Source: a virus
Reading direction: 5' to 3' (one strand)
Length of the DNA: 37,471 nucleotides
IMG/VR virus record: IMGVR_UViG_3300043568_002506
Location: 1-37,471 of that record
A model generated the notes under the pieces. That model was not told where the DNA came from, made no database searches, and saw nothing but the letters and a program-made list of their open reading frames with translations. The position numbers and the translations under genes were made by a program. Positions within the stretch are counted from its first letter, which is position 1, and each line of letters starts with the position of its first letter. This document shows positions 1-37,471 of this stretch, one piece after another.

Positions 1-120
1 GACACAACCATCGTTATTGGATAATACAACGGTTGGCTTTCCTATTGAGATAGGATTAAATACTCTTTCACATGACACGTAAAAATTGTTGCAATCAACA
101 ATACCAATCTTCTTATTCAT
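1..120 (-). CDS. umuC: DNA polymerase V catalytic subunit UmuC (Y family), 5' part only
   Basis: Only the first 40 codons are inside the window; the gene runs off the left edge. The visible N-terminus holds the hallmarks of Y-family polymerases: the first catalytic aspartate in [15 protein letters not shown] (Asp9), followed by [14 protein letters not shown], a signature of the UmuC branch (E. coli UmuC has the same DVNAFYASCE and [11 protein letters not shown] blocks). UmuC carries out error-prone translesion synthesis together with processed UmuD. The ATG shares its A with the umuD stop codon (TAATG at 118-122), so the two are translationally coupled. A phage-borne pair could raise lesion tolerance or mutation rate during infection. 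Confidence 0.95.
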
Positions 121-437
121 TATTGTTTATTTAATATCCATGAAACTTTCCCCCATAAATTTGTTTGTCCCTCGTATTTTCTTATCTTGAAACATGTCTT
201 GTCGGTTAACACAACAAGGTCTCCCTCGACAGGGTCAACAGATTTGTCAATTACAAGTATATTCCCTTTCTTTACACCGAGTGAATCGGGACCCATATAC
301 TTAAAATAAAATGTGGTGTGAACGTTGTCAATGATAAGTTCGTTGAGGTCCAATCTCTTATCAACATATGATTCCGCGGGTGATGCAAATCCAGTGGTTC
401 TTGACTTAATACGTAATTCTTTTTCTATGGCAGACAT
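120..437 (-). CDS. umuD: UmuD-like S24 peptidase, short form
   Basis: A 105-aa homologue of UmuD (E. coli 139 aa). Residues 16-34 ([19 protein letters not shown]) match the UmuD block just after the self-cleavage site, and PDSLG at 50-54 carries the nucleophile Ser52 in place of GDSM. Three things are odd. The cleavage dipeptide Cys-Gly is Thr15-Gly16. In a simple alignment the catalytic Lys97 falls on Arg86 (FKIRKY, residues 83-88), with a lysine only one position later. About 25 residues are missing before the final strand ([11 protein letters not shown]). It may be a pre-shortened polymerase V cofactor rather than an active self-cleaving protease. It is coupled to umuC by TAATG. Confidence 0.88.
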
Positions 438-441
438 ACCA

Positions 442-449
442 CAAAAATA
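442..449 (-). promoter_or_regulatory. Bacteroidota-type -7 box of umuDC
   Basis: On the minus strand TATTTTTG fits the Bacteroidota -7 consensus TAnnTTTG and lies exactly 4 nt before the umuD ATG (TGGT between). About 20 nt further up is TTTT rather than the preferred TTTG. Transcription would begin at or next to the start codon, which would give a leaderless mRNA. Confidence 0.5.
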
Positions 450-477
450 ATAATTTTGTCTGTAAAAGAAAAATTAT

Positions 478-1191
478 TTATGGCTTTATTTTGATGTGGA
501 ATTCTTCGAAGAAGTCAGGATAACTTTCTAAGTATCCTTGTAAGGTTTCATCATCATAATCAATATCTTCAGCATTCCAAAACCAATACAAATCTTTATT
601 CGCTTTGAATCCATAGTAGTCGTGGTTGTCATATTGAAGTTCACAAATTTTATCAGCATATTGATGTTGTCCAACACATATGAATCCTGAAGTTATATCT
701 TTGATGATGTTTGATTCACCGTATGGTATGTATCTATTGTTAATCCAATTTAATCTTTCGATGAGTTTTTGGTAATACATGTTTGCCGAACCCCATCTGA
801 CTGAAGAGAAAAACATAACACAATCAGACTCAAATAGTTCTTTACTTATCTTCCAAAGTTCATCATCAGGATTGTGTATTGACGCCCAACATCTGTGATA
901 ACCTGTTGGGTTCTTTTCCTCGTCTTTTAACTGAGCCTCCATAATACCACAAACATTTCCTTCCATCCTTGAAACGTTACCTTCACATGGATAAATCTTG
1001 AGTTTAGAAGTATCAATTAATAAGGAGTTTTCAACATTGTTGTTGATGATTTGTGCAAGGATTGAAGATTTTGGTGTTTGGGTCTTTATTACTTCGGCAC
1101 CTCTGTTGGAGCAGGTTAGAAGTAACACACGTTTGAACTTTTTTAGTTCTTCAATAGTTTGTTTCAGTCTTTTAAAATTACCTTCAGTCAT
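478..1191 (-). CDS. NAD(P)H-dependent FMN reductase / flavodoxin-fold protein
   Basis: About 237 aa from the chosen ATG at 1191; an upstream in-frame start at 1242 would run deep into the preceding gene, whereas 1191 gives an 8-nt ATGACTGA overlap. The N-terminus (RVLLLTCSNRG, then KSSILAQII) fits strand 1 and the phosphate-binding loop of FMN-binding flavodoxin folds. The middle has a CEGNVSRMEGNVCG cysteine segment and SSVRWGSANMYYQKLIERLNW, the usual acceptor-loop block of NADPH-dependent FMN reductase family members. The family moves electrons from NAD(P)H via FMN; the substrate here is unknown. It lies in a tight minus-strand operon with the next two genes. Confidence 0.7.
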   Translation of the reverse strand: MTEGNFKRLKQTIEELKKFKRVLLLTCSNRGAEVIKTQTPKSSILAQIINNNVENSLLIDTSKLKIYPCEGNVSRMEGNVCGIMEAQLKDEEKNPTGYHRCWASIHNPDDELWKISKELFESDCVMFFSSVRWGSANMYYQKLIERLNWINNRYIPYGESNIIKDITSGFICVGQHQYADKICELQYDNHDYYGFKANKDLYWFWNAEDIDYDDETLQGYLESYPDFFEEFHIKIKP

Positions 1192-1822
1192 GATTATAAA
1201 TAGTTGGGTCAATCCATTTTTCCCCCTCCCAAAATTCAGCACCAGTAATTTCTAATTTGTAAGGAAAGTAATCCTGATATGATTCGTAAATGTATAAATA
1301 ATTCTTACCTTGTGTCTTTCCGTAATTACTTAATAGTAGTATGGAATCCTTACCGAAAGAAAATTTTAACTCAGTATGAATAAACGCAGTCTCCAATCCC
1401 AACAACACATTTTCAAATTCTCTGAACCTCGTGTATGCCACAACAACATTATCCAATTTAACTTTCATGATTTTCAAATCACCATAAGTTGAGTTATTGT
1501 TGAAGTATTCTAATATGTCAAATCCTTTCCATTTGAAATAATCCTGAAAGAATAAATCAACATCTTCTTTGTTGTCTACATAGGGGATGATTTCTATCTC
1601 GAGTTGAGATAATAGTTTTTTTCTCTTGTAGGATAAAACAACTTTTTCATTGTTGATTCTACAACTTTTGGCTTGATACCAATAGATGGGTGGTTGAACA
1701 TTTGGCAGAAAACCTAGTCCTAAAAGTTCTTCTTCTGTTTCTCCTTCAGGGATTACAAACGCCTCACAAAAAACCCTATCATCCTTAACGTGTCCGTGTA
1801 GATGGTCAAATATTATTTTCAT
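1184..1822 (-). CDS. arginyl/leucyl-tRNA-protein transferase-like protein (tentative)
   Basis: A 212-aa protein of mixed alpha/beta composition. The N-terminal part contains IYWYQAKSCRIN and the C-terminal part NYLYIYESYQDYFPYKLEI followed by a closing W. The layout is reminiscent of the C-terminal GNAT fold of arginyl-tRNA-protein transferases, where an aromatic and lysine-rich segment precedes a terminal tryptophan. The resemblance is weak: the CPK-type motif of true Ate1 is not seen. If correct, it would attach an amino acid to protein N-termini and mark host or phage proteins for degradation. Its ends overlap both neighbours, so it is cotranslated with them. Function should be treated as uncertain. 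Confidence 0.4.
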   Translation of the reverse strand: MKIIFDHLHGHVKDDRVFCEAFVIPEGETEEELLGLGFLPNVQPPIYWYQAKSCRINNEKVVLSYKRKKLLSQLEIEIIPYVDNKEDVDLFFQDYFKWKGFDILEYFNNNSTYGDLKIMKVKLDNVVVAYTRFREFENVLLGLETAFIHTELKFSFGKDSILLLSNYGKTQGKNYLYIYESYQDYFPYKLEITGAEFWEGEKWIDPTIYNHD

Positions 1823-2519
1823 TCCTATATTTTTCGTCTAACTTGTCGTATTCCTGAGACCTATCTTTGTTGGATTCACCTGCTTCTAAGTCTGTGTGGT
1901 CATAATTGAATACATCGGTGTCAGGTGTTACCCATCTACCATTTCTTTCTGCTGTCCAAAGAGTGGTGTTATATTTTCTATTAATAACAATATCCTCTTT
2001 AACAGTAAAAGATGGGTCGTGCATTATTAAACGATTGTTTGGTTGAATGGCGAAGTTTCCATTATCCATCTGAATGAAATGCCCACATTTATGTTGAGAT
2101 GGAAATTCACTCAGTCCAAAGTCTGTGTCACTCATATCAGTGGAACTACCCCAATCTAATGTGAATAAGTAACGTCCTGAATATTGAACTCTTCTTCTTG
2201 AAGTGAATTTACATGTCTTATTTTTGAGGATTGGAAACGCCGTAACTCCAACATGATAAGTGAATGAATCCCATAAAACGAGTTCGTCTAATTCTTGTTG
2301 TGGAGCATCTTCTTTCCAACAGAAAGCGTGTATAGGCATTCTCCACCAAATTCCACCATCTTCCATCATAAAGTGAAATAGTGGTGCTTGAGCAGGAATT
2401 GAAGACATACCGAAGATATAACACGGGAACTTTTTGTCGAATGAATCTTCCTGATTTCTAAGAAAATTACCTCTGATGAAAGCTTCGACGATAGGTGTAG
2501 GTGTGTTTAAATAAGACAT
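1806..2519 (-). CDS. conserved phage protein of unknown function
   Basis: A 237-aa soluble protein rich in aromatic and aspartate residues (PLFHFMMEDGGIWWRMPIHAFCW at residues about 46-68, a CGHFIQMDNGNFAIQPNNR block at about 145-163) with a charged, disordered C-terminal tail. I recognise no catalytic motif. The composition and the first gene position of the operon resemble hypothetical proteins of marine T4-like phages, but this is recollection, not a search. It overlaps the following gene by 17 nt. The upstream region is AT-rich without a Shine-Dalgarno sequence. Confidence 0.75.
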   Translation of the reverse strand: MSYLNTPTPIVEAFIRGNFLRNQEDSFDKKFPCYIFGMSSIPAQAPLFHFMMEDGGIWWRMPIHAFCWKEDAPQQELDELVLWDSFTYHVGVTAFPILKNKTCKFTSRRRVQYSGRYLFTLDWGSSTDMSDTDFGLSEFPSQHKCGHFIQMDNGNFAIQPNNRLIMHDPSFTVKEDIVINRKYNTTLWTAERNGRWVTPDTDVFNYDHTDLEAGESNKDRSQEYDKLDEKYRNENNI

Positions 2520-2568
2520 ATAGTATTTTAATTTTTATAATGATAGAAGAAATCTTTTGATTTGTAAA

Positions 2569-2598
2569 ATAAAAAACCCCCACCGTTAAGTGAGGGTT
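2569..2598 (-). terminator. Rho-independent terminator after the DoxX-like gene
   Basis: On the minus strand a 9-bp stem AACCCTCAC / GTGGGGGTT (one G-U pair) with a 6-nt loop is followed directly by a T-run. It lies just after the stop of the gene at 2617-2958 and just before the next minus-strand gene. Confidence 0.85.
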
Positions 2599-2616
2599 TC
2601 TATTAAATTTGAATGA

Positions 2617-2958
2617 TTAGAAACTACTTGTTAGAATATAACCAACAACCGCCGCAACTCCTACTAAGAAAGGAATATAAGTTTTATTTCCTCCCATAAG
2701 TGAAAGATGAAGTGCAATTGCTCCACTCATGAAACATGACATTAAAACTGCACCATAGAGTGATGTTGCTGGAATAACAAGAAGAACCGCTGCAAGTAAT
2801 TCACCTACACCTGTTGCTACTCTGATATTCTCTAATTTCATGTAAGCGAAATTTCCCACCGCTTCTTGGGTTCCTCTGATTTTGTCGATAGCACCTTTTC
2901 CAACAAACACTGCTGTAAGAGCTGAAATCACAAATCCGATAATTGATAATGTTACCAT
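2617..2958 (-). CDS. DoxX-like integral membrane protein
   Basis: A 113-aa protein with about four hydrophobic helices (residues 3-22, 48-66, 68-84 and 92-112). The segment VATGVGELLAAVLLVIPATSLYGAVLM and a conserved HL (HLSLMGG) match the DoxX/DoxX-like family, small membrane proteins linked in bacteria to quinone or thiol redox chemistry. It sits alone between two intergenic gaps, with a TATTTATA motif 24 nt before its ATG on the minus strand and its own terminator. What a phage gains is unknown; it may modify host membrane redox state. Confidence 0.75.
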   Translation of the reverse strand: MVTLSIIGFVISALTAVFVGKGAIDKIRGTQEAVGNFAYMKLENIRVATGVGELLAAVLLVIPATSLYGAVLMSCFMSGAIALHLSLMGGNKTYIPFLVGVAAVVGYILTSSF

Positions 2959-3023
2959 AATTAATTTTTTTTAAAGTATAAATAAACTACGTTTGAAAGT
3001 AAAATGAAAACTTCTTACGTTGA

Positions 3024-3749
3024 TTAAACAAGTTTGGGAACCGTTGACAAAGCATTGAAGTGTCCTGAAGCATTTGATGAAGTAGCACCTTTAATTTTAC
3101 TACCTCTACCTGAACTTCCACCGTGAAAAACATTTTTTCTTGGAAGACCTTTGGAAACTGCGGACTCAATTCTATTAATAACTTTTTGTGACGCAGAGTA
3201 TGGCTCGATTATATACACTTTATTCATGTTCGCATTCGAGTTATCTGAAATTGTGGATATTTTATTTGTGCCAGCACTAAACAAAAAGATTGGTATGTTT
3301 GGATTTTTATCTATGTAATCGTTAATTTTGGAATCTAAATCATAGTAGTGAAATGATTTTATTTTAACGTTCGAACCTAACCCTTTTTGTAATAATCTTG
3401 TTTGACCATCCAATCCCATGTCTGTTTCTAATCCTCCAACAAAAATCACATCAGATATGTTATTGACCACATCTTTAAATTCCTTTGGCGTTTTTCCCTG
3501 TAAATATAACTTGTGAGCCTTAGCAGTATAACGACCGTATTTTCCATCCACACCATCTTCATTTTGACCATAACCACCCAAATCGAAACCTTGATTATTC
3601 AAGAATTCTTGTAGTTTTTCAACCTCGGGATTAAATGTATTGGAAATGTCAAACTTTTTATCTACAATATTTTCGATTTTATCTTTCCCAATAAGTGGAA
3701 AGAATTCCTTGAGTATTGTTAATTGTGATTCATTGATAATAATTCTCAT
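3024..3749 (-). CDS. leader-peptide protein with peptidoglycan-binding-like domain
   Basis: A 241-aa protein. Residues 1-16 (MRIIINESQLTILKEF) are the shared leader seen in several proteins of this window, ending in L-K-E, a possible prohead-protease cut. Residues 41-82 look like a PG_binding_1 repeat (VEKLQEFLNNQGF, then GVDGKYGRYTAKA). The rest has strand-rich segments (VIFVGGLETD, IFLFSAGTN) that suggest an alpha/beta hydrolase-like or Rossmann-like domain, with a Gly/Ser-rich C-terminus (HGGSSGRGSK). A head-packaged protein with a cell-wall binding domain could act early in infection; this is inference. It starts 2 nt after the preceding stop codon. Confidence 0.75.
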   Translation of the reverse strand: MRIIINESQLTILKEFFPLIGKDKIENIVDKKFDISNTFNPEVEKLQEFLNNQGFDLGGYGQNEDGVDGKYGRYTAKAHKLYLQGKTPKEFKDVVNNISDVIFVGGLETDMGLDGQTRLLQKGLGSNVKIKSFHYYDLDSKINDYIDKNPNIPIFLFSAGTNKISTISDNSNANMNKVYIIEPYSASQKVINRIESAVSKGLPRKNVFHGGSSGRGSKIKGATSSNASGHFNALSTVPKLV

Positions 3750-3751
3750 AA

Positions 3752-4948
3752 CTATATTTCTACTTGCTTAACATTAATTGGGCTATCCCATATAAAACTT
3801 ATTCTATAATCTTTAACCTTCTCATGTCCTATTGGGGATGAAACATTGAATCCCATTCCATAGGCATTATTAATGAACTCGTCTTGGAACATTAAAACTT
3901 TTTCACCATAATCATCCGAATTGTTTGGATTGTATTCAGTAAATAAAGGTCTGATAGTAACTGCAAAATCCCATCTCAAACCAACACTTTTTGGATTATT
4001 AAAGTTCTGTCCCCACATTTTTTTATCGACATTAGTAACTGCAACCCCAACCAAACCTTCAACAGGATTTTCCTTTTTTGTTATTTTTGTAATAATATCT
4101 ACAATCTTTTGAAATTCTCGTTTTTCATCTCCTTTGAAGTTAAGTAACTTTTTTAAATAGTCCCCTAAATTGGCTTCATTGACTCTTTTCTTCTTAACCT
4201 TCACACAATTAGGATATCTTTTACCGAACATTGTCTTCATTCCCTTTTGGGTATATCCCTTCCAACATCTCTCGGTAATCTCACCTTCGTTTTGTTGTTG
4301 TTCGTCAAGTTCCTCCTCCCTGCAAGTATTTTCGTATATATCAATTAAGTATTTACCAAATTCATCTCTACACAATTTTCTCATATAATCCATCACATCA
4401 TCATAATAATCTTCGTCATATATGTCTTCATCAAACTCATCAAGCAATTCATAAATTGCATAATTAATTACCGCATCAGCATATTCGTATCCGTCTTCGA
4501 AATCATCACATAAAGTTGGATAATTAATTTCACCCTTTGTAATATATTTTTCTAATGTTTTTTGATTAGCTCTTCGTTTAATTGTGCTAGAAACTCTTGA
4601 TTCATTCTGTTCTTGTTTGTTTTGAATTGACTTTTTACATTCTGTCACGGTGCTTGAGTCTAATTCCACAGCTAATCCTGTAAATCTGAATATTGTCTCC
4701 CACATCTCCTTCATCACTTTCTCTCGAGAACTCTGAACTGCTTGAGTCATCGGCCAAATCTTGGAATTTGGACCACCGACAAAGATAACCCTTAAAGAAT
4801 ATTTTTTTGGATTCATTACGTTTTGAAAAACTTGGACTTCACAAACATAATCACTGTATCTGTCAACGGTAGGTTGTAAAAGTTCTTCGATAACTGAACT
4901 TAGATTTCTAAATTCTTCTCTCAATATTTTCTTAATGATTTCTTTCAC
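3752..4948 (-). CDS. multidomain leader-peptide protein, possible head polyprotein
   Basis: A 398-aa protein with a GTG start at 4948; an overlapping ATG reads into TGA at once. Residues 1-12 (MKEIIKKILREE) form an amphipathic leader ending in L-R-E. Residues 25-110 are a small alpha/beta unit, and 145-215 are very acidic and helical. Residues 226-249 contain the motif RCWKGYTQKGMKTMFGKR ending in PNC. Residues 255-272 (RVNEANLGDYLKKLL) resemble a second, internal leader, followed by another alpha/beta unit. Candidate [I/L]-x-E cuts occur at residue 11 and before RCW (ITE at about 224-226). It may be matured into separate head proteins. TATTTAT lies 4 nt before the GTG. Confidence 0.7.
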   Translation of the reverse strand: MKEIIKKILREEFRNLSSVIEELLQPTVDRYSDYVCEVQVFQNVMNPKKYSLRVIFVGGPNSKIWPMTQAVQSSREKVMKEMWETIFRFTGLAVELDSSTVTECKKSIQNKQEQNESRVSSTIKRRANQKTLEKYITKGEINYPTLCDDFEDGYEYADAVINYAIYELLDEFDEDIYDEDYYDDVMDYMRKLCRDEFGKYLIDIYENTCREEELDEQQQNEGEITERCWKGYTQKGMKTMFGKRYPNCVKVKKKRVNEANLGDYLKKLLNFKGDEKREFQKIVDIITKITKKENPVEGLVGVAVTNVDKKMWGQNFNNPKSVGLRWDFAVTIRPLFTEYNPNNSDDYGEKVLMFQDEFINNAYGMGFNVSSPIGHEKVKDYRISFIWDSPINVKQVEI

Positions 4949-5013
4949 ATTTATAAATATATTGGTTTTAGATTGTAATTAAATCAATTCAGTTCCCGTA
5001 ATATTTATAATTG
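4949..5013. promoter_or_regulatory. divergent start region with TATTTAT boxes on both strands
   Basis: The 65-nt space between two divergent leader-peptide genes holds TATTTAT on the minus strand at 4953-4959 (4 nt before the GTG at 4948) and on the plus strand at 5002-5008 (5 nt before the ATG at 5014). If these are promoters, both mRNAs would be leaderless or nearly so. Function is inferred from recurrence of the box elsewhere in the window. Confidence 0.5.
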
Positions 5014-5757
5014 ATGAAATACGTTATAACAGAACGACAATATAATATCATTAAGGAAATTGGTAGAGAATCGGGTCATTTTGACTTTGAACCCCTTGAA
5101 AGTTTTTTTGAATATATGGATGACCAACTCCCTAAAAAACAAAAAGTAAAATTATTCAAAGAGTTTTTCAGGGAAAAGATGGGTCTTGGGGTTGAAGAGG
5201 ATGACTTTCTTATTGGTGATATCATAGACTACTTCGATAACCCACTTAGAAGTGAATGGGGTGATATTTTCAAAACAAAAGATGCTCGTTCAGGTTTCGC
5301 TCATTTCGTAGCTAAAAAATATTTTGGTCTTGAGGAAAAATTTGGTTTATCTTACATAATAAATAAACTCTCTGATAACAACACTCGTATTTACTATTTC
5401 TTTGACCCTAAATTTAAAATATTTGTTGGTCGGTTTGTAATTGAAAAATCTCAACAAAAAAAAATATATAATGTTCAATTAAGCACCGCAGATGAGGAAT
5501 TGGTTGGAACAGGATATGGCACAAAAATGTATTTAATAATAATAGATGATGTGGATTATTTAGCTTCCGATACAATTTTATATAGTGGGTCTTATAGAAT
5601 TTGGAAACATGTTCTGCCAAAATATGTGAATGTTTGGGGAGTCATAGATAATGACTATGGTTTACCAAAAACTATAATCAGAATGGATGAAAAAGGAAAA
5701 AAATCCGTAAAAAGGTTTGATTATTTTCTTGCATCATCAAAACACAATAAAGTATGA
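5014..5757 (+). CDS. leader-peptide protein of unknown function
   Basis: A 247-aa protein. I chose the ATG at 5014 over a TTG three bases earlier because of the spacing to TATTTAT. The N-terminus MKYVITERQYNIIKEI is the clearest relative of the leaders at 3749 and 5757: hydrophobic, then E-x-Q-aromatic, ending in I-K-E. The body is soluble, with several FF/YF-rich strands, and residues 150-190 (NVQLSTADEELVGTGYGTK, then YLIIIDDVDYL) hint at a GNAT-like glycine loop (GTGYGT), though this is not a firm call. The C-terminus is lysine-rich. The stop overlaps the next gene (ATGATG). Confidence 0.7.
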   Translation: MKYVITERQYNIIKEIGRESGHFDFEPLESFFEYMDDQLPKKQKVKLFKEFFREKMGLGVEEDDFLIGDIIDYFDNPLRSEWGDIFKTKDARSGFAHFVAKKYFGLEEKFGLSYIINKLSDNNTRIYYFFDPKFKIFVGRFVIEKSQQKKIYNVQLSTADEELVGTGYGTKMYLIIIDDVDYLASDTILYSGSYRIWKHVLPKYVNVWGVIDNDYGLPKTIIRMDEKGKKSVKRFDYFLASSKHNKV

Positions 5758-6167
5758 TGCAATACATTATAAAAGAATCACAGTTTTCAATTATAGTTGA
5801 GAACACTCGAATTGGGTTGTTCCAAGACCTAATTGATAGTAATTTGGCATATATTCGTAAAGAATGTGAAGAAGGTGTTGAATATGTTGGTATTTTGAGC
5901 GATGAGTCGTGTGAGCAACTTGAAAAACTTGAAAAAATTGAAGTAACTAGTGCGGATTGGGTTAAAGTTAAACATAGTAACAAACCTAAGGAAGAAAATT
6001 ACATGAGTGTCAGGATTATGGTATACTACAGTTCAATTTATAAATACGGTAATTTTGATGTAGATGACTTAGCTTACGAATTGGAAAAAGCTCTTCGGAA
6101 GTCAACAGGAATGCCGCTGATATTGAACTATGACACAACAAATACAAACACTTCTTTCGAGTGGTAA
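5757..6167 (+). CDS. leader-peptide protein with small alpha/beta module
   Basis: A 136-aa protein. The ATG at 5757 (or 5754, one codon earlier) overlaps the previous stop. Leader MQYIIKESQFSIIVEN follows the pattern [Y/I]-I-I-x-E-S-Q-[hydrophobic], ending in I-V-E. The remainder is one strand-helix-strand unit: YMSVRIMVYYSS, then DVDDLAYELEKALRKSTG, then LILNYD. Similar units occur in the proteins at 6169, 7952, 17475 and 3752. No catalytic residues are apparent. It is translationally coupled to its upstream neighbour, which carries the same leader type. Confidence 0.7.
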   Translation: MQYIIKESQFSIIVENTRIGLFQDLIDSNLAYIRKECEEGVEYVGILSDESCEQLEKLEKIEVTSADWVKVKHSNKPKEENYMSVRIMVYYSSIYKYGNFDVDDLAYELEKALRKSTGMPLILNYDTTNTNTSFEW

Positions 6168-6168
6168 T

Positions 6169-6540
6169 ATGAACAAACACGAAAAAACCATAAAGTTATT
6201 AGAATCGTTCCTGAACGATTATTCCATCGAAGGTGTTTGTGGGTTTTGGGTAGATGACGAGCTAGATGTCCTTTCAAACTACTTTGTTGTTGTAATTCTT
6301 GATATCGATTGGATACAAAAAATTCAAACCAAACCTGAGTTCGTGGCAAAAAGACTTAGAGACCGTATCAAAGACGAGATAAAAAAATATTTAGGTATAA
6401 ACGTTACGGTTGGGTCGGTTGCAAAAAAATGTGTCAACTCAGAATCTTTAATTGAGTCAAAAAAAGATTATATTGTGAATGAATCTCAATTAAAACTGTT
6501 AATTAAAGTAAACAACTCCAGTTCCCGTTACATGTCCTAA
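6169..6540 (+). CDS. small alpha/beta protein with leader-like motif at its C-terminus
   Basis: A 123-aa protein from the ATG at 6169; an in-frame ATG at 6130 would overlap the previous gene by 38 nt and is less likely. It contains a strand (YFVVVILDIDWI), a long basic helix (FVAKRLRDRIKDEIKKYLG) and a strand (INVTVG), as in the preceding protein. The last 25 residues include DYIVNESQLKLLIKV, which matches the N-terminal leaders of its neighbours but sits at the C-terminus. The final 42 nt overlap the 3' end of the convergent methyltransferase gene. Function unknown. Confidence 0.65.
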   Translation: MNKHEKTIKLLESFLNDYSIEGVCGFWVDDELDVLSNYFVVVILDIDWIQKIQTKPEFVAKRLRDRIKDEIKKYLGINVTVGSVAKKCVNSESLIESKKDYIVNESQLKLLIKVNNSSSRYMS

Positions 6541-7056
6541 ATTAGTTAAGTCTTGTTTGTCTAACTCAATTAGATTCCAAAATTCAACCATTTCTTTATT
6601 CAAAAATATATCATCTAACAAGAGATATCCCTTGTATCCCAATTGTTTCAAGTGATTATAAAATTGTAATTCGAAGGTTCCATCGTGAAAAGTGTCCAAC
6701 AAAATTAACTTTGCAGACATGATTAGTTCGTCGTATGAACCATTTAAAATATTATCGACCTTAAATTCACAGTTTTCGGGAATAGTATTGAGTTCTTTTT
6801 CTTCGTTCAAATTGAAAGAATAAACCTTATTCGATAAATTGGATGATAACGCCAATGCGGAACATCCTTTTAATGTTCCAATATCAATAATTGTTTCACC
6901 ATTTAGTTGTTGAGAAAGGTGAGTTAATAATCTATAATGTTCTTTTGAAGATTTTTCAGTGTAGTATTTTTGATATTCTAAATTAGAAATTAAAGAATAT
7001 GTAGACATATCGAAGTTGTCTAATGTATTGTTATCTATGTTGAATAACTCTTTCAT
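6499..7056 (-). CDS. class I SAM-dependent methyltransferase
   Basis: A 185-aa protein. Motif I is IIDIGTLKGCSALAL (residues about 56-70), followed by the acidic ribose-binding end of strand 2 (VYSFNLNEE). A later LILLDTFHDGTFELQFYNHL, then GYLLLDDIF, is typical of the Methyltransf_24 group of small-molecule and sugar methyltransferases (D in LLLDDIF as a possible metal or substrate contact). The substrate cannot be read from sequence; sugars or small phenolics are the usual ones. Its 3' end overlaps the opposite-strand gene at 6169-6540 by 42 nt. Upstream is A/T-rich with no Shine-Dalgarno sequence. Confidence 0.75.
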   Translation of the reverse strand: MKELFNIDNNTLDNFDMSTYSLISNLEYQKYYTEKSSKEHYRLLTHLSQQLNGETIIDIGTLKGCSALALSSNLSNKVYSFNLNEEKELNTIPENCEFKVDNILNGSYDELIMSAKLILLDTFHDGTFELQFYNHLKQLGYKGYLLLDDIFLNKEMVEFWNLIELDKQDLTNLGHVTGTGVVYFN

Positions 7057-7105
7057 AAAATATTTTTTTATAAGATAAAAAACAGATAACTAAAATCAAT
7101 CTGTT

Positions 7106-7285
7106 TTACTTATTTGGTTCAAGTAATCTGAAATTAACTATCTTTTTTCCGTTAATTGTTGGCATCCCATGTTCATCTCTCCCAATACTTTTGACGGTTA
7201 CTTTTCTGTTTTTGAACCTTCCCATAAGAATCACATCCCCAACCTTGATGGGAATGATGATACCTTCGATACGATTTTCTCTCAT
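7106..7285 (-). CDS. small phage protein, 59 aa, probable SH3-like barrel
   Basis: A short complete ORF: ATG at 7285, TAA at 7106. The product begins MRENRIEGIIIPIKVGDVIL and continues MGRFKNRKVTVKSIGRDEHG, then MPTINGKKIVNFRLLEPNK. The alternation of short strands with V-G-D, G-R-F-K-N-R-K and G-x-P-T turns suggests a small all-beta, SH3-like fold. I recall similar 60-aa proteins in marine phage genomes but cannot verify this. It lies 8 nt after the stop of the upstream gene at 7294, so the two are probably cotranscribed. Confidence 0.7.
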   Translation of the reverse strand: MRENRIEGIIIPIKVGDVILMGRFKNRKVTVKSIGRDEHGMPTINGKKIVNFRLLEPNK

Positions 7286-7293
7286 ATCTATAA

Positions 7294-7593
7294 CTATTCA
7301 GGTTCGTTCTTAAGAACCGCTTCCAAAACTCCAATAGAATCTTTATCTTGTTTGGTCTTTGTTGGTTTTGATTTGAGATAGTTCAAGTTGTCTATAATTT
7401 CTTGTCTCCTTGTTTTGGTTTTGGGTTTAACCGATATTGACTGAACCTCAGGATAACTCGGAGAAACCTGTGGAACAGTCTCAGTCTTTTTTGGCGGTTG
7501 TCCTCCACAATACATCATATGATAAACTTGGGCAGTAGTTGTAGGGTCTTTAACCATACGTTTTAGGAAGTAAAATCGGAGTATTTTTATCAT
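7294..7593 (-). CDS. small protein of unknown function
   Basis: A 99-aa protein: a basic N-terminus (MIKILRFYFLKRMVKD), then TTTAQVYHMMYCGG, a proline- and threonine-rich linker, and a lysine-rich C-terminal helix (RRQEIIDNLNYLKSKPTKT). No family recognised. I keep the ATG at 7593 because a host-type -7 box (TATCTTCG) ends exactly 4 nt before it, the same spacing as at umuD and at the FeoA-like gene; an internal ATG at 7557 is possible. It heads a two-gene minus unit with the 59-aa gene. Confidence 0.6.
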   Translation of the reverse strand: MIKILRFYFLKRMVKDPTTTAQVYHMMYCGGQPPKKTETVPQVSPSYPEVQSISVKPKTKTRRQEIIDNLNYLKSKPTKTKQDKDSIGVLEAVLKNEPE

Positions 7594-7597
7594 ACCA

Positions 7598-7605
7598 CGA
7601 AGATA
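7598..7605 (-). promoter_or_regulatory. Bacteroidota-type -7 box
   Basis: TATCTTCG on the minus strand, 4 nt (TGGT) before the ATG at 7593. No clear TTTG is seen at the -33 distance, so this is weaker than the promoter on the other strand at 7628-7659. Confidence 0.45.
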
Positions 7606-7627
7606 CTAATTATTTTGAAATAAATTG

Positions 7628-7659
7628 TTTGAAACTTGAAGACTTTATACTTATCTTTG
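7628..7659 (+). promoter_or_regulatory. Bacteroidota-type promoter of the FeoA-like gene
   Basis: TTTG at 7628-7631, a 20-nt spacer and TATCTTTG at 7652-7659 give a full -33/-7 match. Only TATA separates the box from the ATG at 7664, so the transcript should start at or near the first codon. Confidence 0.75.
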
Positions 7660-7663
7660 TATA

Positions 7664-7939
7664 ATGTTAATAACCGAAAAACATATTGGAAAAACCTTGA
7701 GGATAAGTGGTGTCCCACAAAAACTTGATTGTGAAAACTGCAAAGTATGTATTCGCCTTCGTATTATGGAATTAGGATTGTTTGAGGGTGAGTATATACA
7801 AATTGATAGTCATAGTCATGGACTATGGAGACTTCAAATTCTAAATGGTAAAGGAGTTTCTATTTCAGGCGTAGCTTTAAGAGACGAGGAAATGGAACGA
7901 GTGTTTGTGGAAGATGATTGTAGTTTTGAACTAGTTTAA
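7664..7939 (+). CDS. FeoA-domain-like small protein
   Basis: A 91-aa protein. Residues 32-80 follow the FeoA pattern: LRIMELGLFEGEYIQIDS, a central WRLQILNGKGVSIS, then the closing VALRDEEMERV. FeoA domains are SH3-like barrels that support the FeoB ferrous iron transporter or occur in metal-dependent repressors. Here the N-terminal part also carries Cys23, Cys26 and Cys29 (CENCKVC), which could bind a metal and are not standard in FeoA. It is monocistronic or joined to the next gene, and is driven by a strong host-type promoter with almost no leader. Role in the phage unknown; modulation of host iron uptake is one guess. Confidence 0.65.
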   Translation: MLITEKHIGKTLRISGVPQKLDCENCKVCIRLRIMELGLFEGEYIQIDSHSHGLWRLQILNGKGVSISGVALRDEEMERVFVEDDCSFELV

Positions 7940-7951
7940 TATTTATATACC

Positions 7952-8245
7952 ATGGATAATAATGCGAACCAAGTAATGAAAAAAATGCTTCAGAAAATCA
8001 CTGATAGCGTTGTTTCTAATAGAAAATATTCATCATTAGATAAGGTCGAAATATTTTTTGTGTTCGGTTCTAAACATAAAACCGCAATGTGTGATTGGGT
8101 TTATGGTATGAAAATTTATTCTAAAGGTTCCTTTGGTCTTAGACGCGAATTGGTTCAGGAACTCCAAATGGAAATTAAGAAAAAATCTGAAAGGTTTTTT
8201 GACCAAAGTCTTTGTGTTACAGACGTTATTTTCGTTAAAGATTAA
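7952..8245 (+). CDS. small alpha/beta protein of unknown function
   Basis: A 97-aa protein with the order helix, strand (VEIFFVFGS), strand (YGMKIYSKG), long helix (LRRELVQELQMEIKKKSERFF), strand (CVTDVIFVKD). The layout resembles the proteins at 5757, 6169 and 17475. TATTTAT lies at 7940-7946, 5 nt before the ATG. Its stop overlaps the convergent protease gene by 4 nt. No catalytic motif. Confidence 0.65.
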   Translation: MDNNANQVMKKMLQKITDSVVSNRKYSSLDKVEIFFVFGSKHKTAMCDWVYGMKIYSKGSFGLRRELVQELQMEIKKKSERFFDQSLCVTDVIFVKD

Positions 8246-8643
8246 TCACAGTAAAGAACCTCCGAATGTTGAGGATATTCTTTCTGAAACATTTTCATAA
8301 AAATACCCGATAGAGCATTCGCCATGTTTTCATGAGGTCCACCGATATCAGGGCTTTCAGAAAAATCGTCAACACCCATTTTCTGTTGTTGATATTCATG
8401 AACCCATTCATGAGATAATGTTCTTAAAATATCAATTAACAATCTCCCTTTAACAAGAACACTAATTTCACTTTGAGGCATCCTCACACCTGTAGTCATA
8501 TTGATATCCCTATTATCAACAAAAAATAAATTAACATCTTTATTCAAAGGAAGATTCTCCTGTTGAAATTTTATAAAGTCGGTCAAAACTTTGATGTCGT
8601 TTTTATCTAAATCGGATGTTTTATATTTAAGACACACTTTCAT
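8242..8643 (-). CDS. zincin-type metallopeptidase
   Basis: A 133-aa protein with HEWVH at residues 78-82, the HExxH zinc site, and GGPHENMANA at 101-110, where Glu105 is the likely third zinc ligand (gluzincin-like arrangement). The size suggests a minimal catalytic domain without a signal peptide. Known HExxH phage proteins may be virion-associated or act on host proteins; the substrate here is unknown. It overlaps the start of glf by one base (TAATG) and the convergent gene by 4 nt. Unlike the two zincins at the right end it has no leader peptide. Confidence 0.75.
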   Translation of the reverse strand: MKVCLKYKTSDLDKNDIKVLTDFIKFQQENLPLNKDVNLFFVDNRDINMTTGVRMPQSEISVLVKGRLLIDILRTLSHEWVHEYQQQKMGVDDFSESPDIGGPHENMANALSGIFMKMFQKEYPQHSEVLYCD

Positions 8644-9746
8644 TAATCATAAATACTATGGTCCGATATAAATTTAAGTGCTTGGGCTATTATCTGATGC
8701 ATATCATAATAAACATATGTTGCCAATCTACCACCAAAATAGACGTTTTCTTGACCTTTTGTTAGTTCATGATACTTGTTATAGGTTTGAGTGTTTTTAT
8801 CGTCTCTAATTGGGTAATAGGGTTCATTCTTACCGTCATATGCCGCAGGAAATTCATAACTAATGACAGTTCCTTTTTGGTTTTGATAATCAAACCACTT
8901 GTGTTCCAATATTCGAGTGTATGATGTTTTAAGGTCAGTGTAATTTACCACAGGAACCCCTTGGAAGTTATCTTTATTTAGTATTTCAGTTTCCCACCTT
9001 AAACTCCTATATTCCAATTTACCAAACTGATAATCAAAGAATTTATCAATTGGACCTGTATAAATAATTTTATCTGCAAGACTATTATAATATTCTTTAT
9101 CCTCGAAATAATCCTTACCAAGTTGAACATCAGAACCTTCTAACATCTTCTCAAATATTTGAGTATATCCACCGATGGGCATCCCAGTATACTTGTCGTT
9201 GAAGTAATTACTATCCCACGTAAACCTTACTGGGAGTCTTTTGATAATTGATGCTGGCAGTTGATTACACGGCTTATCCCATTGTTTGACTGTGTATCCG
9301 TTGATGAGTTTTTCGTATACATCTTCACCAACCATTGACCGTGCTTGGTCTTCGAGGTTTTGAATTTTACCTTTATACCTTTGTTTTTCAAGGATTTCTT
9401 TTGCCTCTTCTTCAGTTTTAACACCCCATAGTTGGTTGAATGTCCACATGTTGAATGGGAGTGTATACATTTCCCCTTTGTAGTTTGCAATGACATTGTG
9501 TGTATATTGTTTAAATTCTGCAAATTGATTTACGTAATCCCAAATGTGTTTATCGTTTGTGTGAAATATATGTGCACCATATTTGTGAACATGGATTCCA
9601 TTTACGTTTTCAGTGTAGCAATTTCCACCTATAACATCACGCTTGTCTATAACCAAACACTTTTTACCCTTTTTGGTTAATTCATATGCGGAAACGGAAC
9701 CATACGGTCCCGCCCCAACAATCAAATAATCATAATGTTTTTTCAT
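8643..9746 (-). CDS. glf: UDP-galactopyranose mutase
   Basis: A 367-aa protein, the usual length of bacterial UGM. The FAD-binding Rossmann motif VGAGPYGS is at residues 10-17, GGNCYTE at about 41-47 and HKYGAHIFHT just after; the characteristic RFTWDSNYFND, EYRSLRWETE and VYFGGRLATYVYYDMHQ blocks are all present. The enzyme converts UDP-galactopyranose to UDP-galactofuranose in the cytoplasm with reduced FAD. The neighbouring glycosyltransferases and the GalE-like epimerase at 24319 would provide a full route from UDP-glucose to a Galf-containing glycan. It is coupled to both neighbours by one-base overlaps. Confidence 0.95.
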   Translation of the reverse strand: MKKHYDYLIVGAGPYGSVSAYELTKKGKKCLVIDKRDVIGGNCYTENVNGIHVHKYGAHIFHTNDKHIWDYVNQFAEFKQYTHNVIANYKGEMYTLPFNMWTFNQLWGVKTEEEAKEILEKQRYKGKIQNLEDQARSMVGEDVYEKLINGYTVKQWDKPCNQLPASIIKRLPVRFTWDSNYFNDKYTGMPIGGYTQIFEKMLEGSDVQLGKDYFEDKEYYNSLADKIIYTGPIDKFFDYQFGKLEYRSLRWETEILNKDNFQGVPVVNYTDLKTSYTRILEHKWFDYQNQKGTVISYEFPAAYDGKNEPYYPIRDDKNTQTYNKYHELTKGQENVYFGGRLATYVYYDMHQIIAQALKFISDHSIYD

Positions 9747-10900
9747 TAACTAAAAAAATCTACACTGTTTGAATCAATAACATATTCAATATCTTTTTTA
9801 TCTAAATTACTTAACCAATCCGATAAAAAACTACTTGTATTATGATATGCTCGGTCCTCAATCAAGAAAGTATGGTGAGGAAATGGATTTGTTCTTTCGG
9901 GTTTTATCATGAAATTCAAGATTTCTTTTATTTCATCCTTCCTTCCTAACTTATCTAATTCCAAACATTTATACAACAAACTCTCATTTCTTTTTGGTGC
10001 AAATTCTTGAGCATAATCATAAAACTTTAATCCTTTTTCAATTTCACCTAAGAAAATATAGGAACCTCCCATTAACATAAGCGATAAATATGCCATCTCA
10101 TTTAATGTTTTCGGTTTTGTTCCTTCAATCCAATTATGACTTTTCTCCATGTATTTGTGAAAATACCAAATTGCTCTTCTACAATATTCTTGTGAATGGT
10201 CCATACCAAAAGGATATTGTGTGTGGTCACCGTAACAATCAAAATAACTCTTGGCAAGATAAAACAAATGATAATGGTCTTCATTAACTTTATCTCCAAC
10301 CACTTTATCAATTTCAAGCTCCAAAGCATCTCTCAAAAACTTCCTTGGCACGAACCATGTCTCTCCATCGTTGGATACAATGTGTCTGAATCCGTATGGC
10401 ATTGGTAGCCTTTGGAAGTCTTCACCAATTTCAGGTAAATGTATAGTTTCATGTCTTTTGTCATGCTGAAAAAACCATGGTAACTTAGCATTCCAAAACC
10501 AAGTTCTAAAATATCTTGTGTCCCAAGCTTGAGCTGTTATATTATAACTTTGAACTGAAGTATCATTCAATATTGTCCAGTCAAAATCCGAATCAACATG
10601 AAGTCTTTCGTCAGCATCCATTCTTAGTATCCAATCGCAACCATGAGAAGTCCTTAAACATGTTTGAAGTGTGTGGTCTCTGTTAGCACCTGGAAAATCC
10701 CACTCGATAAAGTATGTTAATCCAGGAATGCCTTTTTCTTGAAAAAAGTTGTCAATGATTTCTTTAGTGTTATCTTCTTTTCCATTACATTGGATTACAT
10801 AGTAATCAATATAAGGTGCAACGGATTCTAACATTCTTGTGATTGTGTTGGCCTCATTACCAACCATCGAATTTAAACAAATTTTAGTTTTCTTGTTCAT
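9746..10900 (-). CDS. family 2-like glycosyltransferase
   Basis: A 384-aa protein with an N-terminal GT-A fold: ICLNSMVGNEANTITRMLES at residues 8-26, typical of the GT2 branch that begins with KNEE-like loops, and the metal-binding MDADER at 94-99. The C-terminal half is alpha-helical and TPR-like (SLMLMGGSYIFLGEIEKGLKFYDYA, then LYKCLELDKLGRKDEI), as in several phage and capsule transferases. Donor and acceptor are unknown; the glf context suggests a galactofuranosyl or related transferase. Its start overlaps the end of the upstream fusion gene by 17 nt. Confidence 0.85.
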   Translation of the reverse strand: MNKKTKICLNSMVGNEANTITRMLESVAPYIDYYVIQCNGKEDNTKEIIDNFFQEKGIPGLTYFIEWDFPGANRDHTLQTCLRTSHGCDWILRMDADERLHVDSDFDWTILNDTSVQSYNITAQAWDTRYFRTWFWNAKLPWFFQHDKRHETIHLPEIGEDFQRLPMPYGFRHIVSNDGETWFVPRKFLRDALELEIDKVVGDKVNEDHYHLFYLAKSYFDCYGDHTQYPFGMDHSQEYCRRAIWYFHKYMEKSHNWIEGTKPKTLNEMAYLSLMLMGGSYIFLGEIEKGLKFYDYAQEFAPKRNESLLYKCLELDKLGRKDEIKEILNFMIKPERTNPFPHHTFLIEDRAYHNTSSFLSDWLSNLDKKDIEYVIDSNSVDFFS

Positions 10901-12725
10901 ATATATAATTCATTATTTCTTCTTCATTATAATACTTTCGTATTGGTGCCCTATTTTGAAATTTTTGAGAATGTCCTTCTTCATCATCCCAATTCCAATC
11001 ATGAAACCCTAATTCGATTATTCTTTTATGAATTGCTGAATCGTAGTGGTCTCTTATTAATCTTGCTCTCCTGTTGATGTCTTGTGCATTATTATCTACG
11101 GTGCTATTTTTGTTATTATATTGAAAATATAAAACATCTTTCACATGAATCATTTTTGTTTTCAAAAAAGTTCTGATAATAAGTTCCAAATCATCTGCAA
11201 CGGGCATCTTTTTATTGTGTCCACCGATTTCATGATATAATTTTCTTTCCCACATCCTTGCATGATTTGGCATTGAAATATTGAATCTGATTGTTAAAGG
11301 ATTTATATCAGGGTAATGATGTGCTAATACGTCTTTACCATCCACATTTACCCAAGAATGTCCTGCATACCCAAAATCAAAATAATTATCGTTTCTGGCA
11401 TACCAATCACCATCCCAAGAATGGTCATATGTTTTCATTTCTCCATCTTCATACATTTCACAACAATTCGTATACAAAAATTTAGCATCAGTATATTTTT
11501 CAATTGCTTGATTTGATATCTTTAAACATTTAGTTGTTAAATAATCATCATGGTCTAGTTCAACTAACCAATCACCATCACATAACATTGCAGCTCTATG
11601 TTTAGCCAATCCAATGTTTCCACCTGATAAAGGGTAAATTCTGTTAATTTTGACTCTATAGTCTTTATCCGCAATTTCTTGGAGGAGTTTCCAAGTTTCA
11701 TCATCAGGTGAATCATCAACCACAACCCATTCCCAATTAGTCCACGTCTGATTATTTAAACTTTCATACGTTCTTTTAATACGTTCACCTGTTTGATAAA
11801 CTGGTGTAAATATTGAAAATCTTGGTCGGTTGACCTTACAGTGTTTGAAAACCGTCTGACAAATAATATCATTTGCCAATACATTGTTATGTAAAATTTT
11901 ATCATATTTCAAATGTATTTGTTTAAGAAAATAATGTGGAACATTAATCTTTTCTCCAAATGAAATAATTAAATCTGGTTTATATTTTGAAAAATCTTCA
12001 ACAACTTTATCGGTGTAGGGAAGAGAATAGATTATCACATCTTCATACAATGATTCTTCAAAATAAACATCTGAGACTAATATTTCAGTCCCCAACCTAT
12101 CCAAACCATAAACAATAGCACTTGGTTTTTTTGTTTTCATATTATTTGTAATTTCTTTCTTTTTGCTTTCACCTTTAATTCCATAAAAATATAAATCTGA
12201 CGCTAACATCATGTTTGCAGTCTTCAATTCAAAATAACCATTTGGGAAAGTTTCATTAAAATTAGGGATTTGTTTAAAATCCAAATGATTTAGATTTTTA
12301 TAATAGTCTCCCCATCCTTTAACTTTTTGTTCAAGAAGATATGCATCCCATGGTGATGTTCTATTTGTTCCATGTTCAGGTCTATCAGGAGCAGCACAGG
12401 TGAAGATAAAAAGACCTCCGTTCTTTAACATTCTAATGATGTTTTTTACACTCTCCTCATAAAACATATCATGTTCAAACGTTTCTGTTGAAATGATAAC
12501 GTCAAAATATTCATCGGGACCATTGTATTCGTGTGCTGAAGCTACAATATCGACATTTGGCCCTGTTCCTATATCGATGCCAATATATTCAGAGTCCTCG
12601 AATAAGTAACGATTGTTTCCATTATTATCCAATGAACCAACATCTAATACTTTTTTGTTTTTGAACATCTCAGGATATTTCACCCTAACACTTTCACAAA
12701 ATTCTCTTTGTTCTTTGTGAGCCAC
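10884..12725 (-). CDS. methyltransferase-glycosyltransferase fusion
   Basis: A 613-aa protein with a GTG start at 12725. Residues 1-185 are a Methyltransf_11-like domain: VLDVGSLDNNG at 27-37, IGIDIG at 48-53, FDVIISTETFEH at 74-85. Residues 200-300 form a Rossmann-like linker (AIVYGLDRLGTEIL, then DLIISFGEKI). Residues 301-570 are a GT2 domain: SIFTPVYQTGERIKRTYESL, VVVDDSPDDE at about 335-344 and the metal site DHDD at 391-394. Fusions like this build and cap or methylate a growing glycan. The sugar is unknown. It heads the glycan operon 8643-12725. Confidence 0.88.
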   Translation of the reverse strand: MAHKEQREFCESVRVKYPEMFKNKKVLDVGSLDNNGNNRYLFEDSEYIGIDIGTGPNVDIVASAHEYNGPDEYFDVIISTETFEHDMFYEESVKNIIRMLKNGGLFIFTCAAPDRPEHGTNRTSPWDAYLLEQKVKGWGDYYKNLNHLDFKQIPNFNETFPNGYFELKTANMMLASDLYFYGIKGESKKKEITNNMKTKKPSAIVYGLDRLGTEILVSDVYFEESLYEDVIIYSLPYTDKVVEDFSKYKPDLIISFGEKINVPHYFLKQIHLKYDKILHNNVLANDIICQTVFKHCKVNRPRFSIFTPVYQTGERIKRTYESLNNQTWTNWEWVVVDDSPDDETWKLLQEIADKDYRVKINRIYPLSGGNIGLAKHRAAMLCDGDWLVELDHDDYLTTKCLKISNQAIEKYTDAKFLYTNCCEMYEDGEMKTYDHSWDGDWYARNDNYFDFGYAGHSWVNVDGKDVLAHHYPDINPLTIRFNISMPNHARMWERKLYHEIGGHNKKMPVADDLELIIRTFLKTKMIHVKDVLYFQYNNKNSTVDNNAQDINRRARLIRDHYDSAIHKRIIELGFHDWNWDDEEGHSQKFQNRAPIRKYYNEEEIMNYIYEQEN

Positions 12726-12743
12726 TTTTATTATTTTTTATTT

Positions 12744-13073
12744 TTATAATTCGTAAGGTTCACTTAATTCCCAACTTGTTAATACAAATTCTAATTCAAG
12801 AAAGGTGATTTGTCCATAGTTATCTTTAATTGCAGTCGCTCTCAATCCTCCACTTGATACAAAATATACGTCCTCAGGAACTGCATCCAATAAACAATTC
12901 TTGATTACTGTTTCCAACCTGTCACGAGCGGCGAATCTGATATCATCAACAGTTGGTATACCTTTTCCATACCATTCCCAATTTAGATGATTCATAACAA
13001 TATGAACTTTATCAAAATCAAAATTGTTAATAATATCAAACATCATCTTCTGATGTCTTTCGTGTTTTGTCAT
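12744..13073 (-). CDS. conserved phage protein of unknown function
   Basis: A 109-aa protein. It contains MNHLNWEWYGKGIPTVDDIR, a helix (AARDRLETVIKNCL), then VSSGGLRATAIKDNYG and a final strand (FLELEFVLTSW). The order W-x-W, P-T, helix, GG-hydrophobic resembles small unknown proteins common in T4-like marine phages (recollection only). It starts 2 nt after the preceding stop codon and ends 18 nt before the glycan operon, so it is probably cotranscribed with it. Confidence 0.65.
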   Translation of the reverse strand: MTKHERHQKMMFDIINNFDFDKVHIVMNHLNWEWYGKGIPTVDDIRFAARDRLETVIKNCLLDAVPEDVYFVSSGGLRATAIKDNYGQITFLELEFVLTSWELSEPYEL

Positions 13074-13075
13074 CC

Positions 13076-13276
13076 TTAAAATTTGTATTTGGAAGTTTTG
13101 CCAAATTTAATCCAATCATTTTTCTCTTTTAATCCGAAATGATTAAGCATTATCGGGAAACTACTTTTATCAAAGACATCGTTATTAGATAATTTTTTCA
13201 AGGTTGAAAGAAACTCAACTATTTCTATCTCAGAAACTTCATTGTTCTCAATTGATTTTTTCAATTCTGATATCAT
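13076..13276 (-). CDS. small helical protein of unknown function
   Basis: A 66-aa protein from the ATG at 13276 (MISELKKSIENNEVSEIEIV); the longer reading from 13318 would begin inside the terminator region and is unlikely. It is predicted to be mostly helical: an acidic first half (EVSEIEIVEFLSTLKKL) and a basic C-terminus (WIKFGKTSKYKF). No family recognised. It lies 2 nt upstream of the next gene. Confidence 0.55.
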   Translation of the reverse strand: MISELKKSIENNEVSEIEIVEFLSTLKKLSNNDVFDKSSFPIMLNHFGLKEKNDWIKFGKTSKYKF

Positions 13277-13304
13277 AACATTATTTTTATGACAAATATA
13301 AAAA

Positions 13305-13331
13305 ATAAAAAACCCCAATCAAATTGGGGTT
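13305..13331 (-). terminator. Rho-independent terminator
   Basis: A perfect 9-bp stem (AACCCCAAT / ATTGGGGTT) with a 3-nt loop, followed on the minus strand by a long T-run. It closes the transcript ending with the gene at 13336-13650. Confidence 0.9.
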
Positions 13332-13335
13332 CAAA

Positions 13336-13650
13336 TTATTTTTTGTATAGTGTTTTGAGGACGGAAAAAATACCTGCCAACATAAAGAGTTGGACCGACC
13401 AAAAAGGGAACCCTTGAAGTTCATGTAACATCCAAAATATGTTCATGAAGACCCAACTTGATAATATTAAATTGGACTCTCTGTTCTGTTTTTCTTTGAA
13501 TAAAATATATAAGGTTAGGAACCCTGTGGGAAGCACCATGAAAGTCGCCATTAAGGGTAATTTAAGACACCAAAAAACGTCTTTCATCAACCAACAGGTA
13601 ACGTGTGTCTCTTGAAGAGACCATGTCTTAAATGGGTTCCTTATTCCCAA
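13336..13650 (-). CDS. integral membrane protein of unknown function
   Basis: A 104-aa protein with three hydrophobic helices: residues about 26-52 (VFWCLKLPLMATFMVLPTGF), 62-78 and 82-98 (VQLFMLAGIFSVLKTLY). The N-terminus is soluble with WSLQETHVTCW. No family recognised. Its ATG lies 10 nt inside the end of the AdoMet decarboxylase-like gene, so the two are cotranslated. Confidence 0.6.
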   Translation of the reverse strand: MGIRNPFKTWSLQETHVTCWLMKDVFWCLKLPLMATFMVLPTGFLTLYILFKEKQNRESNLILSSWVFMNIFWMLHELQGFPFWSVQLFMLAGIFSVLKTLYKK

Positions 13651-14036
13651 ACTCCCTCTGATGTAATAGTGGGTTTATCGTTACGGTCAATTATGACCCA
13701 TTCAGCTCTAACCAAATCCCATGGTATAAAACATCCCATCACTTCTTCTAATGTAAAACACTTACAAGAATAGATGTCAAATTGAACCATCGGTAATTCT
13801 AAGTTATCCCATATGTGTATTGAGGAGTGAGATGTTGCCAAGGTAACTGTTCCTGTCAAACCTTCATTACCTGGTTCGTTAACATAAACACTTGTAGGAC
13901 CTGCCACAACGACCATACCAACCGTGTGAACCAAATCAACAAACCATTTATTTAATACTTCTTCTGACTTAGGGGGATTTTTAACCCAACATTTAACCAA
14001 TAGATGTTGGTGATAGGGAACAAAAGCGTCTGCCAT
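13641..14036 (-). CDS. speD: S-adenosylmethionine decarboxylase-like protein
   Basis: A 131-aa protein from the ATG at 14036; the longer frame begins inside a terminator. GNEGLTGTVTLATSHSSIHIWD (residues 57-77) and MVQFDIYSCKCF (83-94) match prokaryotic SpeD: Ser69 at the self-cleavage position, His74 and the cysteine pair Cys91/Cys93. In standard SpeD the residue before the serine is Glu (ESH); here it is Thr68. AdoMet decarboxylase makes the aminopropyl donor for spermidine, a polyamine that condenses phage DNA. Phages carrying speD are known. Whether the altered site still forms the pyruvoyl group is open. Confidence 0.78.
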   Translation of the reverse strand: MADAFVPYHQHLLVKCWVKNPPKSEEVLNKWFVDLVHTVGMVVVAGPTSVYVNEPGNEGLTGTVTLATSHSSIHIWDNLELPMVQFDIYSCKCFTLEEVMGCFIPWDLVRAEWVIIDRNDKPTITSEGVWE

Positions 14037-14069
14037 TATAATTAAATCTTTAACATATATATCACAATA

Positions 14070-14104
14070 AAATAAAAACCCCCACATTTCTGTGAGGGTT
14101 TTCC
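14070..14104 (-). terminator. Rho-independent terminator
   Basis: On the minus strand a stem of about 10-12 bp (AACCCTCACA / TGTGGGGGTT core, one G-U) closed by a GAAA tetraloop and followed by a T-run. It lies just downstream of the 36-aa gene and just upstream of the speD-like start. Confidence 0.9.
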
Positions 14105-14118
14105 TTATACTTTTTGTT

Positions 14119-14229
14119 TTACTTCTTCACGAACTTCTTTACGAAATTAACAACGTGAGGAAGAGCGAAAAATCCCACTACCACACCTGATAAAAAGTGC
14201 CAGGGTAATAAGAAATTTAAATTTTCCAT
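14119..14229 (-). CDS. 36-aa single-span membrane peptide
   Basis: ATG at 14229, TAA at 14119. The product starts MENLNFLLPWHFLSGVVVG, continues FFALPHVVNFVKKFVKK: one hydrophobic helix and a tetra-lysine amphipathic tail. It has an A-rich upstream region and a terminator directly downstream, so it stands as a unit of its own or ends the beta-barrel transcript. Small basic-tailed membrane peptides of phages can be antiholin- or lysis-related, or modulators of host membrane complexes; nothing here decides this. Confidence 0.6.
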   Translation of the reverse strand: MENLNFLLPWHFLSGVVVGFFALPHVVNFVKKFVKK

Positions 14230-14253
14230 AATTTAGTTTAGTTTTGTTTTAAA

Positions 14254-14703
14254 CTATAAACGATAGAGTAAAGCTAACCCAACTTGGTTGGAATGTTTAC
14301 CATCTTTTACAGTCCTGAGAATTGATTGTTCAAGACACCATCTCTTGTTTATATTCATGCCGATAGAAGGAGCATATGTGAATTGCCCTTTTTGTCCATC
14401 GAAGAATGTAACACCACCATCAAGACCTACGTGTAGACCTTTAGTTAAGTGTCTTCTGACTCCTACAAGAACAGGCATCTGAACGAAGCCAGCCTTGTTT
14501 TGCATAAATCCTGCAGACAAACGGATATTCTTTTTTGAGAATTGAACCTTTTGACCCCAAGACTTAGAGTCCCAATCAACGTTTCCAGAGAGTGGTGCAA
14601 ATAACTTCGGTCCCACAGAGATATCCCATCCTTTTTTGTGGTCTTGTCCGAAAGAAATCAGCGAACAAACAGTCGCTAGAAACAACAAACTTAATTTTTT
14701 CAT
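14254..14703 (-). CDS. outer-membrane beta-barrel-like secreted protein
   Basis: A 149-aa protein from the ATG at 14703; the longer frame to 14745 adds residues before a clear signal peptide. MKKLSLLFLATVCSLISFGQ is a signal peptide with the Bacteroidota-style SFGQ end, cleaved before or after Gln. The mature part shows alternating strands with glycine and aromatic girdles (IRLSAGFMQNKAGFVQMPVL, GLHVGLDGGVTFF, APSIGMNI), ending VGLALLYRL, a C-terminal barrel-type strand. It could alter the host surface or block other phages. It looks recently host-derived. Confidence 0.75.
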   Translation of the reverse strand: MKKLSLLFLATVCSLISFGQDHKKGWDISVGPKLFAPLSGNVDWDSKSWGQKVQFSKKNIRLSAGFMQNKAGFVQMPVLVGVRRHLTKGLHVGLDGGVTFFDGQKGQFTYAPSIGMNINKRWCLEQSILRTVKDGKHSNQVGLALLYRL

Positions 14704-14727
14704 ATTTGTTTTGTTTATTGATTTATA

Positions 14728-14772
14728 AATAAAAATCCCATTCACAAACTCTCTCGAGATGCGGATGGGATT
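14728..14772 (-). terminator. Rho-independent terminator with long stem
   Basis: An 8-bp outer stem (AATCCCAT / ATGGGATT) with an inner CTCGAGAG palindrome, followed by TTTTTATTT on the minus strand. It ends the transcript of the gene at 14820-15818. Confidence 0.8.
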
Positions 14773-14819
14773 GATATTTCTGTATAATAAATATCTGTTA
14801 GTTAAGAAAAAACTCTAAT

Positions 14820-15818
14820 TTACTGTTTCAAGTGATTGAACTTAAACTCGATATTTGGGTTTCGAGGGTCATCAGAATTGTATCTGAATCTCGTTTTCAT
14901 ATAGTCTCTAAGTAATTCTCTTACTTTAATTTTGACTCTATCTTCGGCAATTTTTTGGTTCATACCTTTCATCTCACCTTTCAAATAATTTTGTGGTGTA
15001 GGTTCTTCTCCATCATCTCCTCTGTGAACTACATCATGAATATCAATTGTTACAATTGCCTTATCACCCTCAATTTCAACAGATTTGATTTTATATTTGA
15101 TGTTTGCATTGGCAATATCATCTTCTCCATGCCATCTATAAGATTTTGCTGTTTTTTTTCTTTTTATTAACTCAGGTTCTTGTTTTTTCAACATGTCCAA
15201 TTTATGTTGCATCACCTCTTCATGACTTGAACCTCTCTCCAACATTTTCATTTCTTCTTGAGATAGTAAAAAAACATCTTCTTCTAAATTATCATCCCAC
15301 TCCACAGGATTAGCATTACTCATTTGTCTACTCGTAGACGATGAATATCTTGCAGTAACCTCATACCACTTATCATCTTTGAATATATAAACTGGATACC
15401 ACCTGTATGATACAACTTTATAGTAGGGTTTACCCTTACCATCCTTAGACCAATATCCTTCTAAATTTGAACCTTTAAACGGCATTTGAGCCGTGGCATA
15501 TAAATAAGCTTTCGGGTTGGTAATTGTCTTACCTTTCATTTTTCTTGGGTCAACAAAATTTTCTTTAGTCAATCCTGAATAGTCGCCATCTTTCCTGTAA
15601 TTCAAAACATATGATTCCAAAATATATAATGAGTATTCAGCAGGAATACCCATATAAGGTGATAATGTCTCAATCACTTGTAAAATCTCAGCCCTTTTTT
15701 TCTTTTTTTGTTTTTCTTCATCCAAAACTTTGAACAACTTCACGATTAGAGGAAAAGCGGGTTCTTTTGCCTCATATAAAATACGTTCAAATTGATTTTC
15801 AGACATAATATAATCCAT
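14820..15818 (-). CDS. leader-peptide protein of unknown function
   Basis: A 332-aa protein. Leader MDYIMSENQFERILYEAKE has the E-N-Q-F core and ends L-Y-E followed by Ala, the best T4-style cleavage site ([I/L]-x-E|A/G) in the set. The rest has a lysine-rich helix, an acidic tract and a C-terminal KIKVRELLRDYMKTRFRY helix; no enzyme motif is recognised. The ATG at 15818 has TATTTAT 4 nt upstream on the minus strand. It is monocistronic: own start box, own terminator. Confidence 0.7.
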   Translation of the reverse strand: MDYIMSENQFERILYEAKEPAFPLIVKLFKVLDEEKQKKKKRAEILQVIETLSPYMGIPAEYSLYILESYVLNYRKDGDYSGLTKENFVDPRKMKGKTITNPKAYLYATAQMPFKGSNLEGYWSKDGKGKPYYKVVSYRWYPVYIFKDDKWYEVTARYSSSTSRQMSNANPVEWDDNLEEDVFLLSQEEMKMLERGSSHEEVMQHKLDMLKKQEPELIKRKKTAKSYRWHGEDDIANANIKYKIKSVEIEGDKAIVTIDIHDVVHRGDDGEEPTPQNYLKGEMKGMNQKIAEDRVKIKVRELLRDYMKTRFRYNSDDPRNPNIEFKFNHLKQ

Positions 15819-15848
15819 GTCAATAAATACTCCAAAAATTCATTTTAA

Positions 15849-15876
15849 CAAAAAACCCCTCCGTGTTGGAGGGGTT
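15849..15876 (-). terminator. Rho-independent terminator
   Basis: A perfect 9-bp stem (AACCCCTCC / GGAGGGGTT), 5-nt loop and T-run on the minus strand, directly after the stop of the gene at 15881-16621. Confidence 0.9.
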
Positions 15877-15880
15877 GGCT

Positions 15881-16621
15881 TTAGATGGTCTCAACAATTG
15901 AGGAAGTTACACCATCCCATTTTTTAATTTGGGATTTTGGAACCCAAAACTCCATCTCACCAATTTCATCAACTCTCTTAAGATATTCTTCACGGAAACG
16001 TTCTGCTTGAGACGCATCTGTGATATATTCAACACCAACATGACCAGCACATATCTTTCCCATTCCTGTCAACATTGAGAATTCATCAGTCAAAGTTTTC
16101 ATACAACAAGTGCAAACCTTACCACGCTTAATCGTCATCTTACCTGTGAACAAAACAGCCTTTGGAGAAACCGCTTTGAGGGCTGTCATGTCAATCAGAA
16201 TTGGATTGAACTTCAAACCATATTTCTCTTTCAACTGAACACCAACTTTACGACCCAACTTGATTGTCTCACCGATAGTCGGCCAGTTCATTCGGATGGT
16301 TTTCTCTTTATCTTCCTCTTTTTGGATTTGTCTGAGAGCCGCCCCCTTTTGGTTCTCAGTCAAAGAACCATATTGTTTGAACTTTGCCGCGATGTCCTTT
16401 ACGAAAGGATTTTCACCTTTGTAGTCGACGATACGTTTGAGGTCTTCAGGAAGTTCTTCCATATTCACTTGAGAGGTTGCGTTGAGACATTTCTCAACGG
16501 CTTCCAACTGCTTAGGAGTTAAACCCTTATACTTCGCAAGAACGTCTTTCATTTTGATAACGAAAGAATTTTGACCTTGGTAGTTACGAACTTTGTCTTG
16601 AATGGTGGTGGTTGATGTCAT
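15881..16621 (-). CDS. zinc-binding protein with repeated helical units (DUF6011-like C-terminal motif)
   Basis: A 246-aa protein from the ATG at 16621; a start at 16645 would lie in the promoter. The first half has repeats of the type LAKYKGLTPKQLEAVEKCL and FKQYGSLTENQKGAALRQI, short helices seen in phage DNA-associated proteins. The C-terminal half has CTCCMKTLTDEFSMLTGMGK followed by ICAGH: a C-x2-C ... C-x2-H zinc site like that of DUF6011. A strong host-type promoter lies upstream, so expression is probably early. Function unknown. Confidence 0.7.
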   Translation of the reverse strand: MTSTTTIQDKVRNYQGQNSFVIKMKDVLAKYKGLTPKQLEAVEKCLNATSQVNMEELPEDLKRIVDYKGENPFVKDIAAKFKQYGSLTENQKGAALRQIQKEEDKEKTIRMNWPTIGETIKLGRKVGVQLKEKYGLKFNPILIDMTALKAVSPKAVLFTGKMTIKRGKVCTCCMKTLTDEFSMLTGMGKICAGHVGVEYITDASQAERFREEYLKRVDEIGEMEFWVPKSQIKKWDGVTSSIVETI

Positions 16622-16629
16622 AGTTTTGA

Positions 16630-16682
16630 TGTTTTGTGAATACAAAGATAGGGAATCGTAAGTTCCCAGCCAAAATTATTTT
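16630..16682. repeat. 53-bp promoter cassette, copy 1
   Basis: Nearly identical to 17405-17457: both start TGTTTTGTGAATACAAAGAT and end CCAAAATTATTTT, with differences only in the spacer between the two promoter boxes. It carries promoter boxes and 5' leader of the gene downstream. Confidence 0.9.
16643..16674 (-). promoter_or_regulatory. Bacteroidota-type promoter
   Basis: On the minus strand TTTG (16671-16674), a 20-nt spacer and TATCTTTG (16643-16650). It drives the zinc-protein gene starting at 16621. The whole region is repeated at 17405-17457. Confidence 0.85.
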
Positions 16683-16894
16683 GGTTCTTTTTTTTGTTTA
16701 ATAAACCAAATACTGTGAATTATTATGACCGCAAAGTTAACTACAATTGTAGGTTTTGCCATGATTCCAATCCCATATATTAACCAAAATATCGCACCTA
16801 TGGTATTGACTAATCGTAATTTGAAAACGTTTTCTATTAAAAAAGAAATCAAAATAAGAACAGTTCCTATATACCCAAAAATCTCCCAATTCAT
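16676..16894 (-). CDS. YgjV-like small membrane protein
   Basis: A 72-aa protein with three hydrophobic segments. The pattern MNWEIFGYIGTVLILISFLI, then KLRLVNTIGAIFWLIYGIGI and a final VNFAVIIIHSIWFIKQK is that of the YgjV family of inner-membrane proteins (unknown function, related to PQ-loop-like folds). Its stop lies inside the promoter cassette of the next gene. It follows a terminator, so it may be weakly read through or have its own start signal in 16895-16915, which I cannot identify. Confidence 0.65.
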   Translation of the reverse strand: MNWEIFGYIGTVLILISFLIENVFKLRLVNTIGAIFWLIYGIGIMAKPTIVVNFAVIIIHSIWFIKQKKEPK

Positions 16895-16907
16895 ACTCTA
16901 TTAATTT

Positions 16908-16939
16908 AAAAATTGAAAACCCCTTTCGGGGTTTTTTTT
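16908..16939 (-). terminator. Bidirectional-looking terminator with GAAA loop
   Basis: AAAACCCC-GAAA-GGGGTTTT on the minus strand: an 8-bp stem with a GNRA loop, then an AT-rich run. It ends the gene at 16938-17396, whose stop codon overlaps the A-rich arm. Confidence 0.85.
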
Positions 16940-17396
16940 AGTTTTGAACAAACGCTTTATCCGCCCATGTTTTAGTTCCAACCAACTCCCACAACTTCAT
17001 ATCACACATATCAGGGAAAGATTGTCTCATAGTTCCTACAGTAATCACTTCGAGGAACCCACGGTCAATTGAATACCATTTTCCACCTTTAGTTGTGTAA
17101 GCGTTCATCCAATAACCAGATTCAGTTTTCACTTGAATGTTGACAAGAGAGTTCTTACTCCAAGAACCGATAATCTCTGAGGGTGTTCCCTTCCAATCCG
17201 AGATATTAATGAAACCCGCCTGACACTTAGCAGCCACACGAAATTCATATTCCTTACTTGTGTCTTTGATATGGTTGGAAACCATAACCTTAACTGACTT
17301 ATTCTTTACTGAAGTGTTGAATGAGCCGTAGAAAACGTCTCCAGCCATGAAGTCTGTGGTAACTTTGATTGCGGGGATTGTGGGTGTGTTTGTCAT
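16938..17396 (-). CDS. protein of unknown function under host-type promoter
   Basis: A 152-aa protein from the ATG at 17396; the in-frame ATG at 17420 sits inside the -7 box and is rejected. It is beta-rich: MAGDVFYGSFNTSVKNKSVK, EYEFRVAAKCQAGFINIS, SLVNIQVKTESGYWMNAYTT, ending in a helix with CDMKLWELVGTKTW. No family recognised. It shares an almost identical promoter and leader with the zinc-protein gene at 15881-16621, so the two are likely coexpressed early. Confidence 0.6.
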   Translation of the reverse strand: MTNTPTIPAIKVTTDFMAGDVFYGSFNTSVKNKSVKVMVSNHIKDTSKEYEFRVAAKCQAGFINISDWKGTPSEIIGSWSKNSLVNIQVKTESGYWMNAYTTKGGKWYSIDRGFLEVITVGTMRQSFPDMCDMKLWELVGTKTWADKAFVQN

Positions 17397-17404
17397 ATAT
17401 TTTG

Positions 17405-17457
17405 TGTTTTGTGAATACAAAGATAGGGAATAGTAATTTACCGGCCAAAATTATTTT
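17405..17457. repeat. 53-bp promoter cassette, copy 2
   Basis: Copy of 16630-16682. Differences cluster in the spacer (TAGTAATTTACCGG against CGTAAGTTCCCAG); the -33 and -7 boxes and the leader are unchanged, which suggests selection on the promoter or a recent duplication. Confidence 0.9.
17418..17449 (-). promoter_or_regulatory. Bacteroidota-type promoter
   Basis: TTTG (17446-17449), a 20-nt spacer, TATCTTTG (17418-17425) on the minus strand, 22 nt upstream of the ATG at 17396. Confidence 0.85.
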
Positions 17458-17474
17458 AAATTATATTTATTACT

Positions 17475-17861
17475 ATGATAAACGAAGAACTTGCAACGGA
17501 AAAACTGAAGTATCTTTTAATGACCGAAACAGGTCGAGATTTTGAAATATTAGATGTGGGAATCGATTTCAATTATACCGACTATGATAAAAGGGACAAA
17601 TTGGAAGAATATGATGTTGATATCACTTTTGATTATCTATTAACCATAGATTCACAATCGACTGATTTCGCTATCGATATTCATAAAATGTCAGAAAAAC
17701 TTCGTAACATCATTTTGAAGTATACCTTCAATTCTGAAGGGAAAATTGTTAAAGATTCAGACTCAGCATTTGTTGACCATGGCATGATTTGGAAGGTAGA
17801 TTTCATAGCCGACACTAAGCATGTGTTTGAAATGAGTTTCAGAGTGACACAATTAGATTAA
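17475..17861 (+). CDS. small alpha/beta protein of unknown function
   Basis: A 128-aa protein: N-terminal helix (ELATEKLKYLLMTETG), strand (EILDVGIDFNYTD), strand (YDVDITFDYLLTID), helix ([18 protein letters not shown]) and two closing strands (MIWKVDFIAD, FEMSFRVTQLD). The order matches the small proteins at 5757, 6169 and 7952. TATTTAT lies at 17464-17470, 4 nt before the ATG. Its stop is directly adjacent to the convergent sulfotransferase. Function unknown. Confidence 0.65.
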   Translation: MINEELATEKLKYLLMTETGRDFEILDVGIDFNYTDYDKRDKLEEYDVDITFDYLLTIDSQSTDFAIDIHKMSEKLRNIILKYTFNSEGKIVKDSDSAFVDHGMIWKVDFIADTKHVFEMSFRVTQLD

Positions 17862-18425
17862 TCATTTATCGTAACCCCAAGTAAGGAACTGATGTTCCAA
17901 CGTCTCGTAAATAATTTCTTTCATTTCTTCATTATAATGTTCCTCCCAAGAAGACAATGGTTTACCGTGGGTAGTCATGTAATCCAACTGAGTTTCAGTT
18001 AAACACTCATTCACAAATGGAATTTTCATTAAATCATCCTTAAGATTCTCTAATTTTATTATGTAATCAGGTTTTTTTTGAAAAATTGGATGTAAGAACA
18101 TAATCTTACCTCTAATATTGAATATTTTATTCAATACAAATTCTTCGAAAGATATTTTTTCTTCTCTTTCAATCATTTTAAAAACTGAATATGTTCTCGC
18201 ATATGGATTTCTGGCACTGCAAACATGTATCCAATCTTGAAATAAGTGAGGGTCATAAAACCGATGTGTATGTGTTTGAATTCCACAGAAACTAATAGGT
18301 CTTTGATTATTAAGAAAACCACAATAATTAAAAACTTGAGCAACAGTTCTGCTACCTGTTCTTTCAGGTGCAATCCAAACTGCGCGAAACCTTTCGGAGA
18401 CATTGTTCGAAGAAAAATTATTCAT
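17862..18425 (-). CDS. sulfotransferase family protein
   Basis: A 187-aa protein with the two PAPS-binding signatures: the 5'-phosphosulfate loop PERTGSRT at residues 20-27 and the 3'-phosphate site ARNPYARTYS at 71-80. It is smaller than typical carbohydrate sulfotransferases (250-300 aa) but has a plausible C-terminal helix bundle (WEEHYNEEMKEIIYETLEHQF). It would transfer sulfate from PAPS to a hydroxyl, probably on a glycan. The APS kinase homologue at 29158 could supply PAPS. It overlaps its upstream neighbour by one base (TAATG). Confidence 0.8.
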   Translation of the reverse strand: MNNFSSNNVSERFRAVWIAPERTGSRTVAQVFNYCGFLNNQRPISFCGIQTHTHRFYDPHLFQDWIHVCSARNPYARTYSVFKMIEREEKISFEEFVLNKIFNIRGKIMFLHPIFQKKPDYIIKLENLKDDLMKIPFVNECLTETQLDYMTTHGKPLSSWEEHYNEEMKEIIYETLEHQFLTWGYDK

Positions 18426-18853
18426 TATACTCTATCACATAAATTAGGTTGGAAGCATCCCTGTCCACCACCTTCAACATAACCTGTTCTTAAATCAATA
18501 TGTGTAGACCTTAGATAAGGACTTTCTTTTCCACAGATAACACACTTATCATATTCATCTTCTTTGGTTTCTTCTTCAACCTTCAAGACGCAACCTAAGT
18601 GGTCATACCCAACCAAATAGTCATAATCAATCTCTGAAGTATCTCCACCACAGATAGAACATGTATAAGGACGAATTATGGACTTAACAAGACCATCATC
18701 TCCGATAACCATACCGAAGTGTTCATCGTCATACTGAGGTCCTTCATGGTCTCTTCTGGCTTGCCAGTATTTATTTCTTGTAAGTTCTCCCAACATAGAA
18801 TCATTTGGGGTATCAAGGATTTCTTTTTCCGTTAGAGTTACTTTGATTGACAT
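18425..18853 (-). CDS. double zinc-ribbon protein of unknown function
   Basis: A 142-aa protein with two CxxC sites: CSICGG at residues 65-70 paired with a later HLGC, and CVICGKES at about 103-110 paired with a distal HIDLRTGYVEGGGQGC and a last Cys near the end. The N-terminal third is soluble (LTEKEILDTPNDSMLGELT). It is probably a zinc-stabilised small regulator or adaptor. It precedes the sulfotransferase gene. Upstream is AT-rich with no strong box recognised. Confidence 0.6.
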   Translation of the reverse strand: MSIKVTLTEKEILDTPNDSMLGELTRNKYWQARRDHEGPQYDDEHFGMVIGDDGLVKSIIRPYTCSICGGDTSEIDYDYLVGYDHLGCVLKVEEETKEDEYDKCVICGKESPYLRSTHIDLRTGYVEGGGQGCFQPNLCDRV

Positions 18854-18912
18854 AGTAAAGTGTTTTTAAAAATATATTAGAACACTAACATAAAATAAAG
18901 GTATTTATTATC

Positions 18913-19767
18913 ATGAATGATAAAATAAAAAGATTATCCGGTAATCTATCAGAAATAATTCGCGACCACGACACTATTCAAGACTTGTATTTTGAATTAA
19001 GAAATCTTATGGTAAAACAAAAAGATTATTTTTCAAACATATCTCCTGAGAACATGGTCAAAGTGTTATTTTACATTTGGTCTATCAAAAAAACTGAAAA
19101 TTTCAATTTGGGTGATAAACTTTTGAATAATATTTTGTTTGCAATATTAATAACTACTGAGGGTAATCATCATCGAGAAGAATGCCCAAGTTGTGATGGA
19201 GCTGGGGAACAATATTGTAATTATTGTGATGGAAATGGAAATTTTGAATGTGATAATTGTGATGGTGATGGTGTAATAACTTGTTCTGAATGTGATGGTG
19301 ATGGAAGACAAATGGGTGATGGTGAATGGGAAAATTGTGAGGAATGTGATGGTGCAAAAGAACTAACTTGTCCTGACTGCGCTGGAGAAGGAAAAGTAGA
19401 TTGTAATAGATGTTACAATGGTTATGAAAATTGCTCTGAATGTGATGGACATGGTGAGATTAAAACTGACGAATTTGAATATAGCAATTATTTTATTGTT
19501 ACTTGGAATAACTTCATCAAAGACAGGTGCGAACTAACTGAAGGGACACCTGAAAGTGCATTCTCTGAGTATGAATTTGACAAACTTAGAGATGAATATG
19601 TTGTTTTATATCAAGTAGAAGAGCATGCAGAACTAAAAGATTTTATTGAGATAAATGAAGTGTATTGTGTTTCTCAAAGTGACAACCCAATAATTGATTA
19701 CTCTAAAGATATGCATGTTGATTCTCATGACTACTCAATGAAACCTTACTTATCTAACCCAATTTAA
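18913..19767 (+). CDS. DnaJ-type zinc-finger protein with eight CxxC repeats, no J domain
   Basis: A 284-aa protein. Residues about 85-185 hold eight tandem CxxCxGxG-type units (CPSCDGAG, CNYCDGNG, CDNCDGDG, CSECDGDG, CEECDGAK, CPDCAGEG, CNRCYNGY, CSECDGHG); DnaJ itself has four, making two zinc sites, so this one could hold four. There is no HPD-bearing J domain. The N-terminal 80 residues are helical and the C-terminal 100 acidic and mixed. It may be a client-binding or scaffold protein for phage protein folding. TATTTAT lies at 18902-18908, 4 nt before the ATG. The next gene begins 3 nt downstream. Confidence 0.8.
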   Translation: MNDKIKRLSGNLSEIIRDHDTIQDLYFELRNLMVKQKDYFSNISPENMVKVLFYIWSIKKTENFNLGDKLLNNILFAILITTEGNHHREECPSCDGAGEQYCNYCDGNGNFECDNCDGDGVITCSECDGDGRQMGDGEWENCEECDGAKELTCPDCAGEGKVDCNRCYNGYENCSECDGHGEIKTDEFEYSNYFIVTWNNFIKDRCELTEGTPESAFSEYEFDKLRDEYVVLYQVEEHAELKDFIEINEVYCVSQSDNPIIDYSKDMHVDSHDYSMKPYLSNPI

Positions 19768-19770
19768 CCT

Positions 19771-20268
19771 ATGACCGACCTTAAAAGATTTTTGAACATA
19801 TTAACCAAAGTTGGATACCCTAATCCAGATGTATCATCTATTGCCAAAGCAGTAGGTTACAACTTAGAAAACTTTTTACCTGATTTAGTTGAGGAAATTG
19901 GACAAGAAAAAGCCGATGAGTTTACTGAAAAAGCACTCAAAAAAATGTCAACACCTGAAGGTATAAAAATCCAAGATTTAGATGACCCTCAACAATACGC
20001 CTACATCAATTTACTTAATCCACGTCTTGACTTAGACAATGATGAAACAACCGTGTTGTGTGATTGGAGTTGGGGTGATACCAATATTTTACTAATAGAT
20101 GATGATGGTAGTGAAAGTTATAGAACTATTCAAGAAATAGCAGATGAGATGGGTATGGGAGAATGGGCTGACTTTGATGAAATGGTTGACGACATCAGAG
20201 AAGATTGTAACCAATTAGTTTTTAAAAACTGTGGATTTGGTATATGGTGGGATGACCAAAAAAATTAA
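19771..20268 (+). CDS. acidic protein of unknown function
   Basis: A 165-aa acidic protein, with an N-terminal helix pair (MTDLKRFLNILTKVGYPNP), then KMSTPEGIKIQDLDDPQQYA, a strand pair around CDWSWGDTNILLIDDDGSES and a C-terminal helix ending CGFGIWWDDQKN. No family recognised. It is cotranscribed with the zinc-finger protein (3-nt gap) and may act with it. It is followed by a hairpin at 20272-20289. Confidence 0.6.
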   Translation: MTDLKRFLNILTKVGYPNPDVSSIAKAVGYNLENFLPDLVEEIGQEKADEFTEKALKKMSTPEGIKIQDLDDPQQYAYINLLNPRLDLDNDETTVLCDWSWGDTNILLIDDDGSESYRTIQEIADEMGMGEWADFDEMVDDIREDCNQLVFKNCGFGIWWDDQKN

Positions 20269-20271
20269 AAA

Positions 20272-20289
20272 GAGAGACCGAAGTCTCTC
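20272..20289 (+). terminator. hairpin, weak terminator
   Basis: GAGAGAC-CGAA-GTCTCTC: a perfect 7-bp stem directly after the stop codon at 20268. Only CTTTA follows, so termination strength is uncertain. Confidence 0.55.
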
Positions 20290-20329
20290 CTTTAGGGCCG
20301 TCTGGTTTAGACAGCCTCCACCACCAAGT

Positions 20330-20623
20330 TTAACGAACTTGGAAACCTTTAGAAAAAATTCCATTAAGAAGTTCAATCATTTTATCCCCACTCATGTATC
20401 CGATAATGTCATCGTTACCCTCAGGATAGAAAAATTTGGTAATAAACTCACCATCCTTTCTGTCAATGATAGCAACTTCAAAGTCTTTCTCGAAATCACC
20501 ATATAATCCACTTCTACCTCCAACAATGGATGCCTCGATATCATCATTGTATATACGAGTCATTTTACCACCTTCCAATGGATGCGGTTTTGACCATTCA
20601 ATTACGTTTTCTACAGTTATCAT
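20330..20623 (-). CDS. small protein of unknown function
   Basis: A 97-aa protein: strand-rich with SIVGGRSGLYGDFEKDFEVA and IDRKDGEFITKFFYPEGNDD, ending in a helix (SGDKMIELLNGIFSKGF). No family recognised. It overlaps its upstream neighbour by 4 nt (ATGA), which argues that both are real and cotranslated. Confidence 0.6.
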   Translation of the reverse strand: MITVENVIEWSKPHPLEGGKMTRIYNDDIEASIVGGRSGLYGDFEKDFEVAIIDRKDGEFITKFFYPEGNDDIIGYMSGDKMIELLNGIFSKGFQVR

Positions 20624-20883
20624 TGTTCAATTTTACTTTTATTAATTAAGTGTTCTGTTAGGGTATATTCATTGTTTGATGTTAATATAATCGAGTCCAC
20701 TAAGTGTTTATATGGCACGTGAACCAAAAAATCAACTCCGTTGAAAAAGTCCAAACTTGTTTTAGTCTCCAAACAAGCATTCACCATTTTCAAAAACAGT
20801 TTGAACTGAACTCCATTACTAAATGATTCATTAACAATTACTCCGAAAGTCTCGTGTTGAATTTTTATGTTGTGTGATGTCAT
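20620..20883 (-). CDS. small protein of unknown function
   Basis: An 87-aa protein with a central helix (NGVQFKLFLKMVNACLETKT) flanked by strands (FGVIVNES, VDFLVHVPY). No family recognised. TATCTTTG at 20907-20914 on the minus strand, 24 nt before the ATG, fits a host -7 box, but no TTTG is found at the usual 19-22 nt spacing. It is translationally coupled to the next gene by ATGA. Confidence 0.6.
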   Translation of the reverse strand: MTSHNIKIQHETFGVIVNESFSNGVQFKLFLKMVNACLETKTSLDFFNGVDFLVHVPYKHLVDSIILTSNNEYTLTEHLINKSKIEQ

Positions 20884-20906
20884 ATAACTGTTTTAATTAT
20901 GAAATG

Positions 20907-20914
20907 CAAAGATA
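20907..20914 (-). promoter_or_regulatory. possible host-type -7 box
   Basis: TATCTTTG on the minus strand upstream of the gene pair at 20330-20883. A TTTG is present only 12 nt upstream, too close for a standard -33 element. Confidence 0.4.
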
Positions 20915-20951
20915 TGTTTTTATTTTCAAATAAAAAAGAAGTTATTCCTTT

Positions 20952-21494
20952 TTATTCACAGGGAAGTATTTGTGTTGGGTTTTTTCCTCCTCCATCGGTC
21001 ATTAACCGATAGGTCTTAATTTCGCCTAAGTCAGGAAATTTTACCGTTTCTACCTTGATACCCCATTTGACAACCTCATCATTAACCTCAGGGGTTACTA
21101 TGTTTGTCAAATCAACCAAATCATTCCAATTGGTTGTTTCAACGATGTCACGAATAATCCCCTGAGTTGTATCAACCAATACATCGTTAGCGTGCATAAC
21201 ATTCAGTAAAAAACTCTGAACATTGAATACATGATATCGGACAATGGACGTAAGAACAACGGAGCGTTCATCAAGTGTTGTAAGTGTCTGAGGACTTAAA
21301 TTCACAGTCTGTGTAATAACTGGTGTGACCCAAATTTTATCAAAAAATGGAATCTTCCAATTAAGTCCCGGAGAGACAGAACGATAGAATTTACCTGTTC
21401 TTAAATGAACACCAGCTTCCCATTGGTCTACGATTTTCCAAGGAAGAATGTCATGAATGAAGGTAACGATTAGGTCAATTAACTTGTCAAACAT
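20952..21494 (-). CDS. SPFH/Band 7 domain protein, short
   Basis: A 180-aa protein from the ATG at 21494; the longer frame to 21545 spans the promoter. After an amphipathic N-terminal helix (MFDKLIDLIVTFIHDILPW) comes a standard SPFH core: VDQWEAGVHLRTGKFYRSVS, PGLNWKIPFFDKIW, TVNLSPQTLTTLDERSVVLT, VRYHVFNVQSFLLNV and a final VVKWGIKVETVKFPDLGEI. The long coiled-coil C-terminus that lets stomatin and prohibitin proteins assemble into rings or cages is missing. It might interfere with host HflK/HflC-type complexes. A host-type promoter lies directly upstream. Confidence 0.82.
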   Translation of the reverse strand: MFDKLIDLIVTFIHDILPWKIVDQWEAGVHLRTGKFYRSVSPGLNWKIPFFDKIWVTPVITQTVNLSPQTLTTLDERSVVLTSIVRYHVFNVQSFLLNVMHANDVLVDTTQGIIRDIVETTNWNDLVDLTNIVTPEVNDEVVKWGIKVETVKFPDLGEIKTYRLMTDGGGKNPTQILPCE

Positions 21495-21515
21495 ATATTT
21501 TTGGTTTTGTTTACA

Positions 21516-21546
21516 CGAAGATACACCATTTTTTCCAAACGACAAA
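21516..21546 (-). promoter_or_regulatory. host-type promoter of the SPFH gene
   Basis: On the minus strand TTTG, a 19-nt spacer, and TATCTTCG at 21516-21523, 21 nt before the ATG at 21494. Confidence 0.6.
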
Positions 21547-21561
21547 ATATTTATAGATTAC

Positions 21562-21846
21562 ATGGAAAAAGATTTGGAAATATTAGAAAAAATCCTTAGG
21601 GACCAAAATTACACGACAGACTTTATTGTGATGATTTTACAACACTTAGTTAAGGAATTGGGACAGTCTTCATTGGATAGATTTACACCAAACTTTATAT
21701 ACTCAGCATTAGCATTCGAACTCGGAAGAAGTAAATCAAAAGAAATTGCAGAATATTTCGAAGAGTTCAAAGAAAAAGGTAGTTACAGAACCTCACTTCA
21801 GAAAGCATTGGAGGATTCTCCTTCATTCTCAAAGTTCGTAAAATAA
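21562..21846 (+). CDS. small helical protein of unknown function
   Basis: A 94-aa all-helical protein from the ATG at 21562; the frame extends upstream but its first codons lie across the divergent promoter. Helices: LEILEKILRDQ, DFIVMILQHLVKELG, SALAFELGRSKSKEIAEYFEEF, YRTSLQKALEDSPSFSKFV. No family recognised. TATTTAT is at 21548-21554, 7 nt before the ATG. It ends directly at the terminator of the opposite-strand RNA. Confidence 0.65.
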   Translation: MEKDLEILEKILRDQNYTTDFIVMILQHLVKELGQSSLDRFTPNFIYSALAFELGRSKSKEIAEYFEEFKEKGSYRTSLQKALEDSPSFSKFVK

Positions 21847-21878
21847 AAAAACCCCATCCGTAGAAACGGACAGGGTTA
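21844..21878 (-). terminator. Rho-independent terminator of the large RNA
   Basis: On the minus strand AACCC-TG-TCCGT-TTCT-ACGGA-TG-GGGTT: two helices of 5 bp separated by a symmetric TG/TG loop, followed by TTTTTTATTT. On the plus strand no T-run follows, so the signal serves the minus-strand transcript. Confidence 0.88.
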
Positions 21879-23005
21879 GGCAAAATAGGTTGAGAATACA
21901 CCATCTTGTGAGAGTCTTTACAGGAGATTATTTATTTCCTCCGATTTCCACTTCCTTTTGAGAAGTAACCCTCAGTCACGGTCAATTAGATTAACCAATC
22001 CTTAAGTCGTAATATACTCTATTCTTACTCATCACTCTTCGAGGTTGCCACCCCAATTAATCCTTGCGGGACTAGAGAACTTTCGAAACAATCGTATCGG
22101 GCTTGGGACCCTTTACGGCCATGAACAACTCATGACTAAGTAGTGACCTGTCTACCACGACTGACGAACACTTTTCCTTTATTGATTTATAAGTTGTTAA
22201 ACCTTAATTAACAAAGTAGTGATTTGTGGATGATAGATGTAGCGGTCCGTCAGACCAGCCATCCCATCTTTTGAACGAGATGATACTGAACTACACCTTG
22301 AAGTCTCCCGACCTCCATACTTTGAGTCTACTTCATAACTCCTACCTTGGTAGGTGAAGAGTAAGGAGAACAACAGCACCACCTGTACGAACTCTTACCT
22401 TTCGGTTTTAAGTCTACTCTAATATTGAACTACGCAATTGTATAGTCGGATAACCATACTTCTTACATCAGCTCTACGAGTTATTCTTATTGGTGTTCCC
22501 ACCTCAACCAAACGACCCACATCGCTTGGTCACCCAACCACTTTCTCTAAAGTGTCACCCTCAATACTCAAGGTCAGATGATATCCCGCTTGTCTACTCG
22601 AGCTCCGTTTCCGAAGCCGCAACCGTTCCAATCAAGAACGAGTCACTTTATACTACTTTCATAGTTTATTTATGGACTATAGACCGCCCAATATCTTTAT
22701 CAGTTATCTCAGAATCAACCCGAAGGTCTCATCATCAACATCCTGAACGGATAATATTTTAATTCAAAGAACTTTAAAATTAATGAAGAAAAGAGGAAAC
22801 TTTACGACCCACCGAAGTAGGAACCTTTACTACCCCTTTTCTTCATTTGTCTTACAAAATTAAGATTGTTTTGGGAAACAGTCAAATTTTTGTAGAACTT
22901 TTTTTTGAAGAACAATACAACAAATAATTCTTATGACCCCCTACTCTTAATAGGACAGGTTTATTTGGTTATTCAATCAAAGAACTGAACGACTCTCGTC
23001 GTTTG
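21848..23005 (-). ncRNA. large structured noncoding RNA (about 1.16 kb), GOLLD/ROOL-like in size and setting
   Basis: A gene-free stretch between a full host-type promoter (23011-23042) and a terminator. The minus strand has many stable hairpins: GNRA-capped AACGAC-GAGA-GTCGTT (22988-23003), GCTTCG-GAAA-CGGAGC (22602-22617), ACTAT-GAAA-GTAGT (about 22646-22659) and GGTG-GGAA-CACC (about 22492-22503); CCTAC-TTCG-GTGGG inside a 15-bp helix (22782-22796 with 22833-22847); an 8-bp stem at 22508-22529; CACTTT/AAAGTG at 22539-22554; and a three-way junction closed by TGTAG/CTACA near 22236-22296. Several stems have G-U pairs on the minus strand that would be A-C mismatches on the plus strand, which fixes the sense. 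Giant phage RNAs GOLLD and ROOL are also found next to tRNA genes; membership is not shown here. Confidence 0.75.
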
Positions 23006-23010
23006 ATTTT

Positions 23011-23042
23011 CAAAGATAGGATGAACTTTTCAATTCGTCAAA
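23011..23042 (-). promoter_or_regulatory. Bacteroidota-type promoter of the large RNA
   Basis: TTTG (23039-23042), a 20-nt spacer, TATCTTTG (23011-23018) on the minus strand. The upstream block AAAAAAGATTTGAC is shared with the tRNA promoter at 23338-23369. Expected start is about 23004-23006, just before the first GAGA-capped hairpin. Confidence 0.85.
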
Positions 23043-23049
23043 TCTTTTT

Positions 23050-23097
23050 TTAAAAAATAGGGAACCTCGATTTTACGACTAACGTAGTCAACCTATT
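23050..23097 (-). terminator. probable terminator after the tRNA
   Basis: On the minus strand AATAGG pairs with CCTATT across 30 nt containing an inner hairpin GACTA-CGT-TAGTC, followed by TTTTTT. It starts 6 nt after the tRNA 3' end. The stem is AT-rich, so strength is uncertain. Confidence 0.55.
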
Positions 23098-23102
23098 CTT
23101 AG

Positions 23103-23174
23103 TTGCGAAGGATGGATTCGAACCACCGACCTAAAGGTTATGAGCCTTCCGAGCTACCACTGCTCTACCTCGCG
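23103..23174 (-). tRNA. initiator-type tRNA-Met (CAU)
   Basis: A 72-nt cloverleaf: 7-nt acceptor CGCGAGG, D stem GAGC/GCUC with loop AGUGGUA, anticodon arm GAAGG-CUCAUAA-CCUUU, variable AGGUC, T arm GGUGG-UUCGAAU-CCAUC, acceptor CUUCGCA, discriminator A. Initiator hallmarks: the first acceptor position is a C1xA72 mismatch, which formyltransferase recognises, and the D stem has A11-U24. Of the three G-C pairs of the initiator anticodon stem two remain (30-40, 31-39); 29-41 is A-U. No CCA is encoded. It lies about 155 nt downstream of a strong host-type promoter. Confidence 0.92.
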
Positions 23175-23186
23175 ATATATCTTTAT

Positions 23187-23254
23187 GATTACAAACCCAC
23201 TTCCCCACGGTCACCTATCCACGTCATGCGCTGGTTGTACCAGCGGGTGTAATC
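23187..23254 (-). ncRNA. 68-nt structured element, unassigned
   Basis: The ends form a perfect 7-bp stem (GATTACA / TGTAATC), extended by CCC/GGG after a 2-nt bulge, around an internal hairpin CGCTGG-TACAA-CCAGCG. The dimensions resemble a tRNA, but no TTC-loop or anticodon arm can be built. It lies 12 nt upstream of the tRNA on the same transcript and may be a processing element, a degenerate tRNA-like structure or a small RNA. Confidence 0.5.
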
Positions 23255-23262
23255 AATATTTT

Positions 23263-23326
23263 TAAGAACTTATTTAGAAAATAAGTCCCACAAGCTTATG
23301 AATCTCTCGATAAAACACTTGTGGGA
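23263..23326 (-). other. two strong RNA hairpins at the 5' end of the tRNA transcript
   Basis: A perfect 10-bp inverted repeat GTCCCACAAG / CTTGTGGGAC encloses a 23-nt loop that itself contains ATC-GAGA-GAT; it is followed by an 8-bp AT-rich hairpin ACTTATTT / AAATAAGT. Both lie directly after the promoter at 23338-23369. No T-run follows, so they are more likely RNA structure than terminators. Confidence 0.6.
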
Positions 23327-23337
23327 CATTTGTTTCA

Positions 23338-23369
23338 CAAAGATAAGTAGAATTTTTGATTCAGTCAAA
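23338..23369 (-). promoter_or_regulatory. Bacteroidota-type promoter of the tRNA transcript
   Basis: TTTG (23366-23369), a 20-nt spacer, TATCTTTG (23338-23345) on the minus strand, preceded by AAAAAAGATTTGAC exactly as at the large-RNA promoter. Confidence 0.85.
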
Positions 23370-23402
23370 TCTTTTTTGAAACTTTTGGGTTTGGGGATAT
23401 TC

Positions 23403-23420
23403 TGTCTTCTCAGACAGAGA
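23403..23420 (-). other. GAGA-capped hairpin
   Basis: TCTGTCT-GAGA-AGACAGA: a perfect 7-bp stem between the end of the Nudix unit and the tRNA promoter. No T-run follows. It may be a 3'-end stabiliser of the Nudix transcript. Confidence 0.5.
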
Positions 23421-23449
23421 CATATAAATATCTACATATTTACCAAAAG

Positions 23450-23545
23450 TCATTCGTCATCCAAATTATTTATTTGTCTGTTCATATCGAGGACAGCCAA
23501 AACAACAAAGAGGAATAATATTACTACCACAAAACCTAAAATCAT
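23450..23545 (-). CDS. 31-aa single-span membrane peptide
   Basis: ATG at 23545 overlaps the Nudix stop as ATGA; TGA at 23450. Product: MILGFVVVILFLFVVLAVLD followed by MNRQINNLDDE, a hydrophobic helix with a short polar, acidic tail. Overlap with the preceding stop is a strong sign of translational coupling. No known family; peptides of this form often bind and regulate a larger membrane protein. Confidence 0.65.
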   Translation of the reverse strand: MILGFVVVILFLFVVLAVLDMNRQINNLDDE

Positions 23546-23961
23546 TTTAATATAATTTCTGCAAGTTTATAAAGATATTCACCCGAGGTTTCTTCCTTAA
23601 TTTCTTCGATAGGAAAATATTTGGCGTCGGTATGTTCTTCACCATCAATCGCATTTACCAAGTCAGGCATAATCTCATCATCAACATTTAAAAGATAAAC
23701 ATACATTAAACCTTTAACCTTTTTACCATCTCTTGTGTGACGAGGAATTAACCCAACAAATTGGAGTTCTTGGTCATCGATGTTAATTGCGGTTTCTTCA
23801 AAGAATTCTCTTCGAGCACCCTCTTGGGTAGTTTCTCCATCCTCGAGTTTGCCACCAGGTATAGACCACATTCCAGGGAATGAACCCAAGTTATTTCTCT
23901 TACAGAGAAGGAGTTTGTTTTTACATTTTACGGCTACGCCAACGTATCTTTTTTTATCCAT
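23542..23961 (-). CDS. Nudix hydrolase
   Basis: A 139-aa protein from the ATG at 23961; the extension to 23997 crosses the divergent start region. The Nudix box is GKLEDGETTQEGARREFFEE followed by TAI, i.e. G-x5-E-x7-R-E-U-x-E-E with Ala in place of the last Gly. CKRNNLGSFPGMWSIPGG just before it is typical of the MutT/NudG-like group that sanitises oxidised or modified NTPs. Phage Nudix enzymes can also act on ADP-ribose or RNA caps. Minus-strand TATAAATA, the T4 late promoter sequence, lies 2 nt before the ATG, on the same bases as the plus-strand box of the DUF192 gene. Confidence 0.9.
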   Translation of the reverse strand: MDKKRYVGVAVKCKNKLLLCKRNNLGSFPGMWSIPGGKLEDGETTQEGARREFFEETAINIDDQELQFVGLIPRHTRDGKKVKGLMYVYLLNVDDEIMPDLVNAIDGEEHTDAKYFPIEEIKEETSGEYLYKLAEIILK

Positions 23962-23976
23962 GGTATTTATATGTAT
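23962..23976. promoter_or_regulatory. 15-nt divergent start region
   Basis: The whole space between two divergent start codons (23961 minus, 23977 plus) is 15 nt and is occupied by GGTATTTATATGTAT. Read on the plus strand it supplies TATTTAT 6 nt before the DUF192 ATG; read on the minus strand it supplies TATAAATA next to the Nudix ATG. Confidence 0.45.
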
Positions 23977-24324
23977 ATGAAGGTCAAAATTAATCAAAAT
24001 ATTTTTAATATCAAAACTTTAATCGATAAAAAATCCCAATCTATTGGAATGATGGGAAAAACTTTCGATTCTACGTTTGATGGTCTTCTTTTCCTTATGG
24101 GTGGAAAGAAACAATGTTTTTGGATGAAGAACTGTATCATTCCTTTAGATATAATCATTATCAAAAACAACGTCATCGTTAACATCCACCACAATTGTCC
24201 TCCTTGTAATGAAGACCCTTGTCCTTCTTATTGTGGTAGAGGTAATATTGTATTAGAATTGGAGGGTGGAAGTTGTGAAGATTTAAATATTCAGGCTGGT
24301 GATTCAGTTGAATATATCTTATAA
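23977..24324 (+). CDS. DUF192 family protein
   Basis: A 115-aa protein, taken from the ATG at 23977; an in-frame ATG at 23971 is possible. SIGMMGKTFDSTFDGLLFLM, then CFWMKNCIIPLDIIII and VLELEGGSCEDLNIQAGDSV are the defining blocks of DUF192, a small all-beta domain of unknown function. The NCPPCNEDPCPSYCGRG loop has four cysteines, more than usual, and could bind metal. No signal peptide is present, while many bacterial members are secreted. The 3' end overlaps the convergent epimerase gene by 6 nt. Confidence 0.85.
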   Translation: MKVKINQNIFNIKTLIDKKSQSIGMMGKTFDSTFDGLLFLMGGKKQCFWMKNCIIPLDIIIIKNNVIVNIHHNCPPCNEDPCPSYCGRGNIVLELEGGSCEDLNIQAGDSVEYIL

Positions 24325-25170
24325 AGACATAATATATTCTCTTAACTTATCTGTTGGTTTCCATCCCAATCTTTCAATTGCGTCGTTGTTGACTCTGATT
24401 GTTTCTCGATAATTCCCTTGTTGATTAGACATATATACTTTTACACATTTAAGTTTTTCGATAAACATGTCCGCCACTTCATTTATAGAATAGTTTTTAC
24501 CAGTCCCTAATTCCCAAGCATCTTCATGCTTTTCATCACTCTCAGCAATTCTAATCAAACCATCAACTATATCATCTATATGTGTAAAATCTCTTCTTTG
24601 TTCACCATCACCAACAATTGTAATAGGATGGTTTTTTTCAGCTTGACCCCTCCATAACCCAATTACCGCAGCCATATGAGAATCAACCAATTCACCTGGC
24701 CCATAAACGTTGTAGAATCTGACAATTTCAGAGTTTAATCCAAACACTCGTTTTTCCATTTTAATCCATTCTTCTCCCATATGTTTACTCATAGCATAAG
24801 GGGAAAGTTCAGGATTATGATGTCGAGATGAAGAACCAGCATAAATTAATTTACAACCATTTCTTACCGCATATTTAACCACTTGTTTTGTTCCATCAAC
24901 ATTCACAGAAAATGTTGTGTATGGATTATTAAATGATGGTTGAATTCTAGAGAGTGCCGCCAAATGAAAAATATAAACATATGATTTATCTTCTATGTTA
25001 TCCATAGCCCTGATATCCCCACCCAAGAAATTACACCCTTCGGGTATCTTGGCTTCTCTCCCGATTGAAAGGTTATCAATCACATCTACATCGTATCCCC
25101 TATTAATCAACTCCAAAGTAAGTGAACGTCCTACGAACCCACATCCACCAGTAACCAATACTTTTTTCAT
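24319..25170 (-). CDS. NAD-dependent sugar epimerase/dehydratase (GalE-like)
   Basis: A 283-aa protein from the ATG at 25170, which shares its A with the upstream stop (TAATG). Short-chain dehydrogenase features: NAD loop TGGCGFVG at 7-14, FHLAALSRI at 68-76, catalytic Ser in AGSSSR, YAMSK with Tyr125 and Lys129, and VRFYNVYGPGE. The DFTHIDDIVDGL block fits UDP-glucose 4-epimerase-like enzymes. UDP-Gal made here would be the substrate of Glf (8643-9746). Other sugar-nucleotide epimerases or dehydratases are possible. It is operonic with the cobalamin adenosyltransferase. Confidence 0.9.
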   Translation of the reverse strand: MKKVLVTGGCGFVGRSLTLELINRGYDVDVIDNLSIGREAKIPEGCNFLGGDIRAMDNIEDKSYVYIFHLAALSRIQPSFNNPYTTFSVNVDGTKQVVKYAVRNGCKLIYAGSSSRHHNPELSPYAMSKHMGEEWIKMEKRVFGLNSEIVRFYNVYGPGELVDSHMAAVIGLWRGQAEKNHPITIVGDGEQRRDFTHIDDIVDGLIRIAESDEKHEDAWELGTGKNYSINEVADMFIEKLKCVKVYMSNQQGNYRETIRVNNDAIERLGWKPTDKLREYIMSL

Positions 25171-25709
25171 TAGTTCTTCCAAATTGTTTCGTTTATGTTT
25201 TCTTTATGTCCAATGAATCTTGCCAAAACAAAAAAATAATCACTCAATCTATTAAGATACATTGAAATTGGATGGAGTTTGATGAAGTTATCCAATACCT
25301 TACAATCCAAAACTTCTATCTCAGCCCTTCTCGCAATTGTTCTACATATGTGTGCGGTTGAAACAGCCCTACTACCTTTGGGTAATATGAAATTTTTCAA
25401 ATCAGGTAATTCTTTATTCATACCATCCATGGCATCTTCAAGAAATTTTATATCATCTTTAGTGACCTCAGTTAAAGGAGTCTCGTTATCATTGATAATC
25501 ATTGAACCAGCATTGAAAAGATTCCATTGTATTATTTCGAAAATACCATTAACGTCAAAAATCTCACTCCTGAGTAATCCCACGAATGAGTTAAGTTCAT
25601 CTAACGAACCCACAGCCTTGATTTCTTGAATTGTTTTAGGAACTCTTCTTCCTGACAACAGACTTGTTGTTCCGTCATCACCTTTTTTTGTGTATACTTT
25701 GTTTGCCAT
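25170..25709 (-). CDS. PduO-type cob(I)alamin adenosyltransferase
   Basis: A 179-aa protein from the ATG at 25709. Motifs in order: TKKGDDGTTSLLSG (7-20), AVGSLDELNSFVGLLRSEI (32-50), FILPKGSRAVSTAHICRTIA with RRAE, and YLNRLSDYFFVLARFI. These are the ATP- and cobalamin-binding residues of the MMAB/PduO family; the trimeric enzyme makes adenosylcobalamin from cob(I)alamin and ATP. In a phage, AdoCbl could support a B12-dependent (class II) ribonucleotide reductase and so dNTP supply; no such gene lies in this window. It is coupled to the epimerase by TAATG. Confidence 0.93.
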   Translation of the reverse strand: MANKVYTKKGDDGTTSLLSGRRVPKTIQEIKAVGSLDELNSFVGLLRSEIFDVNGIFEIIQWNLFNAGSMIINDNETPLTEVTKDDIKFLEDAMDGMNKELPDLKNFILPKGSRAVSTAHICRTIARRAEIEVLDCKVLDNFIKLHPISMYLNRLSDYFFVLARFIGHKENINETIWKN

Positions 25710-25726
25710 ACACAAATAATATAAAA

Positions 25727-27148
25727 TTATTCTGGAGTTTCAACTGATTGTTTAGATTGTGCAATCTTTTCTAACAATTTCTTTCTGAATTCTTCAGATA
25801 ACATCTTTAAGAACTTGATGTAAGGTGCATCTTCTCTTTCAGGGTCGTATTTGTAAGAACCTGATGGAGGTCTTTTACTTCTTCCAAGATAGTTGAGACC
25901 TGAGATATTTGTAATACACTTGTGTCCACCTGATTGAGATTGAATTAAATCCCATGCGTTAATTCCAATCTTATCCAACATTTGTCTATGTTCTTCAGGT
26001 AGTTCTGTAAATGGAACATCCATCATATCTTTGATGTGTTCGAGAGCTTTCTCACCTCCGTCCATCATCATAAACTTCCCACCATAAAGAGCATCAAAAT
26101 CTTTAAACGTGAACCCCACACTTTCGGGACCGACTGAAGTTTCGCTAATCCATTTAATAGTCGATAACGGTATTTTCTTTTCTTTGAGTTGAGACTCCCA
26201 CTTCCCAAGAACTTCTTGGGCGATTTCCCCAAGGTTAACACCTTTAAGCTCCCTCTCTTTTTTGAACGGATTACAAGAAACTTGTAATAGTCCAAGCGGC
26301 CATGCCATGATAAGAAAGTCTGCTTCAGGATTATTTCTAAATGGGGTATACCTATCATATGACCCAGGTTTAAACATACTACCCCCACCGTATTGGAAAA
26401 TAATATTGTCGCTGACTTTTGGAAAGTCTTTCATTGCTTTCGCGTATTCTTCTGCATTTTTTTGTAATTCTTGTGGTTTAGGTGAATTTGTGGCTTTCAT
26501 CCAAGATTTGATATTCGTTAAGATTGAAAGTAGTGATGGTTCTGAATCCATAACTAAACTTTCTAAAAACCCTGGTTTGTTTTTGAATGCCAATAATAGT
26601 TTGTTGATAACAAAACCCAAAAGAAGTTTATTCTTTTGTAATGAAGTTTCTTTTTCAAATCTATAAAGATAGTTAACAACCTCTTCAGGTGTAATACCAT
26701 GTTTAGCAAAATCCGCAGAATCCACAGTGTTGATTAACAAGATATCTGAACTTGGAAATAAATCTTTTGGTGAAACAACTTGTGATATTGTTTCAACATT
26801 CGAACGGGCTTGTCTGAATGATTTTGATGTTCCTTTCTCAGCACCAACTTGTTTGTCGTGGTGGTCTGTATGAATCTTGAACATCGGTTTTCCGTGTGCA
26901 AAATCAACAAGAACTGGCATCACATCACCTTCAGCATCATTCTTTTTAACAGCAAATTCTTTATCACCATATTGTATGATGTGAGCACCTACAACATCAA
27001 TACCATTGCTTTCGAGGTATTTCTTCATAGCAATGGCTGTGGTAACACCATCCAAGTCTTGGTGAAAATAGATTTCGGCCTTGGGATATCTCTTCCTCAA
27101 AGCCGAAATGTCTCTTATACCCGTCTCTGTTATTAATTTTTTACGCAC
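25727..27148 (-). CDS. DHH-family phosphoesterase-like protein
   Basis: About 473 aa from a GTG at 27148, overlapping the previous stop by 8 nt; an ATG at 27157 is the alternative. FHQDLDGVTTAIAMKKYL (28-45) is the DHH motif I variant HxDxDG, VDFAH at 81-85 is motif II, and HTDHHDKQ at 93-100 motif III, all metal-binding. The long remainder includes VSCNPFKKEREL, then SGGHKCITNISGLNYLG near the C-terminus, which fits the GGH of the DHHA1 domain. The family hydrolyses nanoRNA, cyclic dinucleotides or DNA ends. Its N-terminus RKKLITET also fits the [I/L]-x-E leader end. Confidence 0.85.
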   Translation of the reverse strand: MRKKLITETGIRDISALRKRYPKAEIYFHQDLDGVTTAIAMKKYLESNGIDVVGAHIIQYGDKEFAVKKNDAEGDVMPVLVDFAHGKPMFKIHTDHHDKQVGAEKGTSKSFRQARSNVETISQVVSPKDLFPSSDILLINTVDSADFAKHGITPEEVVNYLYRFEKETSLQKNKLLLGFVINKLLLAFKNKPGFLESLVMDSEPSLLSILTNIKSWMKATNSPKPQELQKNAEEYAKAMKDFPKVSDNIIFQYGGGSMFKPGSYDRYTPFRNNPEADFLIMAWPLGLLQVSCNPFKKERELKGVNLGEIAQEVLGKWESQLKEKKIPLSTIKWISETSVGPESVGFTFKDFDALYGGKFMMMDGGEKALEHIKDMMDVPFTELPEEHRQMLDKIGINAWDLIQSQSGGHKCITNISGLNYLGRSKRPPSGSYKYDPEREDAPYIKFLKMLSEEFRKKLLEKIAQSKQSVETPE

Positions 27149-27494
27149 GATGCACAAACATTTCTATTCTTCCTTTGTCGTTCACAAACATTTCTAGACC
27201 TTGGAAATACTTTCCTTTGTCTAAAGGTGAAACACTACCCATTGTTATTTTGTCCCCTTTTTTCATTTCAATAATTGTTGAAGGGGAAAGTTTTGTTCCT
27301 TTTGAAATGATTTTTCCACCAGTTTTAGGTGTGCCTTCTACGAAGAATACTTTGTAGTCTCTTTTTTTTGCTTCAGGAAAATCGCATACTGCTTTACCTA
27401 TAGAACCTTTAACACTCATCGATGTTTGTTCTTGAATGACTTTTTTAACAATCTTTGTTAAGTCCGCCTCTGTGAGTCTAATTACTTTTCCCAT
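27141..27494 (-). CDS. leader-peptide protein with small beta domain
   Basis: A 117-aa protein. The N-terminus MGKVIRLTEADLTKIVKKVI ends with Q-E at residues 21-22; it is the long version of the leader (R-L-T-E-A-D-L core, amphipathic helix, I-Q-E). The rest is basic and beta-rich (DYKVFFVEGTPKTGGKIISK, IIEMKKGDKITMGSVSP, GLEMFVNDKGRIEMFVHRA). No enzymatic motif. It lies 1 nt downstream of the ferritin-like gene and overlaps the DHH gene. Confidence 0.7.
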   Translation of the reverse strand: MGKVIRLTEADLTKIVKKVIQEQTSMSVKGSIGKAVCDFPEAKKRDYKVFFVEGTPKTGGKIISKGTKLSPSTIIEMKKGDKITMGSVSPLDKGKYFQGLEMFVNDKGRIEMFVHRA

Positions 27495-27495
27495 A

Positions 27496-27867
27496 TTAAT
27501 ATTTTAAAGTTAGTAAGTATTTTGATTTATTTATCAGACCCAACATTTCGTCTCTTAAATTAAGTAGGTCAGTGTCATATCTACCATCTAATTGGTCACT
27601 CATACCAACTAAGAATTCTGTAATTCCATCCATAAAATTTTGAATACTCATTGATGAAATATCTTGAAACATTAAACCGAATTCAGGTTCAAATTCAGGT
27701 CTACCATATTTACCCATCATAGTTTCTGTAAACTCATCGATAAGGGCACCTAAACCATCATATATCTCACCGTAAAGTCTATGTTTAGCATCACCAAAAG
27801 TCTGCCAATGTAAAAATTTCCATTGGATTTGAATCTGCATCAATTTTTTTATTAATTCCTCTTTCAT
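27496..27867 (-). CDS. ferritin-like four-helix protein (DUF5856-like)
   Basis: A 123-aa protein from the ATG at 27867. KLMQIQIQWKFLHWQTFGDA followed by KHRLYGEIYDGLGALIDEFT and E is the pattern of DUF5856-type phage proteins, related in layout to Dps/ferritin helices (H-W-Q-T, H, and D-E-F-x-E as possible metal ligands). In Dps the fold makes a hollow shell that stores iron and protects DNA; whether this member binds iron is unknown. A TATTTATA box lies about 14 nt upstream. It heads the operon that also contains the leader-peptide and DHH proteins. Confidence 0.75.
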   Translation of the reverse strand: MKEELIKKLMQIQIQWKFLHWQTFGDAKHRLYGEIYDGLGALIDEFTETMMGKYGRPEFEPEFGLMFQDISSMSIQNFMDGITEFLVGMSDQLDGRYDTDLLNLRDEMLGLINKSKYLLTLKY

Positions 27868-27895
27868 CAGATTGTTTCTATATAAATATGTTAAC

Positions 27896-27923
27896 AATAA
27901 AAAAAGGGGTTAATTAACCCCTT
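27896..27923 (-). terminator. Rho-independent terminator overlapping a stop codon
   Basis: AAGGGGTT-AATT-AACCCCTT on the minus strand followed by TTTTTTTATT. The stop codon of the DNA methyltransferase lies in the loop, so the last codons form part of the stem. Confidence 0.9.
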
Positions 27924-28776
27924 CTTCAAAATTTAATTTAGATTGTTTCTTTTTGTCTACGAAATGTTGAACTCTATCTTTTGCAACTTTCGTATAATTC
28001 TCACTCAATTCAACCCCAATCCATCTTCTCCCACTAATTTCCGCAGCACATATGCTTGTTCCACTTCCTGTGAATGGGTCAAGAACGATATCATTCCTAT
28101 AAGTTAGAATTTTAATCGCCTTCATTGGAATATCCATTGAGAAGGTTGCCTTTGTCATTTGCTTTGTGTCGGCAAAATAATCCCACTGACCGTATACCAA
28201 ATCCATGAACTCTTTCTTATGTTCTTCTTGATATACTGTTTTCTTTTTGGTTGTTCCATCCTCTTGTGCAACATCTATAACCTCACCAACCCACTCAGGT
28301 TCTCCCTTTATTTTCTTAATGTGAGTCTTTTTATACGCCAACAACACACATTCTTTTGGGTTGTAGATATAAGGTGCAGATGGAGACATCCATGAACCCC
28401 AAGCAGTTGTCTTACTTCTGTGTGGAGAATCTTCTTCCAAATCCACAATACCATAAAATTTATAACCAATGTTCTTCATTATTTGCCACAATTCAGAAAC
28501 CATTAATATTCTTCCACCTTTATCTTGTCTATTGATTTCATATGGAATGTTTAAGGCGATTCTTCCATCGTCTTTCAACACTCTATAAGCCTCTCTTAAC
28601 CAACTTGCGCTGAACACTTTATACTGTTCGAACTCTATATCATCATTGAATGTGTCATATGCGATACCAACACCGTAAGGTGGTGATGTCACTATCAAAT
28701 CAACAGAAGCCTCAGGCATTTCAGCCATGACTTTAATACAATCCCCGTTAATAACCTTTCCGATGTAATTTTCCAT
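27910..28776 (-). CDS. DNA (N4-cytosine/N6-adenine) methyltransferase, orphan
   Basis: A 288-aa beta-type DNA methyltransferase: catalytic TSPPYGVG at residues 30-37, then motif I DPFTGSGTS at 233-241 with CAAEISGRRWIGVELSENY directly after. SPPY is most common in N4-cytosine enzymes but also occurs in N6-adenine enzymes. No restriction endonuclease neighbours it. Such genes protect phage DNA from host restriction or mark it for packaging. The specificity region (130-210, with ETPK-type charged stretches) gives no readable target. ATG overlaps the upstream stop (TAATG). Confidence 0.92.
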   Translation of the reverse strand: MENYIGKVINGDCIKVMAEMPEASVDLIVTSPPYGVGIAYDTFNDDIEFEQYKVFSASWLREAYRVLKDDGRIALNIPYEINRQDKGGRILMVSELWQIMKNIGYKFYGIVDLEEDSPHRSKTTAWGSWMSPSAPYIYNPKECVLLAYKKTHIKKIKGEPEWVGEVIDVAQEDGTTKKKTVYQEEHKKEFMDLVYGQWDYFADTKQMTKATFSMDIPMKAIKILTYRNDIVLDPFTGSGTSICAAEISGRRWIGVELSENYTKVAKDRVQHFVDKKKQSKLNFEEGVN

Positions 28777-29177
28777 TATAATTTACCTTCTTTTTTTAAT
28801 TCCTCTCTAATTTTAGTTGCAGATATTTCACTGACTTCTTGTGGTGGTATGTGTTCAATAATATCATATCCCACTCCTCTACCAAAGTTAACCGATTCTA
28901 TATCCGGTATAACCATTACTTTGACCCTTTCTTGACCTATCAATTGCCAAAGTTCTTTTTTTATGTTTGACTCAACCTCACTCGCACTATATGGATTTTT
29001 TTCATCGGGTTTGATATCTCTAATACAAATTAGAATATTCTTACCCTCTTCAAGTCTTTGGTCAATCAACCATTTGTGTCCACTATGCCATGGTTGCCAT
29101 CTACCAATAAACATTGAGTATTGTTTAGCTCCTGTGTTCTTTAATTTGGGGTCTCCCTCAACGTGAATTTTTTGCAT
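28776..29177 (-). CDS. cytidylyltransferase-like nucleotidyltransferase
   Basis: A 133-aa protein with GRWQPWHSGHKWLID at residues 25-39 (HxGH nucleotide-binding site) and ISATKIREEL at 118-127 (ISxTxxR phosphate site), the two signatures of the cytidylyl/adenylyltransferase fold (NMNAT, PPAT, CTs). The substrate is not evident. The 20-nt overlap with the APS kinase gene suggests a linked pathway: either adenylylation of a small molecule or a noncanonical sulfurylase-like step, though true ATP sulfurylase motifs are absent. It could equally serve NAD or sugar metabolism. Confidence 0.85.
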   Translation of the reverse strand: MQKIHVEGDPKLKNTGAKQYSMFIGRWQPWHSGHKWLIDQRLEEGKNILICIRDIKPDEKNPYSASEVESNIKKELWQLIGQERVKVMVIPDIESVNFGRGVGYDIIEHIPPQEVSEISATKIREELKKEGKL

Positions 29178-29601
29178 AATCTAAAATTTTTTTTACTGAC
29201 TCTTCGACACTATCATTAGTTGTATCAATGTCTAAATAATTTTCAGTTGGTTGTCCATATTCCTTGACAAAGAAATCTTCCCTTCCTCTTGTTTCAGAAG
29301 TGTGAACATAAACTTCGACTAAGTTATCCCCCATTTTTTCTTTGAACTTATCTCTTTGGTCTTTGTATGGAGAAACCAAAGATACCAAAACATCTTTACC
29401 TTTGTTAATAAGGTATTGAGATATTTGTTGTGCGAGTTCAATATTTTTTCTACGACCTTGTTCAGAGTAATCTTTATTCTCGAACAGGTCTCTCAAATCG
29501 TCACCATCAATATGAAAGATTCTATTATCTTTGAGTTCTGAAATTTCTTTACAAATAGTTGTCTTACCTGAACCAGGCTGACCTGTTAACCAAATTATCA
29601 T
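29158..29601 (-). CDS. cysC: adenylylsulfate (APS) kinase-like protein
   Basis: A 147-aa P-loop kinase: Walker A GQPGSGKTT at residues 7-15, IDGDDLRD at 31-38 and DYSEQGRRKNIELAQQ at 44-59, matching the APS-binding loop of CysC (canonical DGDNVRHGL and FSxxDRxENIRR). It is shorter than E. coli CysC (201 aa). APS kinase makes PAPS, the donor for the two sulfotransferases in this window. Related phage polynucleotide and sugar kinases share the P-loop, so an alternative substrate is possible. It overlaps both neighbours. Confidence 0.85.
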   Translation of the reverse strand: MIIWLTGQPGSGKTTICKEISELKDNRIFHIDGDDLRDLFENKDYSEQGRRKNIELAQQISQYLINKGKDVLVSLVSPYKDQRDKFKEKMGDNLVEVYVHTSETRGREDFFVKEYGQPTENYLDIDTTNDSVEESVKKILDYAKNSR

Positions 29602-29837
29602 TTCTCTAAGTTTTTAATTTTTCTATCTAAATAGAAAGCAGCTTTTTTAAGGTCTTCCAACTCTTTGGTTACACATTTTTTTCCAGCTCTTGCAACATAT
29701 TTCACCACGTTGAACAAATAAGCGTCGTTATCCAACCCCCAAGCCTCACAAACCTTTATAACTTCATATGGATTATCAACCCCACCATAATGTTGTGGAT
29801 TATTTACCATCTCTTTTTTTTCATTATCCGAAGACAT
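29598..29837 (-). CDS. DUF3310 protein
   Basis: A 79-aa protein with the family signature: NNPQHYGGVDNPYEVIKVCE, then NVVKYVARAGKK and EDLKKAAFYLDRKI. DUF3310 (SaV-like) is almost confined to tailed phages and is a good marker of phage origin; a link to nucleotide metabolism has been suggested because it is often found near nucleotide kinases. Here it overlaps the APS kinase gene by 4 nt (ATGA). Confidence 0.93.
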   Translation of the reverse strand: MSSDNEKKEMVNNPQHYGGVDNPYEVIKVCEAWGLDNDAYLFNVVKYVARAGKKCVTKELEDLKKAAFYLDRKIKNLEK

Positions 29838-29838
29838 A

Positions 29839-29931
29839 TTAACCGTATTTTATTAAATAAATTATAATTATCACCCAACTGATTACTAAACCACTAACGT
29901 ATATAACAAGACTTTTATCTTCATTTTTCAT
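29839..29931 (-). CDS. 30-aa single-span membrane peptide
   Basis: ATG at 29931 overlaps the stop of the sulfotransferase (ATGA); TAA at 29839, 1 nt before the DUF3310 start. Product: MKNEDKSLVIYVSGLVISWV followed by IIIIYLIKYG. It is a short charged N-terminus and one transmembrane helix. Its coupling to the sulfotransferase suggests it may help place a membrane partner, but this is inference. Confidence 0.65.
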   Translation of the reverse strand: MKNEDKSLVIYVSGLVISWVIIIIYLIKYG

Positions 29932-30635
29932 AATTTCCAAGAGTTTTTATCATAACCAAACAAATCGAAATATCTTGCCATTCTATAATATACTATATCT
30001 GCAGTTTCTTGAGTATAAAATTTTTTCCAAAGGGTCTCATCCTCGTTTGAGACATTAACTTTTTGAGTTGTCGCCTTTTTCAGTTCCCCACTTTTATAAT
30101 ATTCACTCTCGACAATGAATGGAATCTTGCTATAATCCTCATACAAATTCTCTAATCTAACAGGATAATCGGGAATCCTTTCAGGAAAGTCCACACAACA
30201 TGTTCTAAAAAATTCATTATAAACTACAAATTGATATATAAATTCTTTAAATTTTTTTTTGTTTGTTTCATCTAAAATAAACTCTTCAGGTTTTCTCTGA
30301 AATGTGTATTCTGAAAAAAATCTTGAGTATGGATTCCGAACTGCCGCCAAAATTTTATAGTTTTCATGACCTGGAAATAAATTACAATAATGTATTTGAG
30401 TAACCTGATTTTCTAACAAAAGTAAATTGTTCTCAATTACTTTATAATACTTAAAATCAAAGTTATTCATAATTTTTGACATATGTGTTGTCCCACACTT
30501 ACTCCAAAGCCAAAGAACAATTTTATGTTCGTGAGAAAGGTTAACAAAATAATGCAATTCCTCCAATTTTTCACGTTCTTTAGAGGTTATTTCTGGGATA
30601 ATCATATTATCTCGAATTAACTTATCAAATTCCAT
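29928..30635 (-). CDS. sulfotransferase family protein
   Basis: A 235-aa protein with 5'-phosphosulfate loop LWSKCGTTHMSKIM at 43-56 and 3'-phosphate motif AAVRNPYSRFFSEY at 97-110, the hallmark pair of PAPS-dependent sulfotransferases (Sulfotransfer_2-like, carbohydrate branch). YPVRLENLYEDYSKIPF later corresponds to the region that closes over the cofactor. It is distinct from the 187-aa enzyme at 17862. It is upstream of DUF3310 and the APS kinase on the same strand, so donor synthesis and use are probably cotranscribed. Confidence 0.85.
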   Translation of the reverse strand: MEFDKLIRDNMIIPEITSKEREKLEELHYFVNLSHEHKIVLWLWSKCGTTHMSKIMNNFDFKYYKVIENNLLLLENQVTQIHYCNLFPGHENYKILAAVRNPYSRFFSEYTFQRKPEEFILDETNKKKFKEFIYQFVVYNEFFRTCCVDFPERIPDYPVRLENLYEDYSKIPFIVESEYYKSGELKKATTQKVNVSNEDETLWKKFYTQETADIVYYRMARYFDLFGYDKNSWKL

Positions 30636-30750
30636 TTCCCCATTTTTTTTCCATATATTCTATGTAACGATGAGTATTGTTACCATTGTATAACATCCAT
30701 ACAAAATAGTAATCTATACACCAATCGATTTTACGTAAAAACTTTTTCAA
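30625..30750 (-). CDS. possible 41-aa protein with TTG start
   Basis: TTG at 30750 and TGA at 30625. The product is aromatic-rich (KKFLRKIDWCIDYYFVWMLY, then NGNNTHRYIEYMEKKWGNGI). It begins just after the stop at 30753 and overlaps the sulfotransferase start by 11 nt, so it fills the gap with a plausible reading frame. An internal ATG is also available. No homologue recognised. Confidence 0.4.
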   Translation of the reverse strand: MKKFLRKIDWCIDYYFVWMLYNGNNTHRYIEYMEKKWGNGI

Positions 30751-30752
30751 AA

Positions 30753-31004
30753 CTATTTTGATTTTTTATCAGGTTTAGACCCTTTTTTGTAAGGTTTTTT
30801 CTCCACTTGTTCCGTCGGTTGAGTGTTTACTTGTTCGGTTGTTTCTTTAGAAGAGTTTTTTCTTCTTGATAGTTTCCATTCAGATTTCGAGATGTAAGAC
30901 CAGTAACCTGTTTTAACTTTAGATTCCGCTTCTACATCATCAATTCTTAAGATTTCTCCAATCTCTGTGTTCTTTAGTGCTTTGATTGATTTAATACACT
31001 TCAT
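30753..31004 (-). CDS. small basic phage protein
   Basis: An 83-aa protein: MKCIKSIKALKNTEIGEILR, then IDDVEAESKVKTGYWSYISK and SEWK, then a T/E/K-rich disordered tail ending KKGSKPDKKSK. The folded first 45 residues form a small beta unit with the pattern V/I-G-E-I-x-R ... A-x-x-x-V-K-x-G-x-W-x-Y, which I recall from many marine phage genomes (unverified). The basic tail may bind nucleic acid. It overlaps its upstream neighbour by 14 nt. Confidence 0.7.
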   Translation of the reverse strand: MKCIKSIKALKNTEIGEILRIDDVEAESKVKTGYWSYISKSEWKLSRRKNSSKETTEQVNTQPTEQVEKKPYKKGSKPDKKSK

Positions 31005-31206
31005 AGGTTTTTTCCTCCATGTTTGGTTTTATATTTATTAAAATTTCTGGTTCACTTTTTCCTTCAAGGTATAGTTGATAAATTTTGGAAGACACTTCAT
31101 CTTCAAATACTAACATATCACTTTTACCATAATAACTTTTCAAGTCATTGTTCTCCAATGCGTTGATACAATGTTCTAAAACAACAAATCTTTTATTAAA
31201 TCCCAT
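30991..31206 (-). CDS. small protein of unknown function
   Basis: A 71-aa protein with helices (RFVVLEHCINALENNDLKSY) and a short strand region (DMLVFEDEVSSKIYQLYLEG). Acidic. No family recognised. Its reading frame overlaps the next gene and starts 17 nt after the preceding stop, which supports it being real. Confidence 0.55.
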   Translation of the reverse strand: MGFNKRFVVLEHCINALENNDLKSYYGKSDMLVFEDEVSSKIYQLYLEGKSEPEILINIKPNMEEKTYEVY

Positions 31207-31223
31207 ACTAAAATATAATTGAA

Positions 31224-32003
31224 TTATATTTCAGAGTCAAAGTTTTTTATCTTTTCAAAGTTAACAACTTGATAAACATATGCCATTATTTTCCTCTTAA
31301 CAATCGGAATTAATGTGGCTTCCATTGGAAAGTCTTGAGTATTTTTCATCTCAAATACAGGGAGTTCTTGATAATATGGTTTAGTATTCCATGTTGAAAA
31401 ATTATCAAGAATTGTCGGCAAAGTTAAATCTACAGGAGAGTCTTCAAAAATTAAAGTAAGGTATGTTTTACTATTCACATCATCTCCCTTTATTTTTTTG
31501 ATATCGTATTCCCACACCAAAATTTTGTCATCTGACTTTCTGTGATAAAATAAGTAACCTTTACCATAACCTACGTTGTTTTTGTTTTTTCTTAGAGTAA
31601 TGTTAACATTGTCGTAGGCTAAATTCCAAATTGATTTTGCTTGATTGAAAGCATCAAATAATTTGTTTCCTGAATATTTTATGGTTTTTTCGAGTTCTAC
31701 TTCTTCTTTTTCGCTGAGGTCTCTCGGTTTTTTTGGATATAATTCTTTCAACAGAATCTCATCGTCACATGATTCAAACTTCTTGTCCGTTAATAAAAGT
31801 GTGTTTTCTTTAATTAGTGATTGTAGATTTGCCAGATGTAATGATAACTCAACAAAGTCTGGGTATATTTCAAACTTGTCAAATCTTTTTTCACACTTCT
31901 GAAGGTAGTCGAGCAAGGTATACTTATTAAATTCGAAATCCAACGGTTCTTTCAATAACCATTCGGGGTCTAACTTAAACGACATTTTTTTCTTTCTAGC
32001 CAT
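31224..32003 (-). CDS. conserved phage protein of unknown function
   Basis: A 259-aa soluble protein: a basic start (MARKKKMSFKLDPEWLLKEP), a helical section (FEIYPDFVELSLHLANLQSL), and a beta-rich C-terminal half (GYGKGYLFYHRKSDDKILVW, KTYLTLIFEDSPVDL, MEATLIPIVKRKIMAYVYQV). I recognise no enzyme motif. Composition and genomic setting suggest a structural or assembly protein, similar to unknowns in T4-like marine phages (recollection). Confidence 0.65.
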   Translation of the reverse strand: MARKKKMSFKLDPEWLLKEPLDFEFNKYTLLDYLQKCEKRFDKFEIYPDFVELSLHLANLQSLIKENTLLLTDKKFESCDDEILLKELYPKKPRDLSEKEEVELEKTIKYSGNKLFDAFNQAKSIWNLAYDNVNITLRKNKNNVGYGKGYLFYHRKSDDKILVWEYDIKKIKGDDVNSKTYLTLIFEDSPVDLTLPTILDNFSTWNTKPYYQELPVFEMKNTQDFPMEATLIPIVKRKIMAYVYQVVNFEKIKNFDSEI

Positions 32004-32030
32004 AGTTAAATTATAACTTGAATTTTGTTT

Positions 32031-33791
32031 TTAATCAATTCTCATAACATAAAATAATATATCATTGACGTATTCTTCATCATAATTTCCATCATAACTA
32101 TTCACAATACCATAACCATCGGATTCTATAACACCTTCAATGAACGCATCCTTATCTATGTAATCTTCCCATTCTAATCCGAATTCATTCATGAAGCTCT
32201 CAGGGTCATTTTTGACATCTGCAACCAAATCTTCAACTTTTTCATCAACCATATCTTGAGGGAAATCACCTTCAGGACTATCTTCTATCTCTTGTATTTC
32301 ATCTTCATATTCAACAATTAAGTCTTCTAACTCTTCTATTTTTTCATCAACTATTTCATCATTCTCTTCATTTTCACCGTCTTTTGTATCTTCTAATTCG
32401 GAAATAATTTGTTGTGTTTGAGATATTCTCATTTTCAAAATCTCAATCTTTTCTTCTTGTTTTCCTGAAAGTTCTCTTTCACTATCGTCAAAATAGACGT
32501 CAGGATTATTTTGAACATCCTCATAATAAACATCCTCCGCATAACTTACAACCGCATCCTCATCAATATAACTTCTAGCAAATGACGAACTAAAACCAGC
32601 ATATCCAATATCATCAATAAGGTTTTCAACATATTGATTTGCACTATCATCCATCTCAGACGCATCTCCTACAGCGTAACCCCTACCTTCCAATCCCGCA
32701 TTGATAACCTCAAATTGAGTCATATCATAATATTTTCCATTAGGAATTATATTATAGACATCTATTTTTGAGTCATACTCATCGAGAGTGTCTTCCAAAT
32801 CTTCAATCTCATCCAATAAATCTGTTCTAACTTCCTCACTATTATCATATTCTGTTTGAAGTCTCTCTATTTCATCTTTTATTCTTTGGATTTCAATTTT
32901 GTCTTCATTTGTTAATGGTTCGATTTCGTTATTGTCCATTAACCAATTGAAAAGGGCATGAGCCTTTAAAGCTACGTCATCAGGGTCGTCAGTTAAATTC
33001 CACTCACCATTTACTCTTCTTTCTTGAGCTTCATCATTCAACCCTTGAATTCTTTGTTGTTCCCTAATCCTCGATAGTCTATCCTTTTCCTTTCTTGCCG
33101 CTTCTTGGTCTCTATAAATTTTAAGTTGTTCAGGGAATTGACTTTCCATATACTGCTCAATAGCAGAAATAATTGTTTTATAATCTTCATCAGCAAAAAT
33201 CCATCCCTTAGAAAATGAGTTGTCCTTTGCATCCCACCAAGACTTATCACCTTCAAACTTATTCAATAAAGCAACTTTATAATAAGGGTCATCAGTTTTA
33301 AGTCTTTTATCAATTATGTAGAATAATTTACCATCCTCATTGTATTTGTTGAATTGATAATCGGTTTCAGCTGCGGTGCACCATTTTGTTCCTTTACCAT
33401 AATAACAAGATGTTTTATGATTGAGTGGATTAACCACGAAAAACTTATCATTTTCAAATACAACATTACCCCCCTCAACTTGTCTAACAACTCTTTTTTG
33501 TTTGTTTTGATATTCTTCCAATGCAGAATATAATTGTTCTTCTGACTTGTATTGATAAAGGTCTGTAATTGGTAAGTTGGAAGAAATAGAATCGAACTTT
33601 TTAACTGCGTTGGACAATTTTGAAACTTTTTCATCAAATCCAATCGCATCAAGATTCTTACCAACCCAATTCAAATACTTTGGTAAAAACAACTTTGTTA
33701 TTCTTTCAAGTTGTTCCTTACTAAATTTTTGAGAAAACTTGTTTTGGAAATCTTCAACCCTTCCTTCTCTTATAATTTTCAAAAAATCCAT
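32031..33791 (-). CDS. large leader-peptide protein with TKWCT motif and acidic coiled coil
   Basis: A 586-aa protein. Leader MDFLKIIREGRVEDF has I-R-E|G, the closest match to the T4 prohead-protease site. Residues 105-165 form a domain with CYYGKGTKWCTAAETDYQFN and GKLFYIIDK; this GTKWCT block recurs in phage proteins of unknown function (recollection). Residues 210-275 are a basic helix, 295-345 and 425-500 long acidic coiled coils with Glu/Asp runs, and the C-terminus has several 30-residue helical repeats (DEDAVVSYAEDVYYEDVQNN, DKDAFIEGVIESDGYGIVNS). A scaffold or head-packaged effector is plausible. A host-type -7 box lies upstream. Confidence 0.75.
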   Translation of the reverse strand: MDFLKIIREGRVEDFQNKFSQKFSKEQLERITKLFLPKYLNWVGKNLDAIGFDEKVSKLSNAVKKFDSISSNLPITDLYQYKSEEQLYSALEEYQNKQKRVVRQVEGGNVVFENDKFFVVNPLNHKTSCYYGKGTKWCTAAETDYQFNKYNEDGKLFYIIDKRLKTDDPYYKVALLNKFEGDKSWWDAKDNSFSKGWIFADEDYKTIISAIEQYMESQFPEQLKIYRDQEAARKEKDRLSRIREQQRIQGLNDEAQERRVNGEWNLTDDPDDVALKAHALFNWLMDNNEIEPLTNEDKIEIQRIKDEIERLQTEYDNSEEVRTDLLDEIEDLEDTLDEYDSKIDVYNIIPNGKYYDMTQFEVINAGLEGRGYAVGDASEMDDSANQYVENLIDDIGYAGFSSSFARSYIDEDAVVSYAEDVYYEDVQNNPDVYFDDSERELSGKQEEKIEILKMRISQTQQIISELEDTKDGENEENDEIVDEKIEELEDLIVEYEDEIQEIEDSPEGDFPQDMVDEKVEDLVADVKNDPESFMNEFGLEWEDYIDKDAFIEGVIESDGYGIVNSYDGNYDEEYVNDILFYVMRID

Positions 33792-33831
33792 GCACTTTTA
33801 TTTGATAAATATTCTTTTTAATTTATATTTC

Positions 33832-33865
33832 CAACAAAGATAATATTTATTCTTATAAACTAATC
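33832..33865 (-). promoter_or_regulatory. host-type promoter of the TKWCT gene
   Basis: TATCTTTG on the minus strand (33832-33839) with TTTG 22 nt further upstream, about 41 nt before the ATG at 33791. A TATTTAT box also occurs 13 nt before the ATG, so the gene may be read from both promoter types. Confidence 0.55.
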
Positions 33866-33878
33866 AAATTATTTCATT

Positions 33879-34064
33879 ATGGGATGCGGATGTAAAAACA
33901 AAGGTAATCAAACACCAGCACCAGCCACTCAAGCTGCAACTACACAAAGTGCTCAAGAAAATACAATTACTCAAGAATCTGTTAAAAACTCAATCAAAAA
34001 AACAATCGAGAAGTATTACAATGTAAACAAAACTTCTTCGACCAACGGTTGGATTAAAGGATAA
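33879..34064 (+). CDS. small MGCGCK protein
   Basis: A 61-aa protein with MGCGCKNKGNQ at the N-terminus, an Ala/Thr/Gln-rich linker and a short basic helix (SVKNSIKKTIEKYYNVN). The CGCK start could bind metal or be lipidated if exported, but no signal peptide is present. I recall similar small proteins near structural genes of marine phages (unverified). It has its own perfect terminator, so it is a single-gene transcript and probably highly expressed. Confidence 0.65.
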   Translation: MGCGCKNKGNQTPAPATQAATTQSAQENTITQESVKNSIKKTIEKYYNVNKTSSTNGWIKG

Positions 34065-34090
34065 GAGCAATTTTATAACATTTATAATAT

Positions 34091-34117
34091 AAGGGACAAA
34101 AAATTGTCCCTTTTTTT
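34091..34117 (+). terminator. Rho-independent terminator
   Basis: AAGGGACA-AAAAAT-TGTCCCTT followed by seven T. A perfect 8-bp stem after the MGCGCK gene. Confidence 0.92.
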
Positions 34118-34131
34118 GTATTTATATTACA

Positions 34132-35133
34132 ATGGATATAGAAGAATTTATAGAGATGTTCAATAACAATGACTTAGATGTTAAAAAATATTTTAACAAC
34201 TATGCTACTTGGTTTTCTATTCTCAAGAGAAGAGGTCTTATGGGGGAAATTGACCCTAAGAATGCCTCTGATGGTGAAGAATGGCAAAATGAATATCTTC
34301 TTTGGTTATATGATAACGATAGGGAAAATTATTACAAATGGATTCCGAGTTTGTTGGACGATGTAATTTTTGAAAACGGTCAGGCATATTTAGAAGTTTC
34401 TGATAGAGGTGATTTAGCCAAGTTATTTTGTGATGGTCATAGGTATGACTTATCAAGAAAAACAATTGAAAATATTTTATCAGGTGATAGTGATGTATGG
34501 GAACATTATTATGAAACAACAGATAATGTATACAGAGATGTTATTGAAGAACTTACACCTGAGAATGATAAAAGATTAGGTAAATACATAGTTGACACTT
34601 TGAACAGTCAACAAATTTCAGCAGAAACGGATGAACTTCAACTTATAGCTACTGAACAAGGTCATCCAGAATACGCAGTAATAACTATGGAAAACGTCAA
34701 AAGAATTATCGATGATGAGGAAACTATGAAAGAATTACTTGATAATCAATTGAGTGATTTAAAAGGTGAATTATATTCCATCCATAGTTCTGCATATAAT
34801 TCTGCATATGAATCTCAGGTTTGGGATGAGATATGGAGTGAATTAGAAACTTATTTCGAGGGTGATGGTGAATGGATTACAAGACCCCACCCATACAAGC
34901 AAAACACCGAAATTCAATACTTCAAAATACCGATATCGAACTTTGAAAAAGATATAAATGACTACCTATTTAATGCTAAGGGATGGGGTAATTCAGGCAC
35001 TTTAGAATATCATGGAAGCTACTTAGAAATTATGCGAGAAGATAGAGATTGTCTAAGTGCTCAAGCACCCGATTACCCTGACAGTCGTAGAGTAGATAAA
35101 AACATAAATGAGTTTTTCAAGGAATATATTTAA
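34132..35133 (+). CDS. acidic protein of unknown function
   Basis: A 333-aa acidic, mostly helical protein: EEFIEMFNNNDLDVKKYF, WQNEYLLWLYDNDRENYYKW, a central CDGHRYDLSRKTIENILSGD, two helical stretches (NQLSDLKGELYSIHSSAYNS) and a beta C-terminus around KIPISNFEKDINDYL. No family recognised. TATTTAT lies at 34119-34125, 6 nt before the ATG. It has no [I/L]-x-E leader, unlike the next two genes with which it is translationally coupled (TAATG). Confidence 0.65.
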   Translation: MDIEEFIEMFNNNDLDVKKYFNNYATWFSILKRRGLMGEIDPKNASDGEEWQNEYLLWLYDNDRENYYKWIPSLLDDVIFENGQAYLEVSDRGDLAKLFCDGHRYDLSRKTIENILSGDSDVWEHYYETTDNVYRDVIEELTPENDKRLGKYIVDTLNSQQISAETDELQLIATEQGHPEYAVITMENVKRIIDDEETMKELLDNQLSDLKGELYSIHSSAYNSAYESQVWDEIWSELETYFEGDGEWITRPHPYKQNTEIQYFKIPISNFEKDINDYLFNAKGWGNSGTLEYHGSYLEIMREDRDCLSAQAPDYPDSRRVDKNINEFFKEYI

Positions 35134-35924
35134 TGAACATCGATAATATCATATCTAAAGTTTTGAGCGAAGAGAGAGGTTTTACTCCATCAAAAAATCC
35201 ACCAAAAAACATTCAAAACATATTGAGTCAAATTCAATTGTTTGAAATGTATCCAAAGATTTTTGCGGTTGTTATTAAAGATGATAGATTGAGAGCCAGA
35301 GTTTTCATGCGTTACCAAGAGTTTTATGAATCAGATTCTGATACCTTCAGAGGAAAAGGATTCAAATGGAAAGACTTCGTTAAATTCTACAAGGAAAAAA
35401 CAAAAAACAAGATATTCACCTACCATAAAGATTGGGCAGGTTATAATATCCCTTGTAATTCAATTGAGTCTTGTATCGCTTTAATCCCCGACCTTAACTT
35501 CTACGACTTAATAATGTTCAGCGTTGTTGATACAATTAAAAACATTGTCGGTAATGACGACTATTACCTTATCGGTATTGACCAAAGTAATGGTGATGAC
35601 CCCTCTTTGATTTACCATGAAGTAGCCCACGGTCTTTGGTTTTCTTCTCCTGAATACAAATACCAACAAAAAAATAACATAGAAGACATGAACCCATCAG
35701 TCAGGGAGCAACTATCTAAAAAAATATCTGGCATGGGTTATGGTCAAAATGTTATAGATGATGAGATTCAAGCATATTTATCTACAGGTGTTGGTGATAA
35801 TATGAGAAGAATCAAAGATATCAAACAAGCCCAACTTCCATTCAAAGAAGTATTTGATGATTACTCAACTGAAATAAAACCAAAACAAATATCAATTGAT
35901 TGGAGAACCGATTTAGATAGATGA
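35133..35924 (+). CDS. leader-peptide zincin metallopeptidase
   Basis: A 263-aa protein. Leader MNIDNIISKVLSEERGF ends L-S-E. A zinc site HEVAH at residues 162-166 is followed after 44 residues by DDEIQAYLSTG with Glu211 as likely third ligand. The first 120 residues are helical (FVKFYKEKTKNK). If the leader directs it to the capsid, it would be a protease injected with the DNA, able to cut a host protein at once; this is inference. The ATG shares its A with the preceding stop; the stop overlaps the next ATG. Confidence 0.75.
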   Translation: MNIDNIISKVLSEERGFTPSKNPPKNIQNILSQIQLFEMYPKIFAVVIKDDRLRARVFMRYQEFYESDSDTFRGKGFKWKDFVKFYKEKTKNKIFTYHKDWAGYNIPCNSIESCIALIPDLNFYDLIMFSVVDTIKNIVGNDDYYLIGIDQSNGDDPSLIYHEVAHGLWFSSPEYKYQQKNNIEDMNPSVREQLSKKISGMGYGQNVIDDEIQAYLSTGVGDNMRRIKDIKQAQLPFKEVFDDYSTEIKPKQISIDWRTDLDR

Positions 35925-36769
35925 TGAAATTTATACCCATATTAGAAAGTGTTATAACAGAACAGAAGAGATTCAAATTTGACCCCGAAACATATGCCAA
36001 TATGTTAAGAGTCACTGAGAAGTTATGGGGGATGAGAAACAAAGAACTAACCAAAAAGACATTAGTTGACGGATTCAACTTTAAAACATCTGATGGGACT
36101 GATGGATACGTTAAAATAGTTGTTAACCCAAGATTAAAATATATTGGATATATGGACACAAAACCAAAGGATTCTCGTGACCCTATGGATTTTGTAATGG
36201 AGGTTCAACCCAAGGAATATGTTTCGAAGAAGAACCTATTCTTAACCATTTATCATGAAATGCTTCACGCTAATGACCCATCTCAATCAACAAAACTTAG
36301 CCCAAAGTATCTATCTACTTATAATGAAAAAAATGATAAACAATATTGGGGTCATCCAATTGAGTTCAGAGCAATCACAAATGAATTTTTGGAAGGTTTG
36401 GTTTTAGAATACAAGAGAAGATTCAGTAGACTTAGAAATCAAGAGAATAGAAAGTTCCTTTCGAAATCTCTAAAGAACATTCTTGACTATTTTGCCAAAG
36501 GTGACCCATTATCCAAATTGTCTTTAGATATTATTAGTAGAATAAATGATGAACATGTTTTAGACAACAAGATATCTCAACTTGTTTCTGACATGCCGAC
36601 CAATTTTCCTGGCGTTTCTGATTTCATGGGTTCCAAAGAGGAACCTTATTACATCACATACATTGAATTGATTAAGAAACATAATCCTGAAATATGGAAA
36701 AGATTCTTAACCATGTTATATAATACGTCTTATGAAATTGAAGATATTCTAAAAGAAAAAGGGGTTTAA
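35924..36769 (+). CDS. leader-peptide zincin metallopeptidase, second copy
   Basis: A 281-aa protein; ATG at 35924, or 35921 one codon earlier with ATGA coupling. Leader [17 protein letters not shown] ends I-T-E. HEMLH at residues 111-115, then [16 protein letters not shown] at 143-158 with Glu147 as likely third ligand. The C-terminal part is helical and basic ([20 protein letters not shown]). It is not an obvious recent duplicate of the preceding protease: the zinc sites differ in surroundings. The pair suggests at least two substrates or stages. Confidence 0.75.
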
Positions 36770-36783
36770 ATTAACCCCTTTTC
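36756..36783. terminator. bidirectional terminator between convergent genes
   Basis: AAAAGGGGTT-TAAATT-AACCCCTTTT, symmetric, with T-rich flanks on both strands. The stop codons of both convergent genes lie inside the stem-loop. Confidence 0.9.
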
Positions 36784-37471
36784 TTTTGCTTTGTTTTCTA
36801 ATATTGTTAACCTATTATCACTTTTATCAATTATTACTGATTGTTCCTTTATTGCTTCTAAACACAATGCAATCATATCCAAATATTTAACTTGATAATA
36901 CGCATTATCTTTATTTTTTTTGAAAACTAATTCAGGGACTACGTGTTGAACTTCTTGAGCAATGAACCCGATTTCTCGGTCATTTTCTTTATTCTCAGTT
37001 TGGTAATCTTTATAATTCCAGTTATAATATACTCCCCTTAATTTCAATATTTTACTTAACGAATTCTCTATCTTCTTGATATCTTTTTTTAATCTTCTGT
37101 CCGAAGGTCCAGGAGGGCCTGTGGCACCAGTTGCACCTTGAGCGCCCTGAGCTCCTGTATCCCCCGCGGCACCTTGAGCTCCTTGAGCTCCTTGGGGACC
37201 CAAGGGTCCAACAGCACCGTTAAATCCTTGGGCTCCTTGGGGCCCTTGACCTCCTTGAGCTCCTTGAGGTCCACCTGGTCCTCTTGTCCCTTGAGCACCT
37301 TGGGCTCCAGCACCACCTTGAGCACCTTGTCCTCCCGCACCACCTTGAGCACCTTGAGAACCTGTGGCTCCTTGAGGACCTTGGGCTCCAACAGCACCTT
37401 GGGCTCCTTGACCTCCTTGAGCTCCTTGAGCTCCTTGAGCTCCTTGTCCTCCCGCACCACCTTGAGCTCCT
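36766..37471 (-). CDS. collagen-like phage fibre with C-terminal S74 chaperone, 5' part missing
   Basis: The frame stays open to the right window edge: at least 234 residues. About 120 are uninterrupted Gly-X-Y triplets ([12 protein letters not shown] and similar; one [12 protein letters not shown] break in composition but not in phase), which form a trimeric collagen-like shaft. The last 110 are a Peptidase_S74 / endosialidase chaperone domain: [16 protein letters not shown], then [10 protein letters not shown] and [17 protein letters not shown], with the Ser-Asp cleavage dipeptide at the junction. The domain trimerises the fibre and then cuts itself off. It is probably the tail fibre that binds the host surface. 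Confidence 0.92.

Follow-up and report, generated by a model that had tools for sequence, protein, structure and literature searches.

Why would a leader-like motif stand inside one viral protein and near the C-terminus of another? Two open reading frames (ORFs) raise this question in a stretch of 37,471 bases, here called the window (IMG/VR virus record IMGVR_UViG_3300043568_002506, positions 1 to 37,471), which is part of an uncultured T4-like phage. One encodes 398 amino acids (aa) and was originally predicted to be a polyprotein cut into parts, with a second leader behind an I-T-E site; the other encodes 123 aa and carries the motif near its C-terminus, which had been ascribed either to a movable scaffold-binding tag or to gene fusion. 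Neither protein matched a Pfam family at E up to 0.01. Comparison with homologues suggests that both proteins are chains of small interchangeable units with junctions resembling sites of the phage's own head protease, so that gene fusion, and not a tag that works at both ends, is the probable origin of the oddly placed motifs.

Leader classes and the mosaic 398-residue protein

Three classes of leader recur at N-termini: Q (YIITESQ), L (RLTESDLxxIVKRVIKE) and R (LxxxIRRILREE). In a survey of pattern (regex) matches over 1371 distinct mechanical ORFs, class Q was N-terminal 58 times, internal 7 times and C-terminal once, class R 126, 14 and 2 times, and class L 30, 1 and 0 times. Among 1115 non-redundant ORFs, [LIVM][NT]E[SA] occurred 0.79 times per 100 residues in the first five positions versus 0.07 beyond residue 40, and [LI]xE 3.2-3.7 times in the first 20 positions versus 1.45, the reversed Ex[LI] itself reaching 2.4 in the first five versus 1.48. 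Of the 60 window ORFs with 60 aa or more, 7 start with a leader by pattern; the 398-aa protein has one, and the 123-aa protein starts without one. The class-Q leader MRIIINES begins another window protein (3024-3749, minus strand), whose weak peptidoglycan-binding match falls short of the Pfam cut-off.

The 398-aa protein divides into the following parts.

3752..4948, minus strand: the 398-aa three-body fusion protein, an ORF with mosaic relatives
4913..4948, minus strand: N-terminal class-R leader, residues 1-12 (M/VKEIIKKILREE), with L-R-E; it resembles the T4 gp24 start MAKINELLRES
4634..4894, minus strand: body A, residues 19-105, an HMM family
4328..4582, minus strand: body B, residues 123-207, an HMM family
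4271..4279, minus strand: ITE, residues 224-226, a predicted prohead-protease site preceding the CW module
4190..4270, minus strand: CW module, residues 227-253, mostly C-terminal in relatives
4175..4183, minus strand: VNE, residues 256-258, a possible off-consensus site preceding body C
3755..4174, minus strand: body C, residues 259-398, common to the relatives L005 and L006

The body A family comprises 67 domains in 56 proteins, with up to three copies per chain, and is represented in both the 398-aa and the 123-aa proteins; the body B family comprises 95 domains in 82 proteins. The two relatives L005 and L006 match the 398-aa protein from about residue 215 onward, retaining the CW module, the VNE junction and body C, whereas their N-terminal part is different or nearly absent, with bodies A and B replaced or missing. 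For the full-length 398-aa protein, AF2 gave a poor model (mean pLDDT 50.3); body A alone gave a mean pLDDT of 88.7, the body lying mostly above 90, with the fold H H E E H E. This model found no match in the PDB at E 0.001, just weak ones to small alpha-beta folds, and one match in BFVD, to an uncharacterised phage protein (8.1e-4). We rejected naming a function for body A.

Searched by tblastn among named phages, the 398-aa protein matched 30 records, every one from a cyanophage, and all of the 20 matches listed were confined to residues 203-320. The shared core reads [LI]xE-[RK]CWxGYTQKGMKTMFGKRYPNCVK, in short [LI]xE-[RK]CWxGY...NCVK. From a scan of viral contigs that gave 185 relatives, the best 80 of the 185 were kept; in these loci and three cyanophage regions, the first pattern for the module occurred in 67 distinct ORFs. 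After grouping into 52 clusters, with one member per cluster and named phages excluded, the module was C-terminal in 37 and internal in 15, the preceding bodies were diverse, and [LI]xE stood one residue ahead of CWxGY in 52/52, as it did in 7/8 module copies of a further contig set. Six cyanophage proteins had LDE, LDE, ISE, FNE, FKE or no such site before the module, and only three of the six a canonical [LI]xE. The I-T-E triplet, which had been placed at about residues 224-226 and lies exactly there, opens a separate mobile module, usually C-terminal in relatives, which the original prediction had overlooked.

One module-bearing cyanophage protein is annotated as a virion protein, a label that presumably rests on the virion mass spectrometry reported for S-SCSM1 (PMC9602691); the S-SM1 homologue is annotated as hypothetical, not structural, and an analysis of the S-SM1 virion has been reported (PMC3037559). 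The module is also carried by three contigs of metagenome-assembled genomes (MAGs) from different groups. As separate observations, the 335-kb contig PBPT01000016.1 (L121), binned as a Marinimicrobia MAG, carries the module and may be an unrecognised phage genome, and a mosaic protein of phage Bellamy (L003:2819-4675, plus strand) has DUF192 and DUF6321 domains beside it.

The second leader proposed for residues 255-269 fared differently. The segment RVNEANLGDYLKKLL is present there, but leader profiles reject it: a fraction of 0.988 of shuffles scored as high with the class-Q profile (trained on 61 N-terminal leaders from outside the window) and 0.9994 with the class-R profile (trained on 81 leaders). 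Though not leader-like, the segment is, as judged from the mosaic relatives, a boundary between units with a bare VNE↓A site (the arrow marks the expected cut). The junction between bodies A and B reads QNES and is non-canonical.

The 123-residue protein and its fused relatives

The features around the second protein are as follows.

6169..6540, plus strand: the 123-aa protein, a member of the body A family followed by the leader of a next unit, the second unit being absent
6193..6432, plus strand: its body A copy (HMM E 2.6e-21)
6454..6510, plus strand: ESKKDYIVNESQLKLLIKV, class-Q leader, residues 96-114, the junction to the second unit in relatives
5754..6167, plus strand: neighbour gene with an N-terminal class-Q leader; its body is fused, with the leader internal, in L091
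6499..7056, minus strand: convergent ORF; it overlaps the 123-aa gene at its end, the place that the second unit takes in relatives

The mechanical ORF of the 123-aa protein begins earlier, at 6130. Its predicted C-terminal motif, DYIVNESQLKLLIKV, occupies residues 100-114 and is a genuine leader by profile: it scored 19.3 with the class-Q profile. Among 5000 shuffles of the protein none scored as high, and in the window 2 of 10,933 positions did, the other being the N-terminus of 5011-5757. The two segments singled out by the original prediction both exist, yet differ in kind, one being of leader type and the other a bare site between units. Both read VNE and are off-consensus (V-x-E). Valine precedes xE in all five distinct internal leaders of the ESKK type, whereas I or L does so in 78 of 88 N-terminal class-Q leaders, which may reflect common descent or fusion accompanied by a weaker site. 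Internal class-Q leaders after ESKK (L006, L022, L035, L057 and window 6466-6510) also precede different bodies, and a leader of this type looks as if it were itself a recombination point.

A direct search with the 123-aa protein against viral contigs found no relative; those used here were recognised among the ORFs of other loci. In the alignment with four longer relatives, all retain the body and ESKKxYxVxESQ, two of the four have extra units inserted ahead of ESKKxYxVxESQ, and in 4/4 a second unit follows the leader. Because these relatives continue into a second unit that is missing in the window, the C-terminal leader is best read as the start of a unit since lost. A tblastn match of a second unit at 6636-6713 (E 0.023) is weak and lies inside the convergent ORF, and we took it as chance. 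The convergent ORF, which by eye we take to be methyltransferase-like, had no Pfam match and no counterpart among the other 1461 ORFs.

The body of the neighbour gene is encoded as a separate gene with an N-terminal leader in the window and in L088, L089 and L090; in L091 a 362-aa protein ends with the same body, and the leader KYIVTESQYNLILESQKY lies inside that chain, behind KESKK. The leader in these sequences stays on the N-terminal side of the same body and turns internal when genes fuse. Homologue alignment, the check that had been proposed to see whether the motif moves between ends, consequently supports gene fusion: the motif does not switch ends. Two fusion proteins had no match among named phages, the chains L012, L037, L075 and L091 had no Pfam family at E up to 0.01, and window positions 1-20000 gave no match by megablast.

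Genes beside the major capsid gene are also mosaic. A module starting DLAVWFGKKK lies inside longer proteins after LKE, LQE or VNE, and LNE stands near the start of a separate protein with this module in L109 (L109:107-664, minus strand); the mosaic loci are L104:109-1122 (minus), L108:153-1145 (minus), L110:2491-3567 (plus) and L112:2572-3249 (plus). Elsewhere in the window, the protein at 36766-37470 (minus strand) has collagen-like G-x-x repeats and then a DRRLKKDI segment that by eye resembles a tail-fibre chaperone end, and continues past the window edge; 18913-19767 (plus) has cysteine repeats of the CxxCxGxG type resembling, by eye, a DnaJ zinc region; and 17862-18425 and 29928-30635 (both minus) are distant paralogues, sulfotransferase-like by eye, that match the same relatives' proteins at 28-38% identity.

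Junction sites and the head protease

Bodies A and B were located by HMM without their leaders, and the 28 residues before internal copies were examined after de-duplication. The [LI]xE site was found in 36 of 44 cases (19.5 expected at random positions, 16.0 after shuffling) and [LIVM][NT]E[SA] in 25 of 44 (3.7 and 0.5, respectively), with no enrichment over random positions for the controls Ex[LI] and [LI]xD. Under strict de-duplication (junctions less than 35% identical), the counts were 27/33 (14.9 expected) and 15/33 (3.0). A further set of 23 loci, searched with unchanged patterns after 119 of 338 ORFs had been dropped as near-duplicates of the first set, gave 10/13 (5.2 expected) and 6/13 (1.0).

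Tests at homology boundaries preceded these counts. The earliest (93/203 versus a control rate of 0.263) was compromised by truncated ORFs and is unused; with edge ORFs dropped, the result of 78/110 versus 0.37 is circular because it partly counts conserved leaders. Body-only homology with an interval of -16 to +3 gave 33/75 versus 0.265 (p about 0.0008, all p values taking related proteins as independent), the controls [DK]xE and reversed Ex[LI] being somewhat raised too. Recentred to -10 to +10, the interval gave 44/75, with 22.9 expected after shuffling; because it was chosen after the list had been seen, we rely on the HMM-defined test and the further contigs.

These junctions bear on the alternative that survives best, plain gene fusion without processing, in which the bodies cooperate in one chain and the leader remnants at junctions are historical leftovers. 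It would account for the valine that replaces L or I at internal ESKK leaders and at VNE-258, and for QNES between bodies A and B. Internal junctions, however, retain the site more than the leader: the full leader precedes 5 of 40 internal copies versus 47 of 84 N-terminal copies, while the short [LI]xE is kept at 32 of the 40 internal junctions. A site kept while the rest of the leader is gone speaks against leftovers, because leftovers should decay together, and we regard unprocessed fusion as unlikely, if still a serious contender.

T4 gp21 is reported to cut after L/I-X-E, and T4 internal proteins to carry a removable capsid targeting sequence (PMC9026906). The gp21 family (PF03420 / Peptidase S77) was found in 14 of the 22 relatives' contigs, including 10/10 of those of at least 187 kb, with catalytic H and S motifs that align with T4; 8 of the 22, two of 176 and 183 kb among them, had no match to the family. 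The gp23 family was present in 15 of 18 contigs, 14 above the cut-off, and leader genes adjoin gp23 in several contigs. The 37-kb window matched neither family; the 317-kb contig of L022 and L091 contains both, and the piece of it that was covered shares nine window genes. At the place of T4 FLTE↓A, the capsid proteins read L[IL][NT]E↓[AS] in 14/14, and three cyanophage capsid proteins FLAE↓A, FLSE↓A and MLNE↓Q. Internal junctions with INES, LNES or ITES resemble the aligned capsid site in form. Among the expected cut points, ITE-226 and the leader LRE-11 fit L/I-x-E; VNE-258, the VNE of the 123-aa protein and QNES do not. The claim of a polyprotein cut into parts receives indirect support from the form of these junctions, at which cutting is predicted.

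We consider it rather probable that the two proteins belong to a modular head cargo that is sometimes fused into polyproteins with predicted prohead-protease junctions. Both appear to be assembled from small exchangeable bodies that in relatives also form separate genes. The product of such a gene often starts with a leader of some 7-20 residues that includes [LI]xE and is predicted to target the protein to the capsid, as the propeptides of T4 IPIII, Alt and gp24 do. Many separate genes end in the CW module after [LI]xE, and by analogy with T4 Alt this C-terminal piece would be cut off. Upon in-frame fusion, the first leader would serve the entire chain; most fused junctions retain a prohead-protease-type site and occasionally the complete old leader, and a gp21-type protease would cut the chain into units inside the prohead, during head maturation. 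In this scheme the 398-aa protein runs leader - body A - body B - ITE↓CW module - VNE↓body C, and the 123-aa protein consists of body A and, behind it, a leader whose own unit would have been lost.

That the leaders and sites serve a role outside the head, for example with an intracellular compartment or another protease, seems quite improbable: the window genes do lie, by eye, among glycosyltransferase-like and other not obviously structural genes, but the site has the same form as that of the capsid protein, the protein starts resemble those of T4 Alt, gp24 and IPIII, leader genes are found beside gp23, and a cyanophage homologue is labelled a virion protein. A movable scaffold-binding tag effective at either protein end is the least credible explanation of all, for its one C-terminal class-Q leader (window 6466-6510) and two further C-terminal class-R matches in the survey stand against 58 N-terminal class-Q leaders among the 1371 ORFs, four homologues of the 123-aa protein that run on past the leader into another unit, and alignments in which the leader always precedes the same body, whether N-terminal or internal.

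A wider form of the cargo model extends polyprotein cargo to a large group of uncultured T4-like phages: a single leader would bring several different small proteins into the prohead as one chain, and the maturation protease would cut it at [LI][NT]E↓[SA], the type of site also used on the capsid protein, and remove the CW piece. This form appears to us evenly balanced between right and wrong. If polyprotein cargo is real, cargo repertoires would change as units fuse or split at ready-made sites, and phage head maturation would free working proteins from a polyprotein, much like in animal RNA viruses. Many anonymous proteins of large environmental phages would be explained as head-delivered cargo, and a sequence rule to find such cargo and its cut points might help to predict, for uncultured phages, which proteins enter the host cell with the DNA.

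Comparison with known systems

A literature search by titles and abstract openings, with most subscription journals outside it, did not find this arrangement described. Among the closest parallels is T4 Alt, for which processing at both ends is reported, at ITE-6 and LTE-619 (PMC5694885); the T4 record contains both sites. Its short N-terminal piece ending in ITE and the C-terminal piece removed after LTE are comparable to the leader and the CW module. Alt, however, has a single body, ends in a 63-residue tail that does not resemble the CW module, and is known from experiments to be processed, whereas processing of the proteins here is predicted. T4 IPI, IPII and IPIII are likewise varied small proteins with a short N-terminal leader ending in a site of the I-x-E type, but their leader sequences are different and they are single units, in contrast to the fused units with a C-terminal module described here. 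Class-R leaders, for example MRDLIRRILREE, are similar to the start of T4 gp24, whose exact cut place we take to be MAKINELLRE↓S; its record note gives gp24 as a substrate of gp21, but it is a shell protein and not cargo. In T4 gp22, gp67 and gp68, a single chain is cut by gp21 into several fragments; there the cuts destroy the scaffold, whereas here they would release folded bodies.

The mosaic proteins of Kyanoviridae cyanophages (such as Bellamy 123 and S-SCSM1 gp029) have the same CW module within chains of short modules, several of them near terminase genes, although their other modules differ (DUF6321, DUF192) and the sites before the module are less regular. Polyvalent phage proteins (Iyer et al. 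2017, PMC5512222) are described as having several domains per chain, and many of these proteins are predicted to enter the virion and to be freed later by proteolytic cutting. The chains described here share with them the several domains in one chain, but the Pfam search at E up to 0.01 recognised no conflict-related or peptidase domain in them. Polyvalent proteins have recognised effector domains and often an embedded peptidase, whereas the present chains would depend on the head protease.
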